DNA of 64,000 nucleotides, taken from NCBI RefSeq assembly GCF_000626635.1, contig NZ_CP007451.1, forward strand, positions 1,798,001 through 1,862,000, read 5' to 3'. Made by a program: the position numbers and the translations under genes. This document shows positions 1 through 64,000 of this stretch, piece by piece. Source of the stretch: Draconibacterium orientale. GTDB taxonomy: Bacteria > Bacteroidota > Bacteroidia > Bacteroidales > Prolixibacteraceae. The notes below the pieces were generated by a model. The model ran no database searches. It was given only the letters and a program-made list of their open reading frames with translations, and was not told the DNA's origin. Position 1 is the stretch's first letter. Each line of letters starts with the position of its first letter.

Positions 1-87
1 AGTGGAAAAGTTACCAAAGAACTGGAACTATTTACCTGGGAAAAGCTCGATTATGTTGACACGATTAAAGAGACTTTCGGACTCTGA
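1..87 (+). CDS. C-terminal end of an unidentified protein (5' part outside window)
   Basis: Reading frame 1 is open from the first base to a TGA at 85-87 and gives 28 residues ending DTIKETFGL. It is followed by a clear intrinsic terminator, which supports a real gene end. The fragment is acidic and probably helical, with no recognisable motif, so no function is offered. Confidence 0.55.
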   Translation, partial: SGKVTKELELFTWEKLDYVDTIKETFGL

Positions 88-116
88 TTCCGAGGGTGAG
101 TATTAATATACGCCAG

Positions 117-147
117 AAGGACGGTACTTGTGCCGTCCTTTTTTTTA
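117..147 (+). terminator. Rho-independent terminator of the first gene
   Basis: Perfect inverted repeat AAGGACGG (117-124) / CCGTCCTT (133-140) with an 8-base loop, followed by a run of T. It lies 30 bases after the stop codon at 87. Confidence 0.85.
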
Positions 148-167
148 TTTATTTTTTTTGCAGGAAG

Positions 168-197
168 TTGCAGTTTAAAAAAAAGGTATTATATTTG
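168..197 (+). promoter_or_regulatory. Promoter of the initiator tRNA
   Basis: TTG at 168-170, a 19-base spacer, then TATATTTG at 190-197. This matches the Bacteroidota -33/-7 promoter pattern (TTTG / TAnnTTTG) and places transcription start roughly 35 bases before the tRNA. Confidence 0.6.
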
Positions 198-240
198 CAC
201 CCGCGTTCAAGAAGACATTTCAACAGAAATAAAGATATAT

Positions 241-313
<73 letters not shown>

Positions 314-320
314 CTTAGAC

Positions 321-352
321 AAGCCAGAGGAATTTTTCTTCTGGCTTTTTTT
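321..352 (+). terminator. Terminator of the tRNA transcript
   Basis: AGCCAGA...TCTGGCT hairpin (322-345, with a GAA/TTC extension of the stem) followed by seven T. Confidence 0.85.
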
Positions 353-440
353 ATTCGCAAATTATTTCAAAACCAGCCCCGGTTTGAACAATTAGCCATT
401 TAATTGTTACATTGATGAACAAGAAACTGTTCTGCGCGTC

Positions 441-1238
441 ATGCTTAAATCAGAATACCATATCGCAAAAATGGACTGTCCTTCCGAAGAGAATATGATT
501 CGGATGAAACTGGATGGAATTCAAGCCATAAAAAAACTGGAGTTCGACATTGAAAACCGTAAGCTTACGGTTTTTCACTCCGAAGAAAATGAGGAAATTC
601 TGTCGCGTTTAGAATCACTGAATTTTGGCGCTAAACTTTCGACTACCAACGAAGTCGACGAAAACGAGTTTTCAACGGAAAGTTCAGATGTGCAGTCGAA
701 ATTACTTTGGTCGGTACTTTTAATCAATTTTGGTTTTTTCGTTATTGAAATGACTACCGGTTTGATTTCCCGATCAATGGGCCTGGTTGCCGACTCGCTT
801 GATATGCTCGCCGATTCGTTTGTTTATGGACTCAGTCTTTGGGCCGTTGGTTCAACTGTTATAAGAAAGAAGAAAGTTGCACGCCTAAGTGGTTACTTTC
901 AGCTTACACTTGCACTACTGGGCATTATTGAAGTGGTGAGGCGTTTTATTCAGTTTGAAGCCATGCCCGATTACCGCATAATGATCGGCATTTCGGTTTT
1001 GGCATTGATTGCCAACGCTATTTGTTTGCTGCTACTCCAAAAATCGAAAAGTAAGGAAGCACACATGAAAGCCAGTATGATATTTACCTCGAACGATGTA
1101 ATTATTAACAGCGGCGTAATTTTGGCCGGTGTATTGGTATTGCTTACACAATCGAAATACCCCGATTTAATAATCGGATCCATCGTATTTCTGATTGTTG
1201 TGAGAGGTGCGATACGAATACTACAACTTGGGAAATAA
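441..1238 (+). CDS. Cation diffusion facilitator (CDF) transporter with N-terminal HMA-like domain
   Basis: 265 residues. Residues about 1-70 form a heavy-metal-associated (HMA) fold module with MDCPSEE in the metal loop. Residues about 85-265 form a membrane domain with about six hydrophobic segments. The second segment carries ADSLDMLADSF and the fifth TSNDVIINSG, matching the paired Asp/Asn metal-binding positions of CDF proteins. CDF proteins exchange divalent metal ions (Zn, Co, Fe, Mn) for protons across the inner membrane; the metal cannot be told here. The HMA loop has only the first cysteine of the usual CxxC (the second is Glu), so it may sense rather than carry metal. Start chosen at the only ATG ahead of the HMA domain. 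It stands alone, with unrelated neighbours. Confidence 0.82.
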   Translation: MLKSEYHIAKMDCPSEENMIRMKLDGIQAIKKLEFDIENRKLTVFHSEENEEILSRLESLNFGAKLSTTNEVDENEFSTESSDVQSKLLWSVLLINFGFFVIEMTTGLISRSMGLVADSLDMLADSFVYGLSLWAVGSTVIRKKKVARLSGYFQLTLALLGIIEVVRRFIQFEAMPDYRIMIGISVLALIANAICLLLLQKSKSKEAHMKASMIFTSNDVIINSGVILAGVLVLLTQSKYPDLIIGSIVFLIVVRGAIRILQLGK

Positions 1239-1837
1239 TGGGCTTATAAACAGAACCGGGGAAGAGTACCTAATAAAAGTATCCCGGCCTCTTACAGGGC
1301 CGGAACACTCTCCCTAACCAAACAGGGTTTACTATGAAAAAAATGCCCACAAAGCCTTTGCCATGTAGCATTTGTTATACGAGTTAAATGGGCATAAAGT
1401 TGTTTCTCTCCATTCGTTTAATCGGGGGCAACAAGAAGTCGCTAATAGCTGTTTAACGTTCACGGAATGATTAAACCTTGTGCTCCATCACAAGTAGCCG
1501 ATGGACTCCGCTGTCGCAAACCACTTCGCCTGGTGTATGGCTATATTCATTTTTACATTTTCACTCGTCCCTGCACATATTATTGCCGTGCGAGTAACTG
1601 TATAAATACAACTCGCATGATATTATTTTGTACAGCAACAGGGATTCACTGTTCGTGGAATTTGACGGCCTTACGGATTCGCTACCTGATGGTGCAGCGA
1701 CCAAAACGTTTTATTGTGCGCAACCGCCGCTTCGTTTAATCGGGCTTTTTCGTTTTTTGCCGCTGCCGTGTCGGGCAAACCCGAATCAAATCCAATAGCG
1801 GTAAACAGTTGGCCGTTTTGTGGGCACCCCAACGAAA
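1239..1837. other. About 600 bases without a credible gene; several inverted repeats
   Basis: Codon use and composition in all frames are unlike the neighbouring genes, and the short open frames look accidental. Visible structure: a stem AGAGT (1263-1267) / ACTCT (1307-1311) enclosing a hairpin CCGGCC (1284-1289) / GGCCGG (1298-1303), then CCC...GGG at about 1312-1326. TGCCCACAAA near 1345 is the exact reverse complement of TTTGTGGGCA near 1817, and ATGCCCA near 1343 pairs with TGGGCAT near 1388. A direct repeat TTCGTTTAATCGGG occurs near 1414 and again near 1730. This could be a structured RNA or the remnant of a mobile element. I do not recognise it; tmRNA and RNase P RNA signatures are absent on both strands. 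Confidence 0.4.
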
Positions 1838-1867
1838 AAGCGGGCCCTGGAAATCCAGCGCCCGCTT
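1838..1867 (-). terminator. Terminator of efp
   Basis: Stem AAGCGGGC (1838-1845) / GCCCGCTT (1860-1867) with an inner stem CTGGA/TCCAG. On the minus strand it is followed by TTTTT (1835-1839 complement). It begins 23 bases after the efp stop. Confidence 0.85.
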
Positions 1868-1889
1868 ATCTATTTTAGCGTAAATATGT

Positions 1890-2459
1890 TTACTGTTTTA
1901 CACGCTCGCTGTACGAGCGGTCGGCAGTGCTTACGCGAATAACGTCGCCTTCGTTAATAAACATGGGAACCATTACTTCAGCACCTGTTTCAACAGTTGC
2001 CGGTTTTAAGGCTGTTGAGCTGGCAGTGTTACCTTTTTCGCCCACAATTGTCTGGGTTACTGTTAACTCAACTTTGTCGGGCATTTCTGCTGTTAACGGC
2101 AATTCTTCTTCGGCATGAAACTGAATTTCAATTACCTGTCCCTCTTTCATCAGATCGTTGTTTTCAACCATCGATTCAGGAATGGAAATCTGCTCGTAAG
2201 TTTCAGTATTCATTACATTTAATCCCATATCATCGCGATACAGGAACTGGTAAGGACGACGTTCAACACGAACATCATCAACTTTTACACCTGAGTTAAA
2301 TGTATTTTCAATTACCCTTCCGGTTTTTACATTTTTAAGTTTTGTACGAACGAAAGCGGGACCTTTACCCGGTTTTACGTGAAGGAATGATACAATGGTG
2401 TAAATGTCACCTTTGAACATAAAACACATTCCGTTTTTAAAATCTGCTGTAGAAGCCAT
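1890..2459 (-). CDS. efp: Translation elongation factor P
   Basis: 189 residues, the usual length. EF-P binds ribosomes stalled on consecutive prolines and stimulates peptide bond formation. The N-terminal KOW-like domain shows the loop KPGKGPAF with Lys32 at the tip, the position that enters the peptidyl-transferase centre and is modified in many bacteria. The central and C-terminal OB domains follow, ending [19 protein letters not shown]. No modification enzyme gene (epmA/epmB/earP type) lies in the window, so whether Lys32 is modified is open. It stands alone, with its own promoter and terminator. Confidence 0.97.
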
Positions 2460-2488
2460 GATAAATTAATTTCTTTTTATATGCGCTG

Positions 2489-2517
2489 CAAAAATAATTA
2501 AATCCGTTAAAAATCAA
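2489..2517 (-). promoter_or_regulatory. Promoter of efp
   Basis: On the minus strand, TTG (2517-2515), an 18-base spacer and TATTTTTG (2496-2489) match the Bacteroidota -33/-7 pattern, about 30 bases before the efp ATG. Confidence 0.55.
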
Positions 2518-2552
2518 GCATTTCAAAACGCTTTTACTCAAAAGCCGAAAAT

Positions 2553-3287
2553 CTACTTTAAACTTTGTTCTACACCATTAATTTTATAATGTTTTATAAC
2601 GGCTTTAAGCGAACCCACCCGCATGTCGAACTCAATGTAAACCGGTATCTTTTTATCTTTTGCCAGGTAAAACCGCACTCCGTCCGACTTTTCAAGTACT
2701 TTTCCTTTCCGTACCGAGGGTGTTAACACGTGGCATTCCACTTCTCCAACATCGGTTTTAATCTTTTCGTCTCGCAAATATTGTATCGATACGTCTGATA
2801 TTTTGTCGGCATTAATAGTTGGGTAAACAACTGCATCGCCGGGCTGAAGATTCTCGAACGGATTTTTGTGCACAAAATAAAAGAACACCGAAACCAGGTC
2901 GAGCAGATCATCGGGAACGGCACGCCAGCCGCTGCGGCTGCTGTTTATCGAATCAACATCGTGGTAAAAAAGTGTTTCCGTATAACGACGATAGCTTCCT
3001 TCTTTTACATTCCGGATTGTTTTAACCGGCAGGCGGGTTTCGGCATCAACGTAGGTTTCGTAAATATCGTAAACGCCATATAGCTTATTGGCTACCCCCG
3101 TTGTTTTTCCCATTACGTGGTAATGAATGGCGGGCCGGTCGTTAAAAACCGTATCACTGATTGTCATTTCGGCTTCGCCACCTTTTACGAAACTAAATTT
3201 CAGGTTAAATTTTATCGAAACATCCTCGGCACTTGTTGTTTGTGTTGCCAGAAAGAAAACGATCAGTATGGAGAATAATTTGTTCAT
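2553..3287 (-). CDS. DUF3108-family secreted protein
   Basis: 244 residues with an N-terminal signal peptide (MNKLFSILIVFFLATQTTSA). The remainder is a beta-rich, predicted periplasmic domain of the DUF3108 type, marked by the stretch with GVYDIYETYVD and TIRNVKEGSYRRYTE and the late part GVRFYLAKDKKIPVYIEFDM. Family members are predicted periplasmic or outer-membrane-associated proteins of unknown function. Its ATG overlaps the tsaB stop by 4 bases (ATGA), so the two are translationally coupled and co-transcribed. Confidence 0.78.
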   Translation of the reverse strand: MNKLFSILIVFFLATQTTSAEDVSIKFNLKFSFVKGGEAEMTISDTVFNDRPAIHYHVMGKTTGVANKLYGVYDIYETYVDAETRLPVKTIRNVKEGSYRRYTETLFYHDVDSINSSRSGWRAVPDDLLDLVSVFFYFVHKNPFENLQPGDAVVYPTINADKISDVSIQYLRDEKIKTDVGEVECHVLTPSVRKGKVLEKSDGVRFYLAKDKKIPVYIEFDMRVGSLKAVIKHYKINGVEQSLK

Positions 3288-3997
3288 TTTAATACTTTGT
3301 TTTTTGGAATGGTTGCAACAAAATCCTTTAAATAAAAAGGCTCGAAATAAGCAACGTCTTCAAATTCCTTTTTGTTGTACTTCATTTCTGCCAGATTTTG
3401 CATAAATCGTGCCGTTGTTTTATCGGGCCCGTTGAACAAGGCATTTGGGTGTGTTATTTTTTCGCGGCACTTATCGGCACCATTACCAAAAAACATTATT
3501 TTTTTTGTTTGAAGATGATTTGCAAAAGAGTTTTCATCAATAATTTCAGCGGTAACTTCGTTTACTGCCTTTCCTCCGATTTCGAACAGGGCAGTATAAA
3601 CCTCCATACGGCGGGCGTCAATCATCGGGCAAAACAGCAGTTCCTCCCCTTCTCCTTCCGCGTAAAATTCGCCTACATTTTCGGCCACGTAATGCCCCAT
3701 TGCTTCAATCGAACCAATACCAATAAGCGGCTTACCCAATCCGTAGCACAAGCCTTTTGCCACCGACACACCAATACGCAAACCGGTGTACGACCCCGGC
3801 CCTTTACTCACTGCTACCGCATCAATTTTATGAATATCGAAATTGTTCTCGCGAAAAAGATCTTCAATAAAAACGGTAAGTAACCTCGAGTGATTTAATC
3901 CCTCGGTACTCTCTTTTAGGTAAAGAGTTTTACCGTTTTCTGCCAATGAAACCGAACAAACTTCGGTTGATGTTTCGATATTTAAAATTAGTGCCAT
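3284..3997 (-). CDS. tsaB: tRNA threonylcarbamoyladenosine biosynthesis protein TsaB
   Basis: 237 residues from the ATG at 3997. A longer open frame begins at 4024, but the family starts at MALILNIETST, so the inner ATG is preferred. TsaB is an inactive ASKHA-fold paralogue of TsaD; with TsaD and TsaE it transfers threonylcarbamoyl to A37 of ANN-decoding tRNAs. Family motifs are NIETSTEVCSVSL at the N-terminus and KGPGSYTGLRIGVSVAKGL at about residues 65-83. A -7 box lies just upstream, and the DUF3108 gene overlaps its end. tsaD and tsaE are not in the window. Confidence 0.93.
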   Translation of the reverse strand: MALILNIETSTEVCSVSLAENGKTLYLKESTEGLNHSRLLTVFIEDLFRENNFDIHKIDAVAVSKGPGSYTGLRIGVSVAKGLCYGLGKPLIGIGSIEAMGHYVAENVGEFYAEGEGEELLFCPMIDARRMEVYTALFEIGGKAVNEVTAEIIDENSFANHLQTKKIMFFGNGADKCREKITHPNALFNGPDKTTARFMQNLAEMKYNKKEFEDVAYFEPFYLKDFVATIPKNKVLK

Positions 3998-4021
3998 ATG
4001 AAACGTTTTAACAAACTTCTG

Positions 4022-4029
4022 CAAAAATA
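4022..4029 (-). promoter_or_regulatory. -7 promoter box of tsaB
   Basis: TATTTTTG on the minus strand, 25 bases before the chosen tsaB ATG. No good -33 element is visible. The box lies inside the longer open frame, which supports the shorter start. Confidence 0.4.
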
Positions 4030-4087
4030 GTTATACCAATTGTACTTTTAAATGCCGCATGGCAATAAAATGTTTACAATAGCCTGT

Positions 4088-4104
4088 CCCGAAATTTTTT
4101 CGGG
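4088..4104. repeat. Small inverted repeat between tsaB and the carbamoyltransferase gene
   Basis: CCCGAAA (4088-4094) / TTTCGGG (4098-4104) with a 3-base loop. No T-run follows on either strand, so it is not a convincing terminator. The rest of 4030-4224 shows nothing. Confidence 0.5.
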
Positions 4105-4224
4105 AGTTAATGCCGATAATACAACAAAGGAGCAGATTGAACAAAGTGAATTGAAAATCAGCGAAGGCATTATGGTTTTATGTTACTGAGCTAAAATATG
4201 CGACATTTTGTTGTTAAATCGGTA

Positions 4225-5874
4225 TTAAAGCTGAACAAACTTTCCGTTTAAAACCAAACCATCGAGTTGCATTTTTCCGGCCGATTGCAGCGCATCCGCT
4301 TCGGTATGAACGATGGGCTCGCCACCTGCGTTAAACGAGGTATTTATAAGTGCTTTTATGCCGTGTTTTTTATCCAGTTGCTGGAGTAAAGCAAACAAGA
4401 ACGGGTTGTCCGATTGTTTTGAAACAGACTGAAAGCGTGCGGTTCCGTCGGCGTGAATAGCTCCGGCTATTTCCTGTTGTTTTTCGGGCAGAACAGCAAA
4501 ATCGAGCAACATAAATTTCGATAGCGGATGGACTGTGCTTTGGCCGGTAAAGTATTTTACGTTTTGCTCCAAAGCCACCGGTGCCAACGGACGATACCAT
4601 TCGCGGCCTTTCTTCTCCATGCTCAGTTTTTTCGACAATTCTTTCGAACCGGCAAATGCCAAAATACTGCGATTTCCCAAAGCACGCGGCCCGGCTTCGC
4701 CAAAGTTATTGCAAATGCCGATCAGCTTTTTAGCAGCGAGTTGTTCGGCCACCTGGCTTATGATTTGCGCTGAAAAATCAGCTTTATAATCTTCAATTCC
4801 CCAGTTGTTTAAATAAGCGGTGTTTTCCTCCACTTTTCCGTGCTTTTTCCACTCGGCAAAAGCTGCTGCGCCTAATGCCAGCCCCGAGTCTTCGGTGCAT
4901 GGCGGAATAAAAACCTGCCTGAAAATTCCGCTGTTTACAATGCGTGTATTGCCTACAATATTTAATGCCGATCCGCCGGTATAGTAAAGGTTTTCAGCTC
5001 CGGTTTTTTCCTGTAAATCTTTTAGTTTCCTTAATACTTCCTGAACAAAAAGTTCCTGCAGTGTTGCGGCCACATCCTGAATAAAAGGATCTTTCTGATT
5101 AAACGATTTTAGCTCAACACCCCAGTTGTTTTTGGCAGCCTCGAAAAACACCGATGTTTTTCCCCAAATATCCTGAAAGAAATGGTTGCTTTTCAGCCAG
5201 TCGCCCAGTTCAGGGCGGTAATTTCCGAGTCCCGAAAATCCCATAAATTTTCCGGGAACGGCATTTTGTTCGGGCAGCTTTGCCCCGATTATAGCAAACA
5301 CCAGCGCATTGGCATTAAACAGCGTTGAGTAGGGTTTTAAATCCCAATGATATTCCAGCCAGTCCAGTTGATTGTTTTTGTACGCAGCGGCCGAAAAATT
5401 GCTTAAACTGGCACCGCCATCAAAATGTACCAGCAGACTGTTATCTTGCAGGTTTCCATAAAAAGGCAGGCTCGAAAACATGTGCGCCAACTCGTGGTTT
5501 AACACCCATGCTTCTTTTTCTTCGCCAAACCACCAGCATTTTCCTTTTTCTAAACCGGTAGCTAATCCGGTATTTAACGGCGCTTCAAAACGCACTTCGC
5601 CACTTTGCAGCAAAAAAGTGCGCCCCACCACATTATCAACAAAAACAAGGTCGTAATCTTTGCCCAGCAGTTTCTTTTCTTTTAAAATCGATTTCAGATG
5701 AATATGCAACGAATTATCTCGTTTGCGGCGCGAAATCCTTTCCTGCTGCAGAAACCACTCCACTTTTCCGTTTTGCATGAAAGCCATATTATGGTCGTGC
5801 ACATAAAACGGGTGTTCATAATCAAACCGATCCTGAATACCATAAATCGCTAAAGTGGGTTTATTCTTATTCAT
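4225..5874 (-). CDS. NodU/CmcH-family carbamoyltransferase
   Basis: 549 residues from the ATG at 5874; the open frame extends 24 codons further, but that part lies inside the upstream gene. The N-terminal part has the kinase-like TsaD-type fold with HDHNMAFM and HELAHMFS (HxxxH, metal/carbamoyl-adenylate site). The C-terminal YrdC-like part has GEAGPRALGNRSILA, the family signature. Such enzymes use carbamoyl phosphate and ATP to carbamoylate a hydroxyl or amino group on a small molecule or sugar (nodulation factors, cephamycin, novobiocin); the substrate here is unknown. The start overlaps the DUF6427 stop (TGATG), so the two are coupled. No biosynthetic cluster surrounds it. Confidence 0.88.
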   Translation of the reverse strand: MNKNKPTLAIYGIQDRFDYEHPFYVHDHNMAFMQNGKVEWFLQQERISRRKRDNSLHIHLKSILKEKKLLGKDYDLVFVDNVVGRTFLLQSGEVRFEAPLNTGLATGLEKGKCWWFGEEKEAWVLNHELAHMFSSLPFYGNLQDNSLLVHFDGGASLSNFSAAAYKNNQLDWLEYHWDLKPYSTLFNANALVFAIIGAKLPEQNAVPGKFMGFSGLGNYRPELGDWLKSNHFFQDIWGKTSVFFEAAKNNWGVELKSFNQKDPFIQDVAATLQELFVQEVLRKLKDLQEKTGAENLYYTGGSALNIVGNTRIVNSGIFRQVFIPPCTEDSGLALGAAAFAEWKKHGKVEENTAYLNNWGIEDYKADFSAQIISQVAEQLAAKKLIGICNNFGEAGPRALGNRSILAFAGSKELSKKLSMEKKGREWYRPLAPVALEQNVKYFTGQSTVHPLSKFMLLDFAVLPEKQQEIAGAIHADGTARFQSVSKQSDNPFLFALLQQLDKKHGIKALINTSFNAGGEPIVHTEADALQSAGKMQLDGLVLNGKFVQL

Positions 5875-6869
5875 CAAAATAAATCGAAAGAGAATTGCAT
5901 AGAAACAACGATAAGCACTAAAAGAATAAAAAGCAACTCGCTCCAAAAGCGGCTTTTCATAAACACAAAATAGTTAGCAATAAGGTAGGTTACGGGAATT
6001 GCGGTAATAACCAGCATTTCCTGCGAGGTTACGGGGTTTAAAGCAAAACCGGCCAGCGAAAAGATAAAAATCCAGAAAAACACCGTAAAGTATTTTCGCG
6101 AGCTGATCTTTTTTGTATCGTATTGACCAAACATTCCAATACTTCCGGCAATGGTAAACAAGATTAGGGCCACCAGGTAAACCTGCAAGGGCGTATTTGA
6201 TTTAAAATGATTAACGGGCGTAACAGTACTTTCTTTCATCATATTGATCACCTCCAGCCAGCTGTCGGTTAACACGGCATAGGCTGCAGAAAAAACAAAT
6301 GGAAGAAAAAATCCAAGGAGCAAGGTAGTAAATTCGCGCCACCCCACTTCGCGGCCCAACAAGGCTATACCAACGATAAACGCAGGAATGAGCACCGCAA
6401 CATCAAGGTAGAAAAGGGCCCCTATTCCCAACAAAAACCCAACATCGAAAGTGGAAGAATAGGCCTTTTTCGTATCGAAAATGCCAAACAGCCGGTAAAT
6501 CGCAATCAGCGTAAATAAAGCGCCAAAATATACCGGATGCAAGGTATGCATGGGCACAAAGCCACCTACAATAACCACAAACAGCAAAGCCGGCAATTTG
6601 CTTTTTATGCGTATGAACATGTACCGGTCGTTTACCAATTGTATGGAATAGGCCAGCAATACGACCATAACAATCCCGGAGATAACCTGCACCAGCGCTT
6701 TGTCGTTAACCAGATGATAAATAAAGTCATATAGTATGTTTTGGTCTTCGCCCGGGAAATAGTTATAAGCAAACGGATGCAGCAAACTCTTCACCCATAG
6801 TGCCATTGTTACCAAAGGCACCAGGAACAAACTTACCGAACTGTTCGACTTTAACTTTTTTAATATCAT
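5874..6869 (-). CDS. DUF6427-family polytopic membrane protein
   Basis: 331 residues with about nine or ten hydrophobic segments spread over the whole length, typical of the Bacteroidota-specific DUF6427 family. No catalytic motif is recognised. Loops carry PFAYNYFPGEDQN near residue 35 and MMKESTVTPVNHFKSNTPLQ near residue 215. It is the first gene of a two-gene unit with the carbamoyltransferase (1-base overlap), so it might bind, flip or present that enzyme's substrate; this is inference from coupling only. Confidence 0.72.
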   Translation of the reverse strand: MILKKLKSNSSVSLFLVPLVTMALWVKSLLHPFAYNYFPGEDQNILYDFIYHLVNDKALVQVISGIVMVVLLAYSIQLVNDRYMFIRIKSKLPALLFVVIVGGFVPMHTLHPVYFGALFTLIAIYRLFGIFDTKKAYSSTFDVGFLLGIGALFYLDVAVLIPAFIVGIALLGREVGWREFTTLLLGFFLPFVFSAAYAVLTDSWLEVINMMKESTVTPVNHFKSNTPLQVYLVALILFTIAGSIGMFGQYDTKKISSRKYFTVFFWIFIFSLAGFALNPVTSQEMLVITAIPVTYLIANYFVFMKSRFWSELLFILLVLIVVSMQFSFDLF

Positions 6870-6904
6870 GCCGTTTTGCTTCTCAACACTTCAGAATATA
6901 GATA

Positions 6905-6949
6905 ACTCCGGACTTTGGCCCTCAGGCAAAAACAGCTAAAGTACGGAGT
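6905..6949. other. Stem-loop between purD and the DUF6427 gene
   Basis: ACTCCG-G-ACTTT (6905-6916) pairs with AAAGT-A-CGGAGT (6938-6949). The T-run follows on the plus strand, where no gene ends, so the orientation is wrong for purD. It may still act as a 3' end or processing structure. Confidence 0.35.
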
Positions 6950-6967
6950 CTTTTTTAAGCGATGGGA

Positions 6968-8236
6968 TTACAGATCGAATCCCAGGTCTTTGCGGTAATA
7001 TTTTCCTTCGAATTCGATATGTGCAGCGTTTTTAAACGACTTAGCCAGTGCATCGTTCCTATCCGTTCCGTACGAACTTACCGCGATCACACGGCCTCCG
7101 GCTGTTACCACATCATCGCCGGCTTGTTTTGTTCCTGCATGAAAAACAAGACTGTCAGTTACCTTTTCAGTTCCGGTAATCACTTTTCCTTTTTCGTAAT
7201 CTCCCGGATATCCGCCCGAAACCAACATTACAGTAACGGCAGCACGATCGTCGAATTCAATTTCTTTCTCGCCAAGAGTACCGGTGGCAGCTCCATCGAG
7301 CAACTCCACAAAATCAGATTTTACACGCAACATAACCGCTTCGGTTTCCGGGTCGCCCATGCGTACGTTGTATTCGATTACATAGGGCTCGTTGTTTACA
7401 TTTATCAGTCCGAAGAAGATAAAACCGCAGTAGTCGATTCCATCTTTCGCCAAGCCAGAAACCGTAGGCTCTATAATTTGTTTTTCTACTTTTTCCATGA
7501 ACACCGCATCGGCAAACGGCACCGGTGTAATGGCTCCCATTCCGCCGGTATTTAATCCGGTATCGCCTTCACCAATTCGTTTATAATCTTTTGCTTCGGG
7601 AAGAATTTTATAGTCTTTTCCATCGGTAATTACAAAAACCGAAACTTCCACGCCGCTCAGAAACTCTTCGATTACCACTTTGCTGCTGGCTTCGCCAAAC
7701 TGCCCGTCGAGCATTTCTTTCAGCGCGCTTTGGGCCTCTTCCAGCGCGTCGATGATCAACACCCCTTTCCCGGCAGCCAAACCATCGGCTTTCAGCACGT
7801 ACGGGGCTTTCATGGTGCCCAGGAATTCAACTCCCTTTTCCAGGTTATCGGCAGTTACCGTAAAATATTTTGCTGTAGGAATAGCATGGCGATCCATAAA
7901 AGCTTTGGCAAAATCCTTACTTCCTTCCAGTTCGGCACCGGCTTTTTTCGGGCCAACAACTTTTACCGATGCCAGTTCAGGATCGGCAGCAAAGAAATCG
8001 TGCAATCCTTCAACCAAAGGCACTTCGGGGCCAACAAGCATCAAGTCGATGTTGTTTTCGAGCACTAGTGTTTTTATTTTTTGAAAATCGGAAACACCTG
8101 CATCCAGGTTGGTTCCCAATTCAGCTGTTCCGGCATTTCCCGGTGCAAAAAACAAATTATCTACTTTTTCGCTTTGTTTAATTTTCCATCCCAAAGCGTG
8201 CTCTCTTCCTCCCGAGCCTACAATCAAAATGTTCAT
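6968..8236 (-). CDS. purD: Phosphoribosylamine-glycine ligase
   Basis: 422 residues, the normal length. PurD joins 5-phosphoribosylamine and glycine with ATP to give GAR, the second step of purine synthesis. Landmarks are [12 protein letters not shown] at residues 7-18, the ATP-grasp lid [34 protein letters not shown] and the metal-site stretch [13 protein letters not shown], followed by the C-terminal domain with [12 protein letters not shown]. The other pur genes are elsewhere. The gap to the upstream DUF2723 gene is only 28 bases, so they may share a transcript. Confidence 0.97.
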
Positions 8237-8264
8237 CAGTATGTTGCTTTTAATTTTTTACTAT

Positions 8265-11200
8265 TTACATGTTGCCATATCGTTCGAAATAGCTTTGCAG
8301 ATTACCGCCAATTTGCTCTGCCAATTCGCTGTTACCCGCATTTGCAGCCGTACGCTGCAACTGCTGCATATAGAACAGTTTGCGTTGAATCTCTTCAACA
8401 ATACCGGCCATAAACTTCGGCTGTAACGAGAAATAATAAGTCAGTTCGTCGTTGAATACGCCATACGCAGTTTCAACCATTTCAAGACCTTTATCGTTTG
8501 CACCGGCCCGGACATAACTGTTGGCCAGTTCCAGTGCGAAATATTCGTAAGGAATAATGCTGTTTGGCAACAACTCGTTGCACCGGTCGATAACTGCAAT
8601 GGCCGAATCCTTTTTACCTTCCTCAACCAATGCCGATGCCAGACGGTTAAAACTGTTCCGGATGTTGGTCATCATGCGGGTATTGGTTTCGTCGAGGTAA
8701 ACCTCAGGATCGTTCATGTTACCCCACTTAAAGTTGTTCATCAGGTTATCGTACATCACAGATGTATTCACCCGGCCAAACTGCAATTGCTGCGGATTAC
8801 TCTGCGTTTTTATCGGCACCAAACGATAGGCAAAACCTTCCACCTGGAAATAATCGCTAAGATTCAGGTATTTGCTGCGGCCAACGGTAATCGACCAGTA
8901 AATAGGGCGTTCCCAGTTATTGGTTGCCAGCATATCAAGCACCATCATTTCGTCTTTCGATAGCATGCTTTTTCCCGACAAATCGATAACGATCTCGTCA
9001 ACAATTTTGTCATAATCCTCTGGTTCAACCACTTTATTTCTGATTACTGCTTCCTTATCTACTTTAAAGTGTAGTTTCTTTTTCGGAAGATAAGCAGCAT
9101 TGTCGGCCTGCTGCAATTTGGTGGCCGGACTATCGTTGGCAATAAAATCAATCCCTTCTTTTAATCCAATGTAATCGCGTTTTATGCGTGAATCGTCGAG
9201 CAAATAAACCGCATCGCGGGTTCCCAACAGGTACTGATCGGGTTTCAGCGTAAAATCAATCGGCTCCGAATCGTAAGCCTGGCGGCGCATCTGATCGATA
9301 TACCAGTCGGTTTGCAAGTAGCTTAGGTTACACACCCGAACATCGGTTCGTACACCTTCCACCTCCTGGTTGTACCACAGCGGGAAAGTATCGTTATCGC
9401 CGTTGGTAAAAATTACCGCATTGGGCTCGCACGTTTTCAGGTAATTGGCACCAAAATCGCGGGCAGTATATCGTCCCGATCGATCGTGGTCGTCCCAGTT
9501 TTGCGCCCCCATAATTCCGGGAACCAAAATCAGCGTTACCAGTCCGGCAATTCCTCCGGCCAGTGTTTCCGGAATGTATTTTTTCAATGTTTCGGAAATG
9601 GCCAGCACTCCCAAACCAATCCAGATTGCAAAAGCATAGAACGAACCGGCATAAGCATAATCGCGTTCGCGCGGCTGGTGCGGATACTGATTCAGATAAA
9701 TTACAATGGCCAAACCGGTTAATACAAACAACAGGAATACTACCCAAAGTCCTTTTTTTCCCTCTTTTCCGCGGTTATACTGGAAAAATATACCAAGCAA
9801 TCCGAGCAATAAGGGCAGGAAGAAATAGGTGTTTCGGGCTTTGTTATTGGCCAGTTCAGCCGGTAAATTATCCTGGTTGCCCAAACGTGCCTCGTCAATA
9901 AATTTTATACCGCTCAGCCAGTTTCCGTAAAGTATATCTCCGTGTCCCTGAATATCGTTTTGGCGCCCCACAAAGTTCCACATAAAGTAGCGCCAGTACA
10001 TGTGATTCATCTGGTAACGAAAGAAAAAGCGCAGGTTCTCGCCCATGGTTGGTTTGACTATGGTTTCCACCTCGCCACGATCGTTTCGGAACTGAATACG
10101 TGTACCTTTTATTTGCGCCCACTGTTGGTAATCCTGTTCGTGTTGCGGATCCATATTGCTCCACATTCGCGGGAAAACAGTGGTAAATCTCTCGTCGTAA
10201 TTCGGATTAAAACGGTGGTAGGTTATTTCATATTTTCCGTCGATTTGCGAATAAACGGGGCTGCCTTCGGTAAAACGATCGCCCACTTTGTAGGGCGAAT
10301 TGTAGTACTGCCCACTAAACAACGGACGCGATCCGTATTGTTCGCGGTTGAGGTAGCCCAACAGCGAGAAAGTATCGTTCGGACTGTTCTGATCCATTGG
10401 CGGTTGAGCCGATGAACGAATAATAATTATGGCGAACGATGAGTAACCAATTAAAATTACGGCAACACCCAGCAACACGGTGTTCCAAACTACTTTTTGT
10501 TTTTTATGCGTGTAGTAAATACCAAACGCAAGAGCTGCAATTACCAGCACAACATAAAAGAAAACGCCCGAGTGATAAGGCAAACCAAAGCCGTTAACAA
10601 ACATCAGTTCGAACCACGATGCAATGGTCACAAAACCAGGAATAATACCGTACATTATTGCGCCCAGCAACACTACCGAGGCTACCAAAGCCCAGATAAT
10701 TCCGTTGCGGGTTACTTCATATTTTCTGAAATAATAAACAAAAACAATAGCCGGAATTGCCAGCAGGTTCAATAGGTGAACCCCAATTGACAGGCCAATT
10801 ATGTAAGCAATAAATATCAGCCAGCGGTTGGCATATTTTTCGTCGGCAACGTTTTCCCATTTTAAAATGGCCCAGAATACCACCGCCGTTAACAACGACG
10901 AACTGGCGTAAACTTCGCCTTCAACAGCCGAAAACCAGAAAGTATCAGAAAACGTGTAAGCCAGCGCTCCCACCAAACCAGCTGCGCAAATCGAAATGGT
11001 TTGCCCCAACGAAACCTCTTCGGTTTTTACCATTATTTTTTTTGCCAGGTGGGTGATGGTCCAAAACAGGAACATAATTGTTCCGGCACTGGCCAGAGCT
11101 GAAAGCACGTTCACCATTCTGGCTGCTCCTTCAGGGCCGGCAAACAGCGTGAAGAACCGGCCAACGATCATAAAAATCGGTGCTCCCGGCGGGTGACCCA

Positions 11201-11342
11201 CCTCAAATTTAAATGCTGTTGTAATAAATTCGCCACAGTCCCAAAAACTTACAGTGGGTTCAATGGTCATTAAATAAACAATGGCTGCAATTAAAAAACT
11301 AACCCAGCCAAAGACGATATTAAACAATCTGTATTGCTTCAT
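8265..11342 (-). CDS. DUF2723 (GT117-type) multi-pass membrane protein with C-terminal soluble domain
   Basis: 1025 residues from the ATG at 11342 (MKQYRLFNIVFGW); 62 upstream codons have no family resemblance and overlap AT-rich leader. The N-terminus shows the DUF2723 signature TIEPTVSFWDCGEF and GHPPGAP, followed by about a dozen membrane segments to about residue 620, as in GT-C glycosyltransferases. A soluble part contains FTNGDNDTFPLWY and helical, TPR-like repeats near the end. The family (GT117) is widespread in Bacteroidota and is thought to act in cell-envelope or protein glycosylation; the substrate is not known. A -7-like TATCTTCG at 11398-11391 may be its promoter. Confidence 0.85.
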   Translation of the reverse strand: MKQYRLFNIVFGWVSFLIAAIVYLMTIEPTVSFWDCGEFITTAFKFEVGHPPGAPIFMIVGRFFTLFAGPEGAARMVNVLSALASAGTIMFLFWTITHLAKKIMVKTEEVSLGQTISICAAGLVGALAYTFSDTFWFSAVEGEVYASSSLLTAVVFWAILKWENVADEKYANRWLIFIAYIIGLSIGVHLLNLLAIPAIVFVYYFRKYEVTRNGIIWALVASVVLLGAIMYGIIPGFVTIASWFELMFVNGFGLPYHSGVFFYVVLVIAALAFGIYYTHKKQKVVWNTVLLGVAVILIGYSSFAIIIIRSSAQPPMDQNSPNDTFSLLGYLNREQYGSRPLFSGQYYNSPYKVGDRFTEGSPVYSQIDGKYEITYHRFNPNYDERFTTVFPRMWSNMDPQHEQDYQQWAQIKGTRIQFRNDRGEVETIVKPTMGENLRFFFRYQMNHMYWRYFMWNFVGRQNDIQGHGDILYGNWLSGIKFIDEARLGNQDNLPAELANNKARNTYFFLPLLLGLLGIFFQYNRGKEGKKGLWVVFLLFVLTGLAIVIYLNQYPHQPRERDYAYAGSFYAFAIWIGLGVLAISETLKKYIPETLAGGIAGLVTLILVPGIMGAQNWDDHDRSGRYTARDFGANYLKTCEPNAVIFTNGDNDTFPLWYNQEVEGVRTDVRVCNLSYLQTDWYIDQMRRQAYDSEPIDFTLKPDQYLLGTRDAVYLLDDSRIKRDYIGLKEGIDFIANDSPATKLQQADNAAYLPKKKLHFKVDKEAVIRNKVVEPEDYDKIVDEIVIDLSGKSMLSKDEMMVLDMLATNNWERPIYWSITVGRSKYLNLSDYFQVEGFAYRLVPIKTQSNPQQLQFGRVNTSVMYDNLMNNFKWGNMNDPEVYLDETNTRMMTNIRNSFNRLASALVEEGKKDSAIAVIDRCNELLPNSIIPYEYFALELANSYVRAGANDKGLEMVETAYGVFNDELTYYFSLQPKFMAGIVEEIQRKLFYMQQLQRTAANAGNSELAEQIGGNLQSYFERYGNM

Positions 11343-11519
11343 TTTCAAGTGATTTCTGAAAGCGTAAATGTTCGAAATTTTTAATAGTTGCGAAGATAAG
11401 GCTTTTGCTGAAAACTCAGAGATCAGTATATTATAATTAAAATTTATTAACGAGAAATTGGCGATTACAGCCCTGTTGAAACAAGTGCAAAAGGGAGCAT
11501 ATTGGCGCCAATTTGTATG

Positions 11520-11729
11520 CTTCTGCAATTAGAAGAGGGCATTTTTTCAAAAATACATGGTCTTCTGCATGCGGAAGAGGTCATTTTCTTGAAAATTCGG
11601 GAGCTTCCGCAGTTGGAAGCAGGCATATTTTTGGAGATTCGGGGTCTTCTGCATGCGGAAGAGGGCACTTTTTTTGAAAAACAGGGTCTTATCCTTGCGG
11701 AAGGATGCACATTTTTGCCCAAATGTGCC
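11520..11729. repeat. Five tandem 42-base repeats, each carrying a hairpin
   Basis: Units start at 11520, 11562, 11604, 11646 and 11688, each exactly 42 bases. Each begins with a short inverted repeat whose arms differ between units but keep pairing: CTTCT/AGAAG, CTTCT/GGAAG (G:T), CTTCC/GGAAG, CTTCT/GGAAG, and shifted ATCCTT/AAGGAT in the last. The array closes with GCACATTT/AAATGTGC (11707-11728). Because 42 is a multiple of three, a frame on each strand stays open and gives 14-residue repeats, but neither has a credible start or family. It lies between the PorP/SprF gene and the DUF2723 gene, both on the minus strand. Confidence 0.9.
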
Positions 11730-11808
11730 CTTCCAACTACAGCTTGATACGATTTTACATATATGTGGCCGACAAGAATTGTAAAAGCATAAAACTTATT
11801 TCTCGAAC

Positions 11809-12714
11809 TCAGCTTTTAGCGTTAAGGCGGTATCCGAGTACAAATTCGTGAGTATTCAGTATTTTACTTTTCAGGAAATCATTAAAACTATAGCTATACC
11901 CAAGTCGGAATTTTTGTTTAAAGTCTACCCCCAACATGAGTGAATGGAAATCCTCGAAATCAAAATTCTGATAACCGGCCCAGAATGTTTTTTTGTATTC
12001 TGCAAAAATTCCAGGCATAAACACATAGTCTTTATCGGAATAGTCGACCATAAGATTTGGAATGAACGCAAAGTTCTGCGCATCAACAATTTTATAAGAA
12101 AAAACTCCGGTAAAAACCGCAGGAATATCAATCGACAAATTATCTTCACCGGAAATTTGTTCCTGAACAGTTACGCTTAATCCTGCGCTTAACCTTTCCG
12201 AATAAATAAAAACCCCCATGTTTCCATTAAATGTTTTGTAATGCTCATCCAAAGGGTTTTCAAATAATGGATCATTGGGATCAAGAGAAACATATTCAGA
12301 CAAGGCATTCTTGTAAAATGTGGTACCGCCCGAAATTCCGAAACTTAAAATGGCAGCGTCAAAAACATTGAAGTCATAGGCATAATTTACTTTCACCAGA
12401 TCAGCTGTTTCGAGACCGAGCTTTGTATGGTAAAAATCGAGCCCTATGGTTCCGGCTTTTTGTGAGATTTTATAATCGAACGAAGCAGTAAACAAATTAT
12501 AGGATTCCTTCCCAAAGTCTCCGAAATCATAAGCCAGATGAGAAAAAGATCCATAAATCCAATCTGATGGAGTAGAAATTGCCGCCGGGTTTTGGAATGA
12601 TAACCCCATCCAATAAGCCCCTTCCTGGGCGCTGCTTTTTTGATGAAGAGAAAGAAAAACGATTAAAAGGATAAGAATTGTTTTGGGGAATAAACCAGTG
12701 TTTTGAGTATTCAT
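11809..12714 (-). CDS. PorP/SprF-family outer-membrane protein (type IX secretion-like)
   Basis: 301 residues with a signal peptide ending near SSAQ at about residue 29. The mature part is beta-strand rich and begins WMGLSFQNPAAI, the xxNPA signature near the N-terminus of PorP/SprF proteins, and ends in an aromatic strand (HEFVLGYRLNAKS) as outer-membrane barrels do. Named PorP and SprF act with the type IX secretion system or with gliding adhesins, but many paralogues exist and the partner here is unknown. No por/spr genes lie nearby. Confident in the family, not in the role. Confidence 0.75.
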   Translation of the reverse strand: MNTQNTGLFPKTILILLIVFLSLHQKSSAQEGAYWMGLSFQNPAAISTPSDWIYGSFSHLAYDFGDFGKESYNLFTASFDYKISQKAGTIGLDFYHTKLGLETADLVKVNYAYDFNVFDAAILSFGISGGTTFYKNALSEYVSLDPNDPLFENPLDEHYKTFNGNMGVFIYSERLSAGLSVTVQEQISGEDNLSIDIPAVFTGVFSYKIVDAQNFAFIPNLMVDYSDKDYVFMPGIFAEYKKTFWAGYQNFDFEDFHSLMLGVDFKQKFRLGYSYSFNDFLKSKILNTHEFVLGYRLNAKS

Positions 12715-12780
12715 TTTGGATTAATATTACTATTTGAGGAGTAAATATATATTTTTTTGTTAATAATTATTCCGGTGAGG

Positions 12781-13518
12781 TTACAAAATCATTATACCCG
12801 ACACCATACGCCCGGTATCCACCCCTTCGCGCCGTGCCGAATAATACTTTTCAGCTTCGGAAAACGAACACGCTCCGAGCACCTCGATATTTTGTGTCGG
12901 CACCCCGTTTTTTAACAACAACTGCCGGTTGGCTTCCCAAAGGTTAAAATGAAAGTTGCCTGTACCGTTTTTGTGCAGGGTGGTTTCAACATTGGGAATC
13001 GATTTTCGGGCGGCAGCAACCACCTCATCACCCACTTCGTAAATTTCGGGACTTATCGACGGGCCAATGGCAGCCACTATATTATCAGCAGAAGCTCCAT
13101 AATTCGCTTTCATTTTCACAATCGCCTTTTCAACTATTCCACCAACGGTACCGCGCCACCCGGCATGAACGGCTGCAACAACTTTCGCTTCCGGGTCGAA
13201 CAGCAACACCGGAACACAATCGGCCGTTTGTACACACAAACACAGCCCGGACTGGTTGGTAACCAAAGCATCGGTTTCCGCAATAACTGCATTCGGCACC
13301 TCCCGAATATCAGCTACGGAATTGCTGTGCGTTTGATCAGAGTAAACCATTTGCCCCACTTCCAGAGCCAGTGCCTCAGCCAGCTTTTCCTTATTTTCGG
13401 GCACATTGCTGTAGCGCACCCGTTCAACCGGCAAAGTTTTTTTGGTGGTGGTAAAAGCACAGATATTCGTAAACGGTTGAAATATATCGTAGCGGATCAA
13501 ATTCCGGTTTCTATCCAT
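12781..13518 (-). CDS. pgeF: Peptidoglycan editing factor / multicopper-oxidase-like protein (YfiH family)
   Basis: 245 residues. The YfiH/DUF152 family has been called polyphenol oxidase (laccase) and purine nucleoside phosphorylase; in E. coli PgeF removes wrongly incorporated serine from the peptidoglycan stem. Conserved metal-site motifs are CVQTADCVPVLL (about residues 86-97), AVHAGWRGTVGGIV and AAIGPSISPEIYEVGDEV. Its start overlaps the end of the upstream Crp/Fnr gene by 8 bases, so the two share a transcript. No functional link to that regulator is obvious. Confidence 0.88.
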   Translation of the reverse strand: MDRNRNLIRYDIFQPFTNICAFTTTKKTLPVERVRYSNVPENKEKLAEALALEVGQMVYSDQTHSNSVADIREVPNAVIAETDALVTNQSGLCLCVQTADCVPVLLFDPEAKVVAAVHAGWRGTVGGIVEKAIVKMKANYGASADNIVAAIGPSISPEIYEVGDEVVAAARKSIPNVETTLHKNGTGNFHFNLWEANRQLLLKNGVPTQNIEVLGACSFSEAEKYYSARREGVDTGRMVSGIMIL

Positions 13519-14188
13519 TTTTTAATAAGCTGTTTAATTCCTCCTTATCAAGCAGGGTAACGGTTTTCTTCTCAATTTTTATCAGCCCTTCGTTTTGCAT
13601 GTCGCCAAGTACACGTGCCAACGATGGCCGGGTAACTCCAAACATTTCGGCCAGTTGTTGTTGTGTATTTTTTAGCTCGAACGAATGATATAAATCGCCC
13701 GCCTGTTGAAGCAGAAAATGTGCAACCTTTTCTTTAATGGTTTTAAAACTCAGAAAATGAAGTTTTTGCGATAGAAACTGCGCCCGTGTTGAAATACTGT
13801 TCAAATAGTTACGCAACAAACGTGTATTCATTTGTAATAGTTTCAGGAACTCAACAACGGGAATTGCCAGCAACTCCGCCTTTTTATTGGCAGTTACCGT
13901 AACCGGAAATTTATTCTCTTTACCAAACAAAAAGGCAGCTGCCAGAGGGCGCGGCGCTTCAATGTCTTCTATTTTCACTGTTTTTCCCGAGTAGTCGATC
14001 ATCTCCCCACGCACACTTCCGGAAAGTACAACAAACAGGTTGGTAACTTCCTCGCCTCCCTGCACCACAATTGCATCTTTTTCGAATTTGCGAACCTGGT
14101 AATGGATTTTTGAGAATAACGCCCTGCACTCCTCATCCGGAATACCATGAAACAACGGACTTTTAACAAGAACTGAATAATCTATCAT
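13511..14188 (-). CDS. Crp/Fnr-family transcriptional regulator, probably HcpR-like
   Basis: 225 residues: N-terminal cyclic-nucleotide-binding-type beta-barrel (about 10-120), dimer helix (about 120-150) and C-terminal winged helix-turn-helix with QQLAEMFGVTRPSLARVLGDM (recognition helix RPSLARVLGDM) at about 170-195. No N-terminal cysteine cluster of the FNR type is present. It is divergent from the ferredoxin-like/hcp pair, the arrangement of HcpR regulators that respond to nitrosative stress; a palindrome lies 2 bases before its ATG. HcpR identity is inferred from context. Start at 14188 fits the domain boundary. Confidence 0.8.
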   Translation of the reverse strand: MIDYSVLVKSPLFHGIPDEECRALFSKIHYQVRKFEKDAIVVQGGEEVTNLFVVLSGSVRGEMIDYSGKTVKIEDIEAPRPLAAAFLFGKENKFPVTVTANKKAELLAIPVVEFLKLLQMNTRLLRNYLNSISTRAQFLSQKLHFLSFKTIKEKVAHFLLQQAGDLYHSFELKNTQQQLAEMFGVTRPSLARVLGDMQNEGLIKIEKKTVTLLDKEELNSLLKNG

Positions 14189-14190
14189 TT

Positions 14191-14206
14191 TGTAACAATT
14201 GATACA
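14191..14206. promoter_or_regulatory. Candidate operator of the Crp/Fnr-type regulator
   Basis: TGTAAC-AATT-GATACA, an inverted repeat with one mismatch per arm, of the size and spacing bound by Crp/Fnr dimers. Its centre is about 40 bases ahead of the expected start of the ferredoxin-hcp transcript (class II activator position) and it lies immediately before the regulator's own ATG, where binding could also repress the regulator. Confidence 0.55.
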
Positions 14207-14207
14207 T

Positions 14208-14235
14208 TTTGCCTAACACCGGCGACCTACTTTTG
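14208..14235 (+). promoter_or_regulatory. Promoter of the ferredoxin-hcp unit
   Basis: TTTG at 14208-14211 and TACTTTTG at 14228-14235 fit the Bacteroidota -33/-7 pattern, although the 16-base spacer is short. A weak -33 element suits an activator-dependent promoter. Confidence 0.5.
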
Positions 14236-14266
14236 TTGCGTAAACTTAGAGAAAAGAACAAGAAAA

Positions 14267-15148
14267 ATGATACGAGAGATAATTAAAATTGACGACGATT
14301 TATGCAACGGATGCGGCAACTGCGTTCCGAACTGCCACGAAGGTGCTTTGCAAATTATTGACGGTAAAGCGCGGTTGATAAGCGAATTAATGTGCGACGG
14401 ATTGGGAGCTTGTATTGGTCATTGCCCGGAAGGAGCGATTACCATTGAAAAGCGCGAAGCCGATGCTTACGATGAAATTGCAACCATTTCTCAGATGGTA
14501 AAACAAGGAAAAGCCACGATGTTTGCGCATTTAAAACATTTGCAGGATCATAACGAAACCGGCTATTTACAGCAGGCATTGGGTTTTATAAAAGCCAATC
14601 ACGAGGCCATGCCTTTCGAGATCAGCGAAGTACACGAATTGTTGCACGGAGCCAGAGAAGAGCAGACTTCGGGTGGTGGTTGCGCTACCGGCGGATGTCC
14701 GGGCTCGGCACCAATGGCTTTTGATGCAGGTGGTTTAAAAATGGCCGCTCCGGCTGCAGAAGTACCATCGGAGCTTACCCAGTGGCCGGTGCAAATGCAT
14801 TTGATTAACCCGGCAGCCAGCTATTTCCAGGGTGCCGATCTTTTGGTAGCTGCCGATTGCGCCGGTTTTGCGTACGGCAATTTCCATAACGACTTTATTA
14901 AAGGACGGAAAATGGTTATTGCCTGTCCAAAACTCGACCAGGGAACAGATATCTATGTGCAGAAACTGGTGAAACTTATTGACGAATCGAGAGTAAACAC
15001 AATAACCGTTGTAATTATGGAGGTTCCATGTTGCGGAGGATTGTCGCAAATGGTGAAAATGGCCACTCAAATGGCATCGCGGAAGGTACCCGTGAAAGAA
15101 GTTGTGATAGGAATTAAGGGCGATGTATTAAGTGAAGAGTGGGTATAA
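14267..15148 (+). CDS. 4Fe-4S ferredoxin-domain protein, probable electron donor to Hcp
   Basis: 293 residues. A cluster motif CNGCGNCVPNC at residues 13-23 has four cysteines; the second motif CDGLGACIGHC at 43-53 has only three because the second cysteine position is Leu46. A linker with CATGGCPG (about 143-150) follows, then a C-terminal alpha/beta domain with CPKLDQGTDIYVQKL and EVPCCGGL. The family is found beside hcp in anaerobes and is thought to pass electrons to the hybrid cluster protein; this is known by association rather than proof. It precedes hcp by 88 bases on the same strand. Confidence 0.82.
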   Translation: MIREIIKIDDDLCNGCGNCVPNCHEGALQIIDGKARLISELMCDGLGACIGHCPEGAITIEKREADAYDEIATISQMVKQGKATMFAHLKHLQDHNETGYLQQALGFIKANHEAMPFEISEVHELLHGAREEQTSGGGCATGGCPGSAPMAFDAGGLKMAAPAAEVPSELTQWPVQMHLINPAASYFQGADLLVAADCAGFAYGNFHNDFIKGRKMVIACPKLDQGTDIYVQKLVKLIDESRVNTITVVIMEVPCCGGLSQMVKMATQMASRKVPVKEVVIGIKGDVLSEEWV

Positions 15149-15236
15149 GCTACTATAAAGATCCAATGAAGTTGTAATAAACCCAAAGCCCTAAACATTA
15201 AGGAAAAAGTAATAACAAACTAAAAAAATAGAAAAA

Positions 15237-16889
15237 ATGAGCATGTTTTGTTTTCAATGTCAGGAAGCAGCCAAAGGAACCGGCTGTACAATTGCAGGAG
15301 TCTGCGGAAAAACCAGCGATGTAGCGAATTTACAAGACACTTTACTGTATGTTTTGAAAGGAATTTGCTGGTACAACGAGAAATTAAGAGCTGTGGGCGC
15401 CAACCCTAAAAAAGTGGACAAAATCGTTTTCGATGGTTTGTTCAGCACCATTACCAATGCCAATTTCGATGCGGCGGTATTCACCAAACGTATCATCAAA
15501 GCATTGCAGTTAAGAAACGAATTACACGTTTTAAGCAAAGAAGCAGGCGTAGCTTTACCTGCAGAACTTCCGGCCATTGCAACATGGACAGGAAATACCA
15601 CCGAAGAATTTGAAGCCAAAGCCGAAGAAGTTGGTGTACTGAGTACCGAAAACGAGGATATCCGTTCGTTGCGCGAGTTGATTATTTACGGCGTAAAAGG
15701 ATTGGCAGCTTATGCTGAACACGCCTACAACCTGGGAAGCCAAAAAGATGAGATTTTTGCGTTTATGCAACGTGCACTGGTAGCCACTACCGAAGATTTA
15801 AGTATTGACGAGTTGGTGGCACTAACATTGGAAACCGGAAAATTCGGTGTTGACGTAATGGCATTACTGGATGCTGCCAACACTGGTTCTTACGGAAATC
15901 CGGAAGCTACAAAAGTAAATATTGGGGTACGTAATAATCCGGCAATCCTGATTTCAGGTCACGATATGAAAGACATGGAAGAATTACTGAAACAGACCGA
16001 AGGAACCGGCGTTGATGTGTATACCCACAGCGAAATGTTGCCGGCTCATTACTATCCTGCTTTCAAAAAATACGACCACCTGGTGGGTAACTACGGAAAT
16101 GCGTGGTGGAAACAAAATACCGAATTCGAAAGTTTTAACGGCCCAATTCTGTTTACAACCAACTGTATTGTTCCGCCAAAAGAATCGGCAACTTACACCG
16201 ACCGTATTTATACTACCGGCGCATCAGGACTTGAGGGAGCCATTCACATTCCGGATCGTGAAAATGGTAAAATGAAAGATTTCAGCGCCATTATCGAGCA
16301 CGCGAAAAAATGTGCAGCACCGCAGGAAATTGAAACCGGCGAAATCGTTGGTGGATTTGCACACGCACAGGTTTTTGCTTTGGCCGACAAAATTGTTGAT
16401 GCCGTAAAATCGGGTGCCATTAAAAAATTCTTTGTAATGGCCGGTTGCGACGGACGAATGAAAAGCCGCGACTACTACACAGAATTTGCTGAGCAATTAC
16501 CACAAGATACCGTAATTCTTACCGCAGGTTGTGCAAAATACCGCTACAACAAACTGCCTTTGGGCGACATCGGTGGTATTCCACGCGTAATTGATGCCGG
16601 ACAATGTAACGACTCGTATTCGCTGGCAGTTATTGCTTTAAAACTGAAAGAGGTATTTGAGCTGAACGATATTAACGAACTGCCAATTGCCTACAACATT
16701 GCCTGGTACGAGCAAAAAGCAGTAATCGTATTGCTAGCATTGCTAAGCTTAGGCGTAAAAAATATTCACTTAGGGCCAACACTTCCGGCATTCCTTTCGC
16801 CAAACGTAGCCAATGTATTGGTTGAAAACTTTGGAATCGGGGGTATTACCGAAGTGGAAAAAGACCTTGAAATGTTTATGTCAGCATAG
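15237..16889 (+). CDS. hcp: Hydroxylamine reductase / hybrid cluster protein
   Basis: 550 residues, full length. Hcp reduces NO to N2O (and hydroxylamine to ammonia in vitro) and protects anaerobes against nitrosative stress. The N-terminal cluster ligands are C5, C8, C17 and C23 (Cx2Cx8Cx5C), the spacing of the class found in strict anaerobes. Hybrid-cluster ligands lie in [25 protein letters not shown] and [10 protein letters not shown] in the C-terminal half. Preceded by the ferredoxin-like gene and probably controlled from the same promoter; a terminator follows. Confidence 0.97.
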
Positions 16890-16952
16890 TAGAAGTTGAA
16901 GAGAGAGAGGGAAAAACCTTAAATTGAGGGACAATTTAGTTGAAGGTTTTAC

Positions 16953-16983
16953 AATGGTACCTGCTACGGCGGGTGCCATTTTT
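16953..16983 (+). terminator. Terminator after hcp
   Basis: AATGGTACC (16953-16961) / GGTGCCATT (16972-16980), one G:T pair, followed by TTTT. It touches the stop of the convergent sensor kinase gene. Confidence 0.7.
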
Positions 16984-19900
16984 ATTTACCCAAAACTTTT
17001 TCGTTTAGCGGCATGGTAAACCAAAAAACAGAACCTTTGTCCAACGAACTTTCCACCCAAATCTTACCGTTATGCCTTTCAATAAACTCTTTGCAAAGCA
17101 TCAAACCCAGTCCGCTGCCTTTTTCGCCTTTGGTTCCCGGCCTTGTTTCCTGTTTTTCTGCCTTAAATAAATACTTCATTTTATCGGGCTCCATTCCTAC
17201 ACCTTCATCACGAATTCCCATCGTAATAAAACGATCATCTGATTCACCATTTACAATATAAACCGAACTGCCGGTATTGCTGAATTTTACGGCATTGGTA
17301 AGCAAGTTTCTAAAGATGAGCAAAAGCATATTATAGTCGGCATACACCTCTATTGATTTATTCTGAATCCGGTTTTCAATTGCAACTCCTTTTTTCTTGG
17401 CTACTGCCTCAATTTCGAAAAGGACCACAGCAATAAAATCAGCGAGTAGAATTGATTTTGGGGAAAACTCGATGACTCCCCGCTGCGACCTCGACCAGTT
17501 CAACAGGTTCTCGAGCAAAGTAAAGGCACCGTCTCCGGCTGTTTTCAGGTTTTCGAGAATCTGCTCCATCATTTGCTTGTCGAATTTTTGGTACCCCTCG
17601 ATTAACACATCGGTGTAGCCAAGAATGACGTTAAACGGGTTCCGAAGATCGTGGGCAATAACCGAAAACAATTTATCCTTGGTGGCATTTATTTCGGCAA
17701 GTTCATTGGTTCGTTCCGCCACAGCCCTTTCAAGTTTGTGTTTTTGCTGCTCGAGCGATTTGATGCGCATGTGGTTAACCAGCCAGTAAATACTAACAAA
17801 AGTTATAAGCAGAATTAACATAAACCACCAACTTTTCCACCACGGAGGCACAATTGTAATCTTTAGCGCAATTCCTTCTTCGTTCCAGATGCCATCGCCG
17901 TTGGCACCTTTTACCCGCAAAGTATAGGTTCCGGGATCGAGGTTGGTGTAAGTTGCCTGGTTCCGCGTTCCACAATAAATCCAATCACTATGGAAACGCT
18001 CGAGCATGTAGGCATGTTGATTTTTTGCGGGTCTGGTATAATCCAAAACACTAAAATGAAACGTTAATACCGATTGTTTTTCAGGAATCTTAATCTCTTC
18101 AACCTCTGAGATCACTCTTTGAAGCGGCGATCCGGGTTCGTTCGGATGAACCACTTTATTAAAAATCTCCAGCTCTGTCAATTTTACAACCGGCACATGA
18201 TCATTCTTTTTCATCTTTCCGGGATTGATTACGCTAAAGCCATTTATTCCTCCAAAATACAAATTGCCAGCCGAATCGATCAGCTTACTTCGTGGCCTGA
18301 ATTCATTGCTCTGAAGACCGTCTTCGCTGTAATAACAATCAAATTCATCTTGCTTATTATTGTAACGACACAAGCCTTCCGACGTTGACAGCCACAGCAC
18401 TCCGCTGGTATCTTTTAAAATAGCATTTATCGTATTGTTGGGCAAACCATTATTTACTGTAAAAATGCGGGCATCTTCGGTTTTCGGGTTAAAATGATAT
18501 AAACCCGACAAGCTTCCCACCCACACCGAAGTTGGGCTTTCAACCAAAATATCATAAACATGAGCAGTACTCAGCGCCTGCATTTGTTGATTAACCGGCA
18601 AACCGGCAAACGTATTGTTTTCGGGGAAGTACCTTACCAAACCCGAGTTGGTTCCAATAAAAAAGGATTCATCGTCAGCCCGGCAAATTACGTTTACATT
18701 ATTCGACGGCAAATCGCTGTTTTCGATATTAAAAATCTCCCATTCATTTTCTTTAGGGAAATACCTTGCAAGCCCCGAACTAAATGTGGCAATTAACAAG
18801 TCGGAATGGTTGCCCCGGCAAAGGTGAAACAGGTTATTGTCGGGAATTGATGAATTGGAAGTATTAATCGAAGAAAACACCTCTCGGTGCACATCGTAAC
18901 GCACCAGCCCCGATCCCCAGGATGCTAACCAGTAATGGCCAGCCTCATCGTCTAATATCGACAACAGATAATCGTTGGGCAGGTCGGAATTTGCAGTATT
19001 CAGGCTGGTAAAAAAGCCGGTCTTTTTATTCATCAGATTCACTCCGCCCCCATCTGTAGTCAATGCAATTGTACTGTCGTTAAGCTCAAAAAAAGCACTA
19101 ACCATATTGTTGGTATTGCTTTGGTTTCCTCCTTTAAACCTACTGTACGACACAATAGCCTCCCCATTTTCAGGAGCTATCTGTATTCCGTTAGCATAAG
19201 TTCCTATCCACAAATTGTTACCGCTATCGATAAAAAGACTTTCGCCCGAATACGTTTTGGCAACCAGCGGGTCGGATTTGGCCGACAGATAATGTTTAAA
19301 GTGTTGCCTGTTTTTGTTAAGACAATAAATACCATCGTTCTCGGCTCCCATCCAGATATTATTGTTCTTATCAACAACAAGGCTTAACAGGCGGTTTGCT
19401 GAAATTGAGCCCGGATTATTGGGATTGTGCCTGAAGTTTTTTAGCCTATTCTCTCCATTATTGTTCTGCACCACCGCAAAAAGCCCCTTCGTGTAAGTGG
19501 CAGCCCAAATTATCCCCAACTGATCTTCGATAATTTCGTCAATTCTTACAGCCGAATAATCTTCGCCATCAATACCTTTTACTACCCGCTCAATTTCTTT
19601 TGTTTCAGTGTTTAATACTGCAAGTCCGTTACCCGAACCAAACCAAAGCCGTCCGTCGGAGGCAAGAAACACATCGTCAATAACAGAAACACCTAAATTA
19701 GTTATATGCTCAACGGTATTTTTCTGTGGATTGAAATAGAAGATCCCGTTGGAACTGGCAATGTAAACCGAGCCACCTTCGTCCACTTGAATGGCTCGTG
19801 CCTGAATGGGAAGATTGTATAAACAGGAAGTTGAATCGTATTTAAAACTGTGCAATTTATCCCGTGTCGGATCATAAAAACTTAAGCCCGAATTTGCTCC

Positions 19901-20233
19901 CACGTACAAATTGTTATCATCGTCGATGCTCAGAGATAGAATCAGATTATCAGGCATGGCATTTTCTTCCATTTCCTTTTCATCTTGTCGGTAAGTTTTA
20001 AAATGGTAACCATCAAAACGATTAAGGCCCTTTCGGGTGCCTATCCACATAAATCCTTTGTGATCCTGGGCAATACTTGTAACCGATGATGACGACAAGC
20101 CTTCATTGGTTCCGAAATGATTTACTGGAAGAAATTCGGGTTGTGCAAATACCCGATTGGTCTGAATCGAAAAGATCAGAAGAATAGCGAGAACACCTAT
20201 ATATCCTTGTTTTACAATCATTATATAACTCAC
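16982..20233 (-). CDS. Beta-propeller sensor histidine kinase (reg_prop/Y_Y_Y type)
   Basis: 1083 residues. A signal peptide (cleavage near VFAQP) is followed by two seven-bladed propellers made of reg_prop repeats (pattern GLNRFDG, GLVRYFP; about 35-690), a Y_Y_Y domain (about 715-785), one membrane helix (about 790-812), a coiled coil, HisKA with the phospho-acceptor His861 in VIAHDLRNP, and HATPase with FRNLLTNAVKFS, DEGVGMEPD and GSGLGLMLC. It is a classical periplasmic ligand sensor as in polysaccharide-responsive systems, but lacks the receiver and AraC output domains of hybrid versions, so its partner regulator is elsewhere. An in-frame ATG at 20221 is an equally good start. No response regulator is adjacent. 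Confidence 0.9.
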   Translation of the reverse strand: MSYIMIVKQGYIGVLAILLIFSIQTNRVFAQPEFLPVNHFGTNEGLSSSSVTSIAQDHKGFMWIGTRKGLNRFDGYHFKTYRQDEKEMEENAMPDNLILSLSIDDDNNLYVGANSGLSFYDPTRDKLHSFKYDSTSCLYNLPIQARAIQVDEGGSVYIASSNGIFYFNPQKNTVEHITNLGVSVIDDVFLASDGRLWFGSGNGLAVLNTETKEIERVVKGIDGEDYSAVRIDEIIEDQLGIIWAATYTKGLFAVVQNNNGENRLKNFRHNPNNPGSISANRLLSLVVDKNNNIWMGAENDGIYCLNKNRQHFKHYLSAKSDPLVAKTYSGESLFIDSGNNLWIGTYANGIQIAPENGEAIVSYSRFKGGNQSNTNNMVSAFFELNDSTIALTTDGGGVNLMNKKTGFFTSLNTANSDLPNDYLLSILDDEAGHYWLASWGSGLVRYDVHREVFSSINTSNSSIPDNNLFHLCRGNHSDLLIATFSSGLARYFPKENEWEIFNIENSDLPSNNVNVICRADDESFFIGTNSGLVRYFPENNTFAGLPVNQQMQALSTAHVYDILVESPTSVWVGSLSGLYHFNPKTEDARIFTVNNGLPNNTINAILKDTSGVLWLSTSEGLCRYNNKQDEFDCYYSEDGLQSNEFRPRSKLIDSAGNLYFGGINGFSVINPGKMKKNDHVPVVKLTELEIFNKVVHPNEPGSPLQRVISEVEEIKIPEKQSVLTFHFSVLDYTRPAKNQHAYMLERFHSDWIYCGTRNQATYTNLDPGTYTLRVKGANGDGIWNEEGIALKITIVPPWWKSWWFMLILLITFVSIYWLVNHMRIKSLEQQKHKLERAVAERTNELAEINATKDKLFSVIAHDLRNPFNVILGYTDVLIEGYQKFDKQMMEQILENLKTAGDGAFTLLENLLNWSRSQRGVIEFSPKSILLADFIAVVLFEIEAVAKKKGVAIENRIQNKSIEVYADYNMLLLIFRNLLTNAVKFSNTGSSVYIVNGESDDRFITMGIRDEGVGMEPDKMKYLFKAEKQETRPGTKGEKGSGLGLMLCKEFIERHNGKIWVESSLDKGSVFWFTMPLNEKVLGK

Positions 20234-20606
20234 AAAATCAATTTTGAGCCACTACTTTTACTTTTACAAGGACGTATATAATATTTGAGAAAGAATTCAC
20301 GACCTATTATGTCTCAGGGATTTCGAGAAACCAAACTTATGAAATATATTTCTACCAACAATGTATTTTATCAACTTATTTATCGTAAAAAACAGCAAAA
20401 TGTTAGTTTTTAGCAACAGAAAGCTCCTGTATAGCGACCTTCAAGAAGCGTAAAATTCTTTACACGCCTTTTTGCTATTGCCTCAATTTGGAATTCTGGC
20501 TTAACCAGGTATGGGGTTTTGGGCAATTTTTTTTTAGGGAGTTAACCAAAGATGGTCGCCAAAAGAAAATAGTAACTGCAATTTACCATTCAGGGATGTA
20601 TAAAAA
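20234..20606. other. Intergenic region without visible features
   Basis: About 370 AT-rich bases between the divergently placed kinase start and the aldolase terminator. No gene or strong structure is seen. It must hold the kinase promoter, but no convincing -7 box stands out. Confidence 0.5.
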
Positions 20607-20630
20607 AAGGACCGTGAATGCACCGTCCTT
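20607..20630 (-). terminator. Terminator of the class II aldolase gene
   Basis: AAGGAC (20607-20612) / GTCCTT (20625-20630) with an inner GTG/CAC. On the minus strand it is followed by TTTTTTT. It lies 24 bases after the stop. Confidence 0.8.
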
Positions 20631-20653
20631 TTCTATATAATTGAATTACTTTC

Positions 20654-21649
20654 TTAAGCTTTTCCTGCCGAACCCAAAACGTTCTCGTTTTTGTGTTTGT
20701 ACAATTCTTTTAATGAATCGCGGGCAGGTCCTAAGTATTTACGTGGATCGAATTCTGCCGGATTTTCATTCATTGTTTTGCGGATAGCTGCAGTCATTGC
20801 CAAACGACCGTCAGAGTCGATGTTAATTTTACATACCGCAGATGCAGCCGCTTTACGCAATTGCTCTTCAGGAATACCAACAGCAGCTTTTAAATCGCCA
20901 CCGTTTGCATTAATAATTTCCACCTGATCCATTGGAACAGAAGAAGAACCGTGAAGCACGATTGGGAAACCAGGAATACGTTTTTCAATTTCTTCCAGAA
21001 TTTCGAATTTCAATGGAGGAGGAACCAAAACGCCGTCTTCGTTTTTAGTACACTGCTCAGGAGTAAATTTGTGTGCTCCGTGAGAAGTACCAATTGAAAT
21101 CGCCAGCGAGTCAACACCTGTACGTTTTACAAAATCCTCAACCTCTTCTGGTCTTGTGTAAGTTGACTCTTCAGCAACTACATCGTCTTCAACACCTGCT
21201 AAAACACCCAGTTCGCCTTCAACAGTTACGCCGTGTGCGTGTGCGTATTCAACCACTTTTTTAGTTAAAGCAATGTTTTCTTCGTACGAATGGTGCGAAC
21301 CATCGATCATTACTGAAGAGAAACCGTTATCGATACAATCTTTACACAATTCAAAAGTATCGCCATGATCGAGGTGAAGAACGATTGGAATTTCGCAACC
21401 CAGTTCTTTTACATACTCAACAGCACCACGCGCCATGTTACGCAACAAAGTAGCGTTGGCATATTTACGTGCACCCGATGATACCTGAAGAATTACAGGC
21501 GATTTTGTTTCAACACAAGCCTGAAGAATTGCCTGCATTTGCTCAAGGTTATTAAAGTTGTAGGCCGGAATAGCATATCCGCCTTCAACTGCTTTTGCGA
21601 ACATTTCTTTTGTGTTCGTTAAGCCTAAGTCTTTGTAACTTACTGCCAT
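20654..21649 (-). CDS. Class II ketose-bisphosphate aldolase (fructose-bisphosphate aldolase, IIB-like subtype)
   Basis: 331 residues. Zn-dependent TIM-barrel aldolase that splits fructose 1,6-bisphosphate into GAP and DHAP (some relatives prefer tagatose bisphosphate). Landmarks are AIPAYNFNNLEQ at about 27-38, the metal-site LHLDHGD at about 91-97, VEGELGVLAGVEDD, ISIGTSHGAHKF, VLHGSSSVP and KINIDSDGRLAMTAA. The loop between the second and third metal ligands is of the shorter B-like type, different from the FbaA-type enzyme encoded divergently 250 bases away. Substrate preference cannot be fixed from sequence. Confidence 0.9.
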   Translation of the reverse strand: MAVSYKDLGLTNTKEMFAKAVEGGYAIPAYNFNNLEQMQAILQACVETKSPVILQVSSGARKYANATLLRNMARGAVEYVKELGCEIPIVLHLDHGDTFELCKDCIDNGFSSVMIDGSHHSYEENIALTKKVVEYAHAHGVTVEGELGVLAGVEDDVVAEESTYTRPEEVEDFVKRTGVDSLAISIGTSHGAHKFTPEQCTKNEDGVLVPPPLKFEILEEIEKRIPGFPIVLHGSSSVPMDQVEIINANGGDLKAAVGIPEEQLRKAAASAVCKINIDSDGRLAMTAAIRKTMNENPAEFDPRKYLGPARDSLKELYKHKNENVLGSAGKA

Positions 21650-21826
21650 TTTATTCGAATTAATCTTTGGTTTTTAATTTTTTGCGCCGTGAAAGTAATT
21701 AAAAAACAGTGATTGAAGAGGTTTCGCTAACTACCCGAAGCCACATTTAACGTTAAATCAAATAAAGTTACAGCGTTAATTTTCAGATAATTTTGTCCGG
21801 TTTTCACGATCATTAACAAGGAAAAA

Positions 21827-21857
21827 TTGTTTAACCTAAACTCAAATCGTAATTTTG
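21827..21857 (+). promoter_or_regulatory. Promoter of fbaA
   Basis: TTG at 21827-21829, a 20-base spacer and TAATTTTG at 21850-21857: a good Bacteroidota -33/-7 promoter, about 40 bases before the fbaA ATG. Confidence 0.6.
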
Positions 21858-21899
21858 TGTTCTTATTCTATTTTGATATAAAAGTAAAACGATTTAATT

Positions 21900-22976
21900 A
21901 TGGGAAAAATAGCCGAAAACGTTAAACCGGGAGTTGTTACCGGTGCCGACGTACAATTTATTTTCGAAGAAGCCAAAGCTAAACAATTTGCCATGCCGGC
22001 AGTAAACGTTGTTGGTTCTTCATCAGTTAATGCAATTATGGAAGCTGCCAAACAGGTAAACGCTCCTGTTATGATTCAGTTTTCGAACGGTGGTGCTGTT
22101 TTTAACGCCGGTAAAGGGTTAAAACTTGAAGGCCAGGAAGCAGCTGTTTTAGGAGCTGTTGCCGGTGCAAAACACATTCACACTTTAGCTGAAGCTTACG
22201 GTGTACGTGTAATCCTTCACACCGACCACGCAGCAAAAAAATTGTTGCCTTGGATTGACGGTTTGTTGGATGCCAGCGAAAAACACTTCGCCGAAACAGG
22301 TAAGCCATTGTTCAGCTCGCACATGCTCGACCTCAGTGAAGAGCCAATTGAAGAGAACATCGAAATCAGCAAAAAATACCTGGAGCGCATGTCGAAAATG
22401 GGTATGACTCTGGAAATTGAGCTGGGTATTACCGGTGGTGAAGAAGATGGTGTTGACAACAGCGATGTTGATGCATCGAAATTATATACACAACCGGAAG
22501 AAGTTTGCTATGCTTACGAAGAGTTGAGCAAAGTATCGCCGAACTTCACCATTGCGGCATCGTTTGGTAACGTGCACGGTGTGTACAAACCAGGTAACGT
22601 TAAACTTACTCCGAAAATTCTGGATAACTCACAGAAATACATCCAGGAGAAATTGGGAACTGAGGAAAAACCAGTAAACTTTGTATTCCATGGTGGATCA
22701 GGTTCATCACACGAAGAAATTCGCGAAGCTATTTCGTATGGTGTGGTTAAAATGAACATCGATACTGATACTCAGTGGGCATACTGGGATGGCGTTCGTG
22801 CTTTTGAAGCAGCAAACCGCGATTACCTGCAAGGACAAATTGGTAACCCTGAAGGTGACGAAAAACCAAACAAAAAATTCTACGATCCACGTGTTTGGTT
22901 ACGCAAAGCAGAAGAATCAATGATTGCCCGTTTGAAACAGGCTTTTGAAGATTTGAATGCTATCGACGTTCAGTAA
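21900..22976 (+). CDS. fbaA: Class IIA fructose-bisphosphate aldolase
   Basis: 358 residues, matching the 359-residue E. coli FbaA type. Landmarks are FAMPAVNVVGSSSVNA, metal site ILHTDHAAKKLLPW (about 104-117), LEIELGITGGEEDGVDN, ASFGNVHGVYKPGN, FHGGSGSS and MNIDTDTQWAYWDG. It catalyses reversible aldol cleavage of fructose 1,6-bisphosphate in glycolysis/gluconeogenesis. A second, differently built class II aldolase is encoded divergently, so the pair may split glycolytic and gluconeogenic duty or substrates. It has its own promoter and strong terminator. Confidence 0.95.
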   Translation: MGKIAENVKPGVVTGADVQFIFEEAKAKQFAMPAVNVVGSSSVNAIMEAAKQVNAPVMIQFSNGGAVFNAGKGLKLEGQEAAVLGAVAGAKHIHTLAEAYGVRVILHTDHAAKKLLPWIDGLLDASEKHFAETGKPLFSSHMLDLSEEPIEENIEISKKYLERMSKMGMTLEIELGITGGEEDGVDNSDVDASKLYTQPEEVCYAYEELSKVSPNFTIAASFGNVHGVYKPGNVKLTPKILDNSQKYIQEKLGTEEKPVNFVFHGGSGSSHEEIREAISYGVVKMNIDTDTQWAYWDGVRAFEAANRDYLQGQIGNPEGDEKPNKKFYDPRVWLRKAEESMIARLKQAFEDLNAIDVQ

Positions 22977-23000
22977 GAACAATTTTCGATATAAATAGTA

Positions 23001-23034
23001 AAAACCGTTTCTCGTTTGGGGAACGGTTTTTTTT
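23001..23034 (+). terminator. Terminator of fbaA
   Basis: AAAACCGTT (23001-23009) / AACGGTTTT (23022-23030) followed by T to 23034; 24 bases after the stop. Confidence 0.9.
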
Positions 23035-23143
23035 CTGAAAGTCCCCATCATTAAATGTGTATTGCCGTTTGAGTTTCGTCCGGGAGAACCATCTGGCTTC
23101 GATCTGCTTTCTTCGCCGGACGATTTCGCTTTGGTCATTGCTT

Positions 23144-23302
23144 CCCGGCGCTACGCACCGGGTTACTCACATTAGACGCTTCCAGCGTCATAAAAACTTG
23201 CAATTACGACATTGCAGATCAATAAGCTCGTCTTAACTTTGTATTTCAGTTCAACATCCCGAAGGGATAAAATCTGACTAACCTCGGGTGAAACCCGGGG
23301 TT
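23144..23302. repeat. Cluster of REP-like palindromes in the fbaA-mltF intergenic region
   Basis: Successive hairpins: CCCGG (23144-23148)/CCGGG (23158-23162), GACGCT/AGCGTC (23175-23189), ATCCC/GGGAT (23256-23268), and a 10-base stem AACCTCGGGT/ACCCGGGGTT (23280-23302, loop GAA). The rest of the 23035-23447 gap shows no gene. The pattern resembles REP-type elements that are moved by Y1 transposases in Bacteroidota. Confidence 0.65.
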
Positions 23303-23447
23303 GATGTGAGGTAATTTAAAGGCGCAATCAGTAAGCTGTTCAACGCACAATCGTTATGTGCGCCTTGTAATCTGGCCATTTTTATGAAATGCTGTTAACA
23401 GACTTTACTTTCATTCCTGTTGGTGATACACGGGAATCATGAATGTT

Positions 23448-24884
23448 TTATTCCAGCAACTGCGTGTAATGCTCGTAGCGGCTAAAAATCTGTTTCACAT
23501 AACTCACGGGTTCTATTCCGCGTACATAACCATATTTTATAAACGGTTTATTGTAATTCTCGGGGTAGCTTAGTTTTAACATCGACTCCTCAACACATTC
23601 GTCCCAGCGGTAACTGTCAATTCCTTCCTCTTCGGCCAGTGTTCGGGCATCAAGCACATGGCTGTAACCACAGTTATAGGCGGCCATCGTAAATTTTATG
23701 CGCTGCACCGAGTCAGGAATATCAATAAAACGGTCCCACAAAACCTGTAACACTTTGGTGGCACCTTCAAGGTTATCTTCCGGATCGGTTCTGTCCTCTA
23801 CGCCATAACGTTCAGCAGTTTGCGGCATCATTTGCATCAATCCCTTTGCTCCGGCCCACGATTCAGACACGGGATTAAACCTGGATTCCTGGTATATCAT
23901 CGATGCCATTAACCGCCAGTCCCAGCCTATTGTGTCGGCATAAGATTGTATTAAATCGTCGTATTCACTTATCCGGTTATGATTTATACTGTAGAAAACA
24001 CTGTTTTCGCGCATCCTGAACGAACGTTCGTTTTTAAAGTACTTGTTATAAATAACGTAGTAGGTTGCCCCGTTTTTCATCGAATCGATCCAACTGTTCA
24101 GCTCTGTCAGCAACTCTTCCGAGTTAGGCCGAAGCGCCCAGGCCATACGTTGCGAAAAACTAACGGGCACACGAATATCAAGATTGGGGTAATACGATGC
24201 ATTAATACTGGCAATATTATTATCGGCAAAAGTGTACTTAATTTCGCCGTTCGATACCATTTCAATAATTTTATCGGTCGATAAGTCGCCGGGCAGCGTA
24301 TCAACATAAATTTTACCACCCATCTCGTCCATCAGGTTTTCTACCCGGTTTAAATACGACGAGTTGGCGCGCACCGAAACCGTATCGCCTATCAGCTCAA
24401 TGGCATCGTGTATCAACGAATTTTGCACAGCGCTCCATTTCATTTTTCGCCAGTTATCGGGCTTTTTTTGCACCAGCACCTGGTGCGTAAGGTACAAATA
24501 GTCGGAAAACTGCACTAATTCCTTACGTTTCCCGGTAATGGTTAATCCGTGCGCAATAAGGTCTATTTTTCCGCTCATCAGCATTTCGTACATGGTATCA
24601 AAATCGTTCGACACCTCCAGTTTGTAATCAACCCCAATGTGTTCGGCGAAACGCTTCAACAGCTCATACTCGTAGCCCATGGGTTGCCCCCGGTACAAAA
24701 AATAACTGGTACTGCTGTAAGTGGTTACAACATTCAACACCCCATCGTCTAAAATTTCGGGCAAATCGCGATTAATAGCTGAGCGCAACGCTTTCTTTTT
24801 GTCTTTAGGTTTTTTGTTTGAGGAGCATGCAGTCACTATAAAAAGCAAGACGATGCAAATAATACCAAAATAATGTTTTACCAT
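23448..24884 (-). CDS. mltF: Membrane-bound lytic murein transglycosylase F-like lipoprotein
   Basis: 478 residues. A lipoprotein signal with lipobox Cys20 (FIVTACSS) starts the protein. A periplasmic-binding-protein type 3 domain (about 45-285) follows, with YSSTSYFLYRGQPMGYEYEL, then a soluble lytic transglycosylase domain (about 310-440) with ASMIYQESRFNP, Glu333 as catalytic acid, GAKGLMQMMPQTA and AAYNCGYSH. It cleaves glycan strands of peptidoglycan to 1,6-anhydro ends; the binding domain regulates activity in MltF. Placed alone. Confidence 0.92.
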   Translation of the reverse strand: MVKHYFGIICIVLLFIVTACSSNKKPKDKKKALRSAINRDLPEILDDGVLNVVTTYSSTSYFLYRGQPMGYEYELLKRFAEHIGVDYKLEVSNDFDTMYEMLMSGKIDLIAHGLTITGKRKELVQFSDYLYLTHQVLVQKKPDNWRKMKWSAVQNSLIHDAIELIGDTVSVRANSSYLNRVENLMDEMGGKIYVDTLPGDLSTDKIIEMVSNGEIKYTFADNNIASINASYYPNLDIRVPVSFSQRMAWALRPNSEELLTELNSWIDSMKNGATYYVIYNKYFKNERSFRMRENSVFYSINHNRISEYDDLIQSYADTIGWDWRLMASMIYQESRFNPVSESWAGAKGLMQMMPQTAERYGVEDRTDPEDNLEGATKVLQVLWDRFIDIPDSVQRIKFTMAAYNCGYSHVLDARTLAEEEGIDSYRWDECVEESMLKLSYPENYNKPFIKYGYVRGIEPVSYVKQIFSRYEHYTQLLE

Positions 24885-25081
24885 ACATTTTACGGTTTAT
24901 AATCTCTGATCGTACGCCGGCAAGGTATAAAAAGAATTAGAAATATGAAATTTATCAGTTTTTTCGCCGGATGTTATTTACCTTACTACTACAAGTTTCA
25001 AAAGCAGTTATATAACATAAAGAAATAAATTAAATTTTGTCCACAAGCCTTTAAATGCTTAAGGTATATAGTTGATTTAAT

Positions 25082-25089
25082 TATATTTG
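25082..25089 (+). promoter_or_regulatory. -7 promoter box before the TPR sensor kinase
   Basis: TATATTTG. Transcription would begin only a few bases before the ATG at 25101, so either the leader is very short or the in-frame ATG at 25107 (MKIRTN) is the true start. Confidence 0.45.
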
Positions 25090-25100
25090 TACAGCTGTGC

Positions 25101-27191
25101 ATGCCTATGAAAATTCGAACAAACCATATAATACTGAGCGTACTCTTTGCTTGTATCATTGGGGTACCAACTGTTTTTGGGAAGGAAACACCTAAAATTG
25201 ATTCGCTAAAAGCCGCTGTTAATACAGAAACAGACGCAGAGAAGATTGTCGATATTTACATTCATCTGTCCAGTTTATACGAAAATATCAATCCCGACAG
25301 TTCTATTTCATATGCGGAAAAAGCACTGGAGCTTTCGCAAAAAATAAACTACAAATACGGCGAAGGAACAGCACTTTTTCTAATCAGCTACGTGTACGAT
25401 CAAACAGGCGACTGGCTTCCTGCCATTTCCAACCTCGAACAAGCCATTACGATATTTACCGAGACTAAAGATTCGCTTTCATTAATTGCGTGCTACCTCA
25501 ACCTTGGCGTACTACATTCTTATGGTAAAGATCAGGTACAGGCACTCAATTACATGATTAAAGCAAAAAATATTTGCGAAGAGGCAAACAAAACTTATGG
25601 CCTTTCCGTAGTCTATTCCAACATCGCCTCGTATTATGAATACCTTAGAGAATACCGGAGCAGTTTTCGTTATTACGAAAAAGCATTTGAGGTTGACACA
25701 TTAACAGGAAATATAGACAACCAGTGTTTCAACCACATCGCACTGGCATACAACCTGCTAAAACTAAAACAAAACGAAGAAGCACTTTTACAATTAAATG
25801 AAGCACTAAAACTGTTACCACAAATTAACAATAACCAGGGCGAGATTCTGGTAACCCTTGGATTTATAGCTTACTACATTGAAGTAGGAGAATTACATAC
25901 AGCAAAAGAATACATCGACCGGGTAATTGAGCTGAATTCAAAAAACAGACCGAATAAATTCACTGTTGACATCTATAATTTTCTTGGCCGTTATTATCTT
26001 AAGAAACAAGAATTTAAAAATGCTATTCGCCTTTACAACAAAGCCATTAACTTAAGTATTGAGCAGGAAAAGTACGATTACCTTTCAGATTACTACAACG
26101 AATTGAGCGAAGCTCATGCGGGATTACAGCAATACCAGCAAGCTTATGAAATGCAGACCAAAGCCCGGGAAGCTTATGAAATGCTAAAGCCCGACGAAAT
26201 AATACAGGCTTTAAGTAATTTTGAAGCCGACGAAGCCAGCAAGGCCGAAAGAAATAAAATCCTGCTCGAACAGCAGTTGACTTCAGCAAAAAACGAAAGC
26301 GAAGAATTTAAATTCCGGGCAAAAGCAGGCCTTGCTATCACTGCGTTGGTAATTGTTATGGTGGCTCTCATTTTCTTTCTCATTCTCCGAAAAAAACACC
26401 TCAACGAGCTAAAAGTTAACTACAACACCATTAACCGACAAAAACTATTGCTCGAAGACAACCTGGTGAAGCTTGCCGAAGACGAACAAAACCTTAAAAA
26501 GCTGAACGCTACAAAAGATAAATTCTTTTCGATTATTGCCCACGATTTAAAAAATCCATTTAACGTGCTGATTGGGATTTCCGATTTGCTGCGCAATGAA
26601 AAGGAAGCCAGAAACTCGGACGATTTTGATGTGTTAATAAATGGTATGTATCATGCTGCCACCAGCGGTTACGAACTGTTGGAAAACCTGTTGGAATGGT
26701 CGCGTACACAAACCGGCACCATAAAATTCGAGCCACAGCCGTTCTTTATCCATAAAGTGTTTGAAATCAACAAAGACCTTAATCTCGAGGTAGCCAAAAC
26801 CAAAGGCATAACCATCAGCATTTCGGAAATAAAAGCCATGGTTTATGCCGATTTCGATATGGTAAACTTTATTGTTCGCAACCTGCTGAACAACGCCATA
26901 AAATTTTCGAATAATAACGGCAAAATTGAACTGCTTGCCAAAAGAGATGACAAAATGCTCATTGTTACGGTAAAAGACAACGGCATTGGAATGAGCCCGG
27001 AATTGATAGAAAACCTGTTTAAAATTGAAAAATCGGTGCAACGCGAAGGCACCGCCAACGAAAAAGGAACAGGATTAGGTTTAATTCTTTGCCAGGAGTT
27101 TGTTAAAATAAATGGCGGCAATATCTGGGTTAACAGTGAAATAGGCCAGGGAAGCAGCTTCCATTTCAGCCTTCCGCTTTCGTTGTCATAA
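25101..27191 (+). CDS. TPR-containing sensor histidine kinase
   Basis: 696 residues. Signal peptide (about 1-27), a superhelix of TPR repeats (about 30-390; for example GEGTALFLISYVYDQTGDW, EYRSSFRYYEKAFEVD, FKNAIRLYNKAINLS), a membrane helix (409-431), coiled coil, HisKA with acceptor His481 in IIAHDLKNPFN, and HATPase with VRNLLNNAIKFS, DNGIGMSPE and GTGLGLILC. The TPR domain would be periplasmic. The kinase core is close to that of the propeller kinase at 16982-20233, down to the NPFNV motif after the histidine, suggesting paralogues with swapped sensors. No response regulator is adjacent. Start may be 25107. Confidence 0.88.
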   Translation: MPMKIRTNHIILSVLFACIIGVPTVFGKETPKIDSLKAAVNTETDAEKIVDIYIHLSSLYENINPDSSISYAEKALELSQKINYKYGEGTALFLISYVYDQTGDWLPAISNLEQAITIFTETKDSLSLIACYLNLGVLHSYGKDQVQALNYMIKAKNICEEANKTYGLSVVYSNIASYYEYLREYRSSFRYYEKAFEVDTLTGNIDNQCFNHIALAYNLLKLKQNEEALLQLNEALKLLPQINNNQGEILVTLGFIAYYIEVGELHTAKEYIDRVIELNSKNRPNKFTVDIYNFLGRYYLKKQEFKNAIRLYNKAINLSIEQEKYDYLSDYYNELSEAHAGLQQYQQAYEMQTKAREAYEMLKPDEIIQALSNFEADEASKAERNKILLEQQLTSAKNESEEFKFRAKAGLAITALVIVMVALIFFLILRKKHLNELKVNYNTINRQKLLLEDNLVKLAEDEQNLKKLNATKDKFFSIIAHDLKNPFNVLIGISDLLRNEKEARNSDDFDVLINGMYHAATSGYELLENLLEWSRTQTGTIKFEPQPFFIHKVFEINKDLNLEVAKTKGITISISEIKAMVYADFDMVNFIVRNLLNNAIKFSNNNGKIELLAKRDDKMLIVTVKDNGIGMSPELIENLFKIEKSVQREGTANEKGTGLGLILCQEFVKINGGNIWVNSEIGQGSSFHFSLPLSLS

Positions 27192-27479
27192 TTGCTGCTA
27201 AGCAACGAAACGTGTTACAGGATAGGTTTCGTAATCAGCCGAATTACCGGATTTCTTTGCATATTTGTACCATACCAGTACCTACCAGTAAAATTTAAAC
27301 AGGAAGCAACAAATATTTTACTGAGAGCGTATGTGTTTTTACTAAAAATACGTCAAATGAATTAAGAACTTAATTGAAATTCCGTTGCAATGAAACACAA
27401 GAACAGACTTCAATTCAGAAATCAAGCGACCACTGTTTCCTTTACGTATCCATCACTAAAAACAAACAATTTTAATCAT

Positions 27480-29918
27480 ATGAAGCACTTATTTTCTTTC
27501 CTCCTTATTTCAGTATTTTTTTCGGCTTGTGTTGAAACAAGCAGCGAAACCCGGAGTGTACAAACGCTTGAAAAAGACTGGAAATTTATTAATCAGGAAG
27601 TTGCCGATGCTCAGCTGCCACAAACCGATGCAACCAACTGGGAAACCGTTGAAATTCCGCACGATTGGGCCATAAAAGGCCCTTTCGATAAGGAAATTGA
27701 TGCCCAGAAAGTGTTGGTTACTCAGGACATGGAAAAAGAAGCCCGCCTGCGTACCGGACGAACCGGCGCACTGCCACACATTGGAATTGGCTGGTACCGA
27801 AAAACATTCGAACTGCCGGATTTTGGCCCCGGGAAAAAAGCACTGCTTGTTTTCGATGGAGCCATGAGCAACGCCGAGGTATATGTAAACGGAGAAAAAG
27901 TGGGTAATCGCCCCTACGGCTACAGCTATTTTTATTTCGATATCAGCGATTATGTAAATCCCGGCGAAGAAAACCTCCTGGCTGTTCGTCTCGAAAATAA
28001 AGAATCATCATCGCGCTGGTACCCCGGCGCAGGAATTTACCGCAAAGTGCAGCTTATTGTAAAAAACGAGGTAAATTTTAACCAATGGGGAACATTTATT
28101 ACAACGCCATTTGTATCGGAAGAAGAAGCGCAGGTAAACATTAAAGCCGAAGTTAACGGTAGCAACGTGAAGGTGGTTACCGAAATAAAAGATGCCGAAG
28201 GAAACGTAGTGGCAACCAACGCCACCGATGAATTATTTGGCACAAAAACAGAGCAAAATATTGCCATTCCGAACCCAAAACTCTGGGATACCGAATCGCC
28301 CTATTTATATACGGCAAGTATGAAACTGTATGAAGGCAACACGCTAAAAGACGAACAGAATATTCGTTTTGGAGTACGCAGTGTAGTTTACGAACGTGGC
28401 AAAGGTTTGGTACTAAACGGCAAAGTTACCAAGTTTAAAGGGGTGTGTTTGCACCACGATTTGGGGCCGCTTGGAGCCGCTGTAAACAAAACAGCATTAA
28501 AACGCCAGCTCACCATTTTAAAAGATATGGGCTGTAATGCCATTCGTTCGTCGCACAATATGCCATCGATGGAACAACTTGAACTTTGCGACGAAATGGG
28601 ATTCCTTTTCCTAGCCGAAAGTTTCGACGAATGGGCCAAGCCAAAAGTTGAAAATGGCTACAACCTTTATTTTAACGATTGGGCTGAAAAAGACGTGGTT
28701 AACCTGGTTCGGGCAACACGCAACCATCCGTGTATTGTTATGTGGAGCTCGGGCAACGAAGTTCCCGATCAGTGGGGTAACGAGGGCGTAAAACTGGCCA
28801 AATGGCTGCAGGATATTTTTCATCGCGAAGATGGAACGCGCCCGGTTACCGTTGGAATGGACCAGGTAGGCAACACGCTGAAAAACGGCTTTGGCGCTAT
28901 TATGGATATTCCGGGCCTCAATTACCGCCTGCACCTGTACGACGAGGCCTACGAGCGCTTTCCCCAGGGATTTATTTTGGGCTCCGAAACTGCATCAACC
29001 GTAAGTTCACGAGGAATATACAAGTTCCCGGTTGAAGAATACAAACAAAAAACCTACGACGATTTTCAAAGCTCTTCCTATGATCTGGAAGCCTGCAACT
29101 GGTCGAACATTCCGGATGAAGATTTCTACTGGCAAGACGAGTTTGACTGGGTAATCGGCGAATTCGTTTGGACCGGTTTTGATTACCTCGGAGAGCCAAC
29201 TCCCTACAACGAAGCGTGGCCATCGCGCAGTTCGTATTTTGGCATTTGCGATTTGGCAGGTTTACCAAAAGACCGCTACTACCTGTACCGCAGTCGCTGG
29301 AATACTGAAGATGAAACCCTGCACATTCTTCCGCACTGGAACTGGGAAGGCCGCGAAGGAGAAGTTACACCTGTTTTTGTGTACACCAATTATAACAGTG
29401 CCGAGTTATTTGTAAATGGCAAAAGCCAGGGTATTCAGAAAAAAAGCAAAGAAACCTTGCTGAACCGGAACCGCCTGATGTGGATGGATGTAAAATACGA
29501 ACCGGGAACGGTAAAAGTAGTTGCTTTCGATGACGAAGGAAATGCTGTAGCCGAACAAGAGATACACACTGCCGGAGCTCCTCACCACCTGCAATTAACT
29601 GCCGACCGCGATGAGATTTCGGCCGATGGAAACGACCTTAGCTACATCACCGTTTCAGTGGTTGACAAAGACGGCAACCTTTGCCCTAATGCTTCTAACC
29701 AGCTGAACTTTAAAGTTAGTGGTGCCGGAAAATACAAAGCCGTTTGTAATGGCGATGCCACTTCGCTCGAATTGTTCCACCTGAATACAATGAAAGCCTT
29801 TAGCGGTAAGTTGGTAGTAACGGTTCAATCGATTGAGGAGGCCGGAGAAATGCAACTGGAAGTAAGTGGCGAAGGACTTGAACCTGCTACCATTTCGATT
29901 CAAACAAAACAGATTTAA
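27480..29918 (+). CDS. Glycoside hydrolase family 2 lipoprotein (beta-galactosidase-like)
   Basis: 812 residues from the ATG at 27480; an open frame begins 30 codons earlier, but MKHLFSFLLISVFFSAC is a lipoprotein signal with Cys17, so this start is preferred. Domains in order: jelly-roll sugar-binding (about 30-190; IPHDWAIKGPF, GIGWYRKTF), Ig-like sandwich, TIM barrel with HHDLGPLG, SSHNMPS, acid/base Glu427 in SSGNE and nucleophile Glu503 in LGSETAS, a DUF4982-like domain, and a C-terminal Ig/invasin-like domain. Predicted exo-acting beta-galactosidase or related glycosidase at the cell surface or periplasm. It heads a cluster with two sulfatases, pointing to a sulfated galactan or glycan as substrate; the linkage is not known. 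Confidence 0.9.
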   Translation: MKHLFSFLLISVFFSACVETSSETRSVQTLEKDWKFINQEVADAQLPQTDATNWETVEIPHDWAIKGPFDKEIDAQKVLVTQDMEKEARLRTGRTGALPHIGIGWYRKTFELPDFGPGKKALLVFDGAMSNAEVYVNGEKVGNRPYGYSYFYFDISDYVNPGEENLLAVRLENKESSSRWYPGAGIYRKVQLIVKNEVNFNQWGTFITTPFVSEEEAQVNIKAEVNGSNVKVVTEIKDAEGNVVATNATDELFGTKTEQNIAIPNPKLWDTESPYLYTASMKLYEGNTLKDEQNIRFGVRSVVYERGKGLVLNGKVTKFKGVCLHHDLGPLGAAVNKTALKRQLTILKDMGCNAIRSSHNMPSMEQLELCDEMGFLFLAESFDEWAKPKVENGYNLYFNDWAEKDVVNLVRATRNHPCIVMWSSGNEVPDQWGNEGVKLAKWLQDIFHREDGTRPVTVGMDQVGNTLKNGFGAIMDIPGLNYRLHLYDEAYERFPQGFILGSETASTVSSRGIYKFPVEEYKQKTYDDFQSSSYDLEACNWSNIPDEDFYWQDEFDWVIGEFVWTGFDYLGEPTPYNEAWPSRSSYFGICDLAGLPKDRYYLYRSRWNTEDETLHILPHWNWEGREGEVTPVFVYTNYNSAELFVNGKSQGIQKKSKETLLNRNRLMWMDVKYEPGTVKVVAFDDEGNAVAEQEIHTAGAPHHLQLTADRDEISADGNDLSYITVSVVDKDGNLCPNASNQLNFKVSGAGKYKAVCNGDATSLELFHLNTMKAFSGKLVVTVQSIEEAGEMQLEVSGEGLEPATISIQTKQI

Positions 29919-29931
29919 TACAACTAACTTA

Positions 29932-31371
29932 ATGATGAAAAAATTAATCATACCAACTATTTTAAGCTTGCTGCTACTGGCTTGCCAGACTAAAACCAAA
30001 ACGACAGAGACACTGCCAGCCCGGCCAAATATTATTTACATTTTGGCCGACGACTTGGGTTATGGCGACCTGAGTTGTTACGCGCAAACACATTTTGCAA
30101 CGCCCAATATCGACAAACTGGCTGAAACCGGCATGCGCTTTACGCAGCACTATTCGGGATCAACGGTTTGTGCACCATCGCGCTCAGCATTAATGACCGG
30201 GCAACACACCGGCAACACACCGATAAGAGGCAATAAAGAATGGAAACCCGAAGGTCAATATCCGATGGCTGCCAGTGCAGTAACCATTGCCGAAGCCTTA
30301 AAAGAAGCCGGTTACACCACCGGTGCCTTTGGCAAATGGGGCCTGGGCTACCCGGGATCGGAGGGCGATCCGAACAGGCAGGGATTTGATGAGTTTTACG
30401 GTTTCAACTGCCAGCGAATGGGGCACAATTACTACCCTTATCATCTTTGGCACAACCAGGAAAAAGTTGTTCTCGATGGGAACTCCGGGAAAAAAACAGA
30501 GTCTTACGCACCGGAACTCATTCATAAAGAAGCACTTCGTTTTATCGAAAACAACAAAAACCAACCATTCTTCATGTATTATCCATCGATAATACCACAT
30601 GCCGAGTTGTTCGCCCCGGAAGAATACATTGCAAAATACCGCGGCAAACTGGAGCCCGAAAAAGCCTACAAAGGAGTTGATGATGGGCCAAACTATAAAC
30701 AGGGTGGTTACGGTTCGCAACCCGAAACACATGCGGCGTTTGCAGCCATGGTAGATTACCTTGATATGCAGGTTGGCGAGATCGTTACCAAACTGAAAGA
30801 ACTGGGGATTTACGAAAACACGCTCATCATTTTCACTTCCGACAACGGACCGCACCAGGAAGGTGGCGCCGATCCCGACTTCTTCGGTTCGAACGGCCCG
30901 TTTAAAGGTTACAAGCGCGACTTGTACGAAGGTGGCATTCGCGTACCTATGATTGCCGTTTGGGATGATAAAATTACTGCCGGCACTACATCCAACCACA
31001 TTTCGGCTTTCTGGGACATATTTCCTACGGTAGCTGAAATTACCGGAATTTCCACTCCCGATTCAATCGACGGAATTTCGTTTTTACCCACATTGCTTGG
31101 CGAAGAACAAACAATTCAGCACGATTATTTGTACTGGGAGTTCCATGAATTGGGAGGCAGGCAAGCCATACGAAAAGGTGACTGGAAACTGGTGCGCTAC
31201 AACGTTTTTACACCCGAAAAAACGACTACCGAACTCTACAACCTGGCCACCGATGTAGGCGAAGAGAACAATGTTGCTTCCGATCATCCTGAACTGGTTG
31301 AGGAACTAAGTGCGCTGATCGAAAAATCACATACCAAATCTGATCTTTTCAAATTCGGAAATGAACAATAA
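29932..31371 (+). CDS. Sulfatase (arylsulfatase family) lipoprotein
   Basis: 479 residues from ATG 29932, 14 bases after the GH2 stop. Lipoprotein signal with Cys18 (LLLLACQT). The type I sulfatase core shows LADDLGYGDLSCY (metal-binding aspartates) and CAPSRSALMTG with Cys80, to be converted to formylglycine by an anaerobic sulfatase-maturating enzyme not in this window. Further motifs are GKWGLGYPG and TSDNGPHQEGGAD. It removes sulfate esters from glycans; regiospecificity cannot be read off. Co-transcribed with the GH2 enzyme and the next sulfatase. Confidence 0.92.
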   Translation: MMKKLIIPTILSLLLLACQTKTKTTETLPARPNIIYILADDLGYGDLSCYAQTHFATPNIDKLAETGMRFTQHYSGSTVCAPSRSALMTGQHTGNTPIRGNKEWKPEGQYPMAASAVTIAEALKEAGYTTGAFGKWGLGYPGSEGDPNRQGFDEFYGFNCQRMGHNYYPYHLWHNQEKVVLDGNSGKKTESYAPELIHKEALRFIENNKNQPFFMYYPSIIPHAELFAPEEYIAKYRGKLEPEKAYKGVDDGPNYKQGGYGSQPETHAAFAAMVDYLDMQVGEIVTKLKELGIYENTLIIFTSDNGPHQEGGADPDFFGSNGPFKGYKRDLYEGGIRVPMIAVWDDKITAGTTSNHISAFWDIFPTVAEITGISTPDSIDGISFLPTLLGEEQTIQHDYLYWEFHELGGRQAIRKGDWKLVRYNVFTPEKTTTELYNLATDVGEENNVASDHPELVEELSALIEKSHTKSDLFKFGNEQ

Positions 31372-31381
31372 CCAGAAGATT

Positions 31382-32956
31382 ATGAGCAACAAAATCTCCT
31401 ATCTGCTACTAATTACGATTACCTTGTTTTCATGTGGGCAAAAAAAACAGGAGGTTTCAAAACCCAATGTTCTTTTTATTCTGGTTGACGATTATGGCTA
31501 CACCGATTGCAGCGTAATGGGCAGTAAGTATTATGAAACGCCCAACATCGACCGTATTGCCCGCGAAGGGATGCTGTTCACCGATGGCTATGCCACCTGC
31601 CAGGTTTGCAGCCCCTCGCGAGCCAGTATTCTCTCCGGAAAATTCCCGGCACGGCATGGCATTACCGACTGGATTGGAGCAAAAACCGGCGAAGATTGGA
31701 GCAATACAGGCCGGGCCACAAAACTGCTCCCTCCGGACTATGTCGACCATCTTCAGCACAGTTATACCACACTGCCCGAAGCCATGAAGGAGGCTGGTTA
31801 CAAAACTTTTTTTGCCGGCAAGTGGCATTTGGGCGAAAAAGGATCGTGGCCCGAAGATCACGGTTTTGACATCAACAAAGGCGGTTGGGATGTTGGAAGC
31901 CCCATTGGCGGTTATTACGCTCCCTGGGAAAATCCAAATCTGCCGAGTGGCCCCGATGGTGAGAACCTCACGATGCGTCTGGCAAAAGAAACAGTAAACT
32001 TTATTCAACACCATAAAGACACTGCCTTTTTTGCTTACCTGTCGTTTTATGCAGTGCACGGCCCAATCCAAACCACACAGGAGAAATGGGCAAAATACCG
32101 CGATAAAGCTGAAACGATGGGTATTGCCGAAACCGGGTTTGAAATGGGCCATTTTCTGCCCATTCGCCAACACCAGGATAATCCCGTTTACGCCGGACTG
32201 GTAGAAAGCACCGACGATGCTGTTGGTTATGTTTTGAATGCCTTAGACAAATTAGGCCTTGCTGAAAACACGATTATCTGCTTTACCGGCGATAACGGAG
32301 GTGTGGCTGCAGGCGATGCATTTGCCACCTCGAACAAACCGCTGCGTGGCGGAAAAGGCTACCAATACGAAGGTGGAATTCGCGAACCTTTCTTTATAAA
32401 AGTTCCAGAACTGGGAAACGGACAAAGGTGCAACACTCCGGTTACAGGAACCGATTTCTACCCAACAATTCTGGAACTTTGCGGTGCCGATTTAAAACCT
32501 GAAGAACACACTGACGGGGTAAGTCTTGTTCCGCTTTTAAAGGGCGAATCGCTTGCCGAACGCCCCTTAATCTGGCATTACCCACATTATGGAAACCAGG
32601 GTGGCCAACCCTCATCAATAATACGTTTGGCCGATTGGAAGCTCATTCATTATTACGAAGATGGCCGGGAAGCTTTATACAATCTGAAAACCGATTTAAG
32701 CGAAACAAATGACCTGGCGGCTGAAAATCCGGAGAAAGTGAAAGAAATGAGCCAACAACTTTTTAAAATGCTGGAAGAAATGGGCGCACGTTTTCCAACA
32801 CAAGATCCAACATGGACAGTAGAGCGCGAAAAAGCGCACCGGCAAAACATTATCGACAAAAAATGGCCGACACTGGAAAAAGAACGACTTTGGATGCTTT
32901 CAGAGGATTTTGATCCGGGAAATGATTGGTGGGGAAGTAAAATCACTATTGATTAA
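31382..32956 (+). CDS. Second sulfatase (arylsulfatase family) lipoprotein
   Basis: 524 residues from ATG 31382; the open frame starts 7 codons earlier within the preceding gene, but MSNKISYLLLITITLFSC gives a lipoprotein signal with Cys18. Motifs are LVDDYGYTDCSVMG, CSPSRASILSG with Cys76 as formylglycine precursor, GKWHLGEKG and TGDNGGVAAGD. It is a type I sulfatase clearly different from its neighbour (different insert around residues 95-130), so the two probably remove sulfate from different positions of the same glycan. 10 bases separate it from the first sulfatase. Confidence 0.92.
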   Translation: MSNKISYLLLITITLFSCGQKKQEVSKPNVLFILVDDYGYTDCSVMGSKYYETPNIDRIAREGMLFTDGYATCQVCSPSRASILSGKFPARHGITDWIGAKTGEDWSNTGRATKLLPPDYVDHLQHSYTTLPEAMKEAGYKTFFAGKWHLGEKGSWPEDHGFDINKGGWDVGSPIGGYYAPWENPNLPSGPDGENLTMRLAKETVNFIQHHKDTAFFAYLSFYAVHGPIQTTQEKWAKYRDKAETMGIAETGFEMGHFLPIRQHQDNPVYAGLVESTDDAVGYVLNALDKLGLAENTIICFTGDNGGVAAGDAFATSNKPLRGGKGYQYEGGIREPFFIKVPELGNGQRCNTPVTGTDFYPTILELCGADLKPEEHTDGVSLVPLLKGESLAERPLIWHYPHYGNQGGQPSSIIRLADWKLIHYYEDGREALYNLKTDLSETNDLAAENPEKVKEMSQQLFKMLEEMGARFPTQDPTWTVEREKAHRQNIIDKKWPTLEKERLWMLSEDFDPGNDWWGSKITID

Positions 32957-33052
32957 GTAAAATATAGTCATATTTCATATCTTTTACGTCATAATAAAAC
33001 AGAACATTCTTTTAATGTATAATAAACAGCATTTAATTTAAACCACATAACC

Positions 33053-33982
33053 ATGGAAAGAAGAAATTTTATTCGTAACGCAGCAGCGGGCACACTGGCT
33101 TTCAGTAGTATTTCAGGTATTGCAGCTGCTTCAGTTTCCGATTCAAAAGTGTCGAACTCAGCCAAGTTTAAGTTGAAATACGCTCCGGGGCTTGGAACCT
33201 TCCGCGAGCATGTTGGAGAAGATCCGATTGAAAACCTGAAGTTTATTGCCGACCAGGGTTTCACTGCATTTTTTGATAACGGACTGATGTGGAAACCAGC
33301 CGATATGCAGGAAAAAATTGGTAACGAAGCAGCACGGCTTGGGCTCGATATTGGCCCGTTTATCGTGTATGCCGATCATGGCGCCAAATATGGTGTTACC
33401 GACGATCCGGAAGTAACTAAAATGTTGGTTGGAAAAACCGAAGAAGCACTTAATGTACAAAAAAGAACAGGTGCAAAAACAGGATTGATAACATTCGGTA
33501 TTTACGACGAAAAAATGGATTGGGATTATCAAACCATTAACGTAATCAACCATATGCGCGCTTGTTGTGATGTTGCCGGAAAAAGCGGGCTGGATTTGGT
33601 AATGGAACCACTAAACCATCAGGTGGATCACCCCAAATTATTCCTTACAAAAATGCCTCAGGCAAAAATGATATGTGTAGCTGTTAATCACCCGAGTTGT
33701 AAAATTGTTGACGACCTTTACCATCAGCAAATTACCGAAGGAAACCTGATTATGAACATGGATATTTGCTGGGATTATATTGGAGCATTTCATGTTGGCG
33801 ACAACCCCGGACGTAAAGAACCCGGAACCGGAGAAATTAACTTTGTCAATATCTTCAAACATATGTACGACAAAGGTTACAACGGTACCATTTGCGCCGA
33901 GCATGGCAAAAGTATTCGCGGAAAAGAAGGCGAAATTGCCTTTATTGAAGCTTACCGGAAAGCTGATTCTTTTGATGTTTAA
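33053..33982 (+). CDS. Xylose isomerase-like TIM-barrel protein (hydroxypyruvate isomerase-type) with twin-arginine signal
   Basis: 309 residues. The N-terminus ERRNFIRNAAAGTLAF is a twin-arginine export signal, so the protein is probably periplasmic. The barrel shows typical metal ligands of the AP-endonuclease-2/sugar isomerase superfamily: Glu in VMEPLNHQ, Asp/His in NHPSCKIVDDLYHQ, and Glu in CAEHGKSIRG. Family members isomerise or epimerise small sugars or hydroxypyruvate. It follows the sulfatases by 96 bases and precedes a terminator, so it probably closes that operon and acts on a released sugar. Substrate unknown. Confidence 0.82.
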   Translation: MERRNFIRNAAAGTLAFSSISGIAAASVSDSKVSNSAKFKLKYAPGLGTFREHVGEDPIENLKFIADQGFTAFFDNGLMWKPADMQEKIGNEAARLGLDIGPFIVYADHGAKYGVTDDPEVTKMLVGKTEEALNVQKRTGAKTGLITFGIYDEKMDWDYQTINVINHMRACCDVAGKSGLDLVMEPLNHQVDHPKLFLTKMPQAKMICVAVNHPSCKIVDDLYHQQITEGNLIMNMDICWDYIGAFHVGDNPGRKEPGTGEINFVNIFKHMYDKGYNGTICAEHGKSIRGKEGEIAFIEAYRKADSFDV

Positions 33983-34006
33983 AGTAAAATTTTCAGATAA
34001 CAGAAA

Positions 34007-34036
34007 AAGGTGGTTGTTAGCAAACCACCTTTTTTC
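34007..34036 (+). terminator. Terminator of the GH2-sulfatase operon
   Basis: AAGGTGGTT (34007-34015) / AACCACCTT (34023-34031) followed by six T. It lies 24 bases after the isomerase-like gene. The following 34037-34265 shows nothing definite. Confidence 0.9.
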
Positions 34037-34265
34037 ATATATATTTAGTCTTAGAGGAGGGTGAGCAGTTTACGGCAACAAAACACTACCGAAGAACCAC
34101 CGAATATTGTTTATTAATTGTTACAGAGCACTTCTCTAAACGTTTGCAAAGATCGTTTGCCGTTCGATAAACACAGCTTCAAATCGTAAAAATTAAGCTC
34201 CATATTGTAAAAAGCATCTGTATCGACCTATATTTTATACTTTTATATTATAATTTAATGCGCTA

Positions 34266-35426
34266 ATGATTCAAACTATTGCTCTATTAACACCCATTTA
34301 CATTACCGTATTCTGGGGCATAATATTTTTAACACAAAAGAAATCGTATAACGCTCCACGATGGACACTTGGCCTGTTTTTAATTTTTGCCAGCTTTTTA
34401 TACATTTCACATGCCCTGTTTTTTTCGAAAGAGTATCACCTTTATGCTTTTTTCGAAAGTATCTATCTATACACCGGCCTGTCGCTATACCCGCTTTTTT
34501 ACACTTACATTTTAAAACTTACAGGCCTGCGCTACAAAACACCGCGGCATTTCCTTCACTTTATACCCGGCATTTTTTTTGGGATAGTTTCACTACTGTT
34601 AACGCTTATACTATTGCCCGAACAACGTATATATTACGTTGAGCACATTCTTATCAAAACAAACCTGAAAGCCATAAACATTAACACTTTACCCGGAATA
34701 AAAGGATACATTTTTCTGCTAAGCCGAATTGTTTTTATTCTTCAAACTATAGGCTATTTGGTGCTGATAATTCGTATCACCAACAAAAACGACCAAACCA
34801 TTAACCACTATTTTTCGAACACCGAAGGAAAAAAAATGAACTGGGTACGCCATCTGAGCATTCTTGCCTTTGTTGTATCGATAGCAGCTGTTGTTTTTGC
34901 CTTAATGGGCAGAAGTTATTTTATGGATAACAACCTTTCCCTTCTCATTCCTTCAGTTTTTTTTTCCACCACATTTTTTCTGATCGGGTACAAAGGAAAT
35001 ATGCAGCGCGAAATCTTTGAACAGCTTAATGAACACGAAGAAAGAGACGGGGATAAGGAGATTCCCGCACCTTCTGAAAATGATTTAAAAACACGCCTTT
35101 TAAAACTATTCGAACACGACAAAATATACCAGGTTAACGACCTCAGGATAAGCACCGTTTGCGAGTCGCTGCATACCAACCGCACCTACATCTCGAAGTT
35201 AATTAACGATGAATTTGAAATGAATTTTAACGAATTTGTAAACAAATACAGGGTGGAAGAAGCCAAACAACTACTGCTTTGCAGCGAAAACAACAAATTT
35301 ACAATGGAGTATATAGCCCAGCAAGCCGGCTTTGGTTCTGTTGCATCATTTTCGCGGGTGTTTAAAGAAATTGAAGGAACAACTCCGGGGAAATATCGCG
35401 AAAAACATGCGTTTAAAATGGCTTAA
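34266..35426 (+). CDS. AraC-family transcriptional regulator with N-terminal membrane domain
   Basis: 386 residues. About 1-240 contain seven hydrophobic segments (for example IALLTPIYITVFWGIIFL, LFLIFASFLYISHALFF, FIPGIFFGIVSLLLTLILL). A charged linker follows, and residues about 275-386 form the double helix-turn-helix of AraC/XylS proteins, with IYQVNDLRISTVCESLHTNR and YIAQQAGFGSVASFSRVFKE. Such membrane-anchored AraC proteins are common in Bacteroidota; the signal and targets are not known. It lies behind the sulfatase operon on the same strand but after a terminator, so it could regulate that operon. Confidence 0.87.
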   Translation: MIQTIALLTPIYITVFWGIIFLTQKKSYNAPRWTLGLFLIFASFLYISHALFFSKEYHLYAFFESIYLYTGLSLYPLFYTYILKLTGLRYKTPRHFLHFIPGIFFGIVSLLLTLILLPEQRIYYVEHILIKTNLKAININTLPGIKGYIFLLSRIVFILQTIGYLVLIIRITNKNDQTINHYFSNTEGKKMNWVRHLSILAFVVSIAAVVFALMGRSYFMDNNLSLLIPSVFFSTTFFLIGYKGNMQREIFEQLNEHEERDGDKEIPAPSENDLKTRLLKLFEHDKIYQVNDLRISTVCESLHTNRTYISKLINDEFEMNFNEFVNKYRVEEAKQLLLCSENNKFTMEYIAQQAGFGSVASFSRVFKEIEGTTPGKYREKHAFKMA

Positions 35427-35515
35427 AATATGCCGGAATCTCTGCCTCTGTTTAGTCGTAACAAAGGGCTTCAGTTCTGAAGAAATTCGTTTGTCGGGAT
35501 CTTCGCATTAAGCAA

Positions 35516-37924
35516 CTATTCGTACCGGAGTGCCTCAACCGGATTTCGGCTAGCGGCCCGGAACGATTGAAGGCTTACTGTAAACAAGGCGATTCCCAAA
35601 GCCAGAATCCCGGCCAAGACAAATATCCACCAGCTTAATGGAGTTTTGTAGGCAAAATTTTCGAGCCATTTATCCATGGCAAACCACGCCGCCGGACAGG
35701 CAATTACAAAGGCCAGCGCCACCCATTTCATGTAATCTTTATTCAGCAGCGTAATAATCTCGGAAACGCGCGCACCGTTTACTTTCCGCACACCAATTTC
35801 TTTGGTACGGTTTTGCGTAATAATAAGTGCCAAACCAAACAATCCCATCGAGCAAATAAACAAGGCAATAAGCGTAAAAACCGATAGTAAACGCGCTTGC
35901 AGCAATTCTGTTTTGTACACGCGTTTATATAGCGCATCAACATGTTCGTATTGAAAAGGATATTCGGGAAACAGCTCATTCCACACCTTTCTCATATCGG
36001 CCAGCGCTTCATCTTTCATGCCGGCTTTAACCGACACTACAAAGTTTAAAAGCCACAGTTTATCGCGTTTAAAAAGCACCAGCGGCTCTACCTGTTTTCG
36101 CAAACTCGACAAATGAAAGTCTTCAACCACACCAATAATCTTCCCTTTCGGAATGGTAATTCCCGATCCCGGAGATGAAAAGATGAGTTTGAAATCTTTG
36201 CCAACGATATCCTCCGGATTGGAATAACGCAGGCGTTTCATAGCGGCTTTATTAATTATGTATTCGCCTGAGCCTTCGTTGTCCTTATTGTTTTCCGAGA
36301 AATTGGTTCCGGCCAGAAACTGCAGATTAAATATCGATGGAAACGAATAATCGCAGGGAAAAACACCAATACTTTCAAAATTCCGGTCGGGATCTTCCGT
36401 TTCGTAATCTTCCATTTCAAACGGAAACATATCGTTTGCTTCGCCACCGGGAGGTTCCAACATGGCAGAAACCGACTCGATACTGTTGTATTGAAGTAAT
36501 TCCGCTTTAAGCACAGCAAACTTCTGCTGAATGCTGGCGTGAACCGATTCAAAACAAATAACATTGTTTTGCTGAACGCCCATACTGTTTTTTAACGCGT
36601 AGTTGGTTTGCCGCGAAATAACAATTACGGTAATGATTAAAGCAATGGAAAAAGCGTATTGAAAAACGATTAAAACACGGCTGACACCATTTCGGTGAAC
36701 CGCCACCGCCGAACCTCTGTTCCCACCCAGACGAATGGATGAGAAAACGGATTTCAGAACCGGAAGCATTCCAAGCACCAGCGTTAATAAACTGAATGCC
36801 AACACCAGCAGAAAGATTGTTGTGGAATTGCCGGCCAGCAAATTCAGTTGATAAAAACGAACAATCGCCGCATTTACCGGCACCGACAGCAAAACGGTAA
36901 AAAACAAGGCTGCCGCAAGAATACAAATCCCCTCGAAAAAGAAATACTTAACCACAGCACTTTTTGATGAGCCAAGCAGCTTGTTTATAAACAGGTATTT
37001 TGCGCTAAAACCGCTCATTCCGATATTCAAGTTGGCGTAATTACTAATTGAAATAAGCAGTAAAATAAAAGCGGCAATGGCCAGCACATAAACATTTCGG
37101 ATGTTGCTGTTTTCCTCAATCTCGCGGAGTTTATGCGAGTTTAAATGAATATCGGAAATCTTTTGCAGATGCACTTCGGTATCCATTTCCTCCGGGTTGG
37201 TCTCGTTATTGTTTTTCAGGTAATCGAATATTCCTGCTTTAACATTTTCAACCGTAGTATTTTCAGCTAAAACCAGGTATGTCCAGGCCCAGCCGTTGGT
37301 AAACTGATCGGCCAGCGGAGTAGCCACAAAATCGGAATGAAAGTGACTGTTTGCCGGAAAGTCTTTCATTACCCCTGCAATGGTAAAATCCTGATCCTCG
37401 CCGTAATATTGCCCGGATGGCAAAGTCAGCACCTCTCCCACCGGATTCTTATCTCCAAATACTTTTTGAGCAAAACTTTGAGTGATAACCATTGAGGCCG
37501 GATTTTCAAGCACCGTTTCTTTATTGCCCATCAACATTTCAGCATCAAAAACATTAAAAAAAGTGCTGTCGCATTCGAAAGCCTGCGCCACTTTGTAGTA
37601 CCGCTGATCGTATTTTATTAAACCGCCGCGCACCGGACGCAAGCGAACAAATTCTTCCAACTCCGGCAGCGCATCGCTCATTTCGTGAATGTAGCCGGGA
37701 TTGACAATGCGGGCAAAATGTTTTCCGCTAAAAAAATCGGGATCGGTGCTTGTATAGCGATAAGTCCGGGCCGATTTTTGATGATATGAATCGTAGGTCA
37801 GTTCATTCTTCAGAAACAAGGCAATAAATAGTATCCCGGTTAAGGCCAGACCAAGCCCGATTACTTTTACCAGGTTTAAAAACGGATGCTTTTGCAGGTT
37901 TCTTAATACGACTTTCAGTACCAT
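35516..37924 (-). CDS. ABC transporter permease, FtsX/MacB type (partner of the ATPase at 38045-38713)
   Basis: 802 residues. Two tandem MacB_PCD-FtsX units: a helix at about 18-38, a periplasmic domain, three helices at about 285-400, a helix at about 420-440, a second periplasmic domain, and three helices in the last 130 residues. The cytoplasmic coupling motif TKEIGVRKVNGARVSEI sits before the last helices; the end is SRNPVEALRYE. MacB-type permeases are mechanotransmitters that drive export of lipoproteins, peptides or lipids rather than forming a pore. Downstream of its ATPase with a 120-base gap containing a palindromic repeat. Unlike the array at 42-58 kb, its terminal codons are present only once. 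Confidence 0.9.
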   Translation of the reverse strand: MVLKVVLRNLQKHPFLNLVKVIGLGLALTGILFIALFLKNELTYDSYHQKSARTYRYTSTDPDFFSGKHFARIVNPGYIHEMSDALPELEEFVRLRPVRGGLIKYDQRYYKVAQAFECDSTFFNVFDAEMLMGNKETVLENPASMVITQSFAQKVFGDKNPVGEVLTLPSGQYYGEDQDFTIAGVMKDFPANSHFHSDFVATPLADQFTNGWAWTYLVLAENTTVENVKAGIFDYLKNNNETNPEEMDTEVHLQKISDIHLNSHKLREIEENSNIRNVYVLAIAAFILLLISISNYANLNIGMSGFSAKYLFINKLLGSSKSAVVKYFFFEGICILAAALFFTVLLSVPVNAAIVRFYQLNLLAGNSTTIFLLVLAFSLLTLVLGMLPVLKSVFSSIRLGGNRGSAVAVHRNGVSRVLIVFQYAFSIALIITVIVISRQTNYALKNSMGVQQNNVICFESVHASIQQKFAVLKAELLQYNSIESVSAMLEPPGGEANDMFPFEMEDYETEDPDRNFESIGVFPCDYSFPSIFNLQFLAGTNFSENNKDNEGSGEYIINKAAMKRLRYSNPEDIVGKDFKLIFSSPGSGITIPKGKIIGVVEDFHLSSLRKQVEPLVLFKRDKLWLLNFVVSVKAGMKDEALADMRKVWNELFPEYPFQYEHVDALYKRVYKTELLQARLLSVFTLIALFICSMGLFGLALIITQNRTKEIGVRKVNGARVSEIITLLNKDYMKWVALAFVIACPAAWFAMDKWLENFAYKTPLSWWIFVLAGILALGIALFTVSLQSFRAASRNPVEALRYE

Positions 37925-37940
37925 TTGTGCTTTATTAAGC

Positions 37941-38024
37941 TGTCATTTCGAGTGAAACATGAACGAGAAATCTGTTACTTATTTGCTTTGCTGCTACAGA
38001 TTTCTCACTGCATTCGAAATGACA
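37941..38024. repeat. Palindromic MITE-like repeat (copy 1)
   Basis: TGTCATTTCGA at 37941 is the reverse complement of the end TCGAAATGACA at 38024, with inner GAGAAATCTGT / ACAGATTTCTC. A second copy with the same ends lies at 61857-61941. It sits between an ABC ATPase and its permease and would fold in their mRNA. Confidence 0.85.
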
Positions 38025-38044
38025 TTTTCGTGCAATTTACGTAG

Positions 38045-38713
38045 CTATTCATCTTCTTTCAAATAACCATCTTTTAAACGAACAATGCGGTTTCCGTATT
38101 TTGCATTTTCTTCGGAGTGCGTTACCTGAATAATAGTCATTCCTTCGTCGTTCAGTTTTTTCAGGAGTTCCATAATCATTTGGCCCTGTTCGCTGTGCAG
38201 GTTTCCGGTGGGCTCGTCGGCCAGCAACAGTTTTGGGCTTCCCACAATAGCGCGTGCAATGGCCACCAGCTGCTGTTGTCCGCCCGAAAGCTGACTGGGA
38301 AACAGATCTTTCTTGGCCACAATATTAAAGCGGTCGAGCATGTCGGCAACCATGGCTTTGCGCTCTTTACCTTTCACGCCACGATATACCAGCGGTGTTT
38401 CAATGTTTTCGTACACATTCATTTCTTCAATCAGGTGAAAGGCCTGAAAAATGAAGCCGATGTGACTGCGGTGATACTGCACCTTTTGTTTTTCTTTTAA
38501 CTGGTTGGCCGGCTGATCAAGGAACAAATACTCGCCTTCGTTGGGTTCGTCCAGAAAGCCAATAATATTCAACAAAGTTGATTTACCTGCGCCACTGGGC
38601 CCCATAATGGAAACAAATTCGCCTTGATTGATATCAAGATTTACGCCTTTTAACACAAAGGTTCGCTGAAACCTGGCATCGTAGTATTTGTCGATGTTCT
38701 TAAGCTGTATCAT
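38045..38713 (-). CDS. ABC transporter ATP-binding protein (MacB/LolD type)
   Basis: 222 residues. Walker A GPSGAGKST (about 39-47), Q-loop in IGFIFQAFHLI, signature LSGGQQQ, Walker B LLADEPTGN and H-loop VTHSE. Two departures from the usual pattern are visible: the D-loop reads NLHS where NLDS is normal, and the residue after the signature is Leu instead of Arg (QQQLVAIARA). It energises the permease encoded downstream. Upstream lie a sigma-54-type promoter and a palindrome shared with the tolC locus, suggesting control by the response regulator at 61956-63320. Confidence 0.92.
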   Translation of the reverse strand: MIQLKNIDKYYDARFQRTFVLKGVNLDINQGEFVSIMGPSGAGKSTLLNIIGFLDEPNEGEYLFLDQPANQLKEKQKVQYHRSHIGFIFQAFHLIEEMNVYENIETPLVYRGVKGKERKAMVADMLDRFNIVAKKDLFPSQLSGGQQQLVAIARAIVGSPKLLLADEPTGNLHSEQGQMIMELLKKLNDEGMTIIQVTHSEENAKYGNRIVRLKDGYLKEDE

Positions 38714-38741
38714 ATTACTCTTTTGTTTTCTGCCGACTTAT

Positions 38742-38757
38742 TTCAAATCCGATGCCT
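38742..38757 (-). promoter_or_regulatory. Candidate sigma-54 promoter of the ABC ATPase/permease operon
   Basis: On the minus strand AGGCAT-CGGAT-TTGAA, compared with the consensus TGGCAC-N5-TTGCA (8 of 11 positions strictly, 9 of 11 if a pyrimidine is allowed at the sixth). The distance to the ATG at 38713 is almost the same as at tolC (29 against 27 bases). The -12 GC is replaced by GA, so the match is weaker than at tolC. Confidence 0.45.
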
Positions 38758-38809
38758 TTTTCACAAAACACAGATTATCAACAAAGTAAAACCAAGACAA
38801 TGTAAAGAA

Positions 38810-38828
38810 GTGTAAAAGTATTTTACAC
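38810..38828. promoter_or_regulatory. Upstream activator palindrome shared with tolC
   Basis: GTGTAAAA-GTA-TTTTACAC, perfect 8-base arms. The same core TGTAAAA-N3-TTTTACA occurs at 61783-61799. It lies about 55 bases upstream of the candidate sigma-54 promoter, a usual enhancer position. Confidence 0.65.
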
Positions 38829-38842
38829 AAGTTGTACAACTT
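38829..38842. promoter_or_regulatory. Second palindrome abutting the activator site
   Basis: AAGTTGTACAACTT, a perfect 14-base palindrome directly adjoining the site above, followed by a direct repeat TTGAC-N4-TTGAC on the minus strand. It could be a second regulator site. Confidence 0.45.
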
Positions 38843-38859
38843 TTTGTCAATTACGTCAA

Positions 38860-39897
38860 TTAGTTTTCAATAAAGGAATCCGGATAGTTTACAAAATTCT
38901 GTTTTTCGTTAATATGAGTTGGCTCCCATAAATCTTCATCGCGGTTAGCCTTGTATTTTATCCGAATCCAGGTGTCGAATTTCCGTTCTCCCTCATAAAG
39001 GTCAATCACGCGGTAACCTTTGCCAATATCGCCATACGTTTCTCGTCCGGTGGCCTGTCCGTAAACCAAAGCAATGTTGTGCAAAGTGCCAATGTAGTTA
39101 TTCACATGGTCGTGCCCCACAAACATTCCCATTACATCGCCCGATTCGAGAGAAGCACTATACATTCCGGTATTTATATCGGGCGAACACACTTTTTCCT
39201 CCTTCACTCCAACTGTTGTTGGTTGGCCCCAAACCTCGTTGTATTCCGGCAGCGGAATATGAAAAAATGCCAAAGCCGGATAAGGTTTTCCGCCGTTAGC
39301 CCCGGTTAGTTTTTTACTTTGTTCGCGGTACCACTGCACCTGGTCGAATTTTATCCAGTCGTAACTTCCCAGGCCTTTTTCTTCGTCCAAGCCCGAGTGT
39401 GAATCAATAAAATAAAGCAAGGCTTCAGCATTTTTCGTTTTTGATCCTTGAACTTTTAAAATATAGTTTCCACTTCCCGAAACGTCCTCAGGTCCGTTCT
39501 TGGCAACACAATACGAAAGTTCTGTGATGATGTCCATAATTTCATCGCCGGTCAACTCATATTCAATATCGTGATTACCGAGTGTAACTGCCCACGGAAC
39601 CTTCGCATCAACAAATATTTTTGTTAGCGCCAACCATGCTTTTTTCGTGTTTTCGGAACAAACCACATCGCCGGTTAACACTACCAATTCAGGTTTCTCG
39701 GCTTCAACCGCAGCTTTCATCATTATTAAAACACTGTCGGACCGGTAAGAATTGTACTTAAAATGGATGTCGGTAAACTGTATAATTTTAAACTTTCCGT
39801 TGGCATCAAAACGAAGTATAGGATTTGAGGTATCTTTTGCAGTTGCGCTACAAAGTACAGCAAACATAAAAACGAGTAATAACGTAGTTTTTTTCAT
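38860..39897 (-). CDS. Calcineurin-like metallophosphoesterase, secreted
   Basis: 345 residues from the ATG at 39897 (MKKTTLLLVFMFAVLCSATA, signal peptide); four earlier codons are also open. The metal-site motifs are in order: FTDIHF, LTGDVV, LGNHDIE and VGHDHVNN, ending near residue 275. It resembles the DCR2/purple-acid-phosphatase-like group of secreted phosphatases in Bacteroidota. The substrate is unknown; phosphate esters or sugar phosphates are possible. It precedes the ABC operon on the same strand but is separated from it by regulatory sites. Confidence 0.87.
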   Translation of the reverse strand: MKKTTLLLVFMFAVLCSATAKDTSNPILRFDANGKFKIIQFTDIHFKYNSYRSDSVLIMMKAAVEAEKPELVVLTGDVVCSENTKKAWLALTKIFVDAKVPWAVTLGNHDIEYELTGDEIMDIITELSYCVAKNGPEDVSGSGNYILKVQGSKTKNAEALLYFIDSHSGLDEEKGLGSYDWIKFDQVQWYREQSKKLTGANGGKPYPALAFFHIPLPEYNEVWGQPTTVGVKEEKVCSPDINTGMYSASLESGDVMGMFVGHDHVNNYIGTLHNIALVYGQATGRETYGDIGKGYRVIDLYEGERKFDTWIRIKYKANRDEDLWEPTHINEKQNFVNYPDSFIEN

Positions 39898-39957
39898 GGA
39901 TAAATGCATTTATGGTTTCTCTTAAAACTCCGGTTTTGAAAATTTTGTTTCTAAAAT

Positions 39958-39975
39958 AACCATTTTCAAATGGTT
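39958..39975. promoter_or_regulatory. Palindrome in the divergent phosphoesterase/SGNH hydrolase region
   Basis: AACCATTT-TC-AAATGGTT, perfect 8-base arms, 60 bases before the phosphoesterase start and 180 before the SGNH hydrolase. A possible operator. Confidence 0.4.
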
Positions 39976-40155
39976 TAATTATCTGTTACCATTCGAATTG
40001 AGAAAATTCCTGAAGTTGACGATTATCCCCACAGCAAAACCATGGCAATTTTCAGATAAGATGATGCAGTAAAATAAAATTCGCTTTCGCTCTACTATAA
40101 ATTAGTGTAATTTTATGCTCCTGAAAACAAAACTTTGTTCAATAAAAATTCAATC

Positions 40156-40971
40156 ATGAAAAACCTTAGCGCTACATTTCTTATACTTATAAGCTTTCTG
40201 TCATCCGTTTACGGGCAACAGAACAGTTTCCGGGATTCTCAATGGAAAAACAAAAAGGTAGCTTTCCTGGGCGATTCGATGACTCAGAAATGGGAAAGAG
40301 ACAACACGCCGCGCACTGTTTACTGGGAATACCTGACCCAAATGTTGGGCATAGAACCTTATGTTTACGGAATTAGCGGACACCAGTGGACGGGTGTTTA
40401 CGGACAGGCACTAAAACTGAAAGAAGAGCACGGAACAGATGTGGATGCCATATTGATTTTTGCCGGAACCAACGACTACAACCACAATGTTCCGCTTGGT
40501 AATTTTTTCCGCGAAACCGCTAAAGAAACCAATTTTAACGGAACGAATGTGATTCGGAAATACCGGATTCACGAAAGTAACGATTCTACATTTTGCGGAC
40601 GGATAAATAAAGTAATGGCCTTTTTAAAAGCCAATTACCCCGACCAGCAAATCATTATAATGACGCCTATTCACCGGGCATTTGCCACATTTAGCGACAA
40701 AAATGTGCAGCCCGATGAAAATTTTGCCAACGATCTTGGACTTTACCAAGACGATTATGTAAATGTTTTAAGGGAGGCTGCTTCCATTTGGGCTGTTCCG
40801 CTTATCGATCTCTTTTCCATTAGCGGTCTTTATCCTTTGGAAGATTCGCATGTGAAATATTACATGAATGAAAAAACGGATCGTCTGCATCCCAATACTT
40901 TGGGAAATTACCGCTTGGCAAAAACCATTCAGTATCAGTTACTGAGCCTGCCCGCGACGTTTGTTGAATGA
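40156..40971 (+). CDS. SGNH/GDSL-type hydrolase, secreted
   Basis: 271 residues from the ATG at 40156 (MKNLSATFLILISFLSSVYG, signal peptide; seven earlier codons are open). The SGNH blocks are AFLGDSMTQ (catalytic Ser), GISGH, FAGTNDYN, and DRLHPNTLG (catalytic Asp/His). It is an esterase or acetylesterase, often removing acetyl groups from polysaccharides or lipids; substrate unknown. Its stop and the stop of the convergent DUF4097 gene are 2 bases apart, and no terminator lies between them. Confidence 0.87.
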   Translation: MKNLSATFLILISFLSSVYGQQNSFRDSQWKNKKVAFLGDSMTQKWERDNTPRTVYWEYLTQMLGIEPYVYGISGHQWTGVYGQALKLKEEHGTDVDAILIFAGTNDYNHNVPLGNFFRETAKETNFNGTNVIRKYRIHESNDSTFCGRINKVMAFLKANYPDQQIIIMTPIHRAFATFSDKNVQPDENFANDLGLYQDDYVNVLREAASIWAVPLIDLFSISGLYPLEDSHVKYYMNEKTDRLHPNTLGNYRLAKTIQYQLLSLPATFVE

Positions 40972-40973
40972 TG

Positions 40974-41975
40974 CTAATCCTCGTAAGTGATGGTAACGTT
41001 TCCGCCGGATGCATGTGCATAAACCGGAATTCCACCTCCGTTCATTTTGCCTTTTACACGGTCTTTTTCGGAAGTTCCGGTAAAGTTATGCAAATCGATA
41101 TTCACTTTGCCTGAACGCAAATCCAAATCGAGACCCAATTTTTCGCCACCATGAATTACAGCAGAAACACCACCTCCACTGGATTGCAGGTACAACTCAT
41201 CGGTTAAATTGCGAATATTTACACGAACCGAACCTCCGCTTGATTTTGCTGTAACCGAGCTGGCTTCTCCGCTTACACTTACACCACCTCCACTGCTTGA
41301 TGCATCTGCCGAACCATGAATACCTTCCAGACTTACACCACCACCTGAACTACGTGCATAAACACTTCCGTGTGCACCTTCAACCGAAACACCGCCACCG
41401 CTGGAACTTAGGCGAATATCGCCATCGTGGTTGGTGGCTTTCACACCGCCGCCTGATGAGCTGGCTTTTGTAGTACCACTTGTATTCTCCAGTCGTACGC
41501 CACCGCCACTGCTTGAGAAATCGTGCGTTCCTTTTACTCCTGATATTTTCAGGCCGCCGCCACTTGACGATACATCGCACGACATTTCTTCAGGTACGAT
41601 AATGGTGAGTGAAATACCTACATTGTTCCGCCAGAAATTCATTTGCCCTCTGCGTTTTACAACTGCGGTAATTGTGGATCCGCTTTTTGAAAAATCGATA
41701 TCAAAATCGTCTAAAACCTCATCCAACGATCTGTCGGTTGGCGATAATAAATTTCCATTTTTTCGTACAAATGCCTGGATAATAACCTTCGGCTGATTAT
41801 GTGTTTCTACCGTTACTCCGCCTCCCGACGAAGACGCATTGAGTTGCCCCGGTTGGTTTAAATCAAAGGTTTTTGTAATGGTTGGCTGTCCGTCTTTTGC
41901 AAAACTATTCATTGCAAACACAGTGGTTAGCACTGCAATTAATGTAAATAATCTGAGGCTTTTTTGAGTTTTCAT
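40974..41975 (-). CDS. DUF4097-family secreted protein with repeated SSGGG turns
   Basis: 333 residues. Signal peptide (MKTQKSLRLFTLIAVLTTVFAMNSFA). From about residue 45 the chain has nine regularly spaced (S)SSGG(G/S)(V/L) turns (for example SSSGGGVSVEG, SSSGGGVRLEN), about 18-20 residues apart, as expected for a right-handed beta-helix or beta-solenoid of the DUF4097/DUF2807 type. Function unknown; such proteins are exported and sometimes sit next to anti-sigma factors, which are absent here. The serine-glycine repeats give internal DNA repetition. Confidence 0.82.
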   Translation of the reverse strand: MKTQKSLRLFTLIAVLTTVFAMNSFAKDGQPTITKTFDLNQPGQLNASSSGGGVTVETHNQPKVIIQAFVRKNGNLLSPTDRSLDEVLDDFDIDFSKSGSTITAVVKRRGQMNFWRNNVGISLTIIVPEEMSCDVSSSGGGLKISGVKGTHDFSSSGGGVRLENTSGTTKASSSGGGVKATNHDGDIRLSSSGGGVSVEGAHGSVYARSSGGGVSLEGIHGSADASSSGGGVSVSGEASSVTAKSSGGSVRVNIRNLTDELYLQSSGGGVSAVIHGGEKLGLDLDLRSGKVNIDLHNFTGTSEKDRVKGKMNGGGIPVYAHASGGNVTITYED

Positions 41976-42047
41976 AATAAGTTTGATTTAATTGTTTAAT
42001 CTGATTATTAGTTATAGGACGACAAACTTTTGGAATAGTTACTATTA

Positions 42048-42201
42048 ATCCCTAAATCCTCCCGATTACAATCGGGACAAGCTCTAGAGGGGACTTGTTC
42101 ACATCTCCGAATGGCAACTCATTTATTTTGTATTTAACTCTTAAACAATTCTCAAATCGCCTTTTTCCTCTGGATCGAAGCCCCTTTAGGGTTGGGGTAA
42201 A
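42048..42201. repeat. About 150-base repeat, copy 1
   Basis: Begins ATCCCTAAATCCTCCCGATT and ends CCCCTTTAGGGTTGGGG. CCCTAAA near the start pairs with TTTAGGG near the end, and an inner CCCGATTACAATCGGG is palindromic. Clearly homologous along its length to 47861-48013. It lies downstream of the last permease gene of the array. Confidence 0.85.
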
Positions 42202-42209
42202 CTAAGTTG

Positions 42210-42290
42210 CTCATATCTGAGTGTCTCGATCCCGATACGCTTCGCTATCGCGGATCTCCGCTCTCCTTTATTCATAACGGAGAGCTTCGA
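42210..42290 (-). repeat. Palindromic end-module at the 3' end of the sixth permease
   Basis: The gene ends NPV-EALRYE-stop at 42268. Beyond it the minus strand reads a hairpin GCTCTCC/GGAGAGC spanning the stop codon, then ATCCGCGATA/TATCGGGAT, then 18 bases encoding ETLRYE (42227-42210), the apparent older gene end. Confidence 0.8.
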
Positions 42291-44631
42291 CAGGATTAAT
42301 TCGTGAAGCGCGATAAGAATGAAACAACACCGTTGACAAAGCCACAATTGCTGCACACACAAATGTTATTACAAACACCCACCATGAAATGTCGGTTTTA
42401 AAAGCAAAATTGCTTAGCCACTTATTCATTACAAAAATTGTGGGAGGAACTGAAAGTAAAGTTGCGATAACTACCATTATAAAATTTTTGCTCAGGAAAG
42501 ACAACACGATTCCTTGCCCGGAACTTCCGCATACCTTTTTAATTCCAATTTCTTTGGTTTGCGATTTCATAATAAAAAGTGTTAAGCCAAACAGCCCAAA
42601 TGAAGCAATCAGCAGTGCAAAAAATGCCGACACAGAAACAATCACACTCAGGTTTTTCTCCTCGGTATAAACCTCTTTTAGAAATTCATCCATGGTTTTA
42701 TAATTCATGGGCTCGTTGGGAACAATCTTTTGCCATTCAGATTTAATTAAAGGCAGTACACTTTCAAGCGTTCCGGTTTTGTAGTGAACCGCAACCTGTT
42801 GAGCAAAATCGTCGGACGCGAACATAATTAAAGGTGGAATTTTGCTGTGAAATGAGTGCAAGTTAAAGTTTTTGACAACCCCGATTACGGTTCCATCAAC
42901 TACATCAATTTTTTTTCCAACCGGATCGGATAATCCCAATTCGTTTACCGCATTTTCATTGAGTATATATGCGTTTTCATCGTCTCCAAGTTCAAAACTT
43001 CTTCCCTTAATCACTTGAATTCCCATAGCTTCTAAAAAATTATAATCTACTGCCAGAAGCTCAATTGGTACTTTTTGCGATTTATCACCGGGAAATTCCA
43101 TCGGATAAGCGAAAAAACTGGTCATTGGTAAAGCATCTATTGCCCCTCCGGCTGCCAGCACATCAGGAAAAGCCTTAATGCTGTTTATAAATGCTTTTGA
43201 GCTCTGAGAACTTCGGCCCATATCAACGAACAAAACATCCTTGTTATAATAACCCGGATCTTTCTCCAGCGCATACTTGTATTGAGAATAGATAATGAGT
43301 GTACTTGAAACAAAAATGCAGAAGATCACCAATTGAGCAACAATCAGGGCGGAACGCACACGCGACTTTCGTTTTCCTGTCCGCACTGAGTTATTTAAAA
43401 TGCTGATTACATTCAACTTTGATAAATACGACGCGGTATATAGTCCCGACACTAGTCCAATAAGCAAAGTAAGCGACACATAAACAGAAACATAAATGAC
43501 AATATTTGACCGGAGGATTAATAGTTTGGTTTGAAACAAGTCTTCGGCATAAGGTTTCCCCATCCAGGCGAGAAACAGCGCGACTGGTAAAACCAAAATC
43601 GACAGAATCAATGATTCATTCAGCAATTGCCGGCGAATTGATTTCGCCCCGGCACCATTGGTTTTCCGAATCCCAATTTCTTTTGACCTGCCGGTTGAGA
43701 CCGCCGTTGAAAGAATGATATAGTTAAGTGCTGCAATTAAGATTACGAGCAAAGCAATGGCTGAAAAAATCCGAATATTTTTCAGGTTGCCTTGTGGCAG
43801 TCCGCTGTTAATATCCTGCGATCCAAAATAAACATCAGATAAATTTTGAAGGGAGAATTCGTATTTCTCGTCATCGCTAAAAACCTCTTTCTCCAACGAG
43901 CGAAACTGTTCATCAAGCGAACCCCCACTATTGTTTTTATCCAGTAATAACCAGGTTTGCCAGTACATGGAACGCCAGTCTGTTTCAGCATCTCGCTCTT
44001 TAATCCTACTATTAATCTGTTGCAGTGTCCACTTTACATTAATAAAACAATCGGCCTGAAAAGTTGAGTTTACAGGAAAATTATCAAAAACTCCCTTTAC
44101 TTCTAAAACTTCGTCCTTTTCGTCAATTTGGGCAACTAAATTTTGTCCGATGGGATCTTGATCCGGAAAAAGTTTTTGTGCCAGTTCTTTTGAAAGGATA
44201 ATGGAATTTGGTTCATCGAGAATATTCGCTTGCTGACCACGAACATTAATATCGAAGACATTAAATATGTCTGAATCCGCTCCAACAACCCGATCAACAG
44301 GAATATAATCCTCATTCATTTTTACACTAAATTCCGTCACAAAATGGGTTGGAGCCACATATTTTATCTGCGGAAATTCGTCTTGTAAATGCTTTGTAAG
44401 AATATAGGGCGCACCGTCGTCAGTTATTTTTATATCAGCATTATTGTGCAATACGCGGTAAATCTGCTTCCGGTTTTTAAAGCTGGTGTTGTAACTCAAC
44501 TCGTTAATTACATACAACAAAATAACAAACGAGGCTGCCAGGGCAAGCGAAAGCCCCATAATGTTTATTCCGGCAAAAAGTTTGTTTCGTTTTAAAAACC
44601 GAAGTGCTGTGGTTAAGTAGTTTTTTATCAT
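42268..44631 (-). CDS. ABC transporter permease, FtsX/MacB type (sixth of the array)
   Basis: 787 residues. Architecture as in the other permeases: helix at about 20-42, periplasmic domain, helices at about 283-305, 340-360 and 385-405, second periplasmic domain, and three terminal helices. Coupling motifs are SKEIGIRKTNGAGAKSI in the middle and TKEIGIKKVCGSSGQGI near the end. Its last 55 residues (FAFKTDISWWVFVITFV, then RINPVEALRYE) differ from the shared tail of its siblings, so it has escaped homogenisation there. Separated from the other permeases by the Y1 transposase gene; it has no ATPase of its own. Confidence 0.9.
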   Translation of the reverse strand: MIKNYLTTALRFLKRNKLFAGINIMGLSLALAASFVILLYVINELSYNTSFKNRKQIYRVLHNNADIKITDDGAPYILTKHLQDEFPQIKYVAPTHFVTEFSVKMNEDYIPVDRVVGADSDIFNVFDINVRGQQANILDEPNSIILSKELAQKLFPDQDPIGQNLVAQIDEKDEVLEVKGVFDNFPVNSTFQADCFINVKWTLQQINSRIKERDAETDWRSMYWQTWLLLDKNNSGGSLDEQFRSLEKEVFSDDEKYEFSLQNLSDVYFGSQDINSGLPQGNLKNIRIFSAIALLVILIAALNYIILSTAVSTGRSKEIGIRKTNGAGAKSIRRQLLNESLILSILVLPVALFLAWMGKPYAEDLFQTKLLILRSNIVIYVSVYVSLTLLIGLVSGLYTASYLSKLNVISILNNSVRTGKRKSRVRSALIVAQLVIFCIFVSSTLIIYSQYKYALEKDPGYYNKDVLFVDMGRSSQSSKAFINSIKAFPDVLAAGGAIDALPMTSFFAYPMEFPGDKSQKVPIELLAVDYNFLEAMGIQVIKGRSFELGDDENAYILNENAVNELGLSDPVGKKIDVVDGTVIGVVKNFNLHSFHSKIPPLIMFASDDFAQQVAVHYKTGTLESVLPLIKSEWQKIVPNEPMNYKTMDEFLKEVYTEEKNLSVIVSVSAFFALLIASFGLFGLTLFIMKSQTKEIGIKKVCGSSGQGIVLSFLSKNFIMVVIATLLSVPPTIFVMNKWLSNFAFKTDISWWVFVITFVCAAIVALSTVLFHSYRASRINPVEALRYE

Positions 44632-44650
44632 GGTTAATTAAGTCTTGTTA

Positions 44651-44725
44651 AGTGCCATCGGCACGATGTTCTGGTAGCAAAGAAAATGCAGCATTGGCAA
44701 AAGTCCCATAGGGACGGTGTTATCA
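44651..44725 (+). repeat. REP-like hairpins left of the Y1 transposase
   Basis: GTGCC-ATC-GGCAC (44652-44664) followed by GATGTTCTGGTAG, and GTCCC-ATA-GGGAC (44703-44715) followed by GGTGTTATCA. Both share the form hairpin plus GRTGTT, reading towards the transposase gene. Confidence 0.75.
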
Positions 44726-44730
44726 CTTCC

Positions 44731-45192
44731 TCATTCGTAAAATTCGAACAAATATGCATCTTCATATTTTATTTCATTCCTTCTCAACAACGTTAGATAT
44801 TCATCTTTAAATGAACCTTTCCGATGATGTTCTTCTTGTTTCATGATGTATTGAATAACTCTGTTCCGTTGAGAACGAGAATAGGAAAACGCTCCATAGC
44901 CAGCCTGCCATTCAAACTTCCCGGCAACAAATCCTTTTTCATTTATCCATTTCGATGATTTGGCTTTTGCATTCTTCAAAACATCGGAAACAGAAATTGT
45001 TGGGTGTAATTCAAAAAATATGTGAATGTGGTCTTTGTACCCACCTACCGCTAGCGAATAATTTTTGGTTTCCTTTAATGTTCCTGCCATGTATCGGAAC
45101 AATTCATCCCGCCATTTTTCTGAAATAAAATTGCTTCTCCCTTTTACCGAAAACACGGCATGTATATTCATTTGGGTATAGGTATTTGCCAT
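44731..45192 (-). CDS. REP-associated Y1 transposase (IS200/IS605-like)
   Basis: 153 residues, full length for the family. The HUH motif is in YKDHIHIFFELHP (His-Ile-His) and the catalytic tyrosine is probably in IQYIMKQEEHH. Y1 enzymes cut and join single-stranded DNA at hairpins. Two REP-like hairpins stand on each side in opposite orientation, the layout of a RAYT-REP unit. It lies between the fifth and sixth permease genes, in the same direction, and is probably a later insertion into the array. Confidence 0.92.
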   Translation of the reverse strand: MANTYTQMNIHAVFSVKGRSNFISEKWRDELFRYMAGTLKETKNYSLAVGGYKDHIHIFFELHPTISVSDVLKNAKAKSSKWINEKGFVAGKFEWQAGYGAFSYSRSQRNRVIQYIMKQEEHHRKGSFKDEYLTLLRRNEIKYEDAYLFEFYE

Positions 45193-45224
45193 TGTTATTT
45201 ATTTTTATTCGTAATTGTTATTCT

Positions 45225-45300
45225 GACCAAAACATCATCGCTATGCGATTTAACCAATGAGATAAATCTCATTTCTACCATAACATCGTCGCTACGCGAC
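45225..45300 (-). repeat. REP-like hairpins right of the Y1 transposase
   Basis: On the minus strand GTCGC-GTA-GCGAC (45300-45288) followed by GATGTTATGGTAG, and ATCGC-ATA-GCGAT (45249-45237) followed by GATGTTTTGGTCAG. Same hairpin plus GATGTTNTGGT form as on the left side, opposite orientation. The first begins immediately after the stop of the permease gene at 45303. Confidence 0.75.
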
Positions 45301-45302
45301 TT

Positions 45303-47732
45303 CTATTCATATCTGAGTGCCTCAACAGGATTCTGCGTTGCCGCCCGCCAACTCTGCCAGCTAACCGTTAACAATGCAATTCCCAAAGCCAATACTCCGG
45401 CAAGGGCAAATATCCACCAGCTTAATGTGGTTTTGTAGGCAAAGTTTTCGAGCCATTTATGCATGGCGTAGTAAGCAATGGGTGTGGCAATTACAAAAGC
45501 AATGGCTACCCACTTTACAAAGTCTTTGTTGAGCATGGCGAGTATTTCGGAGATTTTGGCTCCGTTTACTTTGCGGATACCGATTTCTTTCACCCGGGCC
45601 AACGAAATTAACCAGGCAATAGAAAACAGGTTGATTACACAGATAAAAATGGCTACAATAACAAACAGACGGAATATTTTTATGAGCTGCATTTCGTTAT
45701 CAAACTGCCGGTTGTAATAATCTTCAACAACTAAATATTCGAACGGATAATTAGGGAATGTGCGGGTAAATTGCGCTTTAATAAAAGGAATAACGGAAGC
45801 AAAATCAGCAGTTGAGGTTTTAATGGAGTAATTTCCCCAAATCATATTTTCGGTCCAATTGATAATAACCATAGGTTTGTGGCTCTCTTTTGCATTACTA
45901 AAATCCACATTCCCGGTAACTCCAATTACCGACACCTCGAACTTTTGCATACCACTTTCATCTTCCATTTTAATGGCTCTTCCGATGGCCTCATCCGGAT
46001 TTTGAAACCCAAGATATTGTAATCCGGCACGATTGATAATACACGAATTGTTTTGTGCTGAAGTGCCTGTTTCCCGGAAATTAGTTCCGGCCAAAAGCGG
46101 AATATTGTAGTTTTTTATAAAATTGTCGTCGGCAACAATAAGCGCGGCTTTCCCGCCTTTTCCAGTCAGCGTTTCGGTAAAATTAAAGTTGTAGGCCGAC
46201 AAATCTCCCGGTACCACGTTCGAACTCGAAAAACCCAATATTGCACTATTGCTCAACAACTCTTCTTCAAAAGCCTGCAGGTTATTAATTCGCTGCGATG
46301 TTATCCGAAGATTTTTAGGAACCTTAATTACCAGGGTATTTTTCACATCAAAACCTTTGTCTTTGTCCATCAGAAAATTAACCTGCTTACTGATTCCGGT
46401 AATTCCGGCAACAATGGCAATAATTATAACAAACTGGGCAACAACAACTATCTGCCTGAACGACACTCCTTTGGAAACCGGTTTGTAGCGCAATTTCAGC
46501 AACTCCAAACTATTAAAACGGTTAATCATTAATGCAGGAATAACACCGCCGATTACTATGCCCAGAAAAATAATTGAAAACAAAATGGCCAGAAAAAGCG
46601 GGCTGGTAAATACCGGTTTCAGAAAAATTCCGAACTGGTTTTGCATAACAGGAATCAACATCCATCCCACAAGCAGCGAAATACAAACGGCAAAAAAATG
46701 AATAATCAACGATTCGGAAAGCGAGGCCCATACAATCTCGGAACGTGTGGCACCGTTTATTTTTTTGATTCCGGTTTTGGGGGCGGAATGAATTAACCTC
46801 GAAAAAGCAAACTGAATGTAATTGAATCCTGATGCGCAAAGAATTAGAATTCCGATGATAAAAACAAGAATTACATATTGTGCACGCGAATTTGTTTCCA
46901 GCTCGTTTTTTAATTCTGAATGCAGATGAATATCGTTCAGCGGTTGAAGATGATAAACATGCTTAACGTTACTTTTTTCGAATTGTAACTTTTTATTTTC
47001 TGCAACAATCGCATTTACTGCTGCTTCAATCTGTTTTACAGCTGCATTATTGTCCAGTTTCAGATAGGTATAAAATCCGGTTTCGCCCCACTGTGCCTTT
47101 GCCGGTGGCGGCAGGTGCATATCGTCGTGAAAGGAAAGCAAAATTTCGGCAGAAAAATGTGCCTGCTCCGGAAGGTCTTTAAAAACACCTTCAATGGTAT
47201 ATTCAAAAACCGGGTATTTAAATAAAACCTGGCCAACAGGGTTAACATCTCCGAAATACTTTTTGGCAGTTCTTTCGGATATAACAGCCGTGTAGGGCCG
47301 GGTTAACACCTCTGATTTCCAGCCCTGGGTTAATGCAATTGAAAACACATCGAGGAAACCGGCAGAGGCATGATAAACATGATTGTTGGAGAAAATTTCG
47401 TCGCCAATTTTATATTGCGGATTGTTTGTTCCGGTAAGATAACCGGCCGCCACAACCTGCGGATATTCGTCTTTTAAGGTAGCTGCCACCCCGCGTTCGC
47501 ATTGCGGAATTGAAAGACTCAATTCGTTTCCGCTGTAAATATCGGTGCTTACCCGGTAAATTTGTTTGTTACCGGGAAATACACGGTCGTAACCTTTTTC
47601 GTAAAACACATACCCCGACACGAGAATAAACGTAACCAAACCAATGCAAAGAGAAAGGAGAAGAAATGCTGAATTTCCTTTTTCACGAACCAGGTTTCTA
47701 AAAGCCATTTTAATGTGATAAAACTGTTTCAT
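45303..47732 (-). CDS. ABC transporter permease, FtsX/MacB type (fifth of the array)
   Basis: 809 residues. Helix at about 20-42, periplasmic domain 1, helices at about 285-305, 335-360 and 380-405, periplasmic domain 2, helices in the last 130 residues. Coupling motifs are APKTGIKKINGATRSEI (middle) and VKEIGIRKVNGAKISEI (end). The last 50 residues (WLENFAYKTTLSWWIFALAG and on to NPVEALRYE) are nearly identical in protein and DNA to three other permeases of the array, although the rest is divergent. Its end has no palindromic module, only REP hairpins. No own ATPase; expected to use the one at 58072-58770. Confidence 0.9.
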   Translation of the reverse strand: MKQFYHIKMAFRNLVREKGNSAFLLLSLCIGLVTFILVSGYVFYEKGYDRVFPGNKQIYRVSTDIYSGNELSLSIPQCERGVAATLKDEYPQVVAAGYLTGTNNPQYKIGDEIFSNNHVYHASAGFLDVFSIALTQGWKSEVLTRPYTAVISERTAKKYFGDVNPVGQVLFKYPVFEYTIEGVFKDLPEQAHFSAEILLSFHDDMHLPPPAKAQWGETGFYTYLKLDNNAAVKQIEAAVNAIVAENKKLQFEKSNVKHVYHLQPLNDIHLHSELKNELETNSRAQYVILVFIIGILILCASGFNYIQFAFSRLIHSAPKTGIKKINGATRSEIVWASLSESLIIHFFAVCISLLVGWMLIPVMQNQFGIFLKPVFTSPLFLAILFSIIFLGIVIGGVIPALMINRFNSLELLKLRYKPVSKGVSFRQIVVVAQFVIIIAIVAGITGISKQVNFLMDKDKGFDVKNTLVIKVPKNLRITSQRINNLQAFEEELLSNSAILGFSSSNVVPGDLSAYNFNFTETLTGKGGKAALIVADDNFIKNYNIPLLAGTNFRETGTSAQNNSCIINRAGLQYLGFQNPDEAIGRAIKMEDESGMQKFEVSVIGVTGNVDFSNAKESHKPMVIINWTENMIWGNYSIKTSTADFASVIPFIKAQFTRTFPNYPFEYLVVEDYYNRQFDNEMQLIKIFRLFVIVAIFICVINLFSIAWLISLARVKEIGIRKVNGAKISEILAMLNKDFVKWVAIAFVIATPIAYYAMHKWLENFAYKTTLSWWIFALAGVLALGIALLTVSWQSWRAATQNPVEALRYE

Positions 47733-47780
47733 TTTTGATTTTATTTTATCGGTTTATTTTTGATCGTTTTAAATTTCTAT

Positions 47781-47846
47781 TTATTCGTATAGTAAAGCGT
47801 CCTCCCCAACGATTCTGTCGGGATTACGCGTAGCTGCCGCCAGCTT
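47781..47846 (-). pseudogene. Remnant of a permease gene 3' end
   Basis: On the minus strand 47846-47820 matches the DNA for the shared SWRAATRNP tail with one G missing. Then 18 unrelated bases, then 21 bases encoding DALLYE-stop (47801-47781). It lies in the gap before the permease at 45303-47732 and has no gene body, so it is a decayed or displaced gene end. Confidence 0.65.
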
Positions 47847-47860
47847 TCCTCTTCTTCCTC

Positions 47861-48013
47861 ATCCCTAAATCCTCCCGATTACAATCGGGACAAGCTCTGA
47901 GGGGGACTTTTTCGTATCTCCGATTGTCAACTCATTTATTTTGTTTTTATCCTTCATATTATTCTCAAATCTTCTTTTTCCTGCGGCCAGAAGCCCCTTT
48001 AGGGATTGGGGAA
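47861..48013. repeat. About 150-base repeat, copy 2
   Basis: Homologous to 42048-42201: same start ATCCCTAAATCCTCCCGATT, same palindrome CCCGATTACAATCGGG and same end with CCCCTTTAGGG. With the remnant and the end-module, it fills the 345-base gap between two permease genes (47733-48077). Confidence 0.85.
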
Positions 48014-48021
48014 AAACGAAA

Positions 48022-48101
48022 CTATTCATATCGGAGTGCCTCAATCCCGATACGCTTTGCTATCGAGGATCTCCGCCTTACTCATACCGTAAGGCTTCGA
48101 C
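48022..48101 (-). repeat. Palindromic end-module at the 3' end of the fourth permease
   Basis: Gene end EALRYE-stop (48098-48078) lies within hairpin GCCTTAC/GTAAGGC; then GATCCTCGATA/TATCGGGATT; then another 21 bases encoding EALRYE-stop (48042-48022) with different codons. Confidence 0.85.
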
Positions 48102-50411
48102 AGGATTTCGCGTAGCAGCCCGCCAGCTTTGCCAACTTACCGTTAGCAGTGCAATTCCCAGTGCGAGTATTCCGGCCAAAGCAAATATCCACCAACTTAA
48201 AGTGGTTTTGTAGGCAAAGTTTTCGAGCCATTTATGCATGGCGTACCAGGCAATGGGCGTGGCAATTACTACAGCCGCAATTACCCAAAGCACAAAATCT
48301 TTGTTTAGCAAAAACAGTATTTCCGAAACGGTTGCTCCGTTTACTTTACGCACTCCAATTTCTTTGGTCCGGTTCAGACTGATCAGGAAGATCTGCCCCA
48401 AAATCCCCATACAAGTCAATACAATGGCGATAAACGAAAAGAAGGAAATCGACTTTGAAAGTTTATCTTCTTTGATATACATGGCCTGAAACTGGTCGTC
48501 GTAAAAAGTAAATTCCATGGGGTCATCCGGTAACATGGTTTCCCATACTTTTCGAAGTTCATTGATTTGTTGCCCGATGTTTCCGGGATTCAGTCGCAGT
48601 GAAAGCGTATTGTACTCCCTGTCCGATTCGTAAATCAAAGCAACCGGACTTAAAGAAGAATGCAGTGACTCCACATTAAAGTTATTTACTGTGCCCACAA
48701 CATCATAACCGCCTTCTCGCCCATTTTTAAATTTCTTACCGTCAATATTTTCCCAACCATAACGTTTTACTGCAGCTTCATTCATCAGGCAAGACTTTCC
48801 TTTATCGCCCGCTAAAAAATTTCGGCCATCAAGCAACTGAACTCCCATTGTTTTCAGGAAATTTTCAGTCACATAAATACAGTTCACCATAAATTCATCG
48901 TCTTCTACCCCACTTCCCATGCTCATATTAATATTCCCCGGATAACCGTTACTCAAGGCACTACTTGATACAAAAGAAAGATCGCTGATTTCATTTCTCA
49001 AAGCCGTCTGATTTTCGAACAACCACGGGAGTTCGATTCTCACCAGGTGTTCTTCGTTAAAACCTAAATCAAAGTGTTTTACATACTGCAGCTGTTTAAA
49101 AATAAGCATCACCACTGCAATCAATGCTATGGAAACTGTTAGCTGAAAGGTAAGCATAAGCTGTTTCCCGATTTGTTTTCCGTTTCTTTTCCGTCCTCCC
49201 TGCAGAAAATCGACAATATTAAACTGCGATAGAATATAGATAGGCGCTAAACTGTTCAGAAGAATAATGCAAGCTATGGTGCCAAGAAAAACAGGCAACA
49301 AATGTTGAAGGTTTACATCGGAAAGTTGAATTTCTCTTCCAAATAAGGTTTCGGTTGTCGGTAAAAGAAGCGACACCAGCGCGATTGAAATAGTTAGTGC
49401 AATTAATATTCCTAATGTAACTTCAATAAGCGAATCGACAAGCAAATGTGGTTTCCCGGCACCATTGGTTTTGTTGATACCAATTTCTTTCATTTTTGCA
49501 TACTGCATCGACACCGTGTAATTCAGATAATTAATGCTCGAAAGGAGAATAATCAGAATGGCAATTGCCATAAAAATGAACAGCATTTTTGAATTGCCTT
49601 TGGTGTGCTCATCTGTCCAACCCAATTTTGTTGGAGAAAGATAAATATCAGATAAACTTTGCAGCGCCAGGCTATCGGTAGTTGTATTGAACTGCCCGAT
49701 AGAAGCATTCATCTTGTCTGAAAAATCATCAGGATCGATATCATTTTTTAGCAAGAGAAAGTGCTCGGTTGGAAATATACAAACGCCGTTATTGCAGGCT
49801 TGTGCCATCTGAAAGTCCTCATTTTCGCTGTTCAAAAGTAACTCTGCTTTAAAACTCGAATTTTCGGGCAAGTCTTGCATAACAGCCGTAACCGTTGCGG
49901 TAAAAAATTCCTCCTTAATCGTCTTTCCTAACGGGTTCTCATCTCCAAAAAGTTTTTTGGCCACCGACTCAGTTATTACTGCCGAGTTCAACTGACTAAA
50001 AGGCTTCTCTTCCAGGCTGGATAAAACGGGTATTGAAAATACATTGAAAAAGTTATTATTCGTAGAAATAATGTATTCAACGCGTGTGTAATTTCGTGTT
50101 TCAGGATCTTTTAGCGTGATAGGAAAATAAGAGAAAGCGAGTGGACAAGTTGTTTCAACATCCGGGTAGTGTTCAGCAATTACAGCATTTATTTTGTAGT
50201 CGAGTCCCGATTCATTCTTTTTCGCATCGTACAAACGATAAATTTTTTCATGCCGGGCAAAGTGTTTGTCCACATTGTGTTCAGCACTGTAGTATAAGGC
50301 AATTAAAATACTGGCCGTAAAACCGATAGCAAACCCACCGATAATAAGCGATGAATACAGCTTGTTCTTCAACAAATTCCTGAATGCCAGTTTTATTTTA
50401 AATCGTAACAT
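48078..50411 (-). CDS. ABC transporter permease, FtsX/MacB type (fourth of the array)
   Basis: 777 residues from the ATG at 50411 (MLRFKIKLAFRNLLKNK); the open frame extends 11 codons, but the family begins here. Standard two-unit FtsX/MacB layout with helices near 20-40, 275-300, 330-355, 375-400 and three at the end. Coupling motifs are MKEIGINKTNGAGKPHL and TKEIGVRKVNGATVSEI. The last 50 residues are the shared array tail. The terminal six codons and stop are inside a palindromic module that is followed by an older copy of the same codons. Expected substrate and ATPase as for the array. Confidence 0.9.
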   Translation of the reverse strand: MLRFKIKLAFRNLLKNKLYSSLIIGGFAIGFTASILIALYYSAEHNVDKHFARHEKIYRLYDAKKNESGLDYKINAVIAEHYPDVETTCPLAFSYFPITLKDPETRNYTRVEYIISTNNNFFNVFSIPVLSSLEEKPFSQLNSAVITESVAKKLFGDENPLGKTIKEEFFTATVTAVMQDLPENSSFKAELLLNSENEDFQMAQACNNGVCIFPTEHFLLLKNDIDPDDFSDKMNASIGQFNTTTDSLALQSLSDIYLSPTKLGWTDEHTKGNSKMLFIFMAIAILIILLSSINYLNYTVSMQYAKMKEIGINKTNGAGKPHLLVDSLIEVTLGILIALTISIALVSLLLPTTETLFGREIQLSDVNLQHLLPVFLGTIACIILLNSLAPIYILSQFNIVDFLQGGRKRNGKQIGKQLMLTFQLTVSIALIAVVMLIFKQLQYVKHFDLGFNEEHLVRIELPWLFENQTALRNEISDLSFVSSSALSNGYPGNINMSMGSGVEDDEFMVNCIYVTENFLKTMGVQLLDGRNFLAGDKGKSCLMNEAAVKRYGWENIDGKKFKNGREGGYDVVGTVNNFNVESLHSSLSPVALIYESDREYNTLSLRLNPGNIGQQINELRKVWETMLPDDPMEFTFYDDQFQAMYIKEDKLSKSISFFSFIAIVLTCMGILGQIFLISLNRTKEIGVRKVNGATVSEILFLLNKDFVLWVIAAVVIATPIAWYAMHKWLENFAYKTTLSWWIFALAGILALGIALLTVSWQSWRAATRNPVEALRYE

Positions 50412-50484
50412 AGTTTTTTGCATTGCGCGCAGAGCATGGAGCAAAGCGAAACAGAATTCACTTCTCCCCCAGCTCTTTGCTTAT

Positions 50485-50692
50485 TTATTCATATCTCAAC
50501 GCGTCAATACTAACGAAACTTCGTTTGTCAGCATCTACGCACTTCTCACTACTCGTATCGTAGAGCTTCAATCCCGATACGCTTTGCTATCGAGGATCTC
50601 CGCCTTACTCATACCGTAAGGCTTCGACCCCGATGCTTCGATCGGGATTCCTGCCTACCGCAGGCAGATCCTCACTCATATCTGAGTGACTC
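50485..50692 (-). repeat. Stack of palindromic end-modules after the third permease
   Basis: Four successive copies of the six terminal codons plus stop on the minus strand: ESLRYE 50692-50672 (the gene's own), EALRYE 50625-50605, EALRYE 50569-50549 and DALRYE 50505-50485, spaced 67, 56 and 64 bases. The spacers contain hairpins CCTGC/GCAGG with CCCGAT/ATCGGG, then GATCCTCGATA/TATCGGGATT, then AACGAA/TTCGTT. The first three stop regions are themselves palindromic (CACTCA/TGAGTG, GCCTTAC/GTAAGGC, CTAC/GTAG). Confidence 0.85.
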
Positions 50693-53047
50693 AACAGGAT
50701 TTCGCGTAGCAGCCCGCCAGCTTTGCCAACTAACTGTTAGTAGCGCAATGCCCAAAGCCAACACTCCGGCCAGTGCAAATATCCACCAGCTTAGTGTGGT
50801 TTTGTAGGCGAAGTTTTCGAGCCATTTATTCATGGCGTACCAGGCAATAGGCGTTGCAATTCCAATGGCAATTACCACCCATTTAATAAAGTCTTTATTC
50901 AGCATGGTAAGTATCTCTGCAACTTTGGCACCGTTTACTTTACGGATGCCAATTTCCTTTATCTTATTTTCACTCGATATTGCAGCTTGTCCGAAGAGCC
51001 CCAAACAGGCAATAAACACAGCCAACAGGGTAAAGAAATTAAGGATACCGGCAATTTGATTATCCTTCTTGTATAAATCTTCGTAATCCTGATTAAGAAA
51101 ATGATACTCAAATGGTATCCCCGGATTATTTTCGGTCCAGATGTTTTCAACAAATTCGATCGTTGCCGGAATATCGCCGCTTATTCTGAAAAACAAGGAG
51201 CTGAAATAGGATTCTTCCGCTTCGTTGTTATACAAATGAAATACCTGAGGATTTACTTTCTGATGGAGCGATTTAAAATAAGTATCCTTTATAACACCTA
51301 AAATTATTCCCTTTTTCCCGTAAAGCGAAAATTCGGCACCAACAGGATCTGTCAATCCCATTAAACGCAAAGCTTCCTCGTTTACAATATAATTTTGCTT
51401 GTCGGCAGTAATTTCATTTGAAAAATTACGACCTGCAACAAACTCAACATTCATCATCTCCAGGTAATGGTCGTCGATGCGTGTGGTTTCCATCGCCACA
51501 GGATGCGCAGTATTTTGGTTCTGCCATTCTCCGTTTTGTTTCCACGAAATCCCAACAGTTCCGTTCACCTGACTAAACGGGGGACAATCTTTTAAACTAA
51601 TTTCAGTAATGTTCGGATTTTCAGACAATGAATGCCTCACCACCGAAATTTTCTGATTTATATTTCCCCTTAAATAAGTGTATGCAATCTGATCGGTTTC
51701 AAATCCAAGTTTTTTGTGGTTGATATACTGCATCTGTTTGTTTACACCAATGGCAGCCACAATAAGTAAAACTGCGATAACATTCTGAAAAACCACCATA
51801 CTTTTCAAAACACCTGACTTTTGCTTGTTGTAACGATTCATCAGTTCGATAGCTTTAGCACGCGAAAACACAAGTGCCGGATAAATTGTACAAAGCGTGA
51901 GGGTAAAAAACAATACCAGCGCCATGATGCCAATAAATCGAGGCGTAAAAATATGTTCATTAAAAGGCTTTCCAATCATGTTTTGAAATGGAGCCCGAAC
52001 CACACCTATAACTATTATCGCCAAAATGAACGAAACAATTATTAGTGCGGCATTTTCAGCAATACTATTCAGAAAAACCGTTTTGCGGCTTGCTCCACAT
52101 ACTTTTGCAACAGATGTGGCCTTTTGCCTTTTTGCAAACATCGAAACGGTAAGATTAACAAAGTTGATGCAGGCAAGTAACAAAATCAGCAAAGCAACCG
52201 AACCAAAAATGTATAAATAGCGGAAGTCGCCTGTTTCTCCCAAACGGTTGTTAACCGAGTAGTCGAGATAAATACTCCCCAATGGCCGCAGATATGCAGA
52301 TATTTCACCGGATTGAAGGTGTGGCATTCCGTTCGACTTTGCAACTCTTGTAATTTCTTGCCCGGTGTTTTCAGGATCGCTACCCGGAGTTAATAAAACA
52401 TAAGTACGAAAATTGGGATCGCCCCATAATAACCCGCAGAAATGGTATTGCTCCAGCAGTTTTTGCGGTAAAACATAATCGAACTGAATGTGCGATTGTG
52501 ACGGTAAATCTTTGATTACTGCATAAATCGTAACAAACTCTTTTCCTCTTATCTGAATTTCTTTTCCCAAAGGATCTTCATTCCTAAAATAGCGTTTGGC
52601 AAACGATTCGGTAATAACTATTCCTTCTACCTGCTCCAGCGCTTTAACCGGGTCTCCGTACAAACTCTGAAAACTAAACATTCGGAATAACTGTGGATCG
52701 GCAGTAATTCCGTTCTCTTCGAAATACATATTTTCCTTGTATTTAAAGGCAAATCCGGGAGCATTTCTTAAACGCACAGCCAGCTTTACATTTGCAATCT
52801 CATCTTCGATTACAGGTGCCAGCGGGTTGGGTGTTCCCGCCATCGACATCTCTTCTTTTTGATTTTTGAAATTAATCTGGTAGATATCGGTATAGTTTGT
52901 ATTAAACTTGTCATATTCTGTTTCGTTGTAAATCCATGCCAGAATAATAAAAACACAAGTCAGGCCAATTGTTAGCCCCAAAAGATTGAGCACAGAAAAC
53001 AACTTGTGCTTCAATAAACTTCGGATTATCATTTTCAGATTTTTCAT
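50672..53047 (-). CDS. ABC transporter permease, FtsX/MacB type (third of the array)
   Basis: 791 residues. Helix at about 15-38, periplasmic domain 1, helices near 285-305, 335-360 and 380-400, periplasmic domain 2, three helices at the end. In the middle coupling loop it has KATSVAKVCGASRKTV in place of KEIGIRK, so the first half may not engage the ATPase in the usual way. The second loop is KIKEIGIRKVNGAKVAEI. Shared array tail, ending NPVESLRYE. The 3' end is followed by three more copies of the terminal codons. No own ATPase. Confidence 0.9.
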   Translation of the reverse strand: MKNLKMIIRSLLKHKLFSVLNLLGLTIGLTCVFIILAWIYNETEYDKFNTNYTDIYQINFKNQKEEMSMAGTPNPLAPVIEDEIANVKLAVRLRNAPGFAFKYKENMYFEENGITADPQLFRMFSFQSLYGDPVKALEQVEGIVITESFAKRYFRNEDPLGKEIQIRGKEFVTIYAVIKDLPSQSHIQFDYVLPQKLLEQYHFCGLLWGDPNFRTYVLLTPGSDPENTGQEITRVAKSNGMPHLQSGEISAYLRPLGSIYLDYSVNNRLGETGDFRYLYIFGSVALLILLLACINFVNLTVSMFAKRQKATSVAKVCGASRKTVFLNSIAENAALIIVSFILAIIVIGVVRAPFQNMIGKPFNEHIFTPRFIGIMALVLFFTLTLCTIYPALVFSRAKAIELMNRYNKQKSGVLKSMVVFQNVIAVLLIVAAIGVNKQMQYINHKKLGFETDQIAYTYLRGNINQKISVVRHSLSENPNITEISLKDCPPFSQVNGTVGISWKQNGEWQNQNTAHPVAMETTRIDDHYLEMMNVEFVAGRNFSNEITADKQNYIVNEEALRLMGLTDPVGAEFSLYGKKGIILGVIKDTYFKSLHQKVNPQVFHLYNNEAEESYFSSLFFRISGDIPATIEFVENIWTENNPGIPFEYHFLNQDYEDLYKKDNQIAGILNFFTLLAVFIACLGLFGQAAISSENKIKEIGIRKVNGAKVAEILTMLNKDFIKWVVIAIGIATPIAWYAMNKWLENFAYKTTLSWWIFALAGVLALGIALLTVSWQSWRAATRNPVESLRYE

Positions 53048-53062
53048 TCTTAACTTGTTTTG

Positions 53063-53140
53063 TTATTCGTATCTCAAAGCCTCAATCCCGATACTTCGCT
53101 ATCGGGGATCTCTGCCTTACTCGTACCGTAAGGCTTCGAC
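53063..53140 (-). repeat. Palindromic end-module at the 3' end of the second permease
   Basis: Gene end EALRYE-stop at 53137-53117 inside hairpin GCCTTAC/GTAAGGC; then GATCCCCGATA/TATCGGGATT; then a second EALRYE-stop (53083-53063) with different codons. Confidence 0.85.
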
Positions 53141-55495
53141 AGGATTCCGTGTCGCAGCTCTCCAGCTTTGCCAACTTACCGTTAGCAGTGCAATTCCCAA
53201 TGCGAGTATTCCGGCCAAAGCAAATATCCACCAGCTTAATGTGGTTTTGTAGGCAAAGTTTTCGAGCCAAAGATTCATGGCATACCAGGCAATTGGGCAG
53301 CTTACTAAAAATGCAAGACCAACCCATTTAACAACTTCCATGTTTAAGGTTGTTAATACCTCTGTAACTTTTGCTCCATTTATTTTTCTGATTCCTATTT
53401 CTTTTTTCCGTTGAACAGCAGAAAAAGAAATTAAACCAAACAAGCCCAAACAGGCTATAAACACTGCCAGAAGTGTGAATATTTTTATGAGTGAACTGAA
53501 TTCCATTTCGGTACGGTAAAGCGCTTCAAAGTCTTTATCCAAAAACTGATATTCGAATGGTACATTGGGTGAAAACTCTTTCCATACGCCCTCAATAGTG
53601 GCGATGGTATTTTGCATGTCCATTCCTGAAACTTTTATGTTAATGCATGAATTCCAGGGAAGGTAGCACAGCATGTATGGTTCAATCTGATTATGTAACG
53701 AATAAATGTGAAAATCTTTAATTACGCCGACAATGGTGATATCTCTATCGAGAAAAGTTACCACAGAACCTACCGGATTTTTCAATTCCATTTTCTTTAC
53801 AAAACACTCATTAACCAGCGCTGTATTATTCTCGTCATTTTTATTACTCCATAAAAAGTTTCGTCCCTCTAAAAGTTCGATTCCGAATGTTTCAATAAAA
53901 TCGGGGTCGATGGTTGTTGCCCGATAATTCCTGAATTCGCCGTTTACTTTATGTTTTGAGCCAATATTCAGATTGCCGGCAAAGGTGCCGTTCGAACGAG
54001 CAACATTCTGAATAGTTGGATTTTTCAGCAAGGTCTCCCGAAAAGCCCGATACGACTTGTCGATACTGGACCCGCCGGAAAGATGAATGATATGCTCTTT
54101 ATCAAAACCAAGCTCCTTGTTTTTAATAAAGTTAACTTGTTTCGAGATGGCTATAACAGCTATTAAAAGGAAAATTGATACAACAAATTGCGATACAATT
54201 AGAATTTGTTTCAAGGTATTTCCCTTTTTGCCTCGATGAATTTCGTTACGCAAGCTTTTTACAGGCGCTAAATTTGTTAAAAACCAGGCCGGATAAATAC
54301 CTGCTAAAAAGCCGATTAAAATTACCCCGGCAATTAAAACGAGTAATCCTTTAATAATTTTGTCGGATTCAACAATGGTTTGAAAACCGGTAAAACCGGA
54401 TAATAAGGGATGTATTAAATACACCAGAAAAACGGCCAGAATTGCCGAGATTGAAGTAATCAGAATTGATTCGAATAAAAACTGCCGGAACAAAGTGCTT
54501 TTGTGCGAACCGATAACCTTTCGAATACCTATTTCTTTAATTCGGGTTGTTGATATAGCAAGCGACAGATTTATGTAATTTATAATGGCAATTGCCAATA
54601 TAAACAAGCCGATAAAAAAGATCAAATATACGGATGAACGTTTGGCTCCGCTCGCAAAATGCACTTCTGTTAAGGGAACAAGAGTTAACTTATAATCTGC
54701 TGCTCTGGCGCTGCCTTCTTCTGCTTGCCAACGTTCCGAAATAAAATCTGTCCAGAATTCAGGAGACTCGGCATTAATTTGCTCAGCGAGCTCAGAATTT
54801 GGCAATTTAACAAAAGTGGCAAATCCCCAGTTTACCCAATCTTCACTTATATTACCATTTCTTATTTTATGGTATGGAATTGTTGACATTGATATTAATC
54901 CATTATAAAGAATGGATGAATTTGAAGGAACATCTTCAATAACACCCTGAACAGTAAAACCATAGCTTTTAGCAGGGAAGTCGCTGAGGTATTCAATTTG
55001 CTTTCCTATGGGATTCTCATTTCCAAATATTTTTTTTGCTAAACGTTCTGAAAGAATAATGGAATTAGGCTCAGTAAGAGCTGTATTTTTGTCTCCTGAC
55101 AAGAGTTTAAAATCAAAAAAGTTAAAGAAATTTGGGTCGGTAAAAATCAGGTCCGATGTTCTGAATGTTTCTGTCCCATTTTTCAAATAACCTTTCCTTC
55201 CTCCACCGTACCATTCATCAATACGAACTACTTCATCGATAGCCGCAATGTTGTCTTTTAAAAACTGTGCACTTGCCGGGGGGATTGACCTCGAATCGCC
55301 AAGATGAATTTTATAGATATTGCTTTGCTGTTTGTGGAAACTATCGAAACTAAACTGGTGATCGACATAACGAATAATAAGTGCAAATACCGCAATACCA
55401 ACCGCAAAGCCAATAATATTTATTGCTGAATGCAGCTTATTACGAAGCAAATTTCGAAAAATGATTCTTTGATTACCAGTTCTAATAAACTTCAT
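53117..55495 (-). CDS. ABC transporter permease, FtsX/MacB type (second of the array)
   Basis: 792 residues. Helix at about 22-42, periplasmic domain 1 with WYGGGRKGYLKNG, helices near 290-310, 335-360 and 385-410, periplasmic domain 2, three terminal helices. Coupling motifs are IKEIGIRKVIGSHKSTL and KKEIGIRKINGAKVTEV, both canonical. It has the shared array tail ending NPVEALRYE. Its start is 142 bases after the end of the first permease, and 69 bases separate its end from the third. Expected to work with the single ATPase of the operon. Confidence 0.9.
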   Translation of the reverse strand: MKFIRTGNQRIIFRNLLRNKLHSAINIIGFAVGIAVFALIIRYVDHQFSFDSFHKQQSNIYKIHLGDSRSIPPASAQFLKDNIAAIDEVVRIDEWYGGGRKGYLKNGTETFRTSDLIFTDPNFFNFFDFKLLSGDKNTALTEPNSIILSERLAKKIFGNENPIGKQIEYLSDFPAKSYGFTVQGVIEDVPSNSSILYNGLISMSTIPYHKIRNGNISEDWVNWGFATFVKLPNSELAEQINAESPEFWTDFISERWQAEEGSARAADYKLTLVPLTEVHFASGAKRSSVYLIFFIGLFILAIAIINYINLSLAISTTRIKEIGIRKVIGSHKSTLFRQFLFESILITSISAILAVFLVYLIHPLLSGFTGFQTIVESDKIIKGLLVLIAGVILIGFLAGIYPAWFLTNLAPVKSLRNEIHRGKKGNTLKQILIVSQFVVSIFLLIAVIAISKQVNFIKNKELGFDKEHIIHLSGGSSIDKSYRAFRETLLKNPTIQNVARSNGTFAGNLNIGSKHKVNGEFRNYRATTIDPDFIETFGIELLEGRNFLWSNKNDENNTALVNECFVKKMELKNPVGSVVTFLDRDITIVGVIKDFHIYSLHNQIEPYMLCYLPWNSCINIKVSGMDMQNTIATIEGVWKEFSPNVPFEYQFLDKDFEALYRTEMEFSSLIKIFTLLAVFIACLGLFGLISFSAVQRKKEIGIRKINGAKVTEVLTTLNMEVVKWVGLAFLVSCPIAWYAMNLWLENFAYKTTLSWWIFALAGILALGIALLTVSWQSWRAATRNPVEALRYE

Positions 55496-55513
55496 TGTTT
55501 CCGTATTTTAATG

Positions 55514-55658
55514 TTTATTCATACCTCAAAGCTTCAATCCCGATACGCTTCGTTATCGAGGATCTCCGCCTTACTCATACCGTAAGGCTTCGACCCCGAT
55601 GCTTCGATCGGGATTCCTGCCTACCGCAGGCAGGTCGTCACTCATATCTGAGTGCTTC
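55514..55658 (-). repeat. Two stacked palindromic end-modules at the 3' end of the first permease
   Basis: Three copies of EALRYE-stop on the minus strand: 55658-55638 (the gene's own, palindrome CACTCA/TGAGTG), 55590-55570 (inside GCCTTAC/GTAAGGC) and 55534-55514. The spacers are nearly identical to those after the third permease (CCTGC/GCAGG plus CCCGAT/ATCGGG; then GATCCTCGATA/TATCGGGATT). Confidence 0.85.
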
Positions 55659-57986
55659 GACAGGATTTCGTGTTGCAGCTCTCCAGCTTTGCCAGCCTAC
55701 TGCCATAAACGCTATAAACAGTGCAAAAGCAGCGCTAAGCAGAAAGTATACAGGACTGATGGAAACACGGTTTATAAAATGTTGAAGCCATTGCTGCATG
55801 GTAAAATAGCTTCCAACAAAAGCTATCGCAATAGCAATAAGAACCAGGACAAATGTTTCTTTCAACAACTCGCGAACAACCTGCGATTCAGTGCTTCCAA
55901 TTACTTTACGTATTCCAATTTCTTTTTTCCGTCGGTTCACATTCATTACCGAAAGTGCCATTAAGCCGATAAAGCTGATGATGATTGCCAGTCCGGCACC
56001 AGTGGTAACCAGTTTTATCATGCGTTCTTCGTTGGTGTATTTATTGGCGTAAACAGCAGTTAACCGAAATTTACTGACAATTAATTCAGGCGAACAACTT
56101 TTTATCACCTCATCAATTTGTGCCAGCTGAGCAGAAGTGGTTCCAACTTTTGTGCGCACATAAAGGTTGTTCACGTTGTTGGCTTTGTTTATTATAACAA
56201 GAGGTTCGATAGAAGCACCGGGATGATCGATGTAGTAAAAGTCTTTTGCAATGGCGATTACCGTTAAGGGAGCTTTGAACATTTGAACCAAACTCCCAAC
56301 TTTTACATCGGGGCCCAGCATTTTTGCAGCCGCTTCGTTAAGAATTACCGCATTTTTATCTGCTTCTGAATTAGTAAAATAACGCCCGTCAACAAGTTCC
56401 AGTTGCATGGTTTTGGCAAATCCGGGATGTACCCGATATTCATTTACACTATTAAAATTTCCCGGATCGCCATATTTTCTGATTCCTTGTCCGCTTGCAC
56501 CTTGCCCCATTCCATGATCAGAAAAAGCAACATCTTCAACAAAAGCCAGTTGCCTTAATTCATCAGTAATTGCCGATGCACTTCTTCGCACCTCGTTATT
56601 TAGGTTGGTAATGCCAATTACATTCTCGGGATTAAAACCCAGTGGCACTTCTTTTAAATAGTTCACCTGGGCGAAAACAATTACCAGCGCACTAATGAGA
56701 AAAACCGATATGGAAAACTGCGAAATTACGGCAATGCGCGACAAAGTGCTTTTACGTTTTACTTTTGAGGACTTTCCTTTAAGCGCATCCACGAGGTTTA
56801 ATTTCGACAAATAATAGCTTGGATAAGCACCCGAAATAAGGATTAAAACTGTTAGAATTGCCAAAACCAATAATATTCCGCTGAAGGAAAACATATCCGA
56901 CAGCTCGATCTGGCTTTTCATTAATCGGGCAAAGGCAGGCTGAACAAGCGCTGTTAGCCCTAACGCCAGCACAAACGACAAAAGACTGATTACTGATGTT
57001 TCGGTAAAAAACAAACGCGACAATGTGCTTTGCGTTGCTCCCAACGATTTTCGTGAAGCAATTTCGGCAATTCGTTTTTCGCCATGCAAAACGTACAGAT
57101 TAATGTAGTTTACCATGGCAATAAGCAACACCAAAAAGGCAATGCCGGCAATAATAAAAACATGTGTTAAATTGGCTTTTGGCGATAGATCGAAATCAGC
57201 AACGGTATGCAAGTGCAAATCGGCCAGCAATTCTGTTCCGGTTTCTACAGTCGCATTAAAAGGTTCACCCCACGGTTTCATTAACTCGTTGTTTGCAGCG
57301 GCTATTTTTTCGCCAACTGCAGCTAAATCGGCATTCTCGTCAATTCTGAAATAAGTGTACAGTTCAAGCCCTCCCCAGTTTTCGGGATGAACCGTCTGCA
57401 TCGACATCAATAAATCGAAATTAAAATGCGTGTTGTTGGGTAAATCATTAATTACTCCCGTTACTGTAGCCGACTCCTCCGAAACATTCAAAACCTCGCC
57501 AACACAATCCACGGTATTAAATACCTTTAATGCCGTTGACCGGGTAATAACCACGTTGTTTTCACCTACCAAAGCATTGCTGGTGTTTCCCTGAATTAAC
57601 TCCAATCCGAATACATCGAAGAAATCCTTATCGGCAAACAGTAATTGAAAGTTGGGAAATTTTTGTTTCTCGTATTCCGCTGTTGTTTCCCACCCTCTGT
57701 AAATTTGTGTTGCCGATTTTATTTCCGGAACGCTTAACGGAATTTCAGTGTATGAGCTGCGTGAAGCGATTCCCAAATTTGTAACATTGCCATCTTCGGT
57801 TACAGAGTTGTAAAGTCGAAGAACATTGTTTTTTGTTTGAAAATGCTGGTCATAGCTTAGCTCGTGTTTCAGGTAAACCGACAACAGCAAAACAGTACTT
57901 AATCCGATGGCCAATCCGGGAAGGTTTACAAAAACCAACAAGGGATTTCGCCTAAACATTCTGAATATAAATCGTAAATTTTTCAT
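55638..57986 (-). CDS. ABC transporter permease, FtsX/MacB type (first of the array)
   Basis: 782 residues, directly downstream of the ATPase (85-base gap). Helix at about 18-38, periplasmic domain 1, helices near 280-300, 325-350 and 370-395, periplasmic domain 2, three terminal helices. Coupling motifs are EKRIAEIASRKSLGATQSTL and KKEIGIRKVIGSTESQVV. Only the last 18 residues (WQSWRAATRNPVEALRYE) match the shared array tail; the preceding helices (INRVSISPVYFLLSAAFAL) are its own, showing that tail exchange can be short. Probably the main partner of the ATPase. Confidence 0.9.
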   Translation of the reverse strand: MKNLRFIFRMFRRNPLLVFVNLPGLAIGLSTVLLLSVYLKHELSYDQHFQTKNNVLRLYNSVTEDGNVTNLGIASRSSYTEIPLSVPEIKSATQIYRGWETTAEYEKQKFPNFQLLFADKDFFDVFGLELIQGNTSNALVGENNVVITRSTALKVFNTVDCVGEVLNVSEESATVTGVINDLPNNTHFNFDLLMSMQTVHPENWGGLELYTYFRIDENADLAAVGEKIAAANNELMKPWGEPFNATVETGTELLADLHLHTVADFDLSPKANLTHVFIIAGIAFLVLLIAMVNYINLYVLHGEKRIAEIASRKSLGATQSTLSRLFFTETSVISLLSFVLALGLTALVQPAFARLMKSQIELSDMFSFSGILLVLAILTVLILISGAYPSYYLSKLNLVDALKGKSSKVKRKSTLSRIAVISQFSISVFLISALVIVFAQVNYLKEVPLGFNPENVIGITNLNNEVRRSASAITDELRQLAFVEDVAFSDHGMGQGASGQGIRKYGDPGNFNSVNEYRVHPGFAKTMQLELVDGRYFTNSEADKNAVILNEAAAKMLGPDVKVGSLVQMFKAPLTVIAIAKDFYYIDHPGASIEPLVIINKANNVNNLYVRTKVGTTSAQLAQIDEVIKSCSPELIVSKFRLTAVYANKYTNEERMIKLVTTGAGLAIIISFIGLMALSVMNVNRRKKEIGIRKVIGSTESQVVRELLKETFVLVLIAIAIAFVGSYFTMQQWLQHFINRVSISPVYFLLSAAFALFIAFMAVGWQSWRAATRNPVEALRYE

Positions 57987-58071
57987 GGCTTTTTAGTTGT
58001 CAGGTGCAGAGAGCAGAGAGCCTAGCGTTAACTGCTCCCCGTGCGTATGGCTCTTTGCGCCCTGCAGTTTT

Positions 58072-58770
58072 CTACAGCAAAATCTCGCCCATTTCTTTTT
58101 TCACCTCTTCGGTAATAATCATACCATCGAACAGGTTAACAACACGGTGGGCAAACTCCGAGTCGTGCAGCGAGTGCGTAACCATTACAATGGTTGTTCC
58201 TTCGCGATTGAGTTCAGTAAGCAGGTTCATTACTTCCAGACCGTTTTTCGAGTCGAGGTTACCTGTCGGCTCATCGGCAAGAATTAGCTTCGGATTGGCA
58301 ACTACCGCACGTGCAATGGCCACACGCTGCTGCTGACCACCCGAAAGTTGTTGCGGAAAGTGCTTGGCCCGGTGGGCAATTTTCATGCGTTCGAGTACTT
58401 TTTCCACCATCTCCTTTCGCTCGCGGGCTTTTAGTTTTAGGTAAATCAGTGGAAGTTCCACATTTTCGTAAACATTCAGCTCATCAATCAGGTTAAAGCT
58501 CTGAAAAACAAAGCCGATATTTCCCTTGCGCAGCATGGTACGGTTGCGTTCTTTTAGCTGTCCAACCTCTGCGTCATCAAAGTAATATTCTCCGCCGGTT
58601 GGATTATCCAGTAAACCGATAATGTTCATTAAGGTTGATTTTCCACAACCCGAAGGTCCCATAATGGCTACAAATTCGCCTTTTTTTACGTGTAAGTTCA
58701 CCTCGTTCAACGCACTGGTTTCCACCTCTTCCGTGCGAAATACTTTTGTTAGATTTTCTGTCTTTATCAT
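58072..58770 (-). CDS. ABC transporter ATP-binding protein (MacB/LolD type) of the export operon
   Basis: 232 residues with canonical motifs: Walker A GPSGCGKST, FVFQSFNLI (Q-loop), LSGGQQQRVAIARA, Walker B LILADEPTGNLDS and VTHSLHD. A C-terminal extension of about 12 residues (TEEVKKEMGEILL) goes beyond the 222-residue paralogue at 38045. It is the only ATPase for six permeases in this direction. It lies between the adaptor gene (177-base gap with palindromic repeats) and the first permease. Confidence 0.94.
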   Translation of the reverse strand: MIKTENLTKVFRTEEVETSALNEVNLHVKKGEFVAIMGPSGCGKSTLMNIIGLLDNPTGGEYYFDDAEVGQLKERNRTMLRKGNIGFVFQSFNLIDELNVYENVELPLIYLKLKARERKEMVEKVLERMKIAHRAKHFPQQLSGGQQQRVAIARAVVANPKLILADEPTGNLDSKNGLEVMNLLTELNREGTTIVMVTHSLHDSEFAHRVVNLFDGMIITEEVKKEMGEILL

Positions 58771-58827
58771 CTTATGAATGTTTTGTAAATACTTAACTCG
58801 TTTTCTCTACCCTTTTGTCTGTCGACA

Positions 58828-58930
58828 TTTTCCCTTAAAAAGGGAAAAGCTTTCTGAACTTATTTTCTGCAAAACTTATAAGAACGTTCTCCCCTCATGA
58901 GGGGAGATGCCGAAAGGCAGAGGGGTAAAG
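58828..58930. repeat. Palindromic repeats between adaptor and ATPase genes
   Basis: TTTTCCCTT/AAGGGAAAA hairpin (58828-58848), the 18-base palindrome CTCCCCTCATGAGGGGAG (58889-58906) and GCCGAAAGGC (58909-58918). These resemble dispersed intergenic repeats of Bacteroidota and could attenuate or process the operon transcript. Confidence 0.7.
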
Positions 58931-58947
58931 TTCTTCTCCCTCTGCGC

Positions 58948-60204
58948 TTACTTAAACACAATCCTGTCGTTATCACCGAACAAATCATAGCTCGAAGTAA
59001 TCACTTTCTCGCCCGGTGTTAAACCTTCAAGAACTTCGTAATACTGCGGATTTTGTTTTCCGATACGGATGCTGCGTTTTTCAGCTTCCGTTTCGTTATC
59101 ATTCAGCACATAAACCCATTGGCCGCCGGTACTTTGAAAGAATCCACCTTTTGGAATGAGCACCGCTTTTTCGGGTTGTCCCAACTGCAATTTTGTGTGG
59201 TATGTTTGCCCGGTGCGGATGTTATCGGGTTTGGCTCCTTCGAAGATCATGTCAATTTCAAATTGTCCTTCGCGCACCTCAGGATATACTTTTTTAACGG
59301 TAAGGCTGTAATTTTCGCCACCACGCTCGAACGATGAATTTAATCCCCGGCGCACGCGGTCGATATAATGCTCGTCGATAAGCGCGTTGATTTTAAAGTC
59401 AGTTAAAATATTTACCATCCCGATTCGCTGGCCACGGGCGATTGACTCTCCAATTTCGGCATTTAACAATCCCAGCTGACCATCGGCCGGCGCTTTAACA
59501 TTCAGGTTATCCAGGCGCAGGCGGGCCATTGCCAGGTTATCGCGCATGTTATCCAGACTCTCGTCCATATTTTGCTTTTGGTTGGCACGGAAAATCGAAT
59601 CCTGCTCAAACTTCAGGTAAGTTAATTCTTTTTCTTTTAGTGCCAGCTCGTAATCTTCGCGGGCAATCAGGTAATCTTCGCGGGCAATCAGGTCATCGTC
59701 ATACAAGGCTTTATATTGTTTGTACTTTCGCTCGGCCTGTGTTACTTTAAGATCAATCTCCAGCTTGGCACGTTGGTTGCCAATCTGTTGCTGCTCAATG
59801 GCAATTTGCGTATTCCGCAACTCGTTGGAATGGTAGGCCATGTTCGACTCGCTGTTCATAATGGTGGTATTCAGGTCGTTATTTTTCAAGCGCAGAATCA
59901 CATCACCCTTTTTCACCATCTCTCCTTCTTCAATAAAAATCTCTTCCACTTTTCCGCCTTCTTCCACATCCAGAAAAATGGTTGTAATCGGCTCTACCTG
60001 GCCAATTACGGTAATGTAATCGTTAAACTCGCCGTCGGTAACGGAGCTTATGGTCAATTTGTCCTTTTCGGCCCGAAAAACCGAACCGCTGCTTCCCATT
60101 ACCACTTTAAACACAAGAAAGGCAAACGCCAATCCGCCAACAATCCAGATAATGTGTTTGGCTTTTAAGCCTTTCTTCTTTTCAATTTTTTTATCCATTC
60201 CCAT
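58948..60204 (-). CDS. HlyD/MacA-type periplasmic adaptor subunit
   Basis: 418 residues. Cytoplasmic Lys-rich start, one membrane helix (about 15-35), lipoyl half VIGQVEPITTIFLDVEEGGKVEEIFIEEGEMVKKGD, alpha-hairpin coiled coil (about 105-225), second lipoyl half with NVKAPADGQLGLL, beta-barrel and membrane-proximal domains. It bridges the inner-membrane ABC permease and the TolC-type channel. The hairpin contains an exact 21-base tandem duplication giving LIAREDY twice, one heptad. ATG at 60204 or 60198. It lies 81 bases after the tolC gene; ATPase and permeases follow. Confidence 0.92.
   Translation of the reverse strand: MGMDKKIEKKKGLKAKHIIWIVGGLAFAFLVFKVVMGSSGSVFRAEKDKLTISSVTDGEFNDYITVIGQVEPITTIFLDVEEGGKVEEIFIEEGEMVKKGDVILRLKNNDLNTTIMNSESNMAYHSNELRNTQIAIEQQQIGNQRAKLEIDLKVTQAERKYKQYKALYDDDLIAREDYLIAREDYELALKEKELTYLKFEQDSIFRANQKQNMDESLDNMRDNLAMARLRLDNLNVKAPADGQLGLLNAEIGESIARGQRIGMVNILTDFKINALIDEHYIDRVRRGLNSSFERGGENYSLTVKKVYPEVREGQFEIDMIFEGAKPDNIRTGQTYHTKLQLGQPEKAVLIPKGGFFQSTGGQWVYVLNDNETEAEKRSIRIGKQNPQYYEVLEGLTPGEKVITSSYDLFGDNDRIVFK
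59651..59692 (-). repeat. Exact 21-base tandem duplication inside the adaptor gene
   Basis: 59651-59671 and 59672-59692 are identical and in frame; each encodes LIAREDY in the coiled-coil hairpin. Confidence 0.95.
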
Positions 60205-60220
60205 GATATACCTGCTTTAT

Positions 60221-60331
60221 AGCCCCTCCCAACCTCCCCAAAGGGGAGGAGATTGAAGCATTTCATTTGAAACTCTTTCCTATCATCAATCGTTACTCTT
60301 TTTCTCCCCCTCGGGGGAGTTAGAGGGGGCT
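60221..60331. repeat. Palindromic repeat overlapping the 3' end of the tolC-type gene
   Basis: AGCCCCTC (60221) to GAGGGGGCT (60331) as outer arms, with inner hairpins CCTCCCC/GGGGAGG (60233-60249) and CTCCCCC/GGGGGAG (60304-60319). The right half lies inside the coding end and specifies the APSNSPEGEKK tail. Confidence 0.75.
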
Positions 60332-61665
60332 GCCTCCCAAAAACGCTGCCCCCGGTAAAACTGCAATAGTTTCATTTTAATTTCCCACTGTGTGCGCGAG
60401 CGTAAAACCTGACTTTGCGTATTCGCTAACCGGTTTTTAGCAACGTAGTAATCGTTAATGTCGATCAGCCCCTGGTCAAATTTCTTCTCTGCAGCCCGAA
60501 AAGCCAACTCATCAACTTCGGTACGCTTTACATACTGACTGTGCTCTTTGTACAAAGCTTCCAGTTCTGTAAGGTTATTTACCATTTCGAAAAACAGTTT
60601 TTGACGTTCGTCGTCGAGGTTATTTTTGGCACGTTCCAGTTCTAGTTTGGCCTTTTTCACTTCGGAGCGATTGCCCCACCGGCTAAAAACCGGGATACTT
60701 AACGAGGCTCCCACATACTGGTTTTTGTTGTTTTTCCACTGATTGCCAAAAGGTACCGTATTTCCTAAACTATCAGTATTGGTTTCATAAAAACCCGTAC
60801 TTATCGATCCGTTGGCATAAATTGATGGATATAGCGACGAACGACTTATAGCAAGTCCTTTTTCCGTAGCTTTCACGTTGGCTTCAATCGAGCGGTAATA
60901 CGGCGACCAACCGGTGTATTGCTCAAAAAGCTGTCGCGGCTGCGCCACCTGCTCGCTTATTACCACCGACGATTTATCCACCAATTCCATTTCCTCTGCA
61001 GACACAAAGTTCATCAACTGCTTTAGTTTTAAAGTAGCTGTTTCCAGCGTGTTTTCAATCTGAATTTTGTTAAGTTCTTCGCGCTCCAGATTGGCGCGCA
61101 TTTCCAGTAAGTCGGTTTTGGCTTTTAACCCGACTTCCACTTTCTTTTCTGTTGTTTTCAAACTTAGCTTCGAAGCTTCTACCTGCTCGTTGGCAATTCC
61201 GAGCATTCCTTTATAATAAACCACATCAAAAAAGGCCACCATCACGTCAAACGCCAAATCGTCGGTTGCATTTATACGATTGTATTCTGATGCCTGTTTT
61301 CTGAATTGCTGGTATTTTATCTGGTTTTGAATACGAAATCCATCGAAAACAGCTATGGACGACGATAATTCGAAGTTACTGGAAAAAAACTCGGTATTGA
61401 TATAGTCGTTGGTATTCGGATCAGCCGAACGACCAAAACTTAAACCTGCACTGGTTGAAGCACCTATACCCGGCAACATATTACGTTTGGCCTGCTGCGC
61501 ATCCTCCAGCGATAGTTTTTCAAGAATCTCGTATTCTTTTAAATTAATGTTGTTCTCAATGGCGTAAGAAATACATTGGTTCAGGCTCCATTTTTGCTGG
61601 GCCTGAACCGTATTTCCAATTATTAAATACAAAACTATTATGAGAATTATTCGTTTTTTAATCAT
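60286..61665 (-). CDS. TolC-family outer-membrane efflux channel
   Basis: 459 residues from the ATG at 61665 (MIKKRIILIIVLYLIIGNTVQA, signal peptide); 27 earlier codons are open but cover the sigma-54 promoter, so they are not coding. The mature part begins QQKWSLNQCISYAIENNINLKE, the usual start of OEP repeats, with two helical-hairpin/strand repeats (for example FDVMVAFFDVVYYKG and QGLIDINDYYVAKNRLANTQ). It forms the trimeric outer-membrane exit duct for the ABC exporter. First gene of the export operon. Its extreme C-terminus comes from a palindromic repeat. Confidence 0.92.
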   Translation of the reverse strand: MIKKRIILIIVLYLIIGNTVQAQQKWSLNQCISYAIENNINLKEYEILEKLSLEDAQQAKRNMLPGIGASTSAGLSFGRSADPNTNDYINTEFFSSNFELSSSIAVFDGFRIQNQIKYQQFRKQASEYNRINATDDLAFDVMVAFFDVVYYKGMLGIANEQVEASKLSLKTTEKKVEVGLKAKTDLLEMRANLEREELNKIQIENTLETATLKLKQLMNFVSAEEMELVDKSSVVISEQVAQPRQLFEQYTGWSPYYRSIEANVKATEKGLAISRSSLYPSIYANGSISTGFYETNTDSLGNTVPFGNQWKNNKNQYVGASLSIPVFSRWGNRSEVKKAKLELERAKNNLDDERQKLFFEMVNNLTELEALYKEHSQYVKRTEVDELAFRAAEKKFDQGLIDINDYYVAKNRLANTQSQVLRSRTQWEIKMKLLQFYRGQRFWEAAPSNSPEGEKKSND

Positions 61666-61691
61666 CGTGTAAAAATTGTTTCCATTGTATG

Positions 61692-61707
61692 TGCCATTAT
61701 AATGCCA
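61692..61707 (-). promoter_or_regulatory. Sigma-54 promoter of the export operon
   Basis: On the minus strand TGGCAT-TATAA-TGGCA, against the consensus TGGCAC-N5-TTGCA: 9 of 11 positions, including the invariant GG and GC separated by 10 bases. Transcription would start about 15 bases before the tolC ATG. Confidence 0.65.
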
Positions 61708-61759
61708 CAAACCCAAACGCCTGATTTTATGACAATTAAAAACCAAACCTTATTGAAAT

Positions 61760-61799
61760 CGTTAAAATAATTTACAGGAATTTGTAAAATATTTTTACA
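61760..61799. promoter_or_regulatory. Upstream activator sites for the export operon
   Basis: Perfect palindrome TGTAAAA-TAT-TTTTACA at 61783-61799 and a degenerate relative (CGTTAAA-ATA-ATTTACA) at 61760-61776, centres 23 bases apart, about two helical turns. They lie 50-110 bases upstream of the sigma-54 promoter, a typical enhancer position for NtrC-type activators. The same palindrome occurs at 38810-38828. Confidence 0.65.
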
Positions 61800-61856
61800 G
61801 TTGATTGGAAATGATTTGGGCATGGTCTAATTTTGATCCATCAGTTCCATAATTAT

Positions 61857-61941
61857 TTGTCATTTCGAACGTAGTGAGAAATCTGTTTCTTCAGAATCAA
61901 TTGTAAGAGATTTCTCAGTCGTTCCTCCTTCGAAATGACAA
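61857..61941. repeat. Palindromic MITE-like repeat (copy 2)
   Basis: TTGTCATTTCGAA at 61857 and TTCGAAATGACAA ending at 61941, with inner GAGAAATCT/AGATTTCTC. Same family as 37941-38024. It lies immediately before the response-regulator gene; an upstream in-frame ATG at 61935 falls in its right arm. Confidence 0.85.
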
Positions 61942-61955
61942 CAACATTGTTTACT

Positions 61956-63320
61956 ATGCCAAAAGGAAACATCTTAATAGTTGACGACAACAAAAGTATA
62001 ATCAGCACCCTGGAAATTTTGCTGGGACAGGAGTTCGATGCTGTTAAAGGAATTACAAATCCTAACCTCATTCCCAATGAACTCCGAACGGGCAACTACA
62101 ATGTTGTTATTCTCGATATGAATTTTCAGGCCGGTATAAACACCGGAAACGAAGGTTTATACTGGCTCGAACAGATAAAAAAGAGCTATCCTGATATTTC
62201 GGTGGTGTTGATTACTGCCTACAGCGAAGTGGAACTGGCCGTAAAAGCACTGAAGCAGGGAGCTACCGATTTTGTACCAAAACCCTGGGATAACAGCAAA
62301 CTGCTGGCTACGATAAAAGCAGCTGTTCAGCTGAATTTTTCGAAAACAGAAGTTGGTAAACTCAGGCAAAAAGAAGCCGGTTTAAAACAGGAACTCAACC
62401 GCGACCAGCGTTTTATCATTGGCTCGTCGCCACAACTTACGCAGGTAATGAACATGGTGCGCAAAGTGGCTAAAACCAATGCCAATATTCTGATTACCGG
62501 CGAAAACGGCACCGGTAAAGAACTGATTGCCCGCGAAATACACCGCCTGTCGCAGCGCCGAAACGAAGTAATGGTAAGTGTTGACATGGGCGCCATTAGC
62601 GAAACCCTTTTTGAAAGCGAACTGTTTGGCCATGTAAAAGGGGCTTTTACCGATGCCCGCGAAAACCGCGCCGGTAAATTTGAAACCGCTCACAAGGGCA
62701 CTCTTTTTCTCGACGAAATCGGGAACCTTTCCTTCCATTTACAAGCCAAATTACTGGCTGCCATTCAAAACCGCGAGTTTATGCGCCTGGGCTCCGACAA
62801 GCCTATTCCTGTGGATATCCGATTGGTTTGTGCCACCAACAAAAAACTCGAAAATATGGTGGTCGAAGGTTTGTTTCGCGAAGATTTGCTGTACCGTATC
62901 AACACCATCCAGATCGAGGTTCCGCCGCTGCGCGAAAGAGGAAACGACATTATTGTTTTGGCCGATTTCTTTTTGAAAAAATTTGCTACCAAATACGAAA
63001 AACACGGATTAAAAATTAACCAGTCTGCCCAGGACAAACTGCTAAAATACACCTGGCCCGGAAATATTCGTGAGCTGCAACACACCATCGAAAAAGCAGT
63101 TATTTTAAGCGATTCGATGGTTTTAAAACCCGAAGACTTTTTCTTTAAACAGGTATTTGCTTCGAAGTTTGAAGACGAACATCTGACCATTGACGAAATG
63201 GAAAAACGCATGATTCTTTCGGCCATCGATAAAAATGCCGGAAACATGAGTATGGCTGCCGAGAAGCTCGGAATTACACGCCAAACGCTGTATAACAAAA
63301 TTAAAAAATACGGGCTATGA
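61956..63320 (+). CDS. Sigma-54-dependent response regulator (NtrC family)
   Basis: 454 residues from the ATG at 61956; the alternative ATG at 61935 is inside a repeat. Receiver domain (about 1-125) with Asp10/Asp11 and phosphorylation site Asp54 in VVILDMNFQAG, and Lys in VPKPWDN. AAA+ domain (about 150-385) with Walker A GENGTGKE, ELFGHVKGAFTDA (the sigma-54 contact loop, GAFTDA rather than GAFTGA) and Walker B LFLDEIGN. Fis-type helix-turn-helix at the end (MSMAAEKLGITRQTLYNKIKK). It is divergent from tolC and overlaps the kinase gene by 4 bases; the sigma-54 promoter and palindromes in front of tolC make that operon its likely target. Confidence 0.94.
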   Translation: MPKGNILIVDDNKSIISTLEILLGQEFDAVKGITNPNLIPNELRTGNYNVVILDMNFQAGINTGNEGLYWLEQIKKSYPDISVVLITAYSEVELAVKALKQGATDFVPKPWDNSKLLATIKAAVQLNFSKTEVGKLRQKEAGLKQELNRDQRFIIGSSPQLTQVMNMVRKVAKTNANILITGENGTGKELIAREIHRLSQRRNEVMVSVDMGAISETLFESELFGHVKGAFTDARENRAGKFETAHKGTLFLDEIGNLSFHLQAKLLAAIQNREFMRLGSDKPIPVDIRLVCATNKKLENMVVEGLFREDLLYRINTIQIEVPPLRERGNDIIVLADFFLKKFATKYEKHGLKINQSAQDKLLKYTWPGNIRELQHTIEKAVILSDSMVLKPEDFFFKQVFASKFEDEHLTIDEMEKRMILSAIDKNAGNMSMAAEKLGITRQTLYNKIKKYGL

Positions 63321-64000
63321 TTAGTAAGAGTATCTATGTGAATATCCTTATCCGGGTTCTGCTATTACTAGCCGGTTCCCTGTTCTTAGGATGGCTAATC
63401 TTCCACCGGCAAGCTTATGTTTTTGCCATCATTCCCTCGCTGTTTATTTTGGGAGTTACCATAAATCTCATCTATTTCCTGAACCGCATCAACCGGCGAA
63501 TATTTTACTTTTTTGATGCGATAAAAAACGAAGATTCAACACTTCGGTTCCCCAATAATGTTAACAACAAAGTTATAAACGACCTGAACCAAAGCCTGCA
63601 AAAAGTAAACGCACAAATTCAGCAAATCTACCTCGAAAACCGGAAGCAGGAACAGTATTTCCAGGCCCTGCTTGAACACGCTGCCACCGGAATGTTCACC
63701 TTCAACGAGAAAGGATTTATTCTGCATTCAAACAACCTGGCCAGGCAACTTTTCGATATGGATGTGCTTACACACATCAACCAGCTGGACCGAATAGATC
63801 CGAAACTTTATCAGACCATAAAAGAAATTCAGCCAACGGAACAACGCCTTGTTACACTGCACCTGAAAAGCGGTGTTATTCAGCTGCTCATCAAGTCAAA
63901 TTCATTTATTTCCGAAAACAATTCGTTGATGTTGATTTCGGTCCACGACATAAAAAACCAGCTGGATGAAAAAGAGCTGGAATCGTGGCGTAAATTGATA
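63317..64000 (+). CDS. Sensor histidine kinase, N-terminal part (runs off window end)
   Basis: 228 codons are open from the ATG at 63317, which overlaps the response-regulator stop (ATGA). Two membrane helices (about 8-28 and 32-55: LLLLAGSLFLGWLIF and FAIIPSLFILGVTINLIYFL) have almost no periplasmic loop. A coiled coil and a PAS-like domain follow (about 110-215; FQALLEHAATGMFTFNEKGFILHSN). The last residues ELESWRKLI lead towards the expected phospho-acceptor helix outside the window. NtrB/NtrY-like partner of the regulator; with so little periplasmic sequence it probably senses a membrane or cytoplasmic signal. Confidence 0.88.
   Translation, partial: MISKSIYVNILIRVLLLLAGSLFLGWLIFHRQAYVFAIIPSLFILGVTINLIYFLNRINRRIFYFFDAIKNEDSTLRFPNNVNNKVINDLNQSLQKVNAQIQQIYLENRKQEQYFQALLEHAATGMFTFNEKGFILHSNNLARQLFDMDVLTHINQLDRIDPKLYQTIKEIQPTEQRLVTLHLKSGVIQLLIKSNSFISENNSLMLISVHDIKNQLDEKELESWRKLI

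Follow-up and report, generated by a model that had tools for sequence, protein, structure and literature searches.

Tandem permease genes with repeated end codons

The window, by which we mean the whole stretch of DNA analysed (64,000 nucleotides of Draconibacterium orientale, contig NZ_CP007451.1, positions 1,798,001 to 1,862,000), encodes seven permeases of the MacB/FtsX type, all on the minus strand; one gene ends at 35516 and the other six lie within 42268-57986. The C-terminus of all seven permeases is NPVEALRYE or NPVESLRYE. The genes are as follows, in window coordinates.

35516-37942, minus strand: permease upstream of an old module (open-frame coordinates, stop to stop)
42268-44631, minus strand: permease 1, MacB/FtsX-type
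44731-45192, minus strand: Y1 (IS200-like) transposase gene, with hairpins of its own unlike the module hairpins
45303-47732, minus strand: permease 2, without a module; the Y1 element lies immediately 3' of its stop
48078-50444, minus strand: permease 3
50672-53047, minus strand: permease 4
53117-55495, minus strand: permease 5
55638-57986, minus strand: permease 6

The codons for the last six residues recur 3' of the stops. Specifically, the 50672 permease has four consecutive end-codon copies on the minus strand, with first bases at 50692 (functional, ESLRYE), 50625, 50569 and 50505. On the same strand, copies start at 55658 (functional), 55591 and 55535 for the 55638 permease, at 53137 (functional) and 53083 for the 53117 permease, at 48098 (functional), 48042 and 47801 (a remnant) for the 48078 permease, and at 42288 (functional) and 42227 (ETLRYEQ, stop lost) for the 42268 permease. 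A first-pass annotation of the window had reported the four consecutive copies and nine extra copies in all; we located every one of them, the nine (E/D)ALRYE-type ends lying behind five permeases, and add a tenth behind a sixth (EALCYD-stop, first base 35472, 3' of the 35516 permease). Outside the window, at 3.863 Mb of the genome, another chain, likewise absent from that list, lies 3' of a permease. The end-codon pattern has a single unrelated match in the window (16/18, at 30538).

The module of about 58 bases that had been described as nearly identical at four sites corresponds to our type d, which is 54-56 bp long and occupies 48043-48098, 50570-50625, 53084-53137 and 55536-55591. At 42228-42288, the second hairpin resembles that of type d and the first hairpin differs. 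The modules, displaced ends and associated elements are as follows.

50626-50692, minus strand: first module of the 50672 chain; functional ESLRYE-stop, CCTGC/GCAGG palindrome, then AATCCCGATCGAAGCATCGGGGT hairpin
50570-50625, minus strand: second module of the 50672 chain, type d; EALRYE-stop hairpin GCCTTAC..GTAAGGC and GATCCTCGATA..TATCGGGAT hairpin
50506-50569, minus strand: third module of the 50672 chain, type b-like; EALRYE-stop and GATGCTGACAAACGAAGTTTCGTTAGTAT hairpin
50485-50505, minus strand: final displaced end of the 50672 chain, DALRYE-stop
55592-55658, minus strand: module adjoining the 55638 permease; functional end, CCTGC palindrome type
55536-55591, minus strand: type d module, 55638 permease
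55515-55535, minus strand: displaced end EALRYE-stop, 55638 permease
53084-53137, minus strand: type d module with the functional end of the 53117 permease
53063-53083, minus strand: displaced end EALRYE-stop, 53117 permease
48043-48098, minus strand: type d module with the functional end of the 48078 permease
48022-48042, minus strand: displaced end EALRYE-stop, 48078 permease
47861-48014, minus strand: decayed ORF-less DUF559-type element, repeat D7 (aligned with the ORF-less unit of L098)
47781-47820, minus strand: older displaced permease end DALLYE-stop with a decayed palindrome ahead, 3' of the 47861-48014 element
42228-42288, minus strand: type a module with the functional end of the 42268 permease, hairpin GCTCTCC..GGAGAGC
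42207-42227, minus strand: displaced end, stop lost, ETLRYEQ
42048-42201, minus strand: second D7 copy, about 50 nt of whose core align with the ORF-less DUF559-type unit
35473-35536, minus strand: decayed module with the functional end of the 35516 permease
35452-35472, minus strand: decayed displaced end EALCYD-stop, 35516 permease

Anatomy of the modules

The modules, hairpin structures in which the end of the entered gene is encoded anew, are real and recurrent. Each module is about 45-70 bp long, contains no gene, and is composed of the end codons, a short tag and a palindrome from one of a few families, with the consensus GAR GCN YTN MGN TAY GAR, stop, tag and a palindrome such as ATCCTCGATAGCGAAGCGTATCGGGAT. 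The tags seen in the module alignment include GGAG, GAAG, GTAG, GCAG, CGAA and CAAA, among others. The end codons fold against an inverted arm in many types; in types a, b and d, the ALR codons pair with an arm past the stop (GCTCTCC/GGAGAGC, GCACTTC/GAAGTGC and GCCTTAC/GTAAGGC), and the corresponding pairing at L083 is GCATTAAG/CTTAATGC. In type g, the RNPVEA codons (CGAAATCCTGTCGAAGC) are followed past the stop by a look-alike, CGAAATCCCGATCGAAGC, which forms a palindrome arm.

In 17 modules, which were picked from 48 for possessing both hairpins and were scored on a structure of our own, 18 cells are changed on both sides, compared with 5.7 in shuffles, and 95.2% of the cells are paired; the pairing is lost when the partner arm is slid. 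The first stem shows a modest gain in the 54 filled ends, with a length of 4.89 compared with 4.16 for swapped tails (highest of 200 swaps, 4.61). Against the two-hairpin anatomy that we propose, RNAalifold predicts the second hairpin but not the first from 30 modules, and the first stem has just 2 pairs in 10 of the 54 filled ends. A known RNA family was rejected as the identity of the modules, since a search of window positions 35000-58500 gave no Rfam match at E 0.1.

Distribution across the genus

Array stretches were taken from 31 congeneric genomes by means of a protein search, and we read 218 permease ends from 20 genomes, the window included, retaining ends with a frame of at least 250 aa and a terminal NP-V-like motif. 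At a threshold of 15/18 or higher, an extra copy lies within 200 nt of the stop in 57 of the 218 ends; five of the 218 tails are shorter than 200 nt. Chance is rejected as the origin of these copies, because the reversed and complemented patterns each give 0 and five first-order Markov resamplings give 0-1. Within about 290 nt, 62 of the 218 ends, spread over 17 genomes, have an extra copy and 156 have none; at least some of these copy-less ends hold decayed modules, 8 of the 156 having a palindrome-like stretch under a loose pattern. Among named records (78 loci from the 80 best matches, a survey that partly overlaps that of the genus), 10 of 126 ends have extra copies, including ends from Draconibacterium sediminis, D. 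mangrovi, uncultured Draconibacterium, and MAGs of Prolixibacteraceae and Bacteroidales; three of the ten copies (L192, L198 and L212) lie about 60 nt or more past the stop, without a module of this kind. Judged from titles and abstract openings, the open-licence PMC matches listed include no publication on such modules.

The modules are confined to permease ends. Searched with up to 3 mismatches in the 31 genomes, the two commonest palindromes give 15 and 10 matches and 0 control matches, and all 25 matches adjoin a permease end on the same strand. A covariance model, for which 150 candidates per genome were scored, gives at least 70 matches in 21 of the 31 genomes; 65 of the 67 readable ones lie at a permease end, and the two others are a displaced permease end 3' of a DUF559 gene and a match in genome G009. 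The first-pass annotation had held that its idea of targeted insertion would fall if modules turned up mostly at unrelated sites, and the idea withstood this search because the module palindromes were not found away from permease ends. An order-wide search of 247 genomes, run with stricter filters at E 0.001, found matches in the D. orientale genome alone; it missed G019, which has a weak match in the genus search, and its silence on other genomes argues only weakly for absence.

Almost the same module can be found in several genomes, at different genes whose tails differ (examples are L120, L141 and L143). Free transposition of the modules is unlikely. A dispersed palindrome family was rejected as well: the D. 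orientale genome has six instances of ATCCCGAT..ATCGGGAT, namely one at a permease end, four within a longer repeat of another kind and one that is terminator-like, and genus-wide the two module palindromes occur at permease ends alone. The same genome also contains four copies of a longer intergenic repeat with ATCCCGATAGCGGAGCGTATCGGGAT-like palindromes (L045, L046, L048 and L049), whose CCTCGTTAGCTTGC..AGGTAGTTC-like end is similar to sequence flanking the L033 Y1 gene.

The functional copy as the usual newcomer

We compared first and displaced copies at 54 ends where the first extra copy lies 10-64 nt past the stop, omitting 8 of the 62 because the copy is farther away. The first copies comprise 29 distinct sequences with an entropy of 4.46 bits, the displaced copies comprise 49 with 5.56 bits, and the 156 copy-less ends, subsampled to 54, comprise 49.4 with 5.57 bits. 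The Leu codon is CTC or CTT in 37/54 first, 18/54 displaced and 43/156 copy-less ends (P 2e-7 and 0.49), and the stop is TAA in 15/54, 30/54 and 109/156, respectively (P 1e-7 and 0.07), the displaced copies being intermediate. At the base preceding the Glu codon, displaced copies resemble copy-less ends (P 0.15) and first copies are C-rich (P 5e-12). The displaced copies thus look like formerly functional ends, as they are as diverse as copy-less ends and the Leu codon and the base before Glu agree. Of these copies, 26 of 54 still read EALRYE-stop and 28 of 54 have 1-3 residue changes; the protein ends of the filled genes are still NPV(E)(A/S)LR(Y/H)E.

These comparisons indicate that the first copy has generally arrived later and that the displaced copy is generally the former functional end. 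Two proposals of the first-pass annotation are borne out by the same 54 ends: displaced ends use varied synonymous codons (49 distinct, compared with 29 among first copies), and a module carrying its own EALRYE-stop enters ahead of the last six codons and leaves the protein unchanged, which the diversity and codon tests support as the general rule. The entry point most likely lies between the second and third bases of the Val codon in NPV|EALRYE. The opposite direction, with the first copy native and the downstream copy new, is rejected as a general rule by the diversity and codon data, although one locus fits it better. At this syntenic array end, no module is present in L107, one in the window, and one plus the beginning of a second in L167; in L167 it is the first copy, not the displaced copy, that resembles the end of the empty orthologue L107.

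Exchange of permease ends and probable copying between paralogues

Across 50 orthologous permease pairs, which are not independent, mean identity falls from 0.90-0.93 in the body to 0.78-0.85 in the last 100 nt. Orthologous bodies are up to 95-98% identical between genomes, with the last 100-250 nt mostly at 0.7-0.9 and with a different tail and next gene (pairs within L080-L119), and the tails differ in 11 of the 12 pairs whose bodies are at least 95% identical. Such near-identical bodies with divergent last 100-250 nt, tails and next genes clearly point to exchange of permease ends by recombination.

There are 11 pairs of same-type modules within one genome (1 of type a, 6 of type b, 1 of type d and 3 of type g). 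In these pairs, about 150 nt of upstream sequence are common to both members for types b and d, and the greater part of that tract for type g; the type b pairs, three of which come from one genome, have identities of 0.83-0.92 over the last 150 nt, compared with 0.70-0.78, and 0.66 beyond -180. The single type a pair has no common tract beyond -60. Between genomes, upstream identity is raised for types d and g, partly for type b, and not for type a.

Since recombination shuffles the ends, and since some same-type modules of one genome have about 150 nt of upstream sequence in common, we favour a reading in which the hairpin modules recode the C-terminus at the 3' ends of tandem permeases and paralogue-copying recombination is their vehicle, a reading to which we assign about even confidence. 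In this process, a permease end that is stalled or broken, possibly by a nuclease, would pair with a paralogue via the conserved 3' coding region, the recipient would copy across the gene end and module of that paralogue, and rejoining would probably occur through short homology at T-N-GARGC. The module would enter at NPV|EALRYE and bring a new EALRYE-stop, and the old end would be shifted downstream, where it would decay. Repeated entry would produce chains, presumably with the newest module beside the gene.

Several observations are difficult for paralogue copying. Plain gene conversion predicts no right boundary at a nearly constant base, and conversion that ends within the 21-nt copy should yield mosaic displaced ends. 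Repeat D3, a block of two modules, is present at both the 50672 and the 55638 gene with nearly no common upstream tract, the identity being 0.83 over 30 nt, 0.75 over 57 nt and 0.63 over 90 nt, and discrete insertion fits this block better. The type a modules of different genomes likewise have no common tract, and the L167-L107 comparison runs in the opposite direction. We saw no donor-recipient event among the arrays read. Recombination between paralogues, which the first-pass annotation had named as the alternative to its own proposal, thus clearly acts on these gene ends, as the 50 pairs indicate, but accounts less well for the D3 block. Its targeted-insertion proposal holds as to end replacement at a fixed point and finds no support as to a self-contained integrative element: at the inspected starts of neighbouring ORFs, no gene for a recombinase or transposase could be linked to the modules.

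DUF559 endonuclease elements in the arrays

Genes of the DUF559 family (PF04480) are concentrated in the permease arrays, with 12 of 83 matches in the 31 genomes lying inside arrays and 0.5 expected, where array limits include 5 kb flanks that we set after the array copies had been noticed. Three array copies match PF04480 at E 2e-29 to 2e-35, and the nearest solved relative is 3hrl, an endonuclease-like protein (E 3e-16). The array elements sit 3' of permease ends, intact or decayed, begin after a sequence like ACCCCAAACCCCTGAAGGGGCTT and finish at a sequence like AAGTCCCCTTCAGGGGATTTAGGGGT. Elements with common ends are found at L087, L095, L098, L103, L104, L108, L113, L272 and L309, with decayed ORF-less relatives at 42048-42201 and 47861-48014. 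An ORF-less unit at L098 joins the first and last nuclease codons (MSIGDETSPLQGI); decayed relatives of this unit lie in the tails of the 42268 and 48078 permeases, and the remnant at 47781 lies behind one of them. PD-(D/E)XK_3 nuclease genes also adjoin array permeases (L267, 9826-10200 and 15094-15469; L273, 11600-11969), the first having been tested against PF13366.

A displaced permease C-terminus lies directly 3' of the DUF559 gene and is clear in 4 of the 12 array copies (L087, L095, L104 and L309), where it starts with AGYTGG or a variant; it is weak or decayed in 2 (L108 and L113), and none is seen in 6. The weak cases may be chance, as the reversed sequence also yields 5 matches at the threshold of the scan. 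Six non-array DUF559 loci inspected with their flanks show no such C-terminus duplication.

These elements raise the possibility of homing, in which an array DUF559 (Vsr/PD-(D/E)XK-like) would cut permease genes at their conserved 3' ends, a filled paralogue would serve as repair template so that C-terminus and element are copied and the old end is displaced, and the modules would be ORF-less passengers or footprints. The array enrichment, the displaced C-termini (four clear, two weak or decayed), the existence of ORF-less units and the order at the 48078 permease, with a decayed unit and then the displaced end at 47781, all argue for homing, and the arrangement equals that of the fungal mitochondrial mORF gene hybrids as outlined in the relevant passages of PMC3630166. 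However, the displaced piece begins about 57 nt farther upstream (AGYTGG) than with the modules, so the DUF559 junction differs from the module junction, and the modules are without the ACCCC..GGGGT ends of the DUF559 units. Moreover, 71 of the 83 matches lie outside arrays, 6 of the 12 array copies show no displaced C-terminus, and array copies are present in only 9 genomes, compared with 21 for modules. Overall, we regard homing as unlikely. A possible role of DUF559 is the most attractive idea to arise from these data. A broader formulation, bacterial homing without intron or intein, in which an array DUF559 would act in trans on the 3' ends of a tandem family and the modules would be ORF-less elements that carry a synonymous copy of the displaced codons and so enter without effect on the protein, seems to us rather unlikely.

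Y1 transposition and RNA elements

REP-like transposition by a Y1 (IS200/RAYT) transposase would make the two hairpins the termini of a very small single-strand transposon, which would enter a short target, such as CCKGT, without target duplication. The two hairpins themselves, a GNAG-like tag by the second hairpin in many modules and the constant junction suit this view, as do the movement of the two-module D3 block with little upstream sequence, the Y1 gene directly 3' of permease 2 and the 12 Y1 matches in the D. orientale genome. A 5-base target would, however, scatter copies genome-wide, yet all 25 palindrome matches lie at permease ends, and the Y1 genes read with their flanks (two sets, of five and ten) bear other hairpins or no matching ones, which makes this explanation quite improbable. 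The association of Y1 genes with the arrays was rejected as a lead, as it reflects mostly one kind of Y1 gene (L259-L262 and L264) with unrelated hairpins. In two genomes, a Y1 gene with gtcgcgtagcgac-type hairpins begins right after a permease stop (44731-45192 in the window and about 9268-9726 in L106); at these two loci the proteins are 99% identical, the upstream end codons differ, and the next gene is the same.

Very improbable is an RNA element with local slippage, in which hairpins kept as mRNA 3' stem-loops would be copied by tandem duplication or template switching at palindromes without travel between genes: the covariation in 17 modules and the type g look-alike arm are in its favour, but near-identical modules occur at different genes, tails and genomes (L120, L141 and L143), displaced ends are not degraded versions of the first copy, and the Rfam search was negative at E 0.1 for 35000-58500.

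Comparison with known elements

Some integrative elements restore the 3' end of the gene that they enter, and the module, as a newcomer, likewise restores the gene end. Unlike integrase-site elements, the modules show no identical direct repeats, as first and displaced copies differ at synonymous codons. Rickettsia palindromic elements are short palindromes in coding genes that add a peptide inside unrelated genes. The likeness to them drawn in the first-pass annotation fails in this respect, because the modules leave the protein unchanged and add no residues.

REP/BIME palindromes, in the portions of PMC3733652 that describe them, are short hairpins with the tetranucleotide tag GTAG that lie 3' of genes, in chains and dispersed, some of which give the flanking ORF a TAG stop. 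Similarly, the modules are short tagged hairpins, 3' of genes and chained. Unlike REP/RAYT systems as described there, they were found only at the ends of one gene family and include its last six codons. Their tags are mostly of the form GNAG, GTAG among them, or CGAA/CAAA, beside the GTAG or CGTC of REPs. A cognate RAYT was not found, and there were no module-like repeats at the flanks of the five and ten Y1 genes read.

The closest parallel is the fungal mitochondrial mORF hybrids, which the relevant sections of PMC3630166 describe for Allomyces macrogynus atp6 and for Glomus atp6, atp9, cox2 and nad3. According to those sections, a replacement C-terminus is in phase, the native one is displaced downstream, and the elements encode a homing endonuclease; the new and old C-termini diverge more in DNA than in protein, those of Glomus atp6 being 63.5% identical in DNA and 91% in protein. 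Set beside that account, the modules likewise insert a C-terminus in phase and displace the native end (the general rule in 54 filled ends, with the L167 locus contrary), but they encode the last codons alone, measure about 45-70 bp, form chains and are spread over many paralogues. The array DUF559 units come closer than the modules to the fungal type so described, as they encode an endonuclease. The modules depart from the REP, Rickettsia-element and integrase-site families in dispersal, added residues and direct repeats, respectively, and act like fungal C-terminus-replacing elements without an encoded nuclease.

If this is true, the modules would be a miniature bacterial counterpart of mobile elements that replace a host-gene C-terminus, parasites hidden by re-encoding what they displace. 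Their chains would allow the succession of events at a single site to be read off, and past coding ends would survive in the displaced copies, making it possible to measure from sequence alone how fast and in which direction transporter arrays exchange gene ends. Permease body and end can differ in history, which bears on the naming of orthologues in such arrays. In two further permease tails, L132 and L139 (IEALRYE/IESLRYE), displaced C-termini are split by a CCCGAGTACTCGGG palindrome within the SWQSW codons, possibly a third kind of insertion.
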